A stretch of 41,824 nucleotides of DNA, taken from assembly GCA_903914175.1 (NCBI GenBank), contig CAIWNX010000151.1, positions 1-41,824 on the forward strand, written 5' to 3'. Every line of letters begins with the position of its first letter. The first letter of the stretch is position 1. The notes beneath the pieces are model-generated. The model saw only the letters and a program-made list of their open reading frames with translations, was not told where the DNA came from and made no database searches. This DNA is from an uncultured beta proteobacterium (GTDB lineage: Bacteria > Pseudomonadota > Gammaproteobacteria > Burkholderiales > Burkholderiaceae_C). Made by a program: the position numbers and the translations under genes. This document shows positions 1 to 41,824 of this stretch, one piece after another.

Positions 1-2
1 AG

Positions 3-1514
3 CACTTTATTCACGCCTTGCAGGGCGGCGCCGACGACTACCTGGTGCGGCCCATCAACCCGGCCCTGCTTGAGGCGAAATTGCGCCACTACGCGCGGGT
101 GCTGGGCCTGCAGTCGCGCCTGGCGATGCTGGCGCAGCGCCAGCGCGACATTCACGACAATATTCTGGACGCCGTACTCACGCTTGATGACCAGGGGCAA
201 ATCCAGGAGAGCAATCTGGCTGCGCTGCGCATCTTTGGTGACGGCACGCAGCGGCTCGACGGCCGGCACTGCGATCAGGTGCTGGGCGCAACGCTGGCGG
301 ACCTGCTCGGGCAAGGCGAAATCGCGCTGCGGCGCTTTGACGGTAGCCGTTTTCCGGCCGAACTGGCGCTGAGCCAGTGGAACGAGGCCGAACTGCTGCG
401 CTACACCATCGTGATTCGCGACCTGACCGAGCGCCGCCGCATCGAACGCATGAAGGACGAGTTTCTGGCCACCGTCAGCCACGAGTTGCGCACGCCGCTG
501 ACCTCGGTGCTGGGCGCGCTGGGGCTGCTGGCATCGGGTGCGGCCGGCGCGCTGCCCAAAGCGGCTCTGCCGCTGGCCGAGGTCGCCAAGCGCAATGGCG
601 AGCGCCTGAGTCGGCTGATCGACGACATCCTTGACCTGACCAAGCTCGAAGCCAAACAGATGGTGCTGCAAATGCGCAGCACGACGCTGGATGCTCTGCT
701 GCGCGAGGCGATGACGGCGAACCAGGGCTATGCCGGGCGGGCTGGCGTGCACCTGAAACTGGAACTGACAGCGCCCAGCCCAGCGGTGCGCGTTGACACC
801 GACCGCTTTCTTCAAGTCATGGCCAATCTGCTCTCCAACGCCATCAAGCACTCGGCGGCAGGTGACACGGTCAGCGTGAGCCTTGACTGGTCCGACACCC
901 GCCTGCGCGTCAAGGTGCAGGACCAGGGCCCCGGGATCGATCCGAAATTCCGCGCCCGCTTGTTCGAAAAGTTTTCCCAAGCCGATGCCTCGGACCGCCG
1001 CGCCCAGGGCGGAACCGGCCTGGGCCTGTACATCACCCGCATGCTGGTCGAGCGCATGGGTGGGCGTGTCGATGTCGAAGCGGCAAGCGGCCCGGGCGCG
1101 TGCTTTTGTATCGAATTACCACTCATCGACGCCCTGGCACAACGCGCGGGGCCGTGGTTGCTGCACATTGACAACGATCTGGACGCGCGCTTGCGCGTCG
1201 CCGACTGGCTCTCGCCACTGTGCCCGGTGCAGGGGGTGGCCGACCTGCAGCAGGCACGTGCACTGCCGGTGCAGTCCCAGCCGCCCATCATCATTGCCGA
1301 CCCGCAGGCGCAGGGCTCGGCTGACGAGTTTTGCAAGGCCTTGCAACACCTGTCGCAGGGACGCGGCGTGATTCTGTTCAGCGACGCTGTCGATGACGCT
1401 TTCGTGCGCCGCCTGGGGCTGCTCTGGCTGCAAAAGGCACATACCGGGCGCGAGGAAATGCTGGGCGCCGCGCGCTCGGCGCTGGTCAAGGCGAACCAGG
1501 AGCATCGGTCATGA
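3..1514 (+). CDS. Hybrid sensor histidine kinase (receiver-PAS-HisKA-HATPase-receiver-like), 5'-truncated by window edge
   Basis: The open frame runs in from the left edge, so the true start is outside. The first residues are the end of a receiver domain (GADDYLVRP, with Arg after the usual conserved basic position). A PAS-like segment follows (about residues 50-140), then the HisKA H-box with phospho-acceptor His (FLATVSHELRTPL) and an intact HATPase_c domain: N box NLLSNAIKH, G1 DQGPGID, F box FEKFSQAD, G2 GGTGLGLYI. The last ~120 residues look like a degraded receiver, with IDND in place of an acidic pair, a possible acceptor Asp in IIIADP, and a Lys in LLWLQK. There are no membrane segments in the visible part, so it is probably cytosolic. 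It overlaps the next gene by ATGA, which suggests translational coupling in a phosphorelay operon. Family assignment is secure; the signal sensed is unknown. Confidence 0.93.
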   Translation, partial: HFIHALQGGADDYLVRPINPALLEAKLRHYARVLGLQSRLAMLAQRQRDIHDNILDAVLTLDDQGQIQESNLAALRIFGDGTQRLDGRHCDQVLGATLADLLGQGEIALRRFDGSRFPAELALSQWNEAELLRYTIVIRDLTERRRIERMKDEFLATVSHELRTPLTSVLGALGLLASGAAGALPKAALPLAEVAKRNGERLSRLIDDILDLTKLEAKQMVLQMRSTTLDALLREAMTANQGYAGRAGVHLKLELTAPSPAVRVDTDRFLQVMANLLSNAIKHSAAGDTVSVSLDWSDTRLRVKVQDQGPGIDPKFRARLFEKFSQADASDRRAQGGTGLGLYITRMLVERMGGRVDVEAASGPGACFCIELPLIDALAQRAGPWLLHIDNDLDARLRVADWLSPLCPVQGVADLQQARALPVQSQPPIIIADPQAQGSADEFCKALQHLSQGRGVILFSDAVDDAFVRRLGLLWLQKAHTGREEMLGAARSALVKANQEHRS

Positions 1515-1909
1515 GCGAACTGCACCGGGTCATGTGTGTTGAGGATGACCCCGACATCCGCATGATCATTGAATTCAGCCTCGCAACGGTGGGTGGCTAC
1601 GAGGTTTGTCTGTGCCCGGGTGGCCAGGCGGCGCTGGCGCAGGCACCGATCTTCAAGCCTGACCTGGTGCTGCTCGACGTCATGATGCCCGACCTCAGTG
1701 GCCCCGAAACACTGGCCGCTCTGCGTCTGCAAGAGGGCATGAAAGGTGTGCCGGTGGTCTTCATGACGGCCAAGGCAATGCCCGAGGAAGTCGAAGACTT
1801 GCTGCAGTACGGCGCCACCGGTGTCATCGTCAAACCTTTTGACCCGGTCACGCTGCCGCAAAACATCCGGATTTACTGGGAGCACGGGCGTGGCATCGCA
1901 CATGACTGA
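1511..1909 (+). CDS. Single-domain CheY-like response regulator
   Basis: A 132-residue stand-alone receiver. It has the acidic pocket (VEDDPD near residue 11), the phospho-acceptor Asp in VLLDVMMPD, the conserved Thr in FMTAKA, and the Lys in VKPFDP. There is no output domain, so it probably passes a phosphoryl group between the upstream hybrid kinase and the downstream HPt protein, or acts by protein contact. The ATG overlaps the kinase stop (ATGA), and its own stop overlaps the HPt start by 8 bases, so the three genes are tightly coupled. Receiver identity is certain; its partners are inferred from position only. Confidence 0.93.
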   Translation: MSELHRVMCVEDDPDIRMIIEFSLATVGGYEVCLCPGGQAALAQAPIFKPDLVLLDVMMPDLSGPETLAALRLQEGMKGVPVVFMTAKAMPEEVEDLLQYGATGVIVKPFDPVTLPQNIRIYWEHGRGIAHD

Positions 1910-2252
1910 AGGTTTGCCGCCTGCGGCCTTGGCGCAGTTTGAGGTCCTGCAGCGAGGTTTCGTGACGGGTCTGCCAGCGCGCTGGCTGGCAGTTGAAACC
2001 GCCGCCACGGCACAGGAACGCCAGGCTGTGTTGCACCGTCTGTGCGGCGCCGCCGGCAGCTATGGCCTGGAGGGTCTGAGCCAGTGCGCACGGGTGGCCG
2101 AGACGCTGGCATTGTCGGGGCCGCCCGAGGAACTGACGCAGGCGCTGGCACTGCTTAAAGGGGAGATCGAGCGGGCCGCAGCTTGTCATCCCGGGCTTGA
2201 CCCGGGATCCAGTGCCACACGGTGCATGGATTGCGGATCAAGTCCGCAATGA
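1902..2252 (+). CDS. HPt (histidine phosphotransfer) domain protein
   Basis: About 116 residues, all-helical in appearance. It contains the HPt signature LHRLCGAAGSYGLEGL, where the His is the phosphorylated residue; the family pattern is H-[KR]-L-x-G-x-[AS]-G. ATG 1902 overlaps the receiver stop by 8 bases and is preferred to an upstream GTG at 1821, which lies deep inside the receiver gene. The last ~20 residues (from CHPGLDPG) are encoded by a dispersed 26-bp repeat element, and the stop codon lies inside that element, so the native C-terminus has probably been replaced. The core HPt domain ends before this tail, so function is likely kept. It is the phosphotransfer partner of the two preceding genes. 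Confidence 0.75.
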   Translation: MTEGLPPAALAQFEVLQRGFVTGLPARWLAVETAATAQERQAVLHRLCGAAGSYGLEGLSQCARVAETLALSGPPEELTQALALLKGEIERAAACHPGLDPGSSATRCMDCGSSPQ

Positions 2253-2253
2253 C
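2185..2253. repeat. Paired inverted 26-bp repeat (BIME-like), copy 1
   Basis: Two 26-bp units, 2185-2210 and 2228-2253, face each other across a 17-bp spacer. Each unit is itself nearly palindromic (arms such as CCCGGG...CCCGGG or GCGGA...TCCGC). The shared form is roughly GTCATYSCGGRCTTGAYCC followed by a short tail. The same arrangement recurs at 15138-15218. It overlaps the end of the HPt gene. Confidence 0.8.
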
Positions 2254-2295
2254 CAGTCAGGTGGGTAGACCGGAGTCATGGCTCACCCTGAATCC

Positions 2296-2338
2296 GTCAC
2301 ATTGTCGTGACACTTTGGCGTCCGGGCGGCGCTGTAAT
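2296..2338 (+). promoter_or_regulatory. Possible promoter/operator before the STAS gene
   Basis: The gap between the HPt gene and the STAS gene holds an inverted repeat GTCAC-N6-GTGAC (2296-2311) and a -10-like TGTAAT (2333-2338). No good -35 hexamer sits at 16-18 bp spacing. The STAS-led genes may therefore have their own promoter. The evidence is weak. Confidence 0.25.
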
Positions 2339-2383
2339 AGGGGCATCCAAACATCCAACTGCGAACTTTTAATGGAAACAATG

Positions 2384-2722
2384 ATGGAACTCAAAGGAAT
2401 AATCGAAGGCAATGACGTACTGGTCATCGAACTGCGCGAGGACAACCTCGACGCCAGCAATGTGCGCGAGTTCAAGGACGCCGTGCAAGCCGTGATTCAT
2501 GAGCGCAAGCAAGTCGTGCTCGACATGTCGGGCGTCAAGTTTGTCGACAGCTCGGGCCTGGGTGCGCTGATCTCCTGCCTGCGCCTGCTCAACAGCCGAC
2601 GCGGGGACTTCAAGCTCTGCGGCATGTCAAAGACCGTGCGCGCCCTGTTCGAGCTGATGCGCATGCACCGGGTTTTCAATATCCACGACACGCGGCAAGA
2701 AGCGGTCAGTTCTTTTACCTGA
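2384..2722 (+). CDS. STAS-domain anti-sigma factor antagonist
   Basis: A 112-residue STAS protein of the SpoIIAA/RsbV type. The motif VDSSGLGALISCL carries the Ser that is phosphorylated by an RsbW-type kinase and dephosphorylated by a PP2C phosphatase. The unphosphorylated form binds the anti-sigma or kinase partner. Three in-frame ATGs occur at 2372, 2381 and 2384; 2384 is chosen because GGAA lies 6 bases upstream and the product then has the usual size. It is followed after 7 bases by the solute-binding protein gene, and two genes on lies a PP2C-HATPase protein that could both phosphorylate and dephosphorylate it. No sigma factor is encoded in the window, so the final target is unknown. 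Confidence 0.88.
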   Translation: MELKGIIEGNDVLVIELREDNLDASNVREFKDAVQAVIHERKQVVLDMSGVKFVDSSGLGALISCLRLLNSRRGDFKLCGMSKTVRALFELMRMHRVFNIHDTRQEAVSSFT

Positions 2723-2729
2723 GGTACCG

Positions 2730-3551
2730 ATGCAAGCCAACTGTCACAGGGCTGGCCTTGGTCAGACGCTGGCCGCCTTGCTGCTGGCGGTTGTGGCGCT
2801 GCTGGGCCAGACCAGCGCGCTGGCCGGCGCGGTGAGCGAGCGCGTCAAGAGCAGCGCCAGTGTGCGCGTTTGCATCTGGCCCGACTACTACGGCATCAGC
2901 CTGCGCGATCCGCGCACCCAGCAACTCAGCGGCATCGACATCGAACTCTCGGCGCAACTGGCCAGGGATCTGGGCGTGCGGCTGGCCTACGTCGATTCAT
3001 CCTTTGCCACGCTGATCGAAGACCTCGCCAGCGACCGCTGCGACGTCGCCATGTTTGCCGTCGGCATCACAGCGCAGCGCCAGCGCGCGCTGCGCTTCAC
3101 ACAGCCCTATCTGCAAAGCGATATTTATGGCGTGACCACGCGCAACAATCGCGTCGTCAAAAGCTGGGACGACATCGACAAGCCCGGCGTTCAGGTCGCG
3201 GTGCAGACCGGCACCTTCATGGAGCCGGTCATGGCCGCCTCGCTCAAGCAGGCAAAAATGCTCGTGATCCGACCACCGCAGACGCGCGAACAGGAGTTAG
3301 AGGCCGGACGCGTCGACGTCTTCATGACCGACTACCCCTACAGCCGGCGCCTGCTCGACCGGGTCGACTGGGCGCGCCTGGTGGCACCACCCAAACCCTT
3401 CAATCCGATTGCCTACGCCTACGCGGTGAAGCCGGGCGATGAAGAGTGGTTCAAGCAGATCGATCAGTTCGTGGCCCGGATCAAGCGCGATGGACGGCTT
3501 GAAACAGCGGCCAAAAATTCAGGCTTGACCGAGATCGTTGTCAGGAATTGA
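2730..3551 (+). CDS. Periplasmic solute-binding protein (family 3, amino-acid type)
   Basis: 273 residues with an N-terminal signal peptide: hydrophobic core LAALLLAVVALLG and a likely cleavage near ALA-G. The mature protein has the SBP_bac_3 layout: SVRVCIWPDYYG at the start, GIDIELSAQLARDLG, then DVAMFAVGITAQRQRALRFTQPY and a C-terminal lobe with VDVFMTDYPYSRRL. A GAGG Shine-Dalgarno lies just before ATG 2730. No ABC permease or ATPase gene is adjacent. Instead it sits between a STAS protein and a membrane phosphatase/kinase with a periplasmic Cache region, which suggests a sensory rather than a transport role (inference). Family assignment is firm; the ligand is unknown. Confidence 0.88.
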   Translation: MQANCHRAGLGQTLAALLLAVVALLGQTSALAGAVSERVKSSASVRVCIWPDYYGISLRDPRTQQLSGIDIELSAQLARDLGVRLAYVDSSFATLIEDLASDRCDVAMFAVGITAQRQRALRFTQPYLQSDIYGVTTRNNRVVKSWDDIDKPGVQVAVQTGTFMEPVMAASLKQAKMLVIRPPQTREQELEAGRVDVFMTDYPYSRRLLDRVDWARLVAPPKPFNPIAYAYAVKPGDEEWFKQIDQFVARIKRDGRLETAAKNSGLTEIVVRN

Positions 3552-3558
3552 GTACCCG

Positions 3559-6555
3559 GTGACTGAACCCAAGATTGAATCCAGCCGCGCCGTGCGTGTC
3601 TGGCTGAAAAGCAGCCACCTTTATGCGGTGGGCGCCACACTGTGCGCGCTCGTTGTGCTGCTGGCGCTGGCCTTCGTCCAGTTCGAGAAGGCTGAAGTCA
3701 AGACCAGCAAGCGCACCGAGTTGCAGCAACTGGTCAAGGCGCTGGAGAGCCAGACTGCGGCCCATGTCGGTGTCGTCGAGGCCATGCTGCTGGCACTGGC
3801 GCATTCCAACCATGATCTGCTTGCGCCCCGGGCGAGCGGGCGCCTTGACGCCCATGTCGTTAGCACCATGCGCAGCTACCCACAGATCCGAAGCCTGTCG
3901 GTCGTCAATGCGGCCGGTCGTGTGCTGGGCAGCAGCACCGCCGATAACATCGATCTGACGCTGAACCTGGAAAAGTTCGGCGCCCCGGCGCAGGATACGG
4001 CCACCGTCATGGTCGGCCCGATGCTGGCCGGACGCGATCTGGTCCAAATCATGGGCGCAGCGCCCGACGCAAGGAAATTCAATGTGTTTCCGATGCAGGT
4101 GCGCCTCCATTCGCCAAACGGGCAGCACCTGACGCTGCTGGCACTGGTCAACGCCGATTACTTCAGCCTGGAATATGAATCGACCGTCAACAACCCGACG
4201 GTGCGCATCGCGCTAACCGACCGAAGCGGTACCCTGCTGGTGGCGACCAGCAATGTGCAGCACAGCAGAGCCGTGTCACTGAACCACCTGCGTGTCTTTA
4301 CCGAATTTCTGGCGCTACGCGATTGGGGCAGCTACCTCGGAGCCGGTATCGATGACGCCTACGTGATCAGCGCTTTTTCGGCCTTGCGAAAGTGGCCGAT
4401 GGTGGTGCTGGTGGAAACCTCGTACAGCGACGCGATGATCGAAGTCGCGAGCCTGACGCGCTGGACCCTGGCTGCCACGCTGGCAATCGGCCTGGCGATT
4501 GCCCTGCTGACTTTGGCCGCGAGTCTCAATCTGAAACGCCATGCTGCCATCAAAAAGCGCCTGGACCAGGAGGTGCAGGCCAGCCAGGCCCATAGCAATG
4601 CGGTGCTGGAGTCGTCCATCGACGCCGTCATTACGCTGGACGCGACCGGCCGCATTGTGGCTTTCAACCCGGCGGCGGAAAAAATGTTTGGCCGACACAA
4701 GGACGACTGTCTGGGCCAGTTGATGGACGGCTTGCTGGTGCCGCCGAATTTGCAGAAAGCCCACCACGATGGCATGCAACGTTTCCTGGCGCACCGCGAT
4801 GGGCCAGCCCTGACACGCTTGAACCGGCGCATCGAGACCACCGCATTGCATGCCAGCGGCGCACTGTTCCCGATTGAGCTCTCGATCGTTTCGGTCGACG
4901 TCGGCGGTGTGCTCTTCTTTACCGCCAATGTGCGCGACATCAGTGAGTCGAAAAAGGCGACGCAGGAGATTGCCGATCTGCTGGCCAAGTACCGCACCAC
5001 CGCAAAGGCCTTGGAGCAGCAGAAGATAGCGCTCGATGAGCACGCCATCGTCAGCATCGTCGATGTCGATGACACCATCATCTATGCCAACGACAAGCTG
5101 ATCGACATCTCGGGCTATTCACGCCAGGAATTGCTGGGGCGCAAACAGCACGCGTTTCGCTACCCGCTGAACGCGGCCCTCTACGCCGACCTGCGCGAGA
5201 GCCTGGCCAGCGGGAAGATCTGGCACGGCGAATTGCTCAAGCGCCGCCGCGATGGCGGAACCTACTGGGTCGCCAATACAACGGTGCCGGTGCAGGCTGA
5301 TGACGGCAGCGTGCAGCAGTACATCAGCATCCAGACCGATATCACCACGCTGCGGCAAACCGAGATCGCCTTGCAGGAAGCGCGGGCGCGCGAGCTCGAC
5401 ATCGGCAACCGGATCCAGCAGACCCTGCTGGCCGCCTCGCCCCACCAGCAGGTGCATGGCTTGTGGCTGAGTCACTATAACCAGGCCTCCAAAGGCGTCG
5501 ATGGCGATTTTGTCGACGTTCTCGAGCTTGGCGCCAACTGCGTCGACATCATCATCGGCGACGTCATGGGCAAGGGCGTGCCGGCAGCGCTGCTGGGCGC
5601 GGCCACCAAACTGCAGTTCAGCCGCTCGCTGGCCGAGTTGTTTGCCAACGCGGGTCGTCAGGGCGCGCTGCCCGAACCGCATACCATTGTCTCGGCCGTG
5701 CACGAGGCCATGACACCGCACCTGCAGGCGCTCGAATCCTTTGTCACGCTGGCCTACATCCGCATCGATCTGGACCGCAAGCGCATCACCTGGGTCGGCT
5801 GCGGACACGAGGAGTCGCTGCTGATTCATGGCGACGGCGAATCGACGTTGCTGCCCAACCAACACCCGCCACTGGGCATCCTCAGCCCGAGCGACTACAC
5901 GCAGAGCAGCATTGCGCTGGCAGCCGACGATGTGTTGTTTCTTTGTTCGGATGGTTTGACCGATGCCATCGGGCCGGACGGGCAACGCCTGGGGCGTGAT
6001 ATCGTCAACACCACCTTGCGCCGACTGGTGCGTGACCACCCGACACCTACCGCCGCTCTGCAGGCATTGCGCCAGGAGTTGCTTCATTCAACGGTCCAAC
6101 TCAATGACGATGTGACGATGGCACTGATCATGCAAGCTGGGGCCAATAGCACGGACAGCCGCTGTGAACTGCCGATCGAGATGCCGTCGATCAACACACT
6201 GCGCGAGTTTGTGCATGAACGCTCGCTGCACGCAGGCTTGTCGGAAGCCGACGCCGCCATGTTCGAGCTCGCCAGCGTCGAGGTCTTTACCAACATCGTG
6301 CGCCACGCCAAAGGGCTGTTGCCAGGCGCGCCACTGGAAGTCATCGCGCATTGCAGCGCGCACAAGATTGTGCTGGAGGTGATCCACCTGGGCGAAGCCT
6401 TCACGCCGCCGGCAGAAACGATTGCACCCGACCTGACGTCGTTCCCCGAGGGCGGCTTTGGCATGACCATCATCCGCAGTGCCTGCAGCGAGGTCGAGTT
6501 CCTGCATCACGAAGGCGTCAACACCGTGCGCATGACGCGTCTGATCACCGCCTGA
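3559..6555 (+). CDS. Membrane Cache-PAS-PAS-SpoIIE phosphatase with C-terminal RsbW-like HATPase
   Basis: About 998 residues. TM1 lies near residues 22-44 and TM2 near 300-325, and they bracket a ~255-residue periplasmic Cache-like sensor. PAS1 (about 345-465) and PAS2 (about 490-610) follow. The PP2C/SpoIIE domain (about 615-855) has its metal-binding Asp residues intact: GDFVDV, GDVMGKG, CSDGLTD, NDDVT. The last ~130 residues are an anti-sigma-kinase-like HATPase with N box VEVFTNIVRHA and G2 GGFGMTII. The usual G1 Asp is His (codon 6385-6387, IHLGEAF), which may weaken ATP binding. Phosphatase and kinase arms in one chain recall HsbR of Pseudomonas, which has a receiver as its input instead. 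GTG 3559 follows the SBP stop; TTG 3538 is an alternative start. The likely substrate is the STAS protein upstream. Confidence 0.88.
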   Translation: MTEPKIESSRAVRVWLKSSHLYAVGATLCALVVLLALAFVQFEKAEVKTSKRTELQQLVKALESQTAAHVGVVEAMLLALAHSNHDLLAPRASGRLDAHVVSTMRSYPQIRSLSVVNAAGRVLGSSTADNIDLTLNLEKFGAPAQDTATVMVGPMLAGRDLVQIMGAAPDARKFNVFPMQVRLHSPNGQHLTLLALVNADYFSLEYESTVNNPTVRIALTDRSGTLLVATSNVQHSRAVSLNHLRVFTEFLALRDWGSYLGAGIDDAYVISAFSALRKWPMVVLVETSYSDAMIEVASLTRWTLAATLAIGLAIALLTLAASLNLKRHAAIKKRLDQEVQASQAHSNAVLESSIDAVITLDATGRIVAFNPAAEKMFGRHKDDCLGQLMDGLLVPPNLQKAHHDGMQRFLAHRDGPALTRLNRRIETTALHASGALFPIELSIVSVDVGGVLFFTANVRDISESKKATQEIADLLAKYRTTAKALEQQKIALDEHAIVSIVDVDDTIIYANDKLIDISGYSRQELLGRKQHAFRYPLNAALYADLRESLASGKIWHGELLKRRRDGGTYWVANTTVPVQADDGSVQQYISIQTDITTLRQTEIALQEARARELDIGNRIQQTLLAASPHQQVHGLWLSHYNQASKGVDGDFVDVLELGANCVDIIIGDVMGKGVPAALLGAATKLQFSRSLAELFANAGRQGALPEPHTIVSAVHEAMTPHLQALESFVTLAYIRIDLDRKRITWVGCGHEESLLIHGDGESTLLPNQHPPLGILSPSDYTQSSIALAADDVLFLCSDGLTDAIGPDGQRLGRDIVNTTLRRLVRDHPTPTAALQALRQELLHSTVQLNDDVTMALIMQAGANSTDSRCELPIEMPSINTLREFVHERSLHAGLSEADAAMFELASVEVFTNIVRHAKGLLPGAPLEVIAHCSAHKIVLEVIHLGEAFTPPAETIAPDLTSFPEGGFGMTIIRSACSEVEFLHHEGVNTVRMTRLITA

Positions 6556-6661
6556 AACTCCGCCACCGTTCGCGCAGGCGGGCTCGAGGGTTTGCAATCC
6601 TGACACATATTTTCCAGCTCAATCAGTTGCAATAGGCGCATCGGGCCATGAACCCCGATTC

Positions 6662-6689
6662 CGTCATTGCGAGGAGCGTGGCGATGACG
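6662..6689. repeat. Short hairpin repeat of the GTCATTGCGAGGAGCG type
   Basis: Arms CGTCATTGC (6662-6670) and GCGATGACG (6681-6689) pair with one mismatch around a 10-base loop. The sequence resembles dispersed intergenic repeats common in proteobacterial genomes. It lies in frame upstream of the acyltransferase and argues against a start codon before it. Confidence 0.5.
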
Positions 6690-6749
6690 AAAGCAAGTGT
6701 CTTGGATTTTGGAAAGATCAATGGTGCGTTGGCACAGAAATATCGAAAC

Positions 6750-7760
6750 ATGAATATGCGAATCCAAACCTTGCGCGGGCTGGCCTGTCTGCTGCTGGTG
6801 CTCTACCACGTCGTGGGCGCCGACCCCAGCCTGGGCTTGCGCGTGCAGGACGGCGCCGTGCGCTGGTTCAACGATGGCCTGGCCTATCTTCGCATGCCGC
6901 TGTTCACTTTTTTGTCAGGACTGGTCTATGGGCTGCGTCCGTTTGCCGGCAACAGCCGCGCCTTTCTTCAAGGCAAAGTGCGCCGCTTGCTGATCCCGAT
7001 GCTGGTGGTGGGAACCGCTTTTGCCGTGCTGCAGGTGCTGACGCCGGGCACCCATTCATCGGTCGGACCCTGGTATTTGCTGCACCTGCAGCCGGTGGCG
7101 CACTTCTGGTTTGTCGAGTCACTGTTCTGGGTCTTCGTGGTGATCTGGGCCCTGGAACGCCAGCATCTGATCAGCGGCATGAAGGGCTTGCTGCTGGTGC
7201 TGGCCCTGTCGTGCGCGCTGTATCTTTCGGTCAGTGGCTGGCACTGGCTGAGTCTGGATGGCGCCATTTACCTGATGCCTTATTTTTTGACCGGGCTGCT
7301 GTGTTCACGCTTCAGGCTGGAGCGCCATCTGGCCAATCCCTGGATCCGGCTCGCGCTGCTGGCGCTGGCCCTGGCGGCCGCAGTCTCCATGGGCATGCCG
7401 GTGCCCAATGCAGAGCGCCGCACGGTCGCGATGCTGCTGACAGGCATGTCGCTGTGCCTGCTGTGCCTGGGTTGCGGCCTGGTCCTGCCCTGGCTGGCCC
7501 GTATTGGACGCCACTCTTACGCGATCTACCTGTTTCATGTTTTCTTTACCGCGGCCACCCGACTGGCGCTGCACCGCATCGGCATCGACCTGTTGGCGCT
7601 TGACCTGCTGCCGGGCTTGCTGCTCGGCCTGGCCGGACCGATGCTGATCGAGCGTCTGGCGGGCGGCTTCAAGTGGCCGGCGCTGCTGCTGCTGGGGCGC
7701 TCGGCCAAGGCCGACAAGCCCGCCCAAACCGCCACCGAGCCGCTGGTGCTGGCACGCTAA
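6750..7760 (+). CDS. Acyltransferase 3 family membrane protein
   Basis: A 336-residue integral membrane protein with about ten hydrophobic segments. It carries the family signature near the N-terminus: RGLACLLLVLYHVVG, with the conserved His, followed by LRMPLFTFLSGLVYGLRP. Members of this family (OafA/WecH-like) move acetyl or succinyl groups onto sugars at the inner membrane. The frame is open up to 6648, but that stretch contains a hairpin repeat, so ATG 6750 (MNMRIQTLRG) is chosen; no clear Shine-Dalgarno is seen. It is the first gene of the polysaccharide locus on this strand, followed 15 bases later by a small membrane protein. Likely job: O-acylation of the exopolysaccharide repeat unit (inference). 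Confidence 0.88.
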   Translation: MNMRIQTLRGLACLLLVLYHVVGADPSLGLRVQDGAVRWFNDGLAYLRMPLFTFLSGLVYGLRPFAGNSRAFLQGKVRRLLIPMLVVGTAFAVLQVLTPGTHSSVGPWYLLHLQPVAHFWFVESLFWVFVVIWALERQHLISGMKGLLLVLALSCALYLSVSGWHWLSLDGAIYLMPYFLTGLLCSRFRLERHLANPWIRLALLALALAAAVSMGMPVPNAERRTVAMLLTGMSLCLLCLGCGLVLPWLARIGRHSYAIYLFHVFFTAATRLALHRIGIDLLALDLLPGLLLGLAGPMLIERLAGGFKWPALLLLGRSAKADKPAQTATEPLVLAR

Positions 7761-7775
7761 TCACCGCCAGACACT

Positions 7776-8345
7776 ATGGATACGTTGCTCGAAGCCCTGG
7801 TCATCGCAACCGATGTCTGGGAAGACGCCATCGCGCAACTCAGCTGGCACCATGGTCTCGTCGTGCTGGCCTACTTTGGTGCGGCCTGGTTCTGCCTGGT
7901 CAACGCCCATATTTCCCGGCAGAACCGGCAGCCCCACGTGTTCTGGTACCTGGGTGCTGCCGTGCTGTGTCTGCTCGGCGTCAATACCGTGTTGCAGGCT
8001 GATTTGTTTGTCACACAGTTGTTGCGCGCCATCGCCAAACTGCAGGGCTGGTATGCGCAGCGCCGGGAACTGCAATACAGCGCGGTACTGCTGCTGGGAT
8101 TGATGGTCGTGCTCTCAATCAAAGGCTTGCGCTCGCGCTTGAGCGCGGACGATCTGCCCTCGGAACTGGTGGCCATGGGCCTGGCGGCCCTGCTGGCGCT
8201 GTTTGCCACGCGCATGGTCTCGGCGCACGGGACCGATCTGGTGCTCAACCTGCGCCTGGCGGGCGTCTCGGTGGGCCGACTGATCGAGTTCGCCGGCATC
8301 GGTTTGGTGATCCACGGCGCGAGGAACTGCCTGCGTTTGCATTGA
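7776..8345 (+). CDS. Multi-pass membrane protein of unknown function
   Basis: 189 residues with about five hydrophobic segments: near residues 25-45 (GLVVLAYFGAAWFCLV), 58-78 (FWYLGAAVLCLLGV), 98-115 (YSAVLLLGLMVVLSI), 130-150 and 162-180. No motif of a known enzyme or transporter was recognised. It follows the acyltransferase by 15 bases and is probably co-transcribed with it, so a role in polysaccharide assembly or cell-envelope sensing is possible. It ends 25 bases before the convergent lipoprotein gene. I do not recognise a family. Confidence 0.75.
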   Translation: MDTLLEALVIATDVWEDAIAQLSWHHGLVVLAYFGAAWFCLVNAHISRQNRQPHVFWYLGAAVLCLLGVNTVLQADLFVTQLLRAIAKLQGWYAQRRELQYSAVLLLGLMVVLSIKGLRSRLSADDLPSELVAMGLAALLALFATRMVSAHGTDLVLNLRLAGVSVGRLIEFAGIGLVIHGARNCLRLH

Positions 8346-8370
8346 GCGGGCAGGGACGCTGCGCACCGGC

Positions 8371-10326
8371 TCAACGGATGCTCAGGCTCGACAGGATGAA
8401 GCCCTGGTTTTCGGAGCGGGTCGTCAGGCGCAGGGTATTGAAGCCCTGCTTCAAGGGCACGCTAATGGGCGCGTTGTCAGTCGGATTGCCCCAACCAGTC
8501 TTGACCAATTCGAAAGACGGCATCACCACTTTGGCATTTACGGCCACCTCAAGCGCATTGCCCGACTGCCGCGCCTCGGCGCGAATCACCAGGGCGTAAT
8601 CGCCGCTGGCCGGCGCCTGCACCAGGTAGTCCAGCCCCGCGCCCGGATGCAGGTGGCGCACGCGCGAGACCGACGCTGCCGAATACGGCGCGGGGTTGCC
8701 GACAAAGGCCAGCGCATCAAAGCTGCCCGGGATTTGATTGCGCCCGCTGGCACTGGGTGGCGGCGCAGCCAGCACCGTGTCCATGCAGCGAATCTTGGAT
8801 GTAGCTGGCAGACTCAGATCGGTTGTGAGTTCCCAGGCGCCGTAGCGCGTGTCCCAGTTGCCGGCGCCGGCCATGAACCACATCAGCATGTCGCCGCCCT
8901 GCTGGTACCAGCGCCTCAGGTGGTCAACGCACAGATCATGCATGCGCGGATCGAGGTTGGCGGCCTTCTTGGCTGCCAGGCTGCCCGGCCCAAAAGTGGC
9001 GGGGCCACCTTCGTAGGCCAGAAACTTCAGGCCATACCAACTGGCCAGCGCCAGATCGGCTTCCAGCAAGGGGACGATGGAGGCTCGCTTGATCGACGTG
9101 TCCATGGCCTGTAGCACTTGCTCGGTGCTCAGGCCGTCCACCGTCTGCTGCTCGCCCAGGTCAAAGTAGGGTGCGCCGGCGATGGCATAAAAATAGCGCG
9201 ACGGTGAGCCGTAGACGGCGTCGATGAAATCCAGACCGTACTTGGCCGACATGTACTGCACGACCTGAAAACCGAGCACCGGCCGAATCGTGCTGAACAT
9301 GGCGCCTTCGCCGTAGACGCTGCGAAAGATGTCGCTGAATTCCTTGAGCCGCAGGGCGACACGCCGAACCGCCAGCAGCGCCGCTGTGGTCTTTCCGTCA
9401 TAGGCCAGCACCGAGGCAGGGTTGGCCTGCACCTGCGCGATCGCCATGGCACGGTTGGTGTTGTACTGCTCGAAACCACCGTTCCAGATTTCGTTGCTGT
9501 ATTCGACGTAGACCTTGGCGTCGGCGTTTAGCGTCTGCTTGAGCAGCCGGGCCAGTTGCAGCACATAGTCGTCATCAGCCGCGATCGGGATGTTGATCCA
9601 GATGTCGTGCCCGTTCTGGTTCGCCAGCGCGATGACGTGCTCCCAGGGCACGCCTGAGCGGGAGGCGAAGTGGGTCGTCTGCGGCGCGACGCGGCTCTGC
9701 CAGGTGCTGACCGGGTTGTTGTTGGTTCGCAGCCACTCCATGAACCGCAGGGTCTTGAAGCGCTTGATGTGCTCCAGAAAGACGCTGGTGAACAGGGGCG
9801 CATTGTCGGCGTCGTAGCCGGGGCGAATCAGTTGCACGTTCTTGATGCCGGGGCCGGTCTCGGTAAAGGCCAGCATCAACTGGTCTTCATTGGCCGGCAT
9901 AAGCACTTGCGCGCTGCTGCGCTTGCGGCTGGCGTCGTAGCGCAGTTCGATGACCTTGGCGCTGGAGGCCACCGCCGCCACCTTGGCCTGGCCCTCAAAC
10001 GACAGACTGTAGCTGCCGGCGTTGCCGGCGTACTTGCTGGCGCCCACCAGCAACACCACACCAAAATCACCGACCGGCCAGCCGTCACTGCCCAGCACCT
10101 CAGCTTCATCCCAGGGTGTCTTGGCCGATCCGAATTTGCGCGCCTGGTACATCAGGTCCACATAAACCGGGGTAAACGACCAGTCTGTGATGCGCTGCAG
10201 GTTGGCACCCAGATGCGAGGGCGCTCCCACGCGCGCCGCAGAGGTCAGCGGCGCTGCCCCGCCGCCACAGGACAGCAGCAGCAATGTTGCAGCCAGGAGC
10301 AGGAGGCGGTTCATCGGCTGTGGCAT
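8371..10326 (-). CDS. Lipoprotein with clan-A glycoside-hydrolase-like domain and C-terminal carbohydrate-binding-like domain
   Basis: 651 residues. The N-terminus is a lipoprotein signal, MNRLLLLAATLLLLSC, from an internal ATG at 10314; an ATG four codons earlier sets the listed end. The body contains VYVEYSNEIWN, in which Glu 279 of the NE pair fits a clan-A acid/base, and KFLAYEGGP, in which Glu 439 fits the nucleophile. The last ~110 residues are a beta-rich module (GDYALVIRAEARQSG...GFNTLRLTTRSENQG) resembling CBM6/35-type domains. It is probably anchored in the outer membrane and acts on, or binds, the polysaccharide made by this locus. Similar proteins are often called cellulose-binding. 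It is transcribed divergently from the FkbH-ACP-TE gene with 173 bp between them. Catalysis is inferred from the two Glu motifs, not proven. Confidence 0.7.
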   Translation of the reverse strand: MPQPMNRLLLLAATLLLLSCGGGAAPLTSAARVGAPSHLGANLQRITDWSFTPVYVDLMYQARKFGSAKTPWDEAEVLGSDGWPVGDFGVVLLVGASKYAGNAGSYSLSFEGQAKVAAVASSAKVIELRYDASRKRSSAQVLMPANEDQLMLAFTETGPGIKNVQLIRPGYDADNAPLFTSVFLEHIKRFKTLRFMEWLRTNNNPVSTWQSRVAPQTTHFASRSGVPWEHVIALANQNGHDIWINIPIAADDDYVLQLARLLKQTLNADAKVYVEYSNEIWNGGFEQYNTNRAMAIAQVQANPASVLAYDGKTTAALLAVRRVALRLKEFSDIFRSVYGEGAMFSTIRPVLGFQVVQYMSAKYGLDFIDAVYGSPSRYFYAIAGAPYFDLGEQQTVDGLSTEQVLQAMDTSIKRASIVPLLEADLALASWYGLKFLAYEGGPATFGPGSLAAKKAANLDPRMHDLCVDHLRRWYQQGGDMLMWFMAGAGNWDTRYGAWELTTDLSLPATSKIRCMDTVLAAPPPSASGRNQIPGSFDALAFVGNPAPYSAASVSRVRHLHPGAGLDYLVQAPASGDYALVIRAEARQSGNALEVAVNAKVVMPSFELVKTGWGNPTDNAPISVPLKQGFNTLRLTTRSENQGFILSSLSIR

Positions 10327-10411
10327 GGCGTTCTATCGGATGTTGTGCGTTGTGCTGCGGGCCGGCGCCGATTCTACGCAGCCAGCGTGCAATCGTCACA
10401 GGGCGGCCCAG

Positions 10412-10436
10412 TTCACACTTTGGCGATGATTTTTCC
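10412..10436 (+). promoter_or_regulatory. Candidate regulator site A (TTCACAC ... TTTTCC) before the FkbH-ACP-TE gene
   Basis: TTCACAC at 10412-10418 is followed by TTTTCC at 10431-10436, in the intergenic region 64-88 bases before ATG 10500. The 11-mer AGTTCACACTT is identical to the one before the wza-like gene, and both sites are followed by CTAGCAT. The second CACA half-site is poorly kept here. See the matching sites near 29600, 31500 and 35330. Confidence 0.4.
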
Positions 10437-10499
10437 ACTGTGCTGCCCTAGCATGCAAGCCATGAAATCATTCCAATCGACACTGCTCAGGGTCCAGCC

Positions 10500-13418
10500 A
10501 TGATCGTCGTCAGCGCCACTTTTGTCGCCGAGCCGCTGGCACGCCCGCTGGCCTTCTTGCTCGAAGAGCTGGGGCTGGCGCAGGCCATTGAATTCGCGCC
10601 CTACCACCAAGTATTTCAGGAACTGCTGAGCCCGGGCAGCGCCTTTGCGCGCAACCGCGGCGGCATCAATATCGCGCTGGTCCGTTTGGAAGACTATGTG
10701 CGGGAGGGCGGTGCCGACGCCTGTCAAGCCGTGGCCCGAATTGCTGACGAACTCGGCGCCGCGTTGCAGCGCTTTGTCAGCGGCGCCAGCGCCGAGTTGC
10801 TGCTGTGCCTGCTGGCGCCCTCGCCAACCGTGCCGGCTGAGCTTGCACGTGCGATAGCTGCCGCCAACGCCGCGCTGCAGGCGCGTCTGGCCGGACAAGC
10901 CAGTATTGTTCTTCTGACGCAAGACGAGATCGAACGCGTGGCCGGCGCCGAGCGCTTTGATGCGCAGCGCGACGCGCTGGCGCACATTCCGTTTTCCGAC
11001 AGCCACTTTGCCAGCCTGGCGCTGGCGCTGGCGCGTCGCATTCACGCCCTGCGCACCGCAGCAGCCAAGGTGCTGGTGCTCGACTGCGACAACACCTTGT
11101 GGCGCGGCGTGGTGGGCGAGGACGGCGTTGCCGGCATCAGCTTGAGCGCGCCCTATCTGGCCTTGCAGGAATTCGCGCTGGCGCAGCAGCGCAAGGGCGT
11201 GCTGCTGTGTCTGGCGAGCAAGAACAGCGAGGCCGATGTGCTCGATGTGCTGGCGCAGCGCAGCGAGATGCGTCTGCGCTCGACGGATGTGGTGGCGCAC
11301 CGCATCAATTGGTTGCCCAAGGCGGGCAATCTGCGCTCACTGGCCGCCGAATTGAACCTGGGTCTGGACTCGTTTGTCTTCATGGACGACAACCCGCTGG
11401 AGTGCGCCCAGATGCGCGCCGAATTGCCCGAGATGGTGACGCTGCAGGTTCCCGCTGAGGACGCGATTGCGCAGTGGCTTGATCACGTCTGGAACTTTGA
11501 CAAATTGGCGACTACTGACGAGGACGCCAAACGCACGCAGATGTACCGCGAAAATGCGGCACGCCGCACGCTGGAATCGGGTGCCAGCGACATCGGTGAA
11601 TTTCTGGCCGCGCTGGACTTGCAGATCGATATCGCCGCGCCGTCCGATGACGAATGGGAGCGCATCGCGCAGTTGACGCAGCGCACCAACCAGTTCAACT
11701 GCAGCACACGTCGACGCTCGGTGGCCGAACTCAAGGCCTTGCAGGCGCAGGGCGCGCAGCTGCTGCGGGTTCGGGTGCGGGACCGTTTTGGCGACTACGG
11801 CCTGGTCGGCGTCATGATCGCGCAAGCGCGTGGCACCGCGCTGGGCGTTGACAGCTTCATGCTGAGCTGCCGCGTGCTGGGACGTGGTGTTGAACACGCC
11901 ATGCTGCGCCACCTGGGCGAGCGCGCCAGCGCACTCGGACTGGCCTGCGTCGATCTGGAACTCATCAGCAGCGCACGCAACGAGCCAGCACGCGCGTTTG
12001 CCGACAGCGTTGCATCCGTCTGGGCACAGCCCGATGCGGATGGCTGCCACTACGCGATACCGCTGGCGCAGGCGCTGGCAATTGCGTACCAACCCGGCCA
12101 CGACCCCGAAGCGGTGACACAAGCGCGCCTGGGCGACGAAAGAAAAGTCAGCACGACCACCAACACCAGCGCCGGCACACCGGAGCGTTCGCAACGTTAC
12201 ACGCGCTTGAGCACAGTTCTGGTATCAGGCCAGGCCTTGCTGCGTGAAATCGATCGAATAGGGCGACTGCCCCGTGCCCTGCGCACCCCCGCCAGTGCCG
12301 CCACTTCGACCCTCGAATTGCGCCTGAAGGAACTCTGGGAGGAGGTGCTGGGCATCGACGGCCTGGGCGTTGAGGATGATTACTTCGCACTCGGCGGCAC
12401 CTCGCTGCAGTCGGTCAAACTGTTCGCACAAATCGAACAACGCTTTGACGTGCCACTGCGCCTGACCACGATCCTGGCCGCATCCACCGTGCGCGCGCTG
12501 GCGGCACTGATCGACCCGCATGCCGCCATGGCACGCAGCAGCGTGGTGGCGCTGCGCATGGGCGACAAAGGCAATCTTTTTCTGGTCCACGATGGTCTGG
12601 GTGAAACCCTGCTTTACGTGAATCTGGCGCGACGCCTGCCAACGCATCTGTCGGTCTTCGGTATCGAACCCCGCCGCTTGCCCGGCGTCGCTCTGGCGCA
12701 CGCCAGCATGGAAGACATGGCGGCCTATTACGTCGAGCAAATGCGCTCGGTCCAGCCGCGGGGTCCGTATCGGCTGGGCGGTATGTGTGCCGGTGGCGTG
12801 ATCGCTTACGCCATGGCAGCGCATCTGCGCGCGCTGGGCGAGCAGGTTGAAGTGGTAACGATTCTGGACGGCGCCACACCGCAAGCCGCCCAGCGCAGCG
12901 GCCGGATTGCCGCACAGCGTCTGGGGCGCGTGCGCGCGCTGCTCGGAGGTGCTGGTGCGCGCGGCATGTCGGCGCTGGCACTGGCCGTGTTGCGCAAAGT
13001 CGGCAACGCGCTGCATTACGAGTCGCGTGCCTGGCTCGCGCGCCAATCGGTGCAGTGGCGCTTTCGCCTGATGCAAAGTGTGCTGCGCCGTGGTCGCCCT
13101 TGGCCGGCCTGGCTGCCGGCTTTGAGCGTGGCGCAAATCTACTACGAGCTTGATGCGCGCTACCAGCCGCCGGCGCTGACCGATGTGCCGGTGCTGTTGC
13201 TGCGCGCCACGCAGGGCGAGGACGCCGACACGCCTTACAAGGCCATTTACCGCGACGACGATTTTGGCTGGGCGCGGGTGGCGGGCATGCTCACGCTGGC
13301 CGATGTTGCCGGCGGACACGCCAGCATGCTGCAGGACCATCACGTTGATTCACTCGCTGCCGTGCTGCTGGCGCAGTTGCCGAACTGGTCCGATCTACCC
13401 AAGGGGGGCATGGTATGA
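10500..13418 (+). CDS. FkbH-type HAD enzyme fused to acyl carrier protein and thioesterase
   Basis: 972 residues in three parts. Residues 1-520 are FkbH-like (HAD-IIIC): LVLDCDNTLWRGVVGEDG holds the DxDxT catalytic motif (about residue 190), FVFMDDNPLE is the third motif, and a GNAT-like segment covers about 370-515. Residues ~600-670 are a carrier protein, with Ser 635 in LGGTSLQSV as the phosphopantetheine site. Residues ~685-965 are an alpha/beta-hydrolase thioesterase, with GGMCAGG placing Cys 763 where Ser is usual, Asp 790 (ILDGATP) and His 940 (GGHASML). FkbH proteins take a glyceryl unit from 1,3-bisphosphoglycerate onto a carrier protein. Loading the fused ACP and releasing or transferring the acid through the TE is inferred. 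It overlaps the GT2 gene by ATGA, and a PPTase lies two genes on. Confidence 0.88.
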   Translation: MIVVSATFVAEPLARPLAFLLEELGLAQAIEFAPYHQVFQELLSPGSAFARNRGGINIALVRLEDYVREGGADACQAVARIADELGAALQRFVSGASAELLLCLLAPSPTVPAELARAIAAANAALQARLAGQASIVLLTQDEIERVAGAERFDAQRDALAHIPFSDSHFASLALALARRIHALRTAAAKVLVLDCDNTLWRGVVGEDGVAGISLSAPYLALQEFALAQQRKGVLLCLASKNSEADVLDVLAQRSEMRLRSTDVVAHRINWLPKAGNLRSLAAELNLGLDSFVFMDDNPLECAQMRAELPEMVTLQVPAEDAIAQWLDHVWNFDKLATTDEDAKRTQMYRENAARRTLESGASDIGEFLAALDLQIDIAAPSDDEWERIAQLTQRTNQFNCSTRRRSVAELKALQAQGAQLLRVRVRDRFGDYGLVGVMIAQARGTALGVDSFMLSCRVLGRGVEHAMLRHLGERASALGLACVDLELISSARNEPARAFADSVASVWAQPDADGCHYAIPLAQALAIAYQPGHDPEAVTQARLGDERKVSTTTNTSAGTPERSQRYTRLSTVLVSGQALLREIDRIGRLPRALRTPASAATSTLELRLKELWEEVLGIDGLGVEDDYFALGGTSLQSVKLFAQIEQRFDVPLRLTTILAASTVRALAALIDPHAAMARSSVVALRMGDKGNLFLVHDGLGETLLYVNLARRLPTHLSVFGIEPRRLPGVALAHASMEDMAAYYVEQMRSVQPRGPYRLGGMCAGGVIAYAMAAHLRALGEQVEVVTILDGATPQAAQRSGRIAAQRLGRVRALLGGAGARGMSALALAVLRKVGNALHYESRAWLARQSVQWRFRLMQSVLRRGRPWPAWLPALSVAQIYYELDARYQPPALTDVPVLLLRATQGEDADTPYKAIYRDDDFGWARVAGMLTLADVAGGHASMLQDHHVDSLAAVLLAQLPNWSDLPKGGMV

Positions 13419-14437
13419 GAGACACTCTTCATGCAAGCGCCGTGCGCCGAGTTGCGGTGGTGATCGTGAGCTATCGCTGTGCTGCCCTGACGGTCGATTG
13501 CCTGCGTTCATTGCAGACGGAAAGCGCGCATCCGGGCATTGCGCTCGGCGTAGTGGTGGTCGATAACGCATCCGGCGACCACGCCGAAATTGCTGCCGCC
13601 ATCGCGCGCGAGGGTTGGAGCAGTTGGGTGGAACTGGTCGAGGCGCCGCGCAACGGCGGCTTTGCCTACGGCAACAACCTGGGCTTCGCCCATGCCGCGC
13701 GCCGGTTCGATCCGCACTACCTGCACGTTCTCAATCCCGACACGCGCGTCAAGCCGGGCGCGGTGCGCGAATTGCTTGACTTTCTGGAGAAGACACCGGC
13801 GGCCGGCATTGCCGGCAGCAGTTTCGAAAATGGTGACGGCAGCGACTGGCCGATCGCCTTTCGCTTCGGCTCAATGCTCAGCGAGCTGGAGTCGGGCCTG
13901 CGCATCGGACTGGTCTCACGCCTGCTGCAACGCTGGCGCGTGGCACGCGTCATGGAAAAAAAGACGCAGGCCGTTGACTGGTGCGCTGGCGCCTCGATGA
14001 TGCTGCGCCGCTCGCTGCTCCAGACCATTGGTGGTATGGACGAGCGTTTCTTCCTGTATTTCGAGGAGGCCGAGTTCTGCTGGCGCGCGCGGCGTGCCGG
14101 CTTTCAGACCTGGTATGTGCCGGCCAGCCGGGTCATCCACATCGCCGGTCAGAGCACCAAGTTGACCGAACGTAACGCAGCGCCGAAACGCCTGCCGGAC
14201 TACTGGTTCGAATCCCGACGGCGCTACTTTCATATGACGCTGGGCCTGGCGCAGGCCTGTCTGACCGACTTGCTGACGCTGGCCGGTGGCGCTCTTGGCG
14301 AACTCAAACTGACCCTGCAAGGCCGGCGCGACGAGATTGTTCCGCACTACCTTGCCGATGTCTGGCGCCATAGCGTCCTAAGGCCAAAAAACCGCGCGCT
14401 GGCAGCACCATTGACGCCGCGGCTGGGAACGGCCTGA
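13415..14437 (+). CDS. Glycosyltransferase family 2 (rhamnosyltransferase-like)
   Basis: 340 residues with a GT-A fold: VAVVIVSYRCAALTVDCLRS at the N-terminus, VVVDNASGD, RNGGFAYGNNLG, the DxD-like VLNPDTRVKPG, then VDWCAGASMMLRRSLL and the acidic acceptor/catalytic region DERFFLYFEEAEFCWRARRAG. This pattern matches the WbbL/RfbF-type rhamnosyltransferases, though donor specificity cannot be read from sequence. The start overlaps the FkbH-ACP-TE stop (ATGA), and the PPTase starts 3 bases after its stop, so the three form one coupled unit. It is likely to add a sugar to the lipid-linked repeat unit at the cytosolic face. Confidence 0.92.
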   Translation: MRDTLHASAVRRVAVVIVSYRCAALTVDCLRSLQTESAHPGIALGVVVVDNASGDHAEIAAAIAREGWSSWVELVEAPRNGGFAYGNNLGFAHAARRFDPHYLHVLNPDTRVKPGAVRELLDFLEKTPAAGIAGSSFENGDGSDWPIAFRFGSMLSELESGLRIGLVSRLLQRWRVARVMEKKTQAVDWCAGASMMLRRSLLQTIGGMDERFFLYFEEAEFCWRARRAGFQTWYVPASRVIHIAGQSTKLTERNAAPKRLPDYWFESRRRYFHMTLGLAQACLTDLLTLAGGALGELKLTLQGRRDEIVPHYLADVWRHSVLRPKNRALAAPLTPRLGTA

Positions 14438-14440
14438 GCC

Positions 14441-15121
14441 GTGGACCTCAGCGCCGCGCTCTTGCTGCAACTCGGGTTGCCCGCCTTCCTGTCCATCAGC
14501 AGTGGGGCTTTGTTGGTGAACACCCCCGCGCTGCACGCGGCCGAACTGGCAGCGACGGCAGCGATGGCACCGCGGCGTCTGGCCGAGTTCGCGCAAGGGC
14601 GCTGGCATGCACGCAAGGCCTTGGCGCAATTCGGTGTCCTTGATGCCTGCCTGCCGATGGCAACGGATCGCGCACCGATTTGGCCGCAGGGGTTTGTTGG
14701 CAGCATCAGCCATGTGCCGCATGACCCGCAAACTGATCAGGCTGGATGGGTGATCGCGGTGGCGGCGCGCGCCAGTGATTGCGCTGGACTTGGCGTTGAC
14801 ATCGAACGCATTGCGCGCTTGCTGCCCGAACATTGGGGCTTATTTCTGAGCGCGCGTGAAATGGCATGGCTGATCGGGCGTCCGCTAGCGCAGCGCAACA
14901 CCCTGGCGCACAGCATCTGGAGCGCCAAGGAGGCGGCCATGAAGGCCGTGCGCCAGGCGCTCGATCCGCAGGATGTTGAAATTGAGATCGACACTGATGC
15001 GCGAACGTTTGTGGCCATCTGCCGCTACCCCGACAGCGCCCGTGGCCGGATCGATATCCGCCTCAGCGGCAGGCTCGCCAGTGCGCCCGGCTGGGTCGCG
15101 GCCCTGGCAATCCTGAGTTAA
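14441..15121 (+). CDS. 4'-phosphopantetheinyl transferase (Sfp/EntD type)
   Basis: 226 residues. Family motifs are clear: RRLAEFAQGRWHARKAL, GSISH, LGVDIE (Asp and Glu bind Mg) and WSAKEAAMKA. The enzyme moves phosphopantetheine from CoA to the active Ser of a carrier protein. The only carrier-protein domain in the window is in the FkbH-ACP-TE protein two genes upstream, so that is the expected substrate. The start is GTG 14441, three bases after the GT2 stop. A PPTase inside an exopolysaccharide locus is unusual and supports the view that the carrier-protein unit works on site. Confidence 0.92.
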   Translation: MDLSAALLLQLGLPAFLSISSGALLVNTPALHAAELAATAAMAPRRLAEFAQGRWHARKALAQFGVLDACLPMATDRAPIWPQGFVGSISHVPHDPQTDQAGWVIAVAARASDCAGLGVDIERIARLLPEHWGLFLSAREMAWLIGRPLAQRNTLAHSIWSAKEAAMKAVRQALDPQDVEIEIDTDARTFVAICRYPDSARGRIDIRLSGRLASAPGWVAALAILS

Positions 15122-15137
15122 TCATGGCGTCCCGAAT

Positions 15138-15218
15138 GTCATTGCGGGCTTGACCCGTAACCCATGGTGCGCGTGGCATCGTCGAAAGGCATGGATCCCG
15201 GATCGAGTCCGGGATGAC
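15138..15218. repeat. Paired inverted 26-bp repeat (BIME-like), copy 2
   Basis: Units at 15138-15163 and 15193-15218 are inverted relative to each other with a 29-bp spacer, the same design as at 2185-2253. The element lies between the convergent PPTase and glycosyltransferase genes, where it could act as a bidirectional transcript end. No separate U-rich terminator is seen here. Confidence 0.8.
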
Positions 15219-15245
15219 AGGTGCAGGGCCGGGACAACAAGCCAG

Positions 15246-16430
15246 TCAGGACACACGCCCGAGTTGCTGCAGTGAATAGGCTTTGAGCGCCGCGATGTCG
15301 GCGTCGCTTCCGGCGAGCCAGCGCGTCAACAATTCACCGCTCTTCAATGGGACCTGAATCGACTCCCAGGCCGCAGCGGAACGCTGCGACACGCGGCGAT
15401 AGACGGCCGGGTCCTGCAGCGATGCGATGGCTTGCGCCAGCGACGCGGGCTTTCCCTCGTCAAACATCAGCACACCATCCTGCTGGCCCAGCGCCGGCAC
15501 GAACATCGGGTGGCTTGAGACGATGAGCGGGCTGCGCGAGCACAAGCCCTCGTAGATCGCCATCGGCAGGCCTTCGGGGTAGCTGGCGCGGCTGGGCACC
15601 ACCACGGCGTCGTGCGCGCGCATCAGGCGCTGCACATCGTCGTTGGCGACACGGCCCAAGAATGCAACGTACTCGGCGATGCCCAGCGCCTGCGCGCGCT
15701 GTTGCATCGCCTCAACCGCGCCGCTTCCGGCCAGGCTTACGCGCACCGGCAGCCCGCGCGCACGCAGCAGCGCCACGGCGTCGATGAGATCGCCGACACC
15801 CTTGGATTCAAGAATTGTTCCGACGTAAAAAAGCGAAATGCCGCGCGCCGGATCGGGCGCCTCTTTCGGGCTGTTGGCCGCGGGGCTGGCGTGTGACGGC
15901 CAGTCCCAGGCCAGTACCTTGCCCGGCGCGACGCCGATGCGCAGCAGATTGCGCGCGGCCGGAAAGTTGTGATTGGTGACGACTTCAATCTTGGGCAAAT
16001 TCAGAACGCGACCCAGCAGCTTTTCGGTCAGACGACCGCGCAGCGAGGTGCTGGAGAAACTGTCGGCGAAATTGGGCAGCACGCGTTTGGCCCGCAGCAG
16101 CCCCCACAGCAGTGCCGAAATCAGGGGTGTGTTGACGATCAGGTGTGTAGGCCGGAGTTGCTCCAGCGTCTTGAGCAAGCCCAGCACATCGCGCCGCTCG
16201 GCCCAACCCAGGCCGATGGCGCGCACACCGTTGGGCAGCATGAGGTCATAGTGGGCTGGCGGCAGCGCAATCACCGTGACGCGCTGCGCCTGCGCCAGCT
16301 TGCCAACGAAATCAACCGAGTAGCGCTGCGCGGCATAGGTCTCGGGCCCACCACCAGCAAAGCGTTCGACCGCTTCGCGGTAGTCGCCGTACTGGATGAA
16401 TACCACGTGTGGTGAAGCTTTTGAAATCAT
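15246..16430 (-). CDS. Glycosyltransferase family 4 (GT-B)
   Basis: About 394 residues. The C-terminal Rossmann half is typical of family 4: GISLFYVGTILESKGVGDLIDA, a KxxG-like segment, and the nucleotide-sugar site VVVPSRASYPEGLPMAIYEGL with two Glu residues spaced as in the EX7E motif. The N-terminal acceptor half is more diverged. ATG 16430 is preferred to a TTG one codon earlier. It is followed on the same strand by nothing for 124 bp except the repeat element. Upstream is a GT25 gene with 49 bp between them, which holds a possible regulator half-site pair. The donor and linkage are unknown. Confidence 0.88.
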   Translation of the reverse strand: MISKASPHVVFIQYGDYREAVERFAGGGPETYAAQRYSVDFVGKLAQAQRVTVIALPPAHYDLMLPNGVRAIGLGWAERRDVLGLLKTLEQLRPTHLIVNTPLISALLWGLLRAKRVLPNFADSFSSTSLRGRLTEKLLGRVLNLPKIEVVTNHNFPAARNLLRIGVAPGKVLAWDWPSHASPAANSPKEAPDPARGISLFYVGTILESKGVGDLIDAVALLRARGLPVRVSLAGSGAVEAMQQRAQALGIAEYVAFLGRVANDDVQRLMRAHDAVVVPSRASYPEGLPMAIYEGLCSRSPLIVSSHPMFVPALGQQDGVLMFDEGKPASLAQAIASLQDPAVYRRVSQRSAAAWESIQVPLKSGELLTRWLAGSDADIAALKAYSLQQLGRVS

Positions 16431-16462
16431 CAAACCAGTCTAGCCCGGCCTGCGCTTCGAAT

Positions 16463-16477
16463 CGTGATCAAACTGTG
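16463..16477 (-). promoter_or_regulatory. Weak candidate regulator site F (CACA-N7-CACG)
   Basis: On the minus strand CACA and CACG occur exactly 11 bp apart, 33-47 bases before the glycosyltransferase start. It lacks the TTTTCC element seen at the better sites, so it could be chance. Confidence 0.2.
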
Positions 16478-16479
16478 TC

Positions 16480-17205
16480 TCAGCGCAACAGGCGGTTGCG
16501 CCAGCGCCGCAGGCTGGCAACCAAGCGGGCCGACCACGTCAACTGATCGAACCAGCGCAAGGCGTGCACATCGGTTTTCGACGAGCGTTGGTGTCCGAGC
16601 GCCCTTGCCGCCAAAAAGGTCAACAGTTCAGGATGTGATTGCCGGAACCAGCAGTAGGCACCGTCAATGTGCATGGGGCCACCCCGCGCGTCACCCGGCG
16701 CTCGCGCCAGCATGGCTTCAAGGTAGTCGACCAGCGCTACGATGTGTGCGCCCTTGATCGCCAGAAAGGCGCTGGTTCCAACCAGCGTCGCGGGCGCAAC
16801 CGCCAGCGCAGGCAGTTCGGTGTGGGCCAGCGGCTGCTGCAGAACATAGCTGCCGTAGCACAGACCCCAGTCTCGTTGCGCCAGAAAGCTGGCCAGCGCG
16901 TCGAATTTATGCGGAAAATCGTCGCAGAAGTTCAGGTCGTCCTCAAGTATCAACAGCGAGCCAACACCGTCCTTTGCGCCCTGGCGCAGCACCGCCAGAT
17001 GGCTCATGAAACAGCCGCGCGCGCCGGGGCTTGGAAAACCTGCGGCCGCGTCGGGTTTGACATCCTGGAACAGCGCCACCCCGGGCGACTCAAAACTCAG
17101 TCCGATGCGTTGCAACTGTTCGCGCATCTCTGCATGGCGATCGGTTCTGGACTCCAGGTTGATGACGACAACCCGGTCGAAAAAGGTGTTGATGGCCTGT
17201 TTCAT
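16480..17205 (-). CDS. Glycosyltransferase family 25 (LPS-biosynthesis type)
   Basis: 241 residues. The N-terminus VVVINLESRTDRHAEMREQL and the motifs GARGCFMSHLAVLR and SLLILEDDLNF define family 25, which includes beta-1,4-galactosyltransferases of LPS (LgtB-type). The EDD is the metal-binding DxD equivalent. No signal or membrane segment is present, so the protein is cytosolic. It lies 15 bases downstream of the cellulose-synthase-like GT2 gene on the same strand, so the two are probably co-transcribed. Galactose is a likely donor by family habit, and galE in the same locus would fit that, but this is inference. Confidence 0.88.
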   Translation of the reverse strand: MKQAINTFFDRVVVINLESRTDRHAEMREQLQRIGLSFESPGVALFQDVKPDAAAGFPSPGARGCFMSHLAVLRQGAKDGVGSLLILEDDLNFCDDFPHKFDALASFLAQRDWGLCYGSYVLQQPLAHTELPALAVAPATLVGTSAFLAIKGAHIVALVDYLEAMLARAPGDARGGPMHIDGAYCWFRQSHPELLTFLAARALGHQRSSKTDVHALRWFDQLTWSARLVASLRRWRNRLLR

Positions 17206-17220
17206 CGACGCCTTGTCGGC

Positions 17221-18414
17221 TCACTCCGACTCACGTTTGGTGCGCACCCAGCCCGAGCGCTTTTTCAAAAAATAGGCCAGATAAACCGGTAGTTTCCACA
17301 GCGCGTAGAGCGGCGTCGTCAGCAGCTCACGCGCGCTCAGCAGTTGGCGCCCAAAGCCCCACCAGGCCAGGCCGATGGCCAGACCAAAAGCCAGCACCGC
17401 CAGGCTCAGCAGCGCGGCCGCCACCATCCAAATCGGCCACAGCGCAGCCGCTACCAGTAGCAGCAACTCGGCCAACGCCAGCAGCAAAAAATAAAAGGCC
17501 ACCGGTGGAATCAGCAAATCCATCGCCAGCACGATCAGCGCCGGCTTGCCAGTCCTGAGGGCTGCACCGAGCAGGCCCGGCAATTCTTCGGTCAGGGTTG
17601 CCAGGTGACCGTGCTCCCAGCGCGACTTCTGCACCTTGGCCACACCGGTGTCCTGCGGAAAGGCGCTGCTGACCCGAAACTGCGGCAGGAACTGCGGCGC
17701 ATAGCCGGCCACAGCGAGATCGACGCCAAGCTTCATGTCTTCAGTGATGTGGCCGGTGGCCAGTTTGGCGTTGGCCATCAAGGCCCAGGGCAAGGCCATG
17801 CCGGTGCCCATCAAATGGCAGGCGCCGCCGAGCTGGAACGAGCCCAGCGGACGCACCAGGTTTTTCATGCGCATGGCGAATTCGAGTACGCGCAACTTCA
17901 GGCCTGCATTTTCGCCGGCACTCATCAGGTTGAGCATCTGCACCGGCTTGGCCGTCGCGGCGCAGCGCTGCGCGATGGCGGCCACGGCGCCGTCGCTGAG
18001 CACGCAGTCGGCGTCCACCACCAGCACCACATCGGGCGGATCAGCGCGCAGCTGGTCAACGCCGAAAGCCAACGCATACCCTTTGCCGCGCAGTTGATCG
18101 TTCTGGCGCTCGACCACCTGCGCGCCAGCGCCGCGCGACAGCGCGGCCGTGTCGTCGCTGCAGTTGTCGGCAATCACCAACAGGCGGTCAAGCGCTCCGA
18201 GCTGGTGCTTGAGACATTCGATTGTCGGGATGACGTTGACCGATTCATTGTGCGCCGGTACCAGTACGGCGACCCGCAACGCCGGCAGCAGCCTTGCGTC
18301 GGGCTCGGCGCTTGCGCTGCGTAGGCCGCGTCGGGCGGCCAGGGTCAGCGCCAGCAAGGACAGCGCCGGCAAGGTGAGCGGCAATACGCCCAATGCGAGC
18401 AGGAGTTCAATCAT
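17221..18414 (-). CDS. Membrane glycosyltransferase family 2 (processive/cellulose-synthase-like)
   Basis: 397 residues. One N-terminal membrane segment (LLLALGVLPLTLPALSLLAL) precedes a GT2 catalytic domain with LVPAHNES, ADNCSDDT, the DxD motif VVDADC, the ED of GHITEDMKLG, and QKSRWEHG (QxxRW). At least two further membrane segments lie near residues 300-365 (FYFLLLALAELLLLVAAALW and VAAALLSLAVLAFGLAIGL). This layout matches membrane-embedded GT2 enzymes that add sugars to lipid carriers or polymerise them. It is transcribed divergently from the GumC-like gene across 144 bp. The product is uncertain; it may be a chain-extending enzyme rather than a true synthase. Confidence 0.88.
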   Translation of the reverse strand: MIELLLALGVLPLTLPALSLLALTLAARRGLRSASAEPDARLLPALRVAVLVPAHNESVNVIPTIECLKHQLGALDRLLVIADNCSDDTAALSRGAGAQVVERQNDQLRGKGYALAFGVDQLRADPPDVVLVVDADCVLSDGAVAAIAQRCAATAKPVQMLNLMSAGENAGLKLRVLEFAMRMKNLVRPLGSFQLGGACHLMGTGMALPWALMANAKLATGHITEDMKLGVDLAVAGYAPQFLPQFRVSSAFPQDTGVAKVQKSRWEHGHLATLTEELPGLLGAALRTGKPALIVLAMDLLIPPVAFYFLLLALAELLLLVAAALWPIWMVAAALLSLAVLAFGLAIGLAWWGFGRQLLSARELLTTPLYALWKLPVYLAYFLKKRSGWVRTKRESE

Positions 18415-18431
18415 GGGTTAAGACCTGTCAT

Positions 18432-18460
18432 TTGCATGAAACTGCCACAGTCTGGTAACA
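18432..18460 (+). promoter_or_regulatory. Weak candidate regulator site E before the GumC-like gene
   Basis: Three half-site-like words TTGCATG, TGCCACA and GGTAACA start at 18432, 18443 and 18454, an exact 11-bp period. The 11-mer TGCCACAGTCT (18443-18453) is identical to one in site D before rmlA. The same bases can be read as a weak promoter (TTGCAT, 18 bp, TAACAC). Confidence 0.3.
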
Positions 18461-18558
18461 CTCGCAGTCAGCCCACGCAGTGTAATAGACCGCACAGCGC
18501 AGCAACACAGCCGTTGCTTCACCGCCCTTCCCACTTCAACCAGGTCACGCCACACCCC

Positions 18559-20697
18559 ATGGATACCAGCCAACTGCCCGGACGCGGCATCAAGCCGCTG
18601 CTCAGTCTGCGCCGGCATTACCGCGTCAGTGCCTTTATCTGGCTGCTGGTGCTGCTGGCCGGCCTGCCGGTGGTCTGGATCAAGGGGCAGAGTTATTACG
18701 GCGTGGAGTCGGTGTTCCAGGTCTCGCCCAATTACATGAAAACGCTGGCTACCGACAAGGAATTGGAGTTGCAATCGAATTCGCAATACCGCGAGTTCGT
18801 CAACCACCTCTCCAGCACGGTTAAGCGCTACGACGTGCTGCAACGCGCCCTGAAGAAGCTGCGCGAGGCCCAGGTGGACGTTCAGCCCAAGGGTTTGAGC
18901 GAGCGCAAGTACATCGAGCAACTGCAAAAGTCGGTGACCGTCAAACCGGTCGCCGACACCTACATGGTGCGCATCGGTATGGAGGGCCCGAAAAAAGAGT
19001 TGCTTTCCGAGATCGTCAACGCGGTCACCACTGCCTTTCTGGAAACAACCAAAAGCGAGCAGATCTTTGGCTCCGTCGAGCGGCTGGAGATGCTGCAGGC
19101 CAACGCCGAGAAATTGCAAAACGAAATCGTGGACCTGGAAACGCAGCGGGTGCAACTGGCCGAGCGGCTCGGGCTGACGACCTTTGGTGACAACGCCATC
19201 AACCCCTACGACAGCATTCTGTTCCAGGCGCGCGACAAGTTCACCACGGCATCGATCGAGCGCGCCCATGCCGAAGCCACCTTGCAGGCGTTTTTGGCAC
19301 AGCGCGAAACGCCAACCTCGTTGGGGCGCTCGCTGATGGAAATGCGCCTGCAGGACACCGGGCTGCAGGCGCTGCGCAACGAAGTCGTCAAGCGCTCGGA
19401 AGAGCTCACGCGCACAACCGCCGGTCTGGAAGACAAACACCCGGCACGCAAGCCCTCGCTACTCGAATTTGAGGCCATCAACAAGCGCTTGCAGGCCAGC
19501 GAGTCTGAATTTGAAAAGGCCGCCTACGACAACGTCAAAACGCGCCTGGTCGCTTCCGTACGACAGACCAAACAGGTAGAAACCGAAATACAGGCAAGCC
19601 TGAAGAAGCTCGAGAGTCAGGCCGCCGACTACGCCCGCAACTTTCAGAAGGCGATGCGCTTCACCAGTGATATCCGCAAACGCGAACAGGAGCAAAAAGA
19701 GGTGCGCGACCGCCTCAACTTTCTGCAAAACGAAAGCGGTGCGATCGGCTTTGTGCGTTTGGTGACACCGGCGCTGCCGGCCGAGCTGCCAATGGGCATC
19801 GGCAAGACCAAATTGTTGCTGATCGTCCTTCTGCTGGCCACAGTACTGGCCCTGGGCGGCGCCGTTGCGCTGGACCTGGTGGACCGGCGCATTTATACCG
19901 TCAACGAAGCCGAACGCTTGATGGGCATCCCGGCGGCCGGCTGGCAGGTTCAGGGAGGCGATCGGTCAGAGCAGATCTTTGCCAAAGAGCAGACCCGGCG
20001 CTTTACCTCGACGCTGATACGCAACCGCACGCGCGCTGGCAAGAATGTTTTCTCGTTCACCTCGGTCAAGACGGTCGGGGCGGCGACTTCCGTGATTTTC
20101 GACACCGCCGCGGTACTGCGGCAGTTGGGCAATCGGGTGCTGCTGCTCGATGCCAACGGCTATTCGCCCTGCCCGGCATTCGATGCGCAACACAGTGGGC
20201 TGTCGGACTATCTGGCTGGCCATGTCGGGCACGACCAGATTGTGCAAACCATTTCGCATCAGGGCTCGCAGATCGAGGGCATCGGCTTTGGCACCGAACT
20301 GAACGCCGGCGTGCAGAGGCTCGACCTGCTCAAAGCCGCGGTGGACGCCTGGTCGCAAGAATACGATTTCGTGCTGATCGACCTGCCGCCGGTGCTGCTG
20401 AGCGCCGATGCGGAATTGCTGATCGACGCGCTGGGCCAGGTGTTTCTGGTGCTGGAGGCGCAGTCCATCAGCAAGGGCGAGGTCACTCGTGCCAAGCGTT
20501 TGCTGGAGAAACTCGATCCCGAAGCGATGGGCCTGTTCGTCAACAATGTTCCCGTGTTCCAGGGTGGCGGCTACATCAAGGAACTCATGCTCGAGACCCT
20601 GACCAAGGACAAATTCAGCCGCTTCATGAGCCTGTCCTGGGTGCGGCTGCAGATCGAGTTGCTGCGCGCGCAATGGGTGCAAAAGCGCAACAAGTAA
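18559..20697 (+). CDS. GumC/Wzc-type chain-length (PCP) protein with degenerate tyrosine-kinase domain
   Basis: About 712 residues. TM1 lies near residues 25-45 (VSAFIWLLVLLAGLPVVWI), followed by a long periplasmic coiled-coil region. A Pro-rich segment (PALPAELPMGIGK) leads into TM2 (LLLIVLLLATVLALGGAVAL), the usual PCP arrangement. The cytosolic part has the BY-kinase fold, with Walker A' at LLLDANGYSP and Walker B-like FVLIDLPPVL. However, the Walker A position reads SVKTVGAATS (about residues 502-511) with no GK[ST], and the C-terminus has no Tyr cluster. It probably controls chain length and export but is unlikely to be an active kinase. ATG 18559 is used because the frame upstream of it lies in the intergenic region. 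The polymerase gene starts directly after its stop. Confidence 0.88.
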   Translation: MDTSQLPGRGIKPLLSLRRHYRVSAFIWLLVLLAGLPVVWIKGQSYYGVESVFQVSPNYMKTLATDKELELQSNSQYREFVNHLSSTVKRYDVLQRALKKLREAQVDVQPKGLSERKYIEQLQKSVTVKPVADTYMVRIGMEGPKKELLSEIVNAVTTAFLETTKSEQIFGSVERLEMLQANAEKLQNEIVDLETQRVQLAERLGLTTFGDNAINPYDSILFQARDKFTTASIERAHAEATLQAFLAQRETPTSLGRSLMEMRLQDTGLQALRNEVVKRSEELTRTTAGLEDKHPARKPSLLEFEAINKRLQASESEFEKAAYDNVKTRLVASVRQTKQVETEIQASLKKLESQAADYARNFQKAMRFTSDIRKREQEQKEVRDRLNFLQNESGAIGFVRLVTPALPAELPMGIGKTKLLLIVLLLATVLALGGAVALDLVDRRIYTVNEAERLMGIPAAGWQVQGGDRSEQIFAKEQTRRFTSTLIRNRTRAGKNVFSFTSVKTVGAATSVIFDTAAVLRQLGNRVLLLDANGYSPCPAFDAQHSGLSDYLAGHVGHDQIVQTISHQGSQIEGIGFGTELNAGVQRLDLLKAAVDAWSQEYDFVLIDLPPVLLSADAELLIDALGQVFLVLEAQSISKGEVTRAKRLLEKLDPEAMGLFVNNVPVFQGGGYIKELMLETLTKDKFSRFMSLSWVRLQIELLRAQWVQKRNK

Positions 20698-22086
20698 ATG
20701 ACCGAGTACAGCGTCTTCGTTGCGATGCTGATCGCCATCGTGGTGCTCATCAAGAGCGACCTTGAGACCGCCTTCCTGCGCGTGTGGATTCCCTTCTTTC
20801 TGCTGATACCCTTCAATTTCTGGATTCACGTCCCGCTGGCAGCGGACTACAACTTCATGTCGGCGGCGATCTTCCCGCTGCTCTTTGTCCTGCTCAAGGA
20901 CAAGCTCGCCGAAATCCGTGTCGGCCCGATGGAGATACTTCTGCTGCTGTATGTGGTATTTCGGGTTGTCGTCGATGCCCTGAGCCGCGGCTACTCAGAT
21001 GCCCAACACTACGCGCACTACATGGTGAGCTCGGTCATCGGCCCCTATCTGCTGGCGCGCTACGTCATCAACAGCCGGCGCATGGACATCGAGACTTCGC
21101 GCCGTTTTGTACTGATGTTCCTGCTGCTGTTTCCGGTCTTTCTGTACGAAGCAAAGTTCTGGGTCAGCCCGATTTTCAAGCTGCTCTCGCCTCTGTTCCC
21201 GCATTCCTACAGTTCGGTGTCGATCCGCTGGGGCATTGCGCGCACCGCTGGCACGTTCGAGCATCCGATCCTGGCCTGCATCATGATCATCGCCGTCTAC
21301 CGCATGCACCGCTGGCTGTCCTGGCAAGGCATCTGGGAGCAAACGCAAAGCGGCTGGTTGGGCTGGTTTCAGAAGCAGTCCAGGCGCTTTCCGATTGCCT
21401 TCAAACACCAGATCTGCATCGTACTGATCGTGATGGCGCTGATGACCATTTCGCGTGGGCCCTGGATTGGCGCTTTTGCCGGCGCCATTCTGACCGCGGT
21501 CGGTAACGCCAAGGACCGCAAGAAGTGGCTCATCATCGTGGTGCTGATTTTTCTGGTCGGCGGCATCGCCGGTCAGGCAGCACTCGATGCCTACATCACG
21601 CCGAAAGAGGGTGAGGTCCTTAGTGGTGAGGCGCAGACCATGCTCTATCGAAAGATCATGATTGACCAGTACAAGGGCTTCCTGATGGAGAAGTTCTGGA
21701 CCGGCTGGGGTCTCACGACGGTGCCAAAAATTCGCGGCATGGAGTCGGTGGACAACGCCTTCTTCCTGATGGCGCTGCAGCATGGCGTGCTGGCGCCGAG
21801 CCTGTTTGCGATCATCTTTTTGTACGCCATCATTTCGCAGGTGAAATTCGGCCTGCAGGCGCCGCCGGGCGAGCCGCCGATTGGCTTTACTTTTTCCGGC
21901 ATCTACCTGGTGTGCTTTGTCGCCTTTTCCACGGTCTATATGGGATCGCAAACCGAGCCCATGCTGTTTCTGCTGCTGGGTTGGGGCGAGAGCATCAAGA
22001 ACCGCACGGAACGCATCACGTCAACCCATGGTGCAGCAACCGCAGCAATTGCCGTCAAGCCCGCTTTCCGGCGCGTGTTGTATTGA
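20698..22086 (+). CDS. Wzy/O-antigen-ligase-like polysaccharide polymerase
   Basis: 462 residues with about ten to twelve membrane segments. The segment MTISRGPWIGAFAGAI, followed by a large loop and ENF-like VDNAFFLMALQHGV, resembles the O-antigen ligase/polymerase family. The start codon abuts the stop of the GumC-like gene with no gap, so the polymerase and chain-length protein are made together. Expected role: joining repeat units in the periplasm. The last 32 bases overlap the convergent acyltransferase gene. A ligase role cannot be excluded, but the pairing with a PCP protein favours polymerase. Confidence 0.85.
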   Translation: MTEYSVFVAMLIAIVVLIKSDLETAFLRVWIPFFLLIPFNFWIHVPLAADYNFMSAAIFPLLFVLLKDKLAEIRVGPMEILLLLYVVFRVVVDALSRGYSDAQHYAHYMVSSVIGPYLLARYVINSRRMDIETSRRFVLMFLLLFPVFLYEAKFWVSPIFKLLSPLFPHSYSSVSIRWGIARTAGTFEHPILACIMIIAVYRMHRWLSWQGIWEQTQSGWLGWFQKQSRRFPIAFKHQICIVLIVMALMTISRGPWIGAFAGAILTAVGNAKDRKKWLIIVVLIFLVGGIAGQAALDAYITPKEGEVLSGEAQTMLYRKIMIDQYKGFLMEKFWTGWGLTTVPKIRGMESVDNAFFLMALQHGVLAPSLFAIIFLYAIISQVKFGLQAPPGEPPIGFTFSGIYLVCFVAFSTVYMGSQTEPMLFLLLGWGESIKNRTERITSTHGAATAAIAVKPAFRRVLY

Positions 22087-23194
22087 GGCGTCCAAAGCGT
22101 TTGGCGATGCGGTGGCCGATGGCAATCAGGGGGGTCTCTACCAGTTGTAGGCTCATGCTGGCACAGACAAAGACGGCCAGCAGATTAAGCGGGAAAACTT
22201 GCAGCCAGTCCAGGCCGGCGACGCGGTCTTCGCGCCAAACCAAAAACAACTGCTGCCACAGATACAGGCTGTACGAGAGCCGCCCGACCCAGCGCAACGC
22301 TGAGGTTTCCAGAACGCGTCCGGGCAGTCTGGTGCTCTGGACGAGCGTGCCCAGTATCAGGAGTGGCATCAGGATGGCTTTCATGCTGATCAGCGCAAAG
22401 CTCAGCTTCCAGTTCAGCTCGGGCAAGCCTTCCAGCGCCAGCAGCAACAGGCACAGCAGCGGCCAGCTTGGCGCGGCGACAAAGAACTGACGCAGGCGAT
22501 GCTTCCAGATTGGATCGGCATAAAGCAAGGCAATCAGCACGCCCCACAGAATGCCATCGGCCTGAATATCGGTGCGGCCCCAGAACACGGCGGGTGTCGA
22601 ACCGGTGAGTTGAAATTTGAAATCCACGGCGCGCCAGAGCGCCACCAGCAGCGCCAGCGAGAGCACCAGCGCCAGACGCGCCCCGCGGCCACGCAGCAGC
22701 AGAAAAGCGGCTGGCCACAGAAAGTAAAAGTGCTCCTCCACCGCCAGCGACCAGAAGTGACCGAGGTACCAGCTGTGCTCGGCCCAACTGTAGTTCGCTG
22801 CAAAAAATAGCGTGCTGAACCAGCGCGCCGGGCTGATGTCGAGCACGCCGGCCATGGCCAACAGCGCGATCACCGAGAGAAAGGCCAGCGCCGCCGGCAG
22901 AATCCGGAAACTGCGCCGAATGTAGAAGGCGGCCAGCGAAATGCGGCCATGGCGCGCTTCTTCTTCGAGCAGCTTGCTGGTGATCAGGAAACCGCTCAAA
23001 CCAAAGAAAAGCTGCACGCCAATCAGACCAACCATTTTCAAACTCCCCAGATTGGCCAGAAAGTTGAGTGGAATGGCGTCGAGCAGCGACTCCGACGCAT
23101 GGGCAAACAGCACCAGTGCAATGGCAACGCTGCGCCAGCCGTCCAGCGTAGGCAGGTAGTTGCCCGGGCTGCGATCAGTGGTGGATGGGCGCAT
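22055..23194 (-). CDS. Acyltransferase 3 family membrane protein (OafA-like)
   Basis: About 379 residues with ten or more membrane segments. Signature residues are present: LDGWRSVAIALVLFAHASE, with the conserved His, and GVQLFFGLSGFLITSKLL with Arg-rich FYIRRSFRILPA downstream. The family transfers acetyl or other acyl groups to sugars. ATG 23194 (MRPSTTDRS) is chosen because the frame upstream runs into the preceding glycosyltransferase gene. It is the last gene of a seven-gene minus-strand run starting at the wza-like gene. Its 3' end overlaps the convergent polymerase gene by 32 bases. It is the second member of this family in the locus, which suggests two different decorations. Confidence 0.9.
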   Translation of the reverse strand: MRPSTTDRSPGNYLPTLDGWRSVAIALVLFAHASESLLDAIPLNFLANLGSLKMVGLIGVQLFFGLSGFLITSKLLEEEARHGRISLAAFYIRRSFRILPAALAFLSVIALLAMAGVLDISPARWFSTLFFAANYSWAEHSWYLGHFWSLAVEEHFYFLWPAAFLLLRGRGARLALVLSLALLVALWRAVDFKFQLTGSTPAVFWGRTDIQADGILWGVLIALLYADPIWKHRLRQFFVAAPSWPLLCLLLLALEGLPELNWKLSFALISMKAILMPLLILGTLVQSTRLPGRVLETSALRWVGRLSYSLYLWQQLFLVWREDRVAGLDWLQVFPLNLLAVFVCASMSLQLVETPLIAIGHRIAKRFGRLNTTRAGKRA

Positions 23195-23199
23195 GCGCT

Positions 23200-24279
23200 T
23201 CAGGCCTTTTCGAGCGTAGTGAGCAAACGCGTGGCGGCATCGTCCCAGGAGTAGCTGTGCGCCTTGGCGTAGGCACGCTGCGAGAGCGCCAACCAGTCGC
23301 TTTCTGACTGGCGGCACATCGCGACGATGGCAGCGGCCATTTCCTCGGGCGACTCCTTGGCTACCAGCACGCCGCTGCCGTCGCCGAGCAGATCCTGCGC
23401 TGCGCCAATGGGCACCGCGATCACCGGTGTGCGGCAGGCCATGGCTTCCAGAATGGGCAGACCAAAGCTGTCGAGCCGCGAGCCAAACAACCAGGCATCG
23501 CAGCCGGCGTAGAGATCCTTGAGCCGGTCTTGCGCCGGGCGGTAAACGTATTCGGTCTGCACTGGCAATGGCAACTCGATTGATGGCTGATCGGTGCCAA
23601 AGGCCAGCACCCTGAGCTGCGGGATGTGCTGGCGCGCCAGTTCGCAGGCGCGTGTGCAGATGTCAGCGCCCTTGATATGGGCATGTGAATAAATGAAACC
23701 GACCGTCGGCGGCGCTTGCTTGGCGCGCGCCGGTGCGTTGAACTGAACCAGGTCCACCGCGTTGGGAACCAGGTGAATGTCGAGGTTGCCGACATTCTCC
23801 GCTATCGTCTGCACGAGATCGCTCGAGATGGCAATTTTGAGATTGGGCAGGCGCAGCGCGTGGTGCACCTGCTCCACCAACTGCGCATCGAGCCAGACTT
23901 CATAGCCCTGGATTAAATGCACTTTGCGGCCTTTGCTGGCAGGCATGGCGTCCATCCACAGGGCGGTCTCCCACCAGGTGGCGATGATGATGTCGGCGTC
24001 GGGCACATCGTCGGCCGTAATGGCGCGCGCACGCTCCAGAATTTTGTGCGGCACACCGGAGAGCGCCACATGGCCGGGTTGCGGTGCACGGTGGTGTTGC
24101 AACTTTTGCCATTCGCGCCGGCGCAGTGCGCGCAGCAGTTCGCGTGCGTTCAGGCGGTCCGGGGCACCGGTCACCACCAGCACCTCATGGCCGCGCGCCT
24201 GCAGTTGTTGCGCATGGATGGCCAGCACACGCGCGCCGCCGCTGACGCTGTCACAGGGCGAGAGAAAGGTGATGCGCAT
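23200..24279 (-). CDS. Glycosyltransferase family 4 (GT-B)
   Basis: 359 residues. The N-terminal half starts MRITFLSPCDSVSGGARVLAIHAQQL, the glycine-rich acceptor-side motif of family 4. The C-terminal half has FIYSHAHIKGADICTRAC and the donor-site stretch WLFGSRLDSFGLPILEAMACRTPVIA. It lies 4 bases after the flippase stop and 5 bases before the acyltransferase start, so it is inside the long minus-strand operon. The sugar it adds cannot be told from sequence. Confidence 0.9.
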   Translation of the reverse strand: MRITFLSPCDSVSGGARVLAIHAQQLQARGHEVLVVTGAPDRLNARELLRALRRREWQKLQHHRAPQPGHVALSGVPHKILERARAITADDVPDADIIIATWWETALWMDAMPASKGRKVHLIQGYEVWLDAQLVEQVHHALRLPNLKIAISSDLVQTIAENVGNLDIHLVPNAVDLVQFNAPARAKQAPPTVGFIYSHAHIKGADICTRACELARQHIPQLRVLAFGTDQPSIELPLPVQTEYVYRPAQDRLKDLYAGCDAWLFGSRLDSFGLPILEAMACRTPVIAVPIGAAQDLLGDGSGVLVAKESPEEMAAAIVAMCRQSESDWLALSQRAYAKAHSYSWDDAATRLLTTLEKA

Positions 24280-24283
24280 GGTC

Positions 24284-25669
24284 TTATTTGAAAATGACGC
24301 TCAAGCCGGTATCGAGCGCCCAGCCCGCCAGCATGCCCACGCCCAGCGCCGGCAACCAGACGCGCTCAGAGGGCCAGGTCAGCAGACCGTTGCGGTACTT
24401 GAAGAACAACGCCACCGGCCAACTGACAAACTGGCTTAGCACCACGGCCACGATCGCGCCGCGCTCACTGCCCCAGGCGTAACCAGCCGGCACCAGCAGG
24501 ACCAAACTCAGCGCGCGCAGCGCATTGCTGGCACTGACCCAGGCCGGGTGGCCTTTGGCAAACATGAGTTGCTCGACAACCTGGTGGCGAACCGCCAGCA
24601 TGCCCAGACCGAGCCACTGGAACATCCAGCCGGCCTGTTGGTAACGCGCGTCATAAAAAAAGTGAACCACCCAATGACCCGACATGAAAATGCCGCCGGC
24701 CATGACGCCCAGAAAGACGTCGGCCAATTGCTGGACACGGGTGTAGATGCGCGCTGCGTTCTGCGTGTCGCTGCGCAGGGATTCGCTCAGCGCCGAAAAA
24801 ATGACGTGGCCATTGATGCTGCTGTAAACCCCCATCAGCGCCATCATCAAGGTGCTGGCGATGGAGAAGATGCCGAAGCTGCTGGTGCTAAGGCTGGCGC
24901 CCAGGATCAGCTTTTCGCCGTTCGCGGCCAGAAAGCCGATGACTGATGAGACAAAAATCCATTTGCCAAAGCCGACAATTTCATGTGCGCTGGGACGGTC
25001 CCAACAGGGTCGGCAGTTCGGTCCCGGCAGATAGGCGTGGCTGAGCGCGGTCTTGGCGCCGGTCGCCACCAGCGTGCCCGCCAGCAGGCTCCAGACCGAA
25101 TGCGTTGTCAGTGCCAGGCTCAGGGTGACCAGAGTACCGAGCACTTGTGAAATGATTTCCAGCCGCGCCAGATAGGCCACCGCCAGTGCCCGTTGCGCGC
25201 CGGCCAGTTTCATGGATTCAAGACCTTGCAGCAAAGCGCACAGCGCAAACACCGCCATCATCGGCGGCAGCCTGGCGTCGGCGTAAACCGTGCCGAGCTG
25301 AAAATGGCCGGCCCCGGCACTTAAACGCAAGCCCAGTGCAATGACCAGCACGACCGCGCACAGCAGGACGCCGCGCAGCAGTTGCACGCTCCAGGCCGTG
25401 CCGAGAAATTTTGAATCGAGCCCGCGCTCGCTCTTGACCACGCTTTGCCAGACGCCCAGGTCCGAGAACATGACCAGCGCGAAATACAGCGTGTTGACGG
25501 CGGCCACCAGGCCAAAGGCTTCGGGTGCCAGCAGCCGGGTCAGGATCAGATTGCTCAAGAGGCGCAGCGCCTGCGACGAGATGTTGCCCCCCACCAGCCA
25601 GCCAGCCGCACGCAGCATGCGGCTGCGAAGCGTGGCCGGTGTGGCAGCGGCTAAGGTCACGGCGCTCAT
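24284..25669 (-). CDS. Wzx-type polysaccharide flippase (MOP superfamily)
   Basis: 461 residues with about 12-14 membrane segments. The N-terminus RSMLRAAGWLVGGNISSQALRLLSNLILTRLLAPEAFGLVAA is typical of lipopolysaccharide-translocating MOP proteins (RfbX/Wzx, WzxC-like). It should move the lipid-linked repeat unit across the inner membrane to the polymerase. Its start overlaps the stop of the glycosyltransferase gene upstream by ATGA. Together with Wzy, the GumC-like protein and the Wza-like protein, it makes the locus a Wzx/Wzy-dependent system. Confidence 0.92.
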   Translation of the reverse strand: MSAVTLAAATPATLRSRMLRAAGWLVGGNISSQALRLLSNLILTRLLAPEAFGLVAAVNTLYFALVMFSDLGVWQSVVKSERGLDSKFLGTAWSVQLLRGVLLCAVVLVIALGLRLSAGAGHFQLGTVYADARLPPMMAVFALCALLQGLESMKLAGAQRALAVAYLARLEIISQVLGTLVTLSLALTTHSVWSLLAGTLVATGAKTALSHAYLPGPNCRPCWDRPSAHEIVGFGKWIFVSSVIGFLAANGEKLILGASLSTSSFGIFSIASTLMMALMGVYSSINGHVIFSALSESLRSDTQNAARIYTRVQQLADVFLGVMAGGIFMSGHWVVHFFYDARYQQAGWMFQWLGLGMLAVRHQVVEQLMFAKGHPAWVSASNALRALSLVLLVPAGYAWGSERGAIVAVVLSQFVSWPVALFFKYRNGLLTWPSERVWLPALGVGMLAGWALDTGLSVIFK

Positions 25670-26895
25670 GCGGCTGCGCCGACGAAAGCAGAAAATGTAG
25701 CGCTGAGCTGGGCCACGTTGCGCCCGAGGTCAAAGTCGGCCAGCACCTTGGTGTGCGCGGCCTGTGCCAACGAGTGGCGCAATGCGGGTTCCTGAATCAA
25801 GCGCCGCAGTTGCGTCGTCAGACTGTCAACATCGCCGGGTGTGGCGAGCAAGCCGGTGCGCCCGTGTTCGATCAATTCGGGGATGCCGTTGACCGGCGTC
25901 GAAATACAGGGCACGCCGCAGGACATGGCCTCCATCAGCACCACCGGAATGCCTTCGGCCAGACTCGGCAACACAAAGATGTCGGCGTGGGCAAAATGCG
26001 CACGCACAGCCGCCTGGTTCAGGGAACCGGTGATGTGGATGCGCTCGCCCAGCGCCAGCTCGGCAATGGCGCGCTCAATGCGGCCACGATCCGGGCCGTC
26101 GCCGACCAGCGTCAGATTGAATTCAAGTCCTTCATCGCGCAACTGTGCGCACGCTTGCACCAGCAGCACCTGCGCCTTGGCCGACGAGAGTCGGCCCACA
26201 CACAGCAGTTCAACCGTGGCCTTGGCCGTCGCGCGTTCGGCGTAGCTGAACTGCGCCGGATCCACACCGAGGCGACAGACCTGCAGCTTGGCCCAATGAT
26301 CGGGCTGGCTGATGCGCATCAACTGGCCTTTGGCAAACTGGCTGATGCAGACCACGTCGTTGGCCTGCGCCATCTTGAGTGCCAGATGTTGACCCGGCAC
26401 ATCGTCAAACTCGTCGGGACCGTGGATGGTGTAGGACAGATGACAGCCGATCAAACGCTTGACCAGAACACCAACGGTGGCGCTGGCGTTACCGAAATGA
26501 ACGTGCAAAACCTGCAGCCTGCGCTGGCGCATCCAGCGCGCCACCAGGGCCGCTTCGGCGACATAGGCCAGACCGTAAAACCAGCTCCCACCCTTGCCCA
26601 GACGCAAGCCCAGGCGCAGTGTGTGATACAGCGTTGCGGGCGACTGCAAGCACCAGTACAACAGCGCCGCGAGCGCGCCACGCCAGCCTTGCGCCTTGAC
26701 AAAAAAGGTGTTCTCGGCTTCGCGCTTTTCATACGCTTCCATCGCTTGGGGTGCGCGGTCCGGCGGGTTGATTGATGCGGTGGAGATGCTGTGACCCAGC
26801 GCGCGCAGGCCCTGAATCTCGCGCAGGATAAAGGTGTGCGAAACCGCCGGGTAGCGGCTGACCAGGTAGGCCATGGGCGCGCAGGAAGATGTCAT
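25666..26895 (-). CDS. Glycosyltransferase family 4 (GT-B)
   Basis: 409 residues. It starts MTSSCAPMAYLVSRYPAVSHTFILREI, the pattern of colanic-acid/EPS family-4 transferases (WcaL-like). The C-terminal half has VELLCVGRLSSAKAQVLL and the EX7E donor motif LPSLAEGIPVVLMEAMSCGVPCI. Both ends overlap neighbours by ATGA (the acetyltransferase upstream and the flippase downstream), so translation is coupled. A second ATG seven codons in is a possible alternative start. Donor unknown. Confidence 0.92.
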   Translation of the reverse strand: MTSSCAPMAYLVSRYPAVSHTFILREIQGLRALGHSISTASINPPDRAPQAMEAYEKREAENTFFVKAQGWRGALAALLYWCLQSPATLYHTLRLGLRLGKGGSWFYGLAYVAEAALVARWMRQRRLQVLHVHFGNASATVGVLVKRLIGCHLSYTIHGPDEFDDVPGQHLALKMAQANDVVCISQFAKGQLMRISQPDHWAKLQVCRLGVDPAQFSYAERATAKATVELLCVGRLSSAKAQVLLVQACAQLRDEGLEFNLTLVGDGPDRGRIERAIAELALGERIHITGSLNQAAVRAHFAHADIFVLPSLAEGIPVVLMEAMSCGVPCISTPVNGIPELIEHGRTGLLATPGDVDSLTTQLRRLIQEPALRHSLAQAAHTKVLADFDLGRNVAQLSATFSAFVGAAA

Positions 26896-27524
26896 GAGGT
26901 TTCAACTTTCAAGCCGTCAACGGCCGCAGACGGGCACAGGATTCGGGCCGGAACGCCACCGACAATCTGCTGCACACCGATGGGTTTTGTCAGGACTGCG
27001 TTGGCGCCGACCACGCTGTTGGCGCCAATGCTGGCGCCCATCAGCACGCAGGCGCCGCGGCCAATCCAGACATTGGCGCCGATCTCGATCGGTGCGCTGA
27101 CATGGCCGCTGTCGCGGATCGAGGGTGCACCCTGTTTGTGATTGGCGTCGCGGATGCTGGCGTATTCACCGACCATGCAACCCTGACCCAAGTGCACGCG
27201 ATCAAAGGCGACGATGTGAACGCCACGCGAGAGCACCACGCCGTCGCCGATTGTGATGGCGCCGGCGCCTTGCGTTTCAAGGTAGACACCGGGATAGATC
27301 AGCGCACCGCGCCCGAATTGAATGTTGCGCGTGCCGTGCAGTTCAACATTGCCCATGATGACGTTGGAAGAATCGATGGGGTGTCCGGTGGCTTCCTGCA
27401 AACGTGCCAGGCTCCACAGCCGGCTCAAGCGCTCAAGGATCACACGTTGAAACCAGGCCAGGGGCGACAGTGCGGCCGCCATCATGGCTTTAGCCCCTGC
27501 AGTGCTGCGAGTGGACGGCCTCAT
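26892..27524 (-). CDS. Left-handed beta-helix (hexapeptide) acyltransferase, WcaF/WbbJ-like
   Basis: 210 residues. From about residue 50 it is built of hexapeptide repeats (GRGALIYPGVYLETQG, GDGVVLSRGVHIV, IEIGANVWIGRGACVLMGAS, IGANSVVGANAVLTKPI), ending GGVPARIL, the usual end of maltose/colanic-acid O-acetyltransferases. The active His is probably in RDANHKQG. It is a soluble acetyl-CoA-dependent sugar O-acetyltransferase. ATG 27524 overlaps the GT2 stop (ATGA); a longer frame upstream runs through the GT2 gene and is not used. It is the third acyl-transfer enzyme of the locus. Confidence 0.9.
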   Translation of the reverse strand: MRPSTRSTAGAKAMMAAALSPLAWFQRVILERLSRLWSLARLQEATGHPIDSSNVIMGNVELHGTRNIQFGRGALIYPGVYLETQGAGAITIGDGVVLSRGVHIVAFDRVHLGQGCMVGEYASIRDANHKQGAPSIRDSGHVSAPIEIGANVWIGRGACVLMGASIGANSVVGANAVLTKPIGVQQIVGGVPARILCPSAAVDGLKVETS

Positions 27525-28534
27525 TTTTTGTAGTCCACCAAGGCGATTTCGGCGTGCTGGCGCGCAGCCTGGCGCCACTTGAGTTGCCCGAACAGCGCCG
27601 GAATTTTCTGCAAGTGCACGTGCACGGCGTACTGCGCGCACAGCATCCATTGCCCCGGTGCCTTCCAGGCGCAACGCAAGGCGGTGCGCGCCAGGTAGAC
27701 AAAGGCCAGCGCCAGCATTGCCAACGCCAGCGCGGGCGCGGTCCAGAGGGCAAGCGAGAGCAACAGCGGCGCCGCCATGAACAGCAGGCCGTGGCGAAAG
27801 TCGCGTCGCGCTTCATGCTGCCACAGCCCATCGCCGCGCACACGCATACGCTGCGCCACCTCGGCGTAGGCGATACCGGAGCGGTAGGCGCGCAGCCAAT
27901 AAGCGCGCAGAGACGTAACGGCCAGGTCGTGACGCGTCATCGGTGCATCGATGTGCTCGATCTCCCAACCCGCAGCGCGCAGACGGGCACACAGTTCGGG
28001 CTCCTCACCGGCCTTCAGGCTCGGATCGAAACCATCGACCTGGGTCAGTGCGGCACGGCGCACCAGCACATCGCCGCCGAAGTAAAGCGTGCGCCCGGTG
28101 GGATAGACCCAGTCCAGGTCGAGCAGTTTGGTGTAGATCGACTGTTGCGGACGCAACTCGCGCCGATGACCCCAGACGGCACACAGTTTGGGATCAACCA
28201 GCGTGGACAGTGCACGGCGCACAAACTCGGGATGCAGTTCGGTGTCGCCGTCGAGAAACAGCACATACGCGCCACGCGCCGCTTGCCAGCCCAGGTTGCG
28301 CGCTTTGGCCGCGCAGGGGCTGGCGTCGTCGAGCACGATGACCTGCGCGCCCAGCGCCTGCGCACTGGCAACACTGGTGTCGCTGGAGCGCGAATCAACG
28401 TAGATCAGTTCATGCTGCGTCTGCCCCCAGTGCGATTGCTGCACCGACTGCAGGCAGCGTTGCAGACGCGCGCCTTCGTTGCGGCCAATCACGACCACCG
28501 AGACGTCGATCCGGGTGAGATTGTGCGTCTGCAT
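27521..28534 (-). CDS. Glycosyltransferase family 2
   Basis: 337 residues: GT-A core with VSVVVIGRNEGARLQRCLQS, IYVDSRSSDTSV, AKARNLGWQAARGAYVLFLDGDTELHPEF (DxD) and LKAGEEPELCARLRAAGWEI (ED acceptor motif). A C-terminal hydrophobic segment pair near residues 250-285 (LLFMAAPLLLSLALWTAPALALAMLALAFVYL) suggests membrane attachment. It starts directly after the stop of the wza-like gene with no gap and overlaps the acetyltransferase gene by ATGA. Possible role: an early membrane-proximal transfer step. No phosphoglycosyl transferase was found in the window. Confidence 0.92.
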   Translation of the reverse strand: MQTHNLTRIDVSVVVIGRNEGARLQRCLQSVQQSHWGQTQHELIYVDSRSSDTSVASAQALGAQVIVLDDASPCAAKARNLGWQAARGAYVLFLDGDTELHPEFVRRALSTLVDPKLCAVWGHRRELRPQQSIYTKLLDLDWVYPTGRTLYFGGDVLVRRAALTQVDGFDPSLKAGEEPELCARLRAAGWEIEHIDAPMTRHDLAVTSLRAYWLRAYRSGIAYAEVAQRMRVRGDGLWQHEARRDFRHGLLFMAAPLLLSLALWTAPALALAMLALAFVYLARTALRCAWKAPGQWMLCAQYAVHVHLQKIPALFGQLKWRQAARQHAEIALVDYKK

Positions 28535-29569
28535 CTACTTGAGCAAGGTGTTGATGGTCGTGCCGAAAGTCAGGACCGAAATAAAGGGCGAGAGCTGACG
28601 CACGAGATAGCCAAAATCTGCCACACCGCTTTTTGGAACGAAAACCACATCGCCGTCTTCGAGAGAGTAGTTGACCTTGCGCGTGACATCGACCAGGTCC
28701 TTGAAGGCAATGACTTCAACCTGTTGCGCGCCGGCGCGGTAAATGCCGATCTGCTCGGGCGCCGCGTCTTCACTGGGGCCGCCAGCTTGTGCCAGCACAT
28801 CGAGCAGCGTCATGCGCGGCGTCAGGCGGTAGGAGCCGGGCTTGGGCACGGCGCCCAGCACATAGACCGATGTATCGGAGGAATCAGGGATGAAGACGAT
28901 GTCGCCCTTTTTCATGCGCATGTTGTAGGCCGGGTCGCCGTTGAGCAGGGCTTTGAGGTCAACCCAGATCAGCTTGTCGCGCCCGCGCATGATGGCGCAG
29001 CGCGTCAGCGAGGCCTGCTTGTCCAGCAGCGGCATGGCGCCAGCGCTGGCCAGCACTTCAGCCAGGGTTGGCGGATGCGCGAACTTCTGCATGCCGGCGC
29101 GCTCGACGCGGCCCAGCACCGTGACCTGGTTCGATGTGTATTGATCGATCGCCAGGTTGGTAAAAGGCTGCGAGAAGTATTGATGCAGGCCTTTGTCGAT
29201 CACTGCCAGCGCGGCTTCGCGTGTGAGGTCGTTGACGAAAACATCGCCCAGCAGGGGAACGGTGATATTGCCATCGGGTCCGACCACATGCGTGCCGCTG
29301 ACCTCGGTGCGACCAAACACGCTGAGCTTGAGCACATCGCCGCTGCCGATGCGGTAAACCGGATTCACCGATTCTTCGAGCAGGGCCAGGTCTTCCTTGG
29401 ACAGCAGCGTGGCGGTAGCGGGTTTTTCGATGGGTTTGAAATTGGGGTTCGGGTTTGCCACGTCACTACCAGCGCGCAAGCCACCCGATCCGGCGCAGCC
29501 CGCCAACAATGCCGCGATGCACAGCAAAAGCAGACCGGCCAGGGAACGGGAAATGGATTCGGTTTTCAT
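28535..29569 (-). CDS. Wza/GumB-type polysaccharide export outer-membrane lipoprotein
   Basis: 344 residues. It has a lipoprotein signal with lipobox LLAGC, then the Poly_export domain (YRIGSGDVLKLSVFGRTEV, TVPLLGDVFVNDLTREAA) and SLBB domains (QVTVLGRVERAGMQ, VYVLGAVPKPGSYRLTPRMTLLDVLAQAGG). The C-terminal hydrophobic stretch PFISVLTFGTTINTLLK may be the outer-membrane helix. It forms the export channel with the GumC-like protein. ATG 29569 (MKTESIS) is chosen so that the signal peptide starts correctly; the frame extends 20 codons further. It leads a seven-gene operon and has a candidate regulator site 24-50 bases upstream. Confidence 0.93.
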   Translation of the reverse strand: MKTESISRSLAGLLLLCIAALLAGCAGSGGLRAGSDVANPNPNFKPIEKPATATLLSKEDLALLEESVNPVYRIGSGDVLKLSVFGRTEVSGTHVVGPDGNITVPLLGDVFVNDLTREAALAVIDKGLHQYFSQPFTNLAIDQYTSNQVTVLGRVERAGMQKFAHPPTLAEVLASAGAMPLLDKQASLTRCAIMRGRDKLIWVDLKALLNGDPAYNMRMKKGDIVFIPDSSDTSVYVLGAVPKPGSYRLTPRMTLLDVLAQAGGPSEDAAPEQIGIYRAGAQQVEVIAFKDLVDVTRKVNYSLEDGDVVFVPKSGVADFGYLVRQLSPFISVLTFGTTINTLLK

Positions 29570-29592
29570 GAGGCCTGATGCTAGTGGCCACA

Positions 29593-29619
29593 GGAAAAAC
29601 AGCGTGACAGAAGTGTGAA
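29593..29619 (-). promoter_or_regulatory. Candidate regulator site B before the wza-like operon
   Basis: On the minus strand TTCACAC-N4-GTCACGC gives TCAC words exactly 11 bp apart, followed by TTTTTCC. CTAGCAT follows at 29578-29584 on the plus coordinates. The AGTTCACACTT word is identical to site A before the FkbH-ACP-TE gene. Confidence 0.45.
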
Positions 29620-29652
29620 CTTGTCGCACCGGTTTGCGACCCGCACGCGATT

Positions 29653-30543
29653 TCAGGTGCGGGCGTTTCCCAGGCTGCGTTGCAATTTCTGACGGATGCG
29701 AAAGAACACCCGTGCCAGCTTGGGCGGCAGCCAGTCCTTGATGTGCTGATCAGCCCGGAACTGTTTCGCAGCGTGCTGGGTTTGCGCACCATCGTGTGGC
29801 CGTGCGTAGTACATGGTGTCGCGATTGGGGACTTCGGAATAGATCTGGCGCGACCCGGTGTAGTAGTACATGGCCATTGAGCGGCGCTTGACGCCGTCGG
29901 GCGTTTGCAGCGGGTCGGGGTGACCGTGAAAACTTTGCGCGTCGGTATTGAAGACCACGCAGCGATTGAGAATCGGATAGATCGAGGCCTCGCGCTTGGT
30001 CATCGATTGGTCCCAGAGTTCCAGTTGGCCGCCCCAGCGTTCATCCCAATCCGGATTGAGATAGACCAACAGGTTGAGCCGACGCTGCAGATGCAGCTTG
30101 TTGTTGAGACGGAAATCGGCATGGATGCCGAGCAAGCCGCCCTGCGAAATTTCATGGTAACCGGCACCTTCAAAGTAGGGGTCCGGAATCAGGCCGTCGA
30201 TGCCCGTCAAGCCTTCCAGGAATTGCAATACGGCTTGCGAGTTCATGAAATGAAACAGCGCCAGTGCCTGGGCATTGCAGTCGTAGGGAAGAATTTGCCG
30301 CTTATGGTGACCGCCGTAGTTCATGTCAAACACACGGTCTGATTTGAGCGCCTCGCGCGGGAAGCTTGCGCACGCCAGTTGCAGCACTTCTTCTGGGAAA
30401 AAGCCATCGAAAACAATATGCGGGAAGGGCGTGGCCTGGACATAGTCCTCGTGCAGCAAAGACCCCAGCGCGCGGGACTCCTGGGCGTCAAGACGAAGGC
30501 CGTCGTTGAGTTCAACCGGTAGCGTGACATGGTGGCGATTCAT
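29653..30543 (-). CDS. 2-oxoglutarate/Fe(II)-dependent oxygenase (prolyl-4-hydroxylase-like)
   Basis: 296 residues. The double-stranded beta-helix has the metal triad: HAD in LLGIHADFRLNNK, and the distal His in AQSFHGHPDPL. The 2-oxoglutarate-binding Arg is in VKRRSMAMYYYT. HIVFDGFFPEEVLQ near the start is typical of the P4H-like group. Such enzymes hydroxylate proteins, and in envelope loci can act on sugars or attached groups. It follows the methyltransferase-like gene by 20 bases on the same strand, so the two are probably co-transcribed. Substrate unknown; a polysaccharide decoration is inferred only from position. Confidence 0.85.
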   Translation of the reverse strand: MNRHHVTLPVELNDGLRLDAQESRALGSLLHEDYVQATPFPHIVFDGFFPEEVLQLACASFPREALKSDRVFDMNYGGHHKRQILPYDCNAQALALFHFMNSQAVLQFLEGLTGIDGLIPDPYFEGAGYHEISQGGLLGIHADFRLNNKLHLQRRLNLLVYLNPDWDERWGGQLELWDQSMTKREASIYPILNRCVVFNTDAQSFHGHPDPLQTPDGVKRRSMAMYYYTGSRQIYSEVPNRDTMYYARPHDGAQTQHAAKQFRADQHIKDWLPPKLARVFFRIRQKLQRSLGNART

Positions 30544-30563
30544 GGTGTGCCTCCGTTCAGGCT

Positions 30564-31391
30564 TCAGTGGCCAAGATTCAATTGCTGATTGCTTTCAGCG
30601 ATGAATTGACAGTAATCCGGATGGGAAAAGTGGTGGTGAACATAAATCTGCTGGTACCAGGGCTCCTGAATTGGGCGCGACTTCAGATAGACCGGCGGAC
30701 ACAATTTCTTGTCGGTGTGGTTCTGATTGAAGTCGTTGATGGCGCCGCGCTGTCCGGTGTACTCGTTATAGAGCTCCAGATTGCTGCCGACCGTGTCGTC
30801 AAAATAGCAGAACACACGCGGTAGAAAATTATTGCCCGGTGCATCAAACATCTGGAGCGCAGCGGCGGTTGATGAGTAGTAGTCAAAGTCGTGCGAGACC
30901 GCGGCGACCGGTGCCGGTTGGTATTTCTTGAAGAAGTCGCCAGCCGTGTCCCGGATATCGCCGAGCACCAGTTTGGCCCGCTTGAGTTTGGCGCGCAGGG
31001 CGTCTTCATCCATTGGGAAGAATCCCTCTTTCCATTGGTAGGGCAGGTCACGGTAGTCCTCTGGTTTGGGCAGCCCCTTGCCGGTATCAAAACCGTAGAT
31101 GTCGAATTCGATGTCGCCGAGCTTTTGCTCTATTTCCTGCGCCAGACGCTCCATGGCGATCAAGCCATTGCCACCGGCAACGCCAAATTCCAGAACGCTG
31201 ATGCGCTTCAGACCCAGGCGCCGCGCCAGTAGCGCACTCTCGTACATGATGTAGGCATAGTTAGGCCGGCCAAAGCTGTTATTGAAGTACTTGAAATCGA
31301 AGTTTCCCCAATCAACACGACGGGCGACGTCAAGCGCCAGACGGCGCAGCGGATACGGGTCGAGGACATAGCTCTTGAGCGTTGCAATCAT
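30564..31391 (-). CDS. Class I SAM-dependent methyltransferase-like protein
   Basis: About 275 residues. SVLEFGVAGGNGLIAMERLA looks like the glycine-rich SAM-binding motif I, and IEFDIYGFDTGKGLP fits the acidic end of strand 2. PAPVAAVSHDFDYYSSTAAALQMF and VFCYFDDTVG fill the positions of later core strands. ATG 31391 is preferred over 31397 because GGAGAG then lies 8 bases upstream. It may O-methylate a sugar of the repeat unit. The gene heads a two-gene unit with the oxygenase, and a candidate regulator site lies about 100 bases upstream. The fold is likely, the methyl acceptor unknown. Confidence 0.72.
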   Translation of the reverse strand: MIATLKSYVLDPYPLRRLALDVARRVDWGNFDFKYFNNSFGRPNYAYIMYESALLARRLGLKRISVLEFGVAGGNGLIAMERLAQEIEQKLGDIEFDIYGFDTGKGLPKPEDYRDLPYQWKEGFFPMDEDALRAKLKRAKLVLGDIRDTAGDFFKKYQPAPVAAVSHDFDYYSSTAAALQMFDAPGNNFLPRVFCYFDDTVGSNLELYNEYTGQRGAINDFNQNHTDKKLCPPVYLKSRPIQEPWYQQIYVHHHFSHPDYCQFIAESNQQLNLGH

Positions 31392-31488
31392 GGACATCTC
31401 TCCAACAAATGGTGGCACCGCGAGCAGCGGGCCGGTGGGTGATCAACTGCTGTTCTCAGTGATCGCTAAACATGATTTTGTCAAGATC

Positions 31489-31516
31489 GGAAAATTGTTT
31501 GTGTCCGGAGTGTGAA
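31489..31516 (-). promoter_or_regulatory. Candidate regulator site C before the methyltransferase-oxygenase unit
   Basis: Minus strand: TTCACAC-N4-GACACAA, with CACA words exactly 11 bp apart, then TTTTCC (31489-31494 on plus). A perfect -35 hexamer TTGACA follows at 31479-31484, but no good -10 was found at normal spacing. The 200-bp gap around it contains no gene. Confidence 0.45.
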
Positions 31517-31590
31517 ATGCGTTGGCCTGCGATCGGGGGCAAGCGCCTGACGCAGCGCAGCGGGCAAACTGCTGCCACCCGTGGCGGGCC

Positions 31591-32694
31591 TCAGGCGCGG
31601 GCGTCGCCCCAACGCAACTGCGATGTGTCGTCACCCCGGTACAACGTCTCGCCATGACGGTCGACACAATAGTCGGGGGAAACAATCATTTCACTGAAGC
31701 GCATGTCGGCGGCAATGCGTGTGTATTCAAACAGGATGCTGCGCACCAGCTTGGCGCCGGTGCGGATGTGGCTACCGTGGCCAATCCAGGCTGGCCCGGT
31801 GATGACCGCGCCGGGTTCAATGCGCACGCCCGAGCCGATGTAGACCGGTCCTTCAATTTGCACCTGGTGCCAAGGGATCGAGGTGTTCAGGCCAACCCAG
31901 ATGCCGGGCTTGACTTCGCGGCCGGGCATTTTCATCTCGGCCACTTCGCCGCGCAGCACGCGCTGCAGCACCGACCAGTAATCGCTGACGCGCCCGATGT
32001 CGATCCAGTTGAACTGGCAGTTCTGGGCGTAAAACGGCAAGCCGTTGGCGACAAGATCGGGAAAGAGTTGTGAGCCAATGTCATAGACCGTATGGGCCGG
32101 AACCAGGCCCAGCACGGCCGGCTCGAAGATGTAGATGCCAGTGCTGGCCAGCGTCGATTTGGCTTCAGCCGGCTTTGGCTTTTCCTGAAATGACTGGATC
32201 AGTCCGTCAGCGTTTGTCACCACGATGCCGTAGCTTTGCACATCGGCCAGCGGCACCCCCATGGCCACCACGCTGGCAATCGCATGCTTGGCCTTGTGTT
32301 CCGCAATGGCAGCCGTGATGTCCAGGTCGATCAGCGCGTCGCCGCACAGCACCAGCGTGGTCTCGTCAAAGAAACCACTGAAGTCCTGGATGCGCCGCAT
32401 GCCGCCAGCCGAGCCCATGGGGCGCGGCAGGATGTCGCCATGGTCGCGCACGCCTTCGTAGCTGTAACCAATCTGCACACCCCAGCGGCTGCCGTCGCCA
32501 AAATACTCCTCGATCTTGTGGTGATGCCAGGCGACATTGACCATGATCTCGGTGATGCCGTGGCGCGCCAGGTGTTCGATCAGGTATTCCATCACCGGCT
32601 TGCCCAGAATCGGCACCATCGGTTTGGGCAGGTCGCGCGTCAGAGGCCGCACCCGTGTGCCCTGCCCCGCCGCCAGAATCATGCCTTTAGCCAT
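31591..32694 (-). CDS. Sugar-1-phosphate nucleotidyltransferase with beta-helix tail (GDP-mannose pyrophosphorylase-like)
   Basis: 367 residues. The N-terminal nucleotidyltransferase domain has MILAAGQGTRVRPLTRDLPKPMVPI, with GxGTRxxPLT...PKP binding the nucleotide and sugar phosphate, and a metal Asp in LVLCGDALIDLD. From about residue 260 there are hexapeptide beta-helix repeats (VQIEGPVYIGSGVRIEPGAVITGPAWIGHGSHI). This two-domain layout is seen in Mpg1-type mannose-1-phosphate guanylyltransferases and relatives. It makes an activated sugar for the locus, but the base and sugar cannot be fixed from sequence. It lies 44 bases downstream of galE on the same strand. Confidence 0.88.
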   Translation of the reverse strand: MAKGMILAAGQGTRVRPLTRDLPKPMVPILGKPVMEYLIEHLARHGITEIMVNVAWHHHKIEEYFGDGSRWGVQIGYSYEGVRDHGDILPRPMGSAGGMRRIQDFSGFFDETTLVLCGDALIDLDITAAIAEHKAKHAIASVVAMGVPLADVQSYGIVVTNADGLIQSFQEKPKPAEAKSTLASTGIYIFEPAVLGLVPAHTVYDIGSQLFPDLVANGLPFYAQNCQFNWIDIGRVSDYWSVLQRVLRGEVAEMKMPGREVKPGIWVGLNTSIPWHQVQIEGPVYIGSGVRIEPGAVITGPAWIGHGSHIRTGAKLVRSILFEYTRIAADMRFSEMIVSPDYCVDRHGETLYRGDDTSQLRWGDARA

Positions 32695-32738
32695 TGCGTG
32701 CTCCGTTTGTGTTGTTCACTTTGATTGCTTCGTATCGA

Positions 32739-33764
32739 TCAATTTGCGGCCGCTTCGTAGCCATTCGGGTTGGCGCTTTGCCAGCGCCAGGTGTCGGAAC
32801 ACATGGCAGCCAGGCCGCGCTCGGCGCGCCAACCCAGTTGCTCAAACGCCAGCGTTGCGTCGGCATAGTTCGAGGCAATGTCGCCGCTGCGGCGTGGCGC
32901 CACTTTGTAGGGCACCGCTTTGCCGCTGGCGTGCTCGAAGGCGCGCACCATGTCAAGCACGCTGTAGCCGACGCCCGTTCCCAGATTCACCACCATGCAT
33001 TGCGCTTGCACCTGCAAGCGTTCCAGCGCCTTGAGGTGGCCCTGCGCCAAATCAACGACATGGATATAGTCGCGCACGCCGGTGCCGTCAGGGGTGTCGT
33101 AATCATCGCCCCAGACATTGAGGAATTCACGCCGCCCGACGGCCACCTGGGCCACAAAGGGCAGCAGGTTGTTGGGCGGTCCTTGCGGGTCTTCACCGAT
33201 CAGGCCGCTGGCGTGGGCTCCCACCGGATTGAAGTAGCGCAGGATGCCGATACGCCAACCGGGGTCGCTGCGGTACAGGTCCTGCAACATGCCTTCAATT
33301 ACCAGCTTGGTCTGGCCATAGGGGTTGGTGGCGTGCAAGGGGTGTTCTTCCGTCAGAGGCAAATGCTGCGGGTCGCCATAGACGGTGGCCGACGAGCTGA
33401 AGACCAGGGTCTTGACGCCGCACTCGGCCATGGCACTGAGCAGGCAGGCGGTCCCAACCACGTTGTTGTCGTAATAAGACAGTGGATCGTGCACCGAATC
33501 GCCCACCGCTTTCAGGCCGGCGAAATGAATCACGGCGGTGGCGCCGCTGGCACGCAGCGTCTGCTTCAGCGCTGCGCGGTCACGAATGTCACCCTGCACA
33601 AAGTGAAGCTTCTGGCCGGCAATGCGCTGCACGCGGGCCAAGGCTTCGGGCTGGCTGTTGCACAGGTTGTCGAACACAGTGAGTTCGTAGCCGGCGTTGA
33701 GCAGTTCGACGCAGGTGTGCGAGCCGATATAGCCGGCGCCACCGGTGACAAGAATCCTGTTCAT
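32739..33764 (-). CDS. galE: UDP-glucose 4-epimerase
   Basis: 341 residues, the standard length. NAD-binding [10 protein letters not shown] at the N-terminus, the extended-SDR catalytic Ser in [10 protein letters not shown], Tyr and Lys in [11 protein letters not shown], and GALE-specific [25 protein letters not shown]. It interconverts UDP-glucose and UDP-galactose (or the N-acetyl forms) in the cytosol, supplying galactose-type donors. It lies 50 bp downstream of rmlC and 44 bp upstream of the nucleotidyltransferase gene, probably in one nucleotide-sugar operon. Confidence 0.96.
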
Positions 33765-33814
33765 GTTTTCTTCACTTCCGTTTTTCGAAATCTGTTTTGT
33801 GCGATTGAGCGGTG

Positions 33815-34366
33815 TCAGACAAAAGTCTGCGCGTGCGCGAGCAACGCCGCCGCTGCGTCTTTAGGTGCCAACAAGGGCTCTCCCTGAATCGGCCACTGCA
33901 CGCCAACCTGGGGATCGCTCCACAGCAGACTGCGTTCAAACTCCGGGTACCAGTAGTCGGTGGTCTTGTACAGAAACTCGGCTGTGTCACTGATCACGAC
34001 AAAACCATGGGCAAAGCCGGGGGGAATCCATAACTGGCGCTGGTTTTCAGCCGACAAGAGCACGCCCTCCCATTGACCAAAAGTAGGTGCGCTGTGGCGA
34101 ATATCGACCGCAACGTCTAACACCTCTCCCTGCGTGACGCGCACCAGTTTGCCCTGGGGATGTTCTATCTGGTAGTGCAGACCACGCAGCACACCCTGGG
34201 CCGAGCGGCTGTGGTTGTCCTGCACGAACTGCACGTCAAGCCCGGTGGCGTGTGCAAAGTCGCGCTGGTTGAAACTCTCAAAGAAGAAGCCGCGGGCATC
34301 ACCATATACCTTGGGTTGCAGGATCAAGACCCCGGGCAGGGCGGTGGCTGTGACGGTGTAGGACAT
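33815..34366 (-). CDS. rmlC: dTDP-4-dehydrorhamnose 3,5-epimerase
   Basis: 183 residues, the usual RmlC size. Cupin-fold motifs: [32 protein letters not shown] (catalytic His), [10 protein letters not shown] (Asp partner), and [13 protein letters not shown]. It catalyses the third step of dTDP-L-rhamnose synthesis. It lies 5 bases after the rmlA stop. The rmlB and rmlD genes needed to complete the pathway are not in this window, so they must be elsewhere if dTDP-rhamnose is made. Confidence 0.96.
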
Positions 34367-34371
34367 GGTGC

Positions 34372-35244
34372 TTACTTCAGCAGTCCGAGCAAATACTGTC
34401 CGTAGCCGTTTTTGGCCAGGGGTGCAGCAAGCTTTTGAATCTGTGCCGCATCAATCCACTTTTGTGCAAACGCGATCTCTTCCGGACAACTGACCTGCAG
34501 GCCCTGGCGTTTTTGCAGCGTGGCGATAAAACTGGCTGCTTCGAGCAGACTGTCGTGGGTTCCGGTATCGAGCCAGGCGTAACCACGACCCATGATTTCC
34601 ACGTTGAGTTCACCCTGCTCCAGGTAGCGCCGGTTGACATCGGTGATTTCCAATTCGCCGCGCTGCGAAGGCGCGATGTCGGCCGCAATGTCGCAGACCT
34701 GCCGGTCATAGAAATACAGGCCCGTCACAGCGTAGTTGCTCTTGGGCTGAAGCGGCTTTTCTTCAATGCTGATGGCGCGCTTATGCGCATCAAACGCCAC
34801 GACACCGTAGCGTTCGGGGTCTTGCACGTGGTAGGCAAAAACGGTTGCGCCACGGGTGCGATCGTTGGCGCTGGCCAATTGTTTAACCAAATCATGGCCA
34901 TAGAAAATGTTGTCCCCCAGCACCAGAGCACTGGGCTGAGCGGCGACGAAGTCGCGTCCGATGATGAATGCCTGGGCCAGGCCGTCTGGTGACGGCTGCA
35001 CCGCATAGGAGATGGACATGCCCCACTGGCTGCCGTCGCCCAGCAATTCGGCAAAGCGCGGCGTGTCTTGTGGCGTAGAGATGATCAACACCTCGCGAAT
35101 TCCGGCCAGCATCAGCGTGCTCAGCGGGTAATAAATCATGGGCTTGTCGTAGACCGGCATCAGTTGCTTGGAGACGGCCTGCGTCACCGGGTAAAGCCGG
35201 GTGCCGGAGCCGCCGGCCAGGATGATGCCTTTGCGTTGTGTCAT
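34372..35244 (-). CDS. rmlA: Glucose-1-phosphate thymidylyltransferase
   Basis: 290 residues, full length for RmlA. Signature [46 protein letters not shown] (metal Asp) and [17 protein letters not shown] are all present. It makes dTDP-glucose, the first step to dTDP-rhamnose. A 137-bp gap precedes it and holds a candidate regulator site (35315-35340), so it probably starts its own transcript running through rmlC, galE and the nucleotidyltransferase. Confidence 0.97.
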
Positions 35245-35314
35245 GGATTGGTCCCTGCTGCGAGAGTCGGCAGGCGGTTGCGTGCCTGAACACCCGTAAC
35301 TTTAGGGACTTTCC

Positions 35315-35340
35315 GGAAAAGACTGTGGCAACTCTGTGTA
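35315..35340 (-). promoter_or_regulatory. Candidate regulator site D before rmlA
   Basis: Minus strand: TACACAG-N4-GCCACAG, CACA words exactly 11 bp apart, then TTTTCC inside the palindrome TTTCCGGAAA. It sits about 71-96 bases before the rmlA start. The word TGCCACAGTCT is shared with the region before the GumC-like gene. Confidence 0.45.
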
Positions 35341-35381
35341 CTTGGCGGCGTGGGGCCTGAGCCAACCCGGTCCGATTCGGG

Positions 35382-36428
35382 TCAGACCCCTGGTGCAAAC
35401 GAGGCCGTCAGGCCTTGCAGGCGCGCCATGTCGTCTTGCAGCGACTGCGGCAGTGGCAGATTGAAAAGGCGACACATTGTCGCAATCCGGTAGCGCCAAT
35501 CGTGGTGGCCCAGCGCGTGAAAAATGTTGCTGCGGCGCTGCTCGGCGAGGGTCTCGTTGCGCGACAACAGGTTGACCAATTCATCCGAAGCGGCCTGGGG
35601 ATCAGCCGAGAGTTCCAGCGTGGCCCCGGGCCAGAACAGCATCTCATCGGCCATGCGCGACACGGGACGCCGCCCAACCACGATGCAACCCGACAGCAGG
35701 GACTCAAGCCAGCGGCTGGTCACCATCATGGAGCGTGGTCGTTCGCCCTGCGGTTCCACGTAGAGATGAAAAGCCAGCGAGATGCGCGTGCGTTGCAGCA
35801 GTTTGAACAGCATGCCGCGCTCCAGTTGCACCTGCGGCCCGACCTGATTGCCCAGCGGCGAATGCAGGTACAGATAAGGCGAGCTTGCGGCATGGAAGCG
35901 CTTTGAAAAACAGGCTTGGTAACTCGGCGGCATGCGCCCGAAGCCGATCACATCAATGTCACGCTCGTTTTGCTGGCGCGGCACCCAGGTCAGGCAATCG
36001 GCGCCCTGATACAACTGATGAACGGCAATGCCGTAGCGAGACTTCGGAAAATCAAGGTCTTCGTGCGCGGTGACGGTGATGGCGTCAAAGAGGCTGGTTT
36101 CCTTGACGAATCCGGCCTGGAAATAGGAGTCCGTGACAAAGCCGTAAATCCTGCCAAACTTTTTGCGGCAGTCGGGGATGGCATTGATCAGGGCCAGATC
36201 ACCCGGGCCGCGCGCCACCACAATCAGCACATCGCCGCCGCGGGTCTGCAAAGATTCAAAGTGCACCTGATGCGGACGCAATTTGCGATTCAGCCACGGG
36301 CCCGGCACTTGCTTTGGCGAAAGCACTTCAGCGTCGAAATAGTGCAGCAGCAATTCAGCCAGTTCATCGATGGCAACCCAACCCGCGTGGGGCGATGCCA
36401 GGCCGGCATACAGTACGGATACTTTCAT
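35382..36428 (-). CDS. Glycosyltransferase-like protein (GT-B, CgeB/Glyco_trans_1_2-like)
   Basis: About 348 residues. It starts MKVSVLYAGLASPHAGW and has a two-lobed GT-B look. The C-terminal half contains RSMMVTSRWLESLLSGCIVVGRRPVSRMADEML, which resembles the donor-site region of the Glyco_trans_1_2/CgeB group, with weak similarity to classical family 4. ATG 36428 is chosen because it lies 4 bases after the response-regulator stop; the open frame continues into that gene. Being in one unit with a regulator is unusual. Possible role: a transferase acting on the polysaccharide; not certain. Confidence 0.7.
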   Translation of the reverse strand: MKVSVLYAGLASPHAGWVAIDELAELLLHYFDAEVLSPKQVPGPWLNRKLRPHQVHFESLQTRGGDVLIVVARGPGDLALINAIPDCRKKFGRIYGFVTDSYFQAGFVKETSLFDAITVTAHEDLDFPKSRYGIAVHQLYQGADCLTWVPRQQNERDIDVIGFGRMPPSYQACFSKRFHAASSPYLYLHSPLGNQVGPQVQLERGMLFKLLQRTRISLAFHLYVEPQGERPRSMMVTSRWLESLLSGCIVVGRRPVSRMADEMLFWPGATLELSADPQAASDELVNLLSRNETLAEQRRSNIFHALGHHDWRYRIATMCRLFNLPLPQSLQDDMARLQGLTASFAPGV

Positions 36429-36432
36429 AAGT

Positions 36433-37122
36433 TCAGGATGCCGCATCAACGCGGTCAAAGCGATAACCATAACCATAAATCGGTGTCAGTTTCCAGCCCT
36501 TGCTGCCATCGAGCAGCAGTTTCTTGCGCAAGCGGCTGACATGGGTATCCACGGTGCGGGTGTCAACCTCGGTATTGAGTCCCCAGATCTTGTTGAGCAG
36601 GTGATCCCTTGAGAGCAGCTTGCCGGGGTTTTGAAACAGGTACACCGACAAATCGAACTCTTTCTGCGTCAGTGTGATGGCTGCACCGTCGAGCGTCAGA
36701 CGGTGGCGCGCCACATCGACCTCAAAAGAACCCAGCCGCAATACGGGCAAGCCACCGGGTTTGACGCGACGTGCCACGTTTTCCAGACGCGCCAGCAACT
36801 CCATCGGTTTGGGCGGCTTCACAACGTAATCGTCCGCCCCCATCTTCAGGGCCGCAACAACCGTGGCCTCGTCGTCGCGCGCCGTCACCACCAGCACCGG
36901 AATGTCCCAGCCCAGGTTTTGCCGGACCCACTGCAACACGTCAGCGCCGGTGCCATCGGGCAGCATCCAGTCAATCAGCAGCAGGTCGAATCGCTCTTTC
37001 TTGGCACCTTCGATGAATTCTGCGGCCATGCCGAAGCCGCGACTTGTGTGCTGCCCGCTACCGAGCCACAGCTCAAGCAGAGCGCGCTGATCAGCGTCGT
37101 CTTCAAGTATTGCAATGTGCAT
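36433..37122 (-). CDS. OmpR/PhoB-family response regulator
   Basis: 229 residues. The receiver domain has the acidic pair in ILEDDADQ, acceptor Asp in LLLIDWMLPDG, Thr in VVTARDDE and Lys in DYVVKPPKP. A winged-helix output domain follows, with VDTRTVDTHVSRLRKKL as recognition region and LTPIYGYGYRF as wing. It binds DNA, typically as a dimer on direct repeats spaced 11 bp apart. No histidine kinase gene is adjacent, so it is an orphan. ATG 37122 (MHIAILED) fits the domain start better than an earlier in-frame start at 37140. It is the only DNA-binding regulator in the locus and is co-transcribed with a glycosyltransferase gene. Confidence 0.94.
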   Translation of the reverse strand: MHIAILEDDADQRALLELWLGSGQHTSRGFGMAAEFIEGAKKERFDLLLIDWMLPDGTGADVLQWVRQNLGWDIPVLVVTARDDEATVVAALKMGADDYVVKPPKPMELLARLENVARRVKPGGLPVLRLGSFEVDVARHRLTLDGAAITLTQKEFDLSVYLFQNPGKLLSRDHLLNKIWGLNTEVDTRTVDTHVSRLRKKLLLDGSKGWKLTPIYGYGYRFDRVDAAS

Positions 37123-37171
37123 CGGACACCTTGATAGCAAGCATGCGGGCAGTTTACTCTCGGGTCGCCAT

Positions 37172-37185
37172 GGTAATCTGTTACC
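37172..37185. promoter_or_regulatory. Inverted repeat GGTAA-N4-TTACC between divergent genes
   Basis: A perfect 5-bp-arm palindrome lies about 50 bases before the response-regulator start, in the 166-bp region shared with the thioesterase gene. It could be an operator for either promoter. No clear -35/-10 pair was found. Confidence 0.3.
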
Positions 37186-37288
37186 CGTTGAAAACTGAAC
37201 TCTGGCAATCCGGACTCGTGCATGGTCGGCAAGTTCGGATACCGTTCGCTCCGTGGGAGTTAAGTTGCCATCATGACAGGAGTTTAAG

Positions 37289-38104
37289 TTGACCCATCCC
37301 GTAGAACCAATGCCGTCCAGCGCTTACGCGTTACTCGACAGCGGCGCCTATCGTTCCAGCATCCTGACACGCGGACCTTGGCACCGTGAGCACCAGCACG
37401 CTGGCCCGCCCATCGCGCTGGTGTGCCGCGCCATTGAACACGCCGGGGCGGCGCATGGGCTGAGCCACATGGCACGACTCACCGCCAACCTGTTTCGGCC
37501 GGTGCCAATCAGCGAACTCTCGATCGATGTCGTAACCGACTATGCCGGTCGCAACGCGGGCCATTTCTCGGCGCGCTTGATGGCCCGCGATAAGGAGGTC
37601 GCGCGCTTCACGGCACTGATGCTGCGTGAAAACGATGTGCCAATTCCAGACGATCTGCCGGGCCATCCATTGTCATTGACACCGCGCGGTCCGGCAAATT
37701 CGCCCGAGGCTTTCTTCCCCTTTGCCGGCAAGCATGTGGGCTACGCCGACCTGGTCGAAACTCGGGTCGCAAAGGGCCAGCTCTTCAAGGGCCCCAGTGC
37801 CATCTGGTTTCGCTTGCGCCATCCACTGCTTGACGGTGAATCGCCCAGTGTCTACCAACGCATCGCAGTCGCCGCCGATTCCGGCAATGGCATTAGCGCG
37901 ATTCTTGATTTGGAACGATACGTCTTTGTCAACTCGGATCTGACCATCAATCTGCTGCGCCGGCCCCAGGGTGAATGGATCTGCCTTGATGCGCGCACAC
38001 TCCTGGGTCCGAGCGGTTGCGGCCTCGCTGAATCGACGCTCTACGATATTCACGGTCTCGTTGGGCGGGCTACGCAAAGCCTTACGGTAAGCCGCCGTGA
38101 ATGA
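37289..38104 (+). CDS. Acyl-CoA thioesterase-like protein (double hot-dog, TesB-like)
   Basis: 271 residues. The N-terminal hot-dog half has GPWHREHQHAGPPIALVCRAIEHA and the helix-strand pattern of the thioesterase-like superfamily (4HBT_3/TesB-type). The second half includes GPSAIWFRLRHPLLDGE and ERYVFVNSDLTINLLRRPQGEWI. It should cleave a CoA thioester; the chain length is unknown. The start is TTG 37289, supported by AGGAG 6 bases upstream; an ATG seven codons later is the alternative. It is transcribed divergently from the response regulator and ends 5 bases before convergent aroD, and is probably not part of the polysaccharide locus. Confidence 0.85.
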   Translation: MTHPVEPMPSSAYALLDSGAYRSSILTRGPWHREHQHAGPPIALVCRAIEHAGAAHGLSHMARLTANLFRPVPISELSIDVVTDYAGRNAGHFSARLMARDKEVARFTALMLRENDVPIPDDLPGHPLSLTPRGPANSPEAFFPFAGKHVGYADLVETRVAKGQLFKGPSAIWFRLRHPLLDGESPSVYQRIAVAADSGNGISAILDLERYVFVNSDLTINLLRRPQGEWICLDARTLLGPSGCGLAESTLYDIHGLVGRATQSLTVSRRE

Positions 38105-38109
38105 GTTGA

Positions 38110-38901
38110 TTACTTCGTGCCTTCGATGGATTTTTGCAAAATCGCGAGCACGGTGTTGAGGTCTTCGATCGGCACCTGACCTGGGGCCGAGCTGCTGGCG
38201 CCGACCGCAAAGGTCAGTGCCGAGCCAAAGGTCCAGCCGAACAATCGTGTCAGCGCGCCATAGGGGCCCATTGACATGCTGATCAAAGGAATACGCTGCT
38301 TCTGACTGGCCGACAGCGTGGCGGTCAGCAGCGTCAGCACGTCTTCCAGATTGCGCGGCATGACGGCGACCTTGGCCACATCGGCGCCAAGTTGTTCAGC
38401 TTGCAGAAAACGCTGGCTCAGTGTTTCCGGATTCGGTGTGAACGCGAAGTTGTGGAAGGACAGGATCAACTTGATGTCATTGGTTTTCGCCGCTTCGCGC
38501 ACCTGCACGATGTGCGCCGGGTCGTTGCTCATTTCAAAGTCAATCAGGTCGATCTGGCGGCTCTGGCACACGGCTTGGTACAGCGCAATCACCTGCTCCT
38601 CCGACAGCGCAATCTTCTGGCCACCTTCGCGGATCGAGCGCCGTGTGAAGAGCAAGGGCACGCTGCCTGCGAGCGCCTTGATGGCGCTGGCCACGCTGAT
38701 CACGTCGCTTGTGCTGGTGATGCCTTCAAAGTAGTCAACGCGCCACTCCAAAACGTCTGGCTTCTTCAGCAGCACGACGCCCACTTCGCTCAGAATCTGC
38801 TCGCGGGTATGGCCGACCAGTGGCGTACAGATGAGCGGGAACTTACCCCCCGCCACCGGTTTGCCGCGCAGTTCAATGCCCTTGGCTGTTTGCATGTTCA
38901 C
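38110..38901 (-). CDS. aroD: Type I 3-dehydroquinate dehydratase
   Basis: 263 residues, a normal length for the type I enzyme. Active-site residues are seen in order: Glu in VLEWRVDYF, His in LSFHNFAFTP, and the Schiff-base Lys in DVAKVAVMPR. C-terminal SMSMGPYGALTRLFGWTFGSALTFA is typical. It converts 3-dehydroquinate to 3-dehydroshikimate in the shikimate pathway. No other aro gene is adjacent. The 250 bp upstream to the tRNA contain the tRNA terminator hairpin but no further gene. Confidence 0.95.
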   Translation of the reverse strand: MNMQTAKGIELRGKPVAGGKFPLICTPLVGHTREQILSEVGVVLLKKPDVLEWRVDYFEGITSTSDVISVASAIKALAGSVPLLFTRRSIREGGQKIALSEEQVIALYQAVCQSRQIDLIDFEMSNDPAHIVQVREAAKTNDIKLILSFHNFAFTPNPETLSQRFLQAEQLGADVAKVAVMPRNLEDVLTLLTATLSASQKQRIPLISMSMGPYGALTRLFGWTFGSALTFAVGASSSAPGQVPIEDLNTVLAILQKSIEGTK

Positions 38902-39094
38902 GTCTTTCTGAAATAAAAATGGCTTGCTCTCGCCTCAGCGGTACAGGCAAGCACTTTACGGCATCGTCATGCGGATCAGTAAGCGCTTTCCATGTCGGCT
39001 GCGGTAAAGCTGCCGTCTTCCAGTGCCAGATCATAGAACGAGCAAAACAGTTGATTTTCAGAAGCTGCAATTTCGTGACCAAAGAGTGGGCGCA

Positions 39095-39130
39095 AAGCAA
39101 AACGCCAACTCGAAAGTTGGCGTTTTGCTT
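39095..39130 (-). terminator. Rho-independent terminator after tRNA-fMet
   Basis: A perfect 16-bp stem with a 4-base loop (TTCG on the minus strand). The 3' arm runs GGCGTTTTGCTT on the minus strand, so the U-run is at the arm end. It lies 22 bases after the tRNA. The A-run on the other arm means it could also stop plus-strand transcription. Confidence 0.85.
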
Positions 39131-39152
39131 ACGGATTTAGCTCCGTATCGAT

Positions 39153-39229
<77 letters not shown>

Positions 39230-39239
39230 GTATGCGTGT

Positions 39240-39245
39240 ATTGTA
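39240..39245 (-). promoter_or_regulatory. Possible -10 box for tRNA-fMet
   Basis: TACAAT on the minus strand sits 11-16 bases before the tRNA 5' end, just after the rplQ stop. No matching -35 was found at normal spacing, so this may not be a real promoter. Confidence 0.25.
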
Positions 39246-39250
39246 CCCGA

Positions 39251-39649
39251 TCAGGTGCTGGCGATCTCTTGTGCAGGCTGCTCTGCATCGACGGGACGAT
39301 CAACAAATTCGACCAGTGCCATGGGCGCATTGTCACCAACGCGGAAGCCCATTTTCAGGATGCGGGTGTAGCCGCCCGGACGGGACTTGAAACGCGGGCC
39401 GAGTTCATTGAACAGCTTGGTGACGCTGTCGCGATCACGCAGGCGGTCGAATGCCAGACGACGATTGGCAACCGTGGCTTCCTTGGCCAGGGTGATCATC
39501 GGTTCGATGACGCGACGCAGTTCCTTGGCCTTTGGCAAGGTGGTCTTGATCACTTCGTGCGCGATGATGGAGTTCATCATGTTGCGCAGCATCGCCAAAC
39601 GATGCGAGGTGGTGCGATTGAGTTTACGTAGTCCGTGTCCGTGACGCAT
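39251..39649 (-). CDS. rplQ: 50S ribosomal protein L17
   Basis: 132 residues. [24 protein letters not shown] is the invariant L17 start, and [19 protein letters not shown] and [26 protein letters not shown] follow. It is a large-subunit protein at the end of the alpha operon, 81 bp after rpoA on the same strand. Confidence 0.98.
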
Positions 39650-39730
39650 GGTGCTTTCCTTTGCTTGTATTGCAGGCAGCCGTATCAGGTACTGCCCGTT
39701 GCGTTGAGCCCCTTTTCAGGGCTCAAAAAA

Positions 39731-40720
39731 TTAACGCTTTTCGAGGGCTGCTGGCGGCCAGCTTTCGAGCTTCATGCCCAAAGTCAGACCACGGGAAGCC
39801 AGCACTTCCTTGATTTCGTTGAGTGACTTGCGGCCCAGATTCGGAGTCTTCAACAACTCGTTTTCTGTGCGCTGAATCAGGTCACCGATGTAGTAAATGT
39901 TTTCCGCCTTCAGGCAGTTGGCAGAACGAACCGTCAACTCGAGCTCGTCGACCGGGCGCAGCAGGATCGGATCGAACTGCGTGCTGCCGCGAGGAGCTGG
40001 CGCATCGAATGCAGCAAGTTCGCTGCCTTCGAGCTGGGCAAACACGGCCAGTTGCTCAACCAGGATGCGGGCCGAAGCGCGCACGGCGTCTTCAGCCGAG
40101 ATGGCGCCGTTGGTTTCGATGTCTACGACCAGCTTGTCAAGGTCGGTGCGCTGCTCAACGCGGGCGCTTTCAACCGTGTAGCTGACGCGCTTGACCGGCG
40201 AAAAAGAGGCGTCAAGGACGATTCGGCCAATGGACTTGGTCGGCTCATCGCCATAGCGGCGCATGGTACCGGGCACATAGCCACGGCCTTTTTCAACCTT
40301 GATCTGCATGTCGAGCTTGCCGCCCTGCGAGAGGTTGGCAATGACGTGATCGGGGTTGATGATTTCAACGTCGTGCGGCGTTTGAATATCGCTTGCAGTG
40401 ACAGCGCCTTCACCGTCCTTGCGCAGGCTCAGCGTCACTTCTTCACGGTTGTGAAGCTTGAACACCACGCCCTTGAGATTGAGAAGGATGTTGACAACAT
40501 CTTCCTGAACGCCATCAATCGACGAGTACTCGTGCAGAACGCCGGCGATCGTCACTTCAGTCGCGGCGTAGCCGGGCATCGAGGACAACAAGACGCGACG
40601 CAGGGCGTTGCCAAGCGTATGGCCGTAGCCTCGCTCGAACGGCTCCAGCGCAACTTTGGCGCGATTCGCACCAAGCTGCTCAACATTAATGGCTTTGGGT
40701 TTCAATAGACTATTTTGCAT
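39731..40720 (-). CDS. rpoA: RNA polymerase subunit alpha
   Basis: 329 residues, full length. The N-terminal assembly domain ([23 protein letters not shown]) is followed by a linker and the C-terminal DNA-contacting domain ([48 protein letters not shown]). It is the dimerising core subunit and binds UP elements and activators. A 115-bp gap separates it from rpsD; the gap holds no gene. Confidence 0.98.
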
Positions 40721-40835
40721 GCGGACTTCCTCTCAATACCCCCGGCTCGTTACACCGGTAAGGCTGACGAAGCACCTGAAGCGCAGCGCCTGCACCTCAG
40801 GAACGATTTCTAACGAAAAATACGACTAAATCTTA

Positions 40836-41459
40836 TTAACGCGAATACAACTCAACGATCAGCGATTCATTGACGTCAGCGGCGAACTGGACACGATCAG
40901 GCGTTGCCTTGAACGTACCTTCAGCCTTTTCGATATTCACTTCAACCCAGCTTGGCATGCCAACTTGTTGGGCCAGTTGCAGGGCTTCAACCACACGGTT
41001 CTGCTTCTTCGACTTGTCGCGAACTGCGACGATGTCGCCAGCCTTGACCATGAAGGACGGAATGTTGACGGACTTGCCGTTCACCGTCATCGCCTTATGG
41101 GAAACCAGCTGACGTGCTTCAGCACGTGTCGAGCCGAAACCCATGCGGTAAACCACATTGTCAAAACGCGATTCCAGAATCGTCAGCAGATTGGCGCCGG
41201 TGTTGCCCTTGCGGCTGTCAGCCTGCTCAAAGTAGCGGCGGAACTGCTTCTCCAAAACGCCATACATGCGCTTGACTTTTTGCTTCTCGCGCAGTTGCAG
41301 ACCGTAATCCGAGGTACGGGCACCCGAGGTGCGGCCGTGCTGACCGGGTTTGGAGTCGAACTTGGCCTTGTCACCAATCGAGCGGCGGGCGCTCTTGAGG
41401 AACAGGTCCGTGCCTTCACGGCGGGATAATTTGGCCTTGGGGCCTAGATAGCGTGCCAC
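40836..41459 (-). CDS. rpsD: 30S ribosomal protein S4
   Basis: 207 residues, the betaproteobacterial length. The start is GTG 41459, giving the conserved [20 protein letters not shown], with AGGAAG 5 bases upstream; a longer frame to 41486 is not supported. Motifs: [18 protein letters not shown] and the S4 RNA-binding domain ([31 protein letters not shown]). In other bacteria S4 represses the alpha operon by binding its leader; that leader is outside this window. Confidence 0.97.
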
Positions 41460-41542
41460 TTGAACTTCCTTTATGTCATCTGCCACACGATAGTGTGGGA
41501 GCCACCGGCGCGAGACCAGTGGCGGTGGGCTTGTTTAGAAAA

Positions 41543-41824
41543 TTAGATACGACGACGTTTTTGTGGCCGGCAGCCGTTGTGCGGCACCGGTGTCACGTCA
41601 GCGATCATATTGATGCGGATACCAAGCGCGGCAAGAGCGCGAACCGAGGATTCACGGCCGGGGCCGGGTCCCTTGATTTCAACGTCAAGATTCTTGATAC
41701 CCTGTTCAATGGCAGCACGACCCGCGACTTCCGAAGCCACCTGGGCTGCGAACGGCGTGGACTTGCGGGAGCCCTTGAATCCTTGTCCACCCGACGAAGC
41801 CCATGACAAGGCATTGCCCTGGCG
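41543..41824 (-). CDS. rpsK: 30S ribosomal protein S11, 5'-truncated by window edge
   Basis: The frame runs off the right edge, so the N-terminus is missing. Visible sequence includes [49 protein letters not shown] and the C-terminal end [18 protein letters not shown], all standard S11. It lies 83 bp before rpsD in the usual order. Confidence 0.97.

Follow-up and report, generated by a model that had tools for sequence, protein, structure and literature searches.

In the D-alanylation of teichoic acids (Dlt), a carrier-bound small acyl group is moved to a surface polymer by a system that uses the adenylation enzyme DltA and the membrane O-acyltransferase DltB. Thioesterases (TE) of the PF00975-type family usually release products. 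The FkbH domains of non-ribosomal peptide synthetases (NRPS) load glyceryl onto T domains (PMC8949500), and the substrate for FkbH loading is 1,3-bisphosphoglycerate (PMC7489565, PMC8949500), as described in the excerpts of these papers cited here. Glyceryl is also a known substituent of exopolysaccharide (EPS); gellan gum carries L-glycerate, which has been known since 1986 (Kuo 1986, cited in PMC4432689, in excerpt). In the flagellar glycan of Campylobacter jejuni, di-O-methylglyceric acid is present on pseudaminic acid (PMC3068675, in excerpt), and the flagellar glycan locus contains the FkbH-domain gene cj1302 (PMC7099621, in excerpt). The thioesterases of SulM and ObiF possess a Cys nucleophile, and a Cys to Ser change in the SulM thioesterase leads to rapid hydrolysis (PMC11298585, in excerpt).

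The stretch of DNA analysed here (the window; 41,824 nucleotides from an uncultured beta proteobacterium) belongs to a freshwater bacterium and contains three adjoining genes within an EPS locus (Table 1). We propose, with a probability of about one half, that these genes constitute a self-contained acyl-decoration cassette in a Wzx/Wzy-type EPS locus, which would place D-glyceryl onto a sugar added by the GT2 enzyme. The phosphopantetheinyl transferase (PPTase) would convert Ser635 to the holo-carrier, and the FkbH domain would take 1,3-bisphosphoglycerate, strip the phosphate and put D-glyceryl on the carrier. Cys763 would accept the glyceryl as an acyl-enzyme and hand it on to a sugar of the lipid-linked repeat unit in the cytoplasm, at a hydroxyl (or amine); the simplest candidate is the sugar that the coupled GT2 attaches. 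The decorated polymer would then be exported by Wzx/Wzy/Wza. FkbH chemistry would yield D-glyceryl, as opposed to the L form of gellan. Glyceryl as the acyl group is suggested by FkbH family membership, acyl transfer rather than hydrolysis by the Cys nucleophile together with the context, and the sugar added by GT2a as the acceptor by the GT2 coupling. The origin is best read from the sequences as an assembly-line loading-and-release module that may have moved to glycan decoration. If true, natural-product assembly lines lend their parts to the synthesis of cell-surface polysaccharides, the thioesterase serving to transfer the acyl group, and the fusion is a one-chain candidate route to glyceryl esters on bacterial polysaccharide.

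Table 1. Features of the three-gene block and the host EPS locus in the window
Feature	Position	Strand	Basis or remark
FkbH-ACP-TE fusion gene	10500-13418	+	single 972-aa chain; ORF and domain search
N-terminal domain of fusion, residues 1-187	10500..11060	+	outside TIGR01686 match
FkbH domain (HAD-IIIC, glyceryl transferase/phosphatase type), residues 188-503	11061..12008	+	TIGR01686, E 5.8e-88
Carrier protein domain, residues 608-671	12321..12512	+	PF00550 (PP-binding)
Thioesterase domain, residues 693-953	12576..13358	+	PF00975, E 2.5e-24
GT2 glycosyltransferase (GT2a), 340 aa	13415-14437	+	PF13641/PF00535
Sfp-like 4'-phosphopantetheinyl transferase, 226 aa	14441-15121	+	GTG start; PF17837 (4PPT_N) and PF01648 (ACPS)
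Wzc-like chain-length/tyrosine-kinase protein and Wzy-type polymerase/ligase	18436..22086	+	host EPS locus
Wzx-type flippase, glycosyltransferases, hexapeptide transferase, Wza-type exporter	24284..29629	-	host EPS locus

The original prediction of FkbH, ACP and TE in one chain, coupled by ATGA to a glycosyltransferase with a PPTase three bases further on, is borne out by the ORF with its three family matches and by the junctions read in the sequence, an ATGA overlap at 13415-13418 and a TGA-GCC-GTG spacing. Its intact motifs are likewise present in the HAD, carrier, TE and PPTase parts. The FkbH domain scores 295.1 bits with TIGR01686, above the curated cut-off of 146.65, and contains the HAD catalytic residues D195, D197, T199, S240, K241, D296 and D297; C457 is also present. 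The catalytic residues of DCDNT, SKN and DDN are invariant across 11 aligned sequences. The phosphopantetheine serine of the carrier is Ser635 (codon 12402-12404) within GGTS635L. The C-terminal part shows the triad, the alpha/beta-hydrolase fold and the adjoining carrier of a type I thioesterase; the triad, C763-D790-H940, is invariant across 10 aligned ACP-TE sequences and its nucleophile is Cys rather than Ser. The PPTase carries the GVDIE motif and, as WSAKEA, the WxxKEA motif along with PF01648 and 4PPT_N and is thus of Sfp type. Two features had escaped the earlier description, the extra domain at residues 1-187 and the Cys nucleophile. The profile of residues 1-187 also matches FkbH modules within multi-carrier PKS/NRPS-type proteins.

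The FkbH domain and carrier are common to the window and the FkbH-ACP loading systems of tetronates, methoxymalonyl-ACP, vioprolide and cystomanamide. In contrast to these, the window scans contain no ketosynthase, condensation or FabH-like partner; the chain ends directly in a TE, and its gene overlaps that of a GT2 within an EPS locus. The predicted absence of ketosynthase and adenylation domains stands: Pfam scans of 35 window proteins (four of which have no Pfam match) reveal no KS, C or A domain family, and a simple motif scan of L045-L051 (L160-L164 lay outside it) reveals no KS or adenylation motif. Within the same 35 proteins, the lack of a ketosynthase-type family speaks against a tetronate operon with its stand-alone ACP and FabH-like ligase, and the lack of a methyltransferase or acyl dehydrogenase family against a methoxymalonyl-ACP pathway with its two acyl-ACP dehydrogenases and O-methyltransferase; no AMP-binding or MBOAT family of a Dlt-type system appears in the window scans. 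Where Dlt has DltA and DltB, the window has FkbH and a predicted soluble Cys-thioesterase. There is one SDR-type match (32739-33764), which we interpret as a sugar epimerase. An ORF at 18418-19440 (-), which overlaps the Wzc gene and shows no family match, is taken as antisense. The Campylobacter jejuni locus resembles the window in having an FkbH-domain gene in a glycan locus and, in the excerpts cited above, a glyceric-acid substituent on a sugar. The two presumably differ in that Campylobacter jejuni uses separate genes with carrier and acyltransferase partners, compared with the one-chain fusion. Gellan gum shares with the proposed product a glyceryl on exopolysaccharide, L-configured as cited (PMC4432689, in excerpt). 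BF1531 (3slr) of Bacteroides fragilis matches the HAD domain by sequence, and in a fold search the fusion model matches it over 357 columns (TMt 0.75), an extent which in our reading of the model would reach beyond the HAD part; unlike the fusion, the solved part of BF1531 has no carrier or thioesterase. Literature searches on FkbH with polysaccharide or glyceryl terms yielded no description of this fusion in the open-access excerpts retrieved.

The terminal PCP-thioesterases of AB3403, EntF, SulM and ObiF resemble the carrier-TE part in sequence and fold, and AB3403 has a Cys nucleophile as in the window according to the alignment. These proteins end peptide assembly lines, whereas the TE of the window is preceded by a loading domain only. 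A Cys nucleophile is no mark of glycan decoration, since it occurs in TEs without GT2a: six such matches carry the Cys motif (L016, L027, L028, L139, L140, L149). A TE of the same Cys group is also part of the A-ACP-TE protein of L094, whose 6.5-kb contig lacks GT2a. Among the GT2a-linked TEs, those of G504, G411, G571 and both Ruegeria possess a Ser nucleophile.

GT2a neighbours the fusion in all 13 Burkholderiales loci that carry it; these loci are related and do not represent 13 independent events. The PPTase adjoins the cassette in 8 of 11 testable loci and was not found beside it in the other three (L048, L160, L051), and Wzc/Wzy genes lie near the fusion in 7 of the 13 on the stretch covered, the window included. 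L051 has sugar-nucleotide genes near the fusion. The Wzc/Wzy part of the EPS locus occurs with and without the cassette, and a similar EPS locus without FkbH, GT2a and PPTase is found in all three congeners with contigs that span the site (G637, G754, G696), with no fusion elsewhere in these genomes at E <= 1e-50; this absence fits an optional decoration. Among plasmids, the fusion of Aquisphaera sits between GT2a and a second GT, and is present in only one of three syntenic planctomycete plasmids, being absent from Planctomyces sp. SH-PL62 (synteny by BLAST) and Paludisphaera (by annotation alone). The cassette therefore behaves as optional, in view of the three congener loci and the plasmids. 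The GT2a gene of Aquisphaera is broken over two frames and may therefore be dispensable there. At E <= 1e-40 the fusion has matches in 40 plasmid records, of which that of Aquisphaera alone extends over at least 80%; four phage records match by FkbH or NRPS parts only. For the carrier-TE part, 18 of 321 genomes of the class match at E <= 1e-45; outside the own genome there are 22 matches, of which 21 extend no further than position 218 of the 377-position profile and one runs to 346.

The claim of polysaccharide decoration accordingly keeps its support from anatomy and context, the Wzc/Wzy neighbours and the optional block, and is weakened by L047. This 22.6-kb contig has no EPS genes in the 8 kb after the cassette, where enoyl-CoA hydratase, sulfatase, GGDEF, MurB and PlsY-type genes are located (in non-annotated loci, genes were assigned by simple motifs and by their resemblance to window proteins). 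L047 lowers the decoration reading and raises the alternative of a small diffusible product, such as glycerate, a glycerate lactone or ester, or glycosylglycerate, with the EPS location incidental. That alternative draws further on the product release usual in this TE family and on the FkbH tree, in which the window protein groups with assembly-line (PKS/NRPS) modules apart from stand-alone FkbH proteins (SH-aLRT 100 for this group, which has 30 rows with duplicates counted, in a quick tree whose 105 rows comprise 80 distinct ones). The fusion as a whole is not found mainly beside PKS/NRPS genes, which would have spoken against the earlier interpretation, although its FkbH domain alone groups with modules of that type. 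We consider a diffusible product improbable, because the unit sits within a single EPS locus in the majority of those Burkholderiales relatives whose surroundings are visible, and is placed also in planctomycete and roseobacter glycan loci, and Cys disfavours plain hydrolysis in one tested case, SulM (PMC11298585, in excerpt).

The acid may differ from D-glyceryl while the decoration stays the same; it could be a different phosphorylated C3 acid, or a glyceryl that is altered once on the carrier. Substrate choice is not readable from the sequence here, and a 2OG-Fe(II) oxygenase is encoded in the window (29653-30543) and near some relatives (L219, Ruegeria conchae). We nevertheless regard another acid as unlikely, as loading FkbH domains use 1,3-bisphosphoglycerate (PMC8949500, PMC7489565, in excerpt) and Pfam finds no oxidase or methyltransferase family among the three cassette genes. 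The rml, GalE and 2OG genes were considered as suppliers of an acceptor sugar co-inherited with the cassette; this was rejected, since in G759 and G752, which have the cassette, the stretch from Wza to the response regulator holds no rml/2OG genes.

The pairing of GT2a with other loaders bears on the acceptor. The carrier-TE and GT2a neighbourhood recurs in the cyanobacterium Gloeothece with C-A-ACP-TE, and GT2a lies beside TE-ended large proteins (PKS/NRPS) in G511, G504, G411, G571 and two Ruegeria, the PKS/NRPS loaders belonging to Ruegeria and Burkholderiaceae; Pfam scans covered four of the proteins of these loci (two of L183, one each of L185 and L133), and GT2a was the query that brought up the PKS loci. 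Gloeothece and Ruegeria score too high with the GT2a profile, which contains sequences of both. The linked TEs fall into two unrelated groups. GT2a was flagged beside none of 41 control TE matches; most of these stem from searches with ACP-TE, near-copies and a second TE of G571 (L189) are among them, and the flank covered is mostly only ~1.5 kb. In G504 and G411, ~1.2 kb separates the TE from the first GT2a, and the gap of G504 holds a 411-aa ORF. GT2a as a partner enzyme of thioesterases only was rejected, as relatives with no thioesterase found nearby exist (L129-L132, L134, G408, G501, G391). On the GT2a tree the thioesterase label changes six times, at least four of them forced by starred branches; 27 of 500 shuffles are as low, so the clustering of the label is weak.

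The overlap of fusion and GT2 genes, and the fact that GT2a recurs beside unrelated assembly lines and both TE groups, would also suit a GT2 that glycosylates the carrier-bound glyceryl, the TE then transferring the glycosyl-glyceryl unit or releasing glycosylglycerate. This order of events seems unlikely to us, given the GT2a relatives in glycan loci without a nearby thioesterase and the very different loaders, which favour a sugar acceptor common to all. Weighing against glyceryl decoration itself are the L047 context, the PPTase gaps, the split GT2a of Aquisphaera, GT2a without TE, L094, the Ser in GT2a-linked TEs, the 1.2-kb gaps in G504 and G411, and the failed rml/2OG link. A wider class can be put forward tentatively, with odds below even, in which a terminal carrier-TE would act as a glycan acyltransferase with a dedicated GT2, the loader being swapped and two unrelated TE groups recruited; the window would hold its minimal form, and the class would span Pseudomonadota, Cyanobacteriota and Planctomycetota. 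The swapped loaders would be FkbH by itself, C-A, or an entire PKS/NRPS that includes a formyltransferase and a luciferase-like monooxygenase. Genome-mining tools would likely file under secondary metabolism the wider set of PKS/NRPS genes that neighbour polysaccharide genes.

L045-L048 align at 67-71% identity to the fusion from residue 1 as far as residues 968-970, and dN/dS of the window versus L046, L161 and L048 is 0.11-0.28 in the four domains, rough values at a dS of 0.9-2.1, near saturation; the closer pair L045/L046 gives 0.04-0.26 at a dS of 0.13-0.32. With near full-length relatives at this identity and low dN/dS, the fusion ORF is not a chance product. That the cassette is an NRPS/PKS relic or hitch-hiker with no EPS function is very improbable, in spite of the G761/L050 copy broken over two frames, as dN/dS is well below 1 across the domains and the overlap and spacing are conserved among loci. 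Also in favour of a self-contained cassette, the fusion carrier and the cassette PPTase are short of alternative partners: besides them, the own genome has only one other PP-binding match (a 91-aa ACP) and one other PF01648 match (two in total), both located on contig C8, ~10 kb apart.

The FkbH-carrier-thioesterase fusion protein (972 aa), the GT2 glycosyltransferase GT2a and the 4'-phosphopantetheinyl transferase (PPTase) form a cassette that is real, intact, conserved and outside the usual context. Its parts are individually known; no description of their arrangement as a putative glycan-decoration cassette was found in the portions of the literature searched. The three open reading frames lie where the original prediction had placed them, and the tight spacing it described is confirmed, with the PPTase gene starting three bases past the GT2a stop codon.

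Open reading frames of the cassette in the window
Feature	Coordinates	Strand	Remarks
Fusion ORF	10500-13418	+	FkbH (TIGR01686), carrier and thioesterase domains
GT2a ORF	13415-14437	+	ATGA overlap with fusion ORF
PPTase ORF	14441-15121	+	GTG start

Family matches to all three domains bear out the predicted single chain, and its expected catalytic positions are intact: the HAD residues, Ser635 of the carrier and the thioesterase (TE) triad C763-D790-H940. The FkbH domain scores 295.1 bits against its family model (cut-off 146.65), and residues 1-187 constitute a further domain outside this match. The TE nucleophile is a cysteine in the window protein and in 10 of 10 aligned carrier-thioesterase sequences, which include those of Aquisphaera and Gloeothece and one A-ACP-TE protein. 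In a fold search, the AlphaFold2 model of the fusion protein (mean pLDDT 77.8, pTM 0.55) matches the structures of AB3403, EntF, ObiF1 and SulM, which are PCP-thioesterase ends of peptide assembly lines, and the Bacteroides fragilis HAD protein BF1531 over 357 columns.

The scan of genome contigs yielded 32 loci, seven of which (L045-L051, from Rhodoferax, Comamonadaceae and other Burkholderiales assemblies) carry the fusion. Identity to the window fusion is 67-71% in L045-L048, 70% in L049 (cut), 85% in the best segment of L050 (broken) and 49% in L051. Genus and family searches added genomes G752, G757, G759, G755 and G644, while G761, G748 and G584 repeat L050, L049 and L051, respectively, giving 13 distinct fusion loci, window included. 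GT2a is the next gene in all 13, counting a 43-aa piece at the contig end of G644 and, in G755, whose fusion is divided over two contigs, the copy after it on the second. The expectation that the fusion would recur beside a PPTase and polysaccharide genes held in part: a PPTase follows the cassette in 8 of the 11 testable loci (window, L045, L046, L047, L050, G759, G757, G755) and was not found beside it in L048, G752 and L051, with L049 and G644 left out of the count as their contigs end too early. Wzc and Wzy are on the available stretch in 7 of 13 (window, L046, L048, L050, G752, G759, G757); L051 has sugar-nucleotide genes, and the remaining loci are short stretches, L047 excepted. In L047 the usual gene block lies upstream, and the 8 kb past the cassette (L047:14420-22624) contain no exopolysaccharide (EPS) genes; an enoyl-CoA hydratase, a sulfatase, GGDEF, MurB and PlsY-type proteins are encoded there instead. 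The dN/dS of the domains in comparisons with the window is 0.11-0.28, with dS near saturation. The fusion gene of L050 (L050:10001-12938; G761:C76) lies in two frames, broken between the FkbH and carrier parts, which may be an assembly error.

The predicted EPS setting is upheld by the gene families of the window, a Wzx/Wzy/Wza-type locus with Wzc-like, Wzy-type, flippase, exporter and sugar-nucleotide genes, several glycosyltransferases and two membrane acyltransferases, ending in 3-dehydroquinase, rpoA and rpsD genes. In its own genome (96.9% complete, 5.3% contamination) the fusion protein has one match, and PP-binding and PF01648 match twice each, cassette pair included. The second pair, a 91-aa ACP and a PPTase, lies ~10 kb apart on contig C8; since it is the only other one, the genome shows no further assembly line that the cassette PPTase could serve, unless in its missing part. 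Upstream, sensor kinase, response regulator, STAS and PAS-SpoIIE-type genes (window 3-6555) are possibly regulators of the locus; the first three stay with it whether or not a relative has the cassette, and the SpoIIE-type gene is at this place only in relatives with the cassette. A 651-aa protein (8371-10326, reverse strand) that accompanies the fusion in several relatives, conserved at 71-77%, has no Pfam or NCBIfam match and, judged by eye, a glycoside-hydrolase-type look. We also note a 340-aa ORF (18418-19440, reverse strand) with no family match, antisense to the Wzc gene, which accounts for its apparent conservation.

By its presence and absence in the genus, the fusion behaves as an optional cassette of the EPS locus, with planctomycete plasmids as an independent case. 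It occurs in 7 of 89 genomes, all within the 14 that have window-type Wzy; any FkbH match at E <= 1e-50 is found in 13 of 89. Among the seven fusion-less Wzy genomes, the site is covered by a contig in G637, G754 and G696, and left uncovered by the contigs of G710, G724, G734 and G765. The three covered genomes keep the order HK, RR, STAS, AT3, 189-aa protein, EpsU-type GT2, Wzc, Wzy and the rest; FkbH, GT2a and PPTase were not found at the site, which holds a hexapeptide transferase (169-172 aa) and a 247-252-aa protein (Pfam basis: G637 only). With this gene pair in place of the cassette, the cassette-negative loci L206:14079-15370, L208 and L209 appear as if one decoration module were swapped for another. 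An extra GT2, 31-34% like GT2a, lies between Wzx and GT4 in G637, G754, G696, G710 and G724. Co-inheritance of the cassette with the rml/GalE/2OG genes of the window was looked for and failed. On a plasmid of Aquisphaera giovannonii (Planctomycetota), the fusion (46%) is flanked by GT2a and another glycosyltransferase; the plasmid of Planctomyces sp. SH-PL62, compared for synteny by BLAST, and that of Paludisphaera borealis, judged from its annotation, lack it. The Aquisphaera GT2a (L127:18874-19874) is split over two reading frames, and the adjoining fusion gene is open.

GT2a relatives also adjoin TE-ended proteins whose loaders differ. A C-A-ACP-TE gene of Gloeothece verrucosa, its carrier-TE part 37% identical to that of the window, overlaps a GT2a relative (46%). 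At E <= 1e-60, such relatives are in 9 of 299 genomes of the family; a TE-ended protein lies directly upstream in the own genome, G584, G511 and G571, ~1.2 kb upstream in G504 (with an intervening 411-aa ORF) and G411, and was not found near GT2a in G408, G501 and G391. It is KS-AT-KR-DH-ACP-TE in the two scanned, G504 and G511, preceded in G504 by a formyltransferase-adenylation-luciferase-like monooxygenase-carrier protein. On two Ruegeria plasmids, GT2a directly follows a type I PKS (as annotated), with a luciferase-like-monooxygenase-type protein downstream and sugar-transferase genes near; in R. conchae a PPTase is two genes further on. The PKS/NRPS pair near GT2a is seen in alpha- and betaproteobacteria (L183:6470-17759, L185, L186 and L189 for G504, G511 and G571; L133 and L136 for Ruegeria), with Pfam domain assignments for G504 and partial ones for G511 and Ruegeria. 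Further GT2a relatives occur in glycan loci without a thioesterase (Allocoleopsis, Shinella, Planctomyces SH-PL62, Paludisphaera). Together with the varied loaders, this gives GT2a the look of a usual polysaccharide glycosyltransferase that came to adjoin TE-ended assembly lines on repeated occasions. No description of this recurrent neighbourhood was found in the parts of the literature searched, and it merits a census.

The thioesterases form two separate groups in a quick tree: 16 rows with a GxCAGG cysteine, set apart by a branch with support 87, and five with a GGFSGGG serine (support 99). Outside the cysteine group there were 47 TE hits. Six of these rows are linked to GT2a (G571 twice), all in the serine group, and GT2a was not flagged beside the other 41. 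The cysteine is therefore not required for the TE-GT2a pairing, and a Cys motif is also in six other TE hits without GT2a.

Most likely, the PPTase would arm Ser635 of the carrier, the FkbH domain would load D-glyceryl from 1,3-bisphosphoglycerate, and Cys763 would accept the glyceryl and pass it on to one of the sugars in the lipid-linked repeat; the simplest acceptor would be the sugar added by GT2a. NRPS FkbH domains put glyceryl on T domains (PMC8949500), and glyceryl loading in tetronate and methoxymalonyl routes is assigned to FkbH domains (PMC7489565). A cysteine nucleophile would fit transfer better than hydrolysis, because in the SulM thioesterase the change of Cys to Ser gives rapid hydrolysis (PMC11298585). 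Glyceryl groups are known as EPS substituents (PMC4432689). Campylobacter jejuni 11168 offers a likeness, an FkbH-domain gene in the flagellar glycan locus (PMC7099621) whose glycan bears di-O-methylglyceric acid (PMC3068675).

In a quick tree of 105 FkbH domains (80 different), that of the window clusters with Aquisphaera among 30 rows that form one group (SH-aLRT 100). Its further members come from Paenibacillus, Cohnella, Komarekiella, Verrucomicrobia and other Burkholderiales, where the FkbH domain is embedded in a bigger protein that also bears a carrier; several of these proteins show KS or A motifs. FkbH proteins of ~600 aa at other loci, some of them with flippase, glycosyltransferase or sugar-nucleotide neighbours, lie outside the group. 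The match of the modelled fusion to BF1531 suggests that they may also have a related N-domain fold, so that the N-domain difference between the FkbH types would be one of sequence. Verrucomicrobial FkbH proteins (L052:2801-7087, L053:9551-13333) lie beside an adenylation-motif protein, and their C-terminal part resembles, by eye, a thioester reductase. An unannotated FkbH-type domain (MT835480.1:72088-73083; H103), 36% identical over residues 190-515, is encoded in a phage record of 75 kb that derives from human fecal samples.
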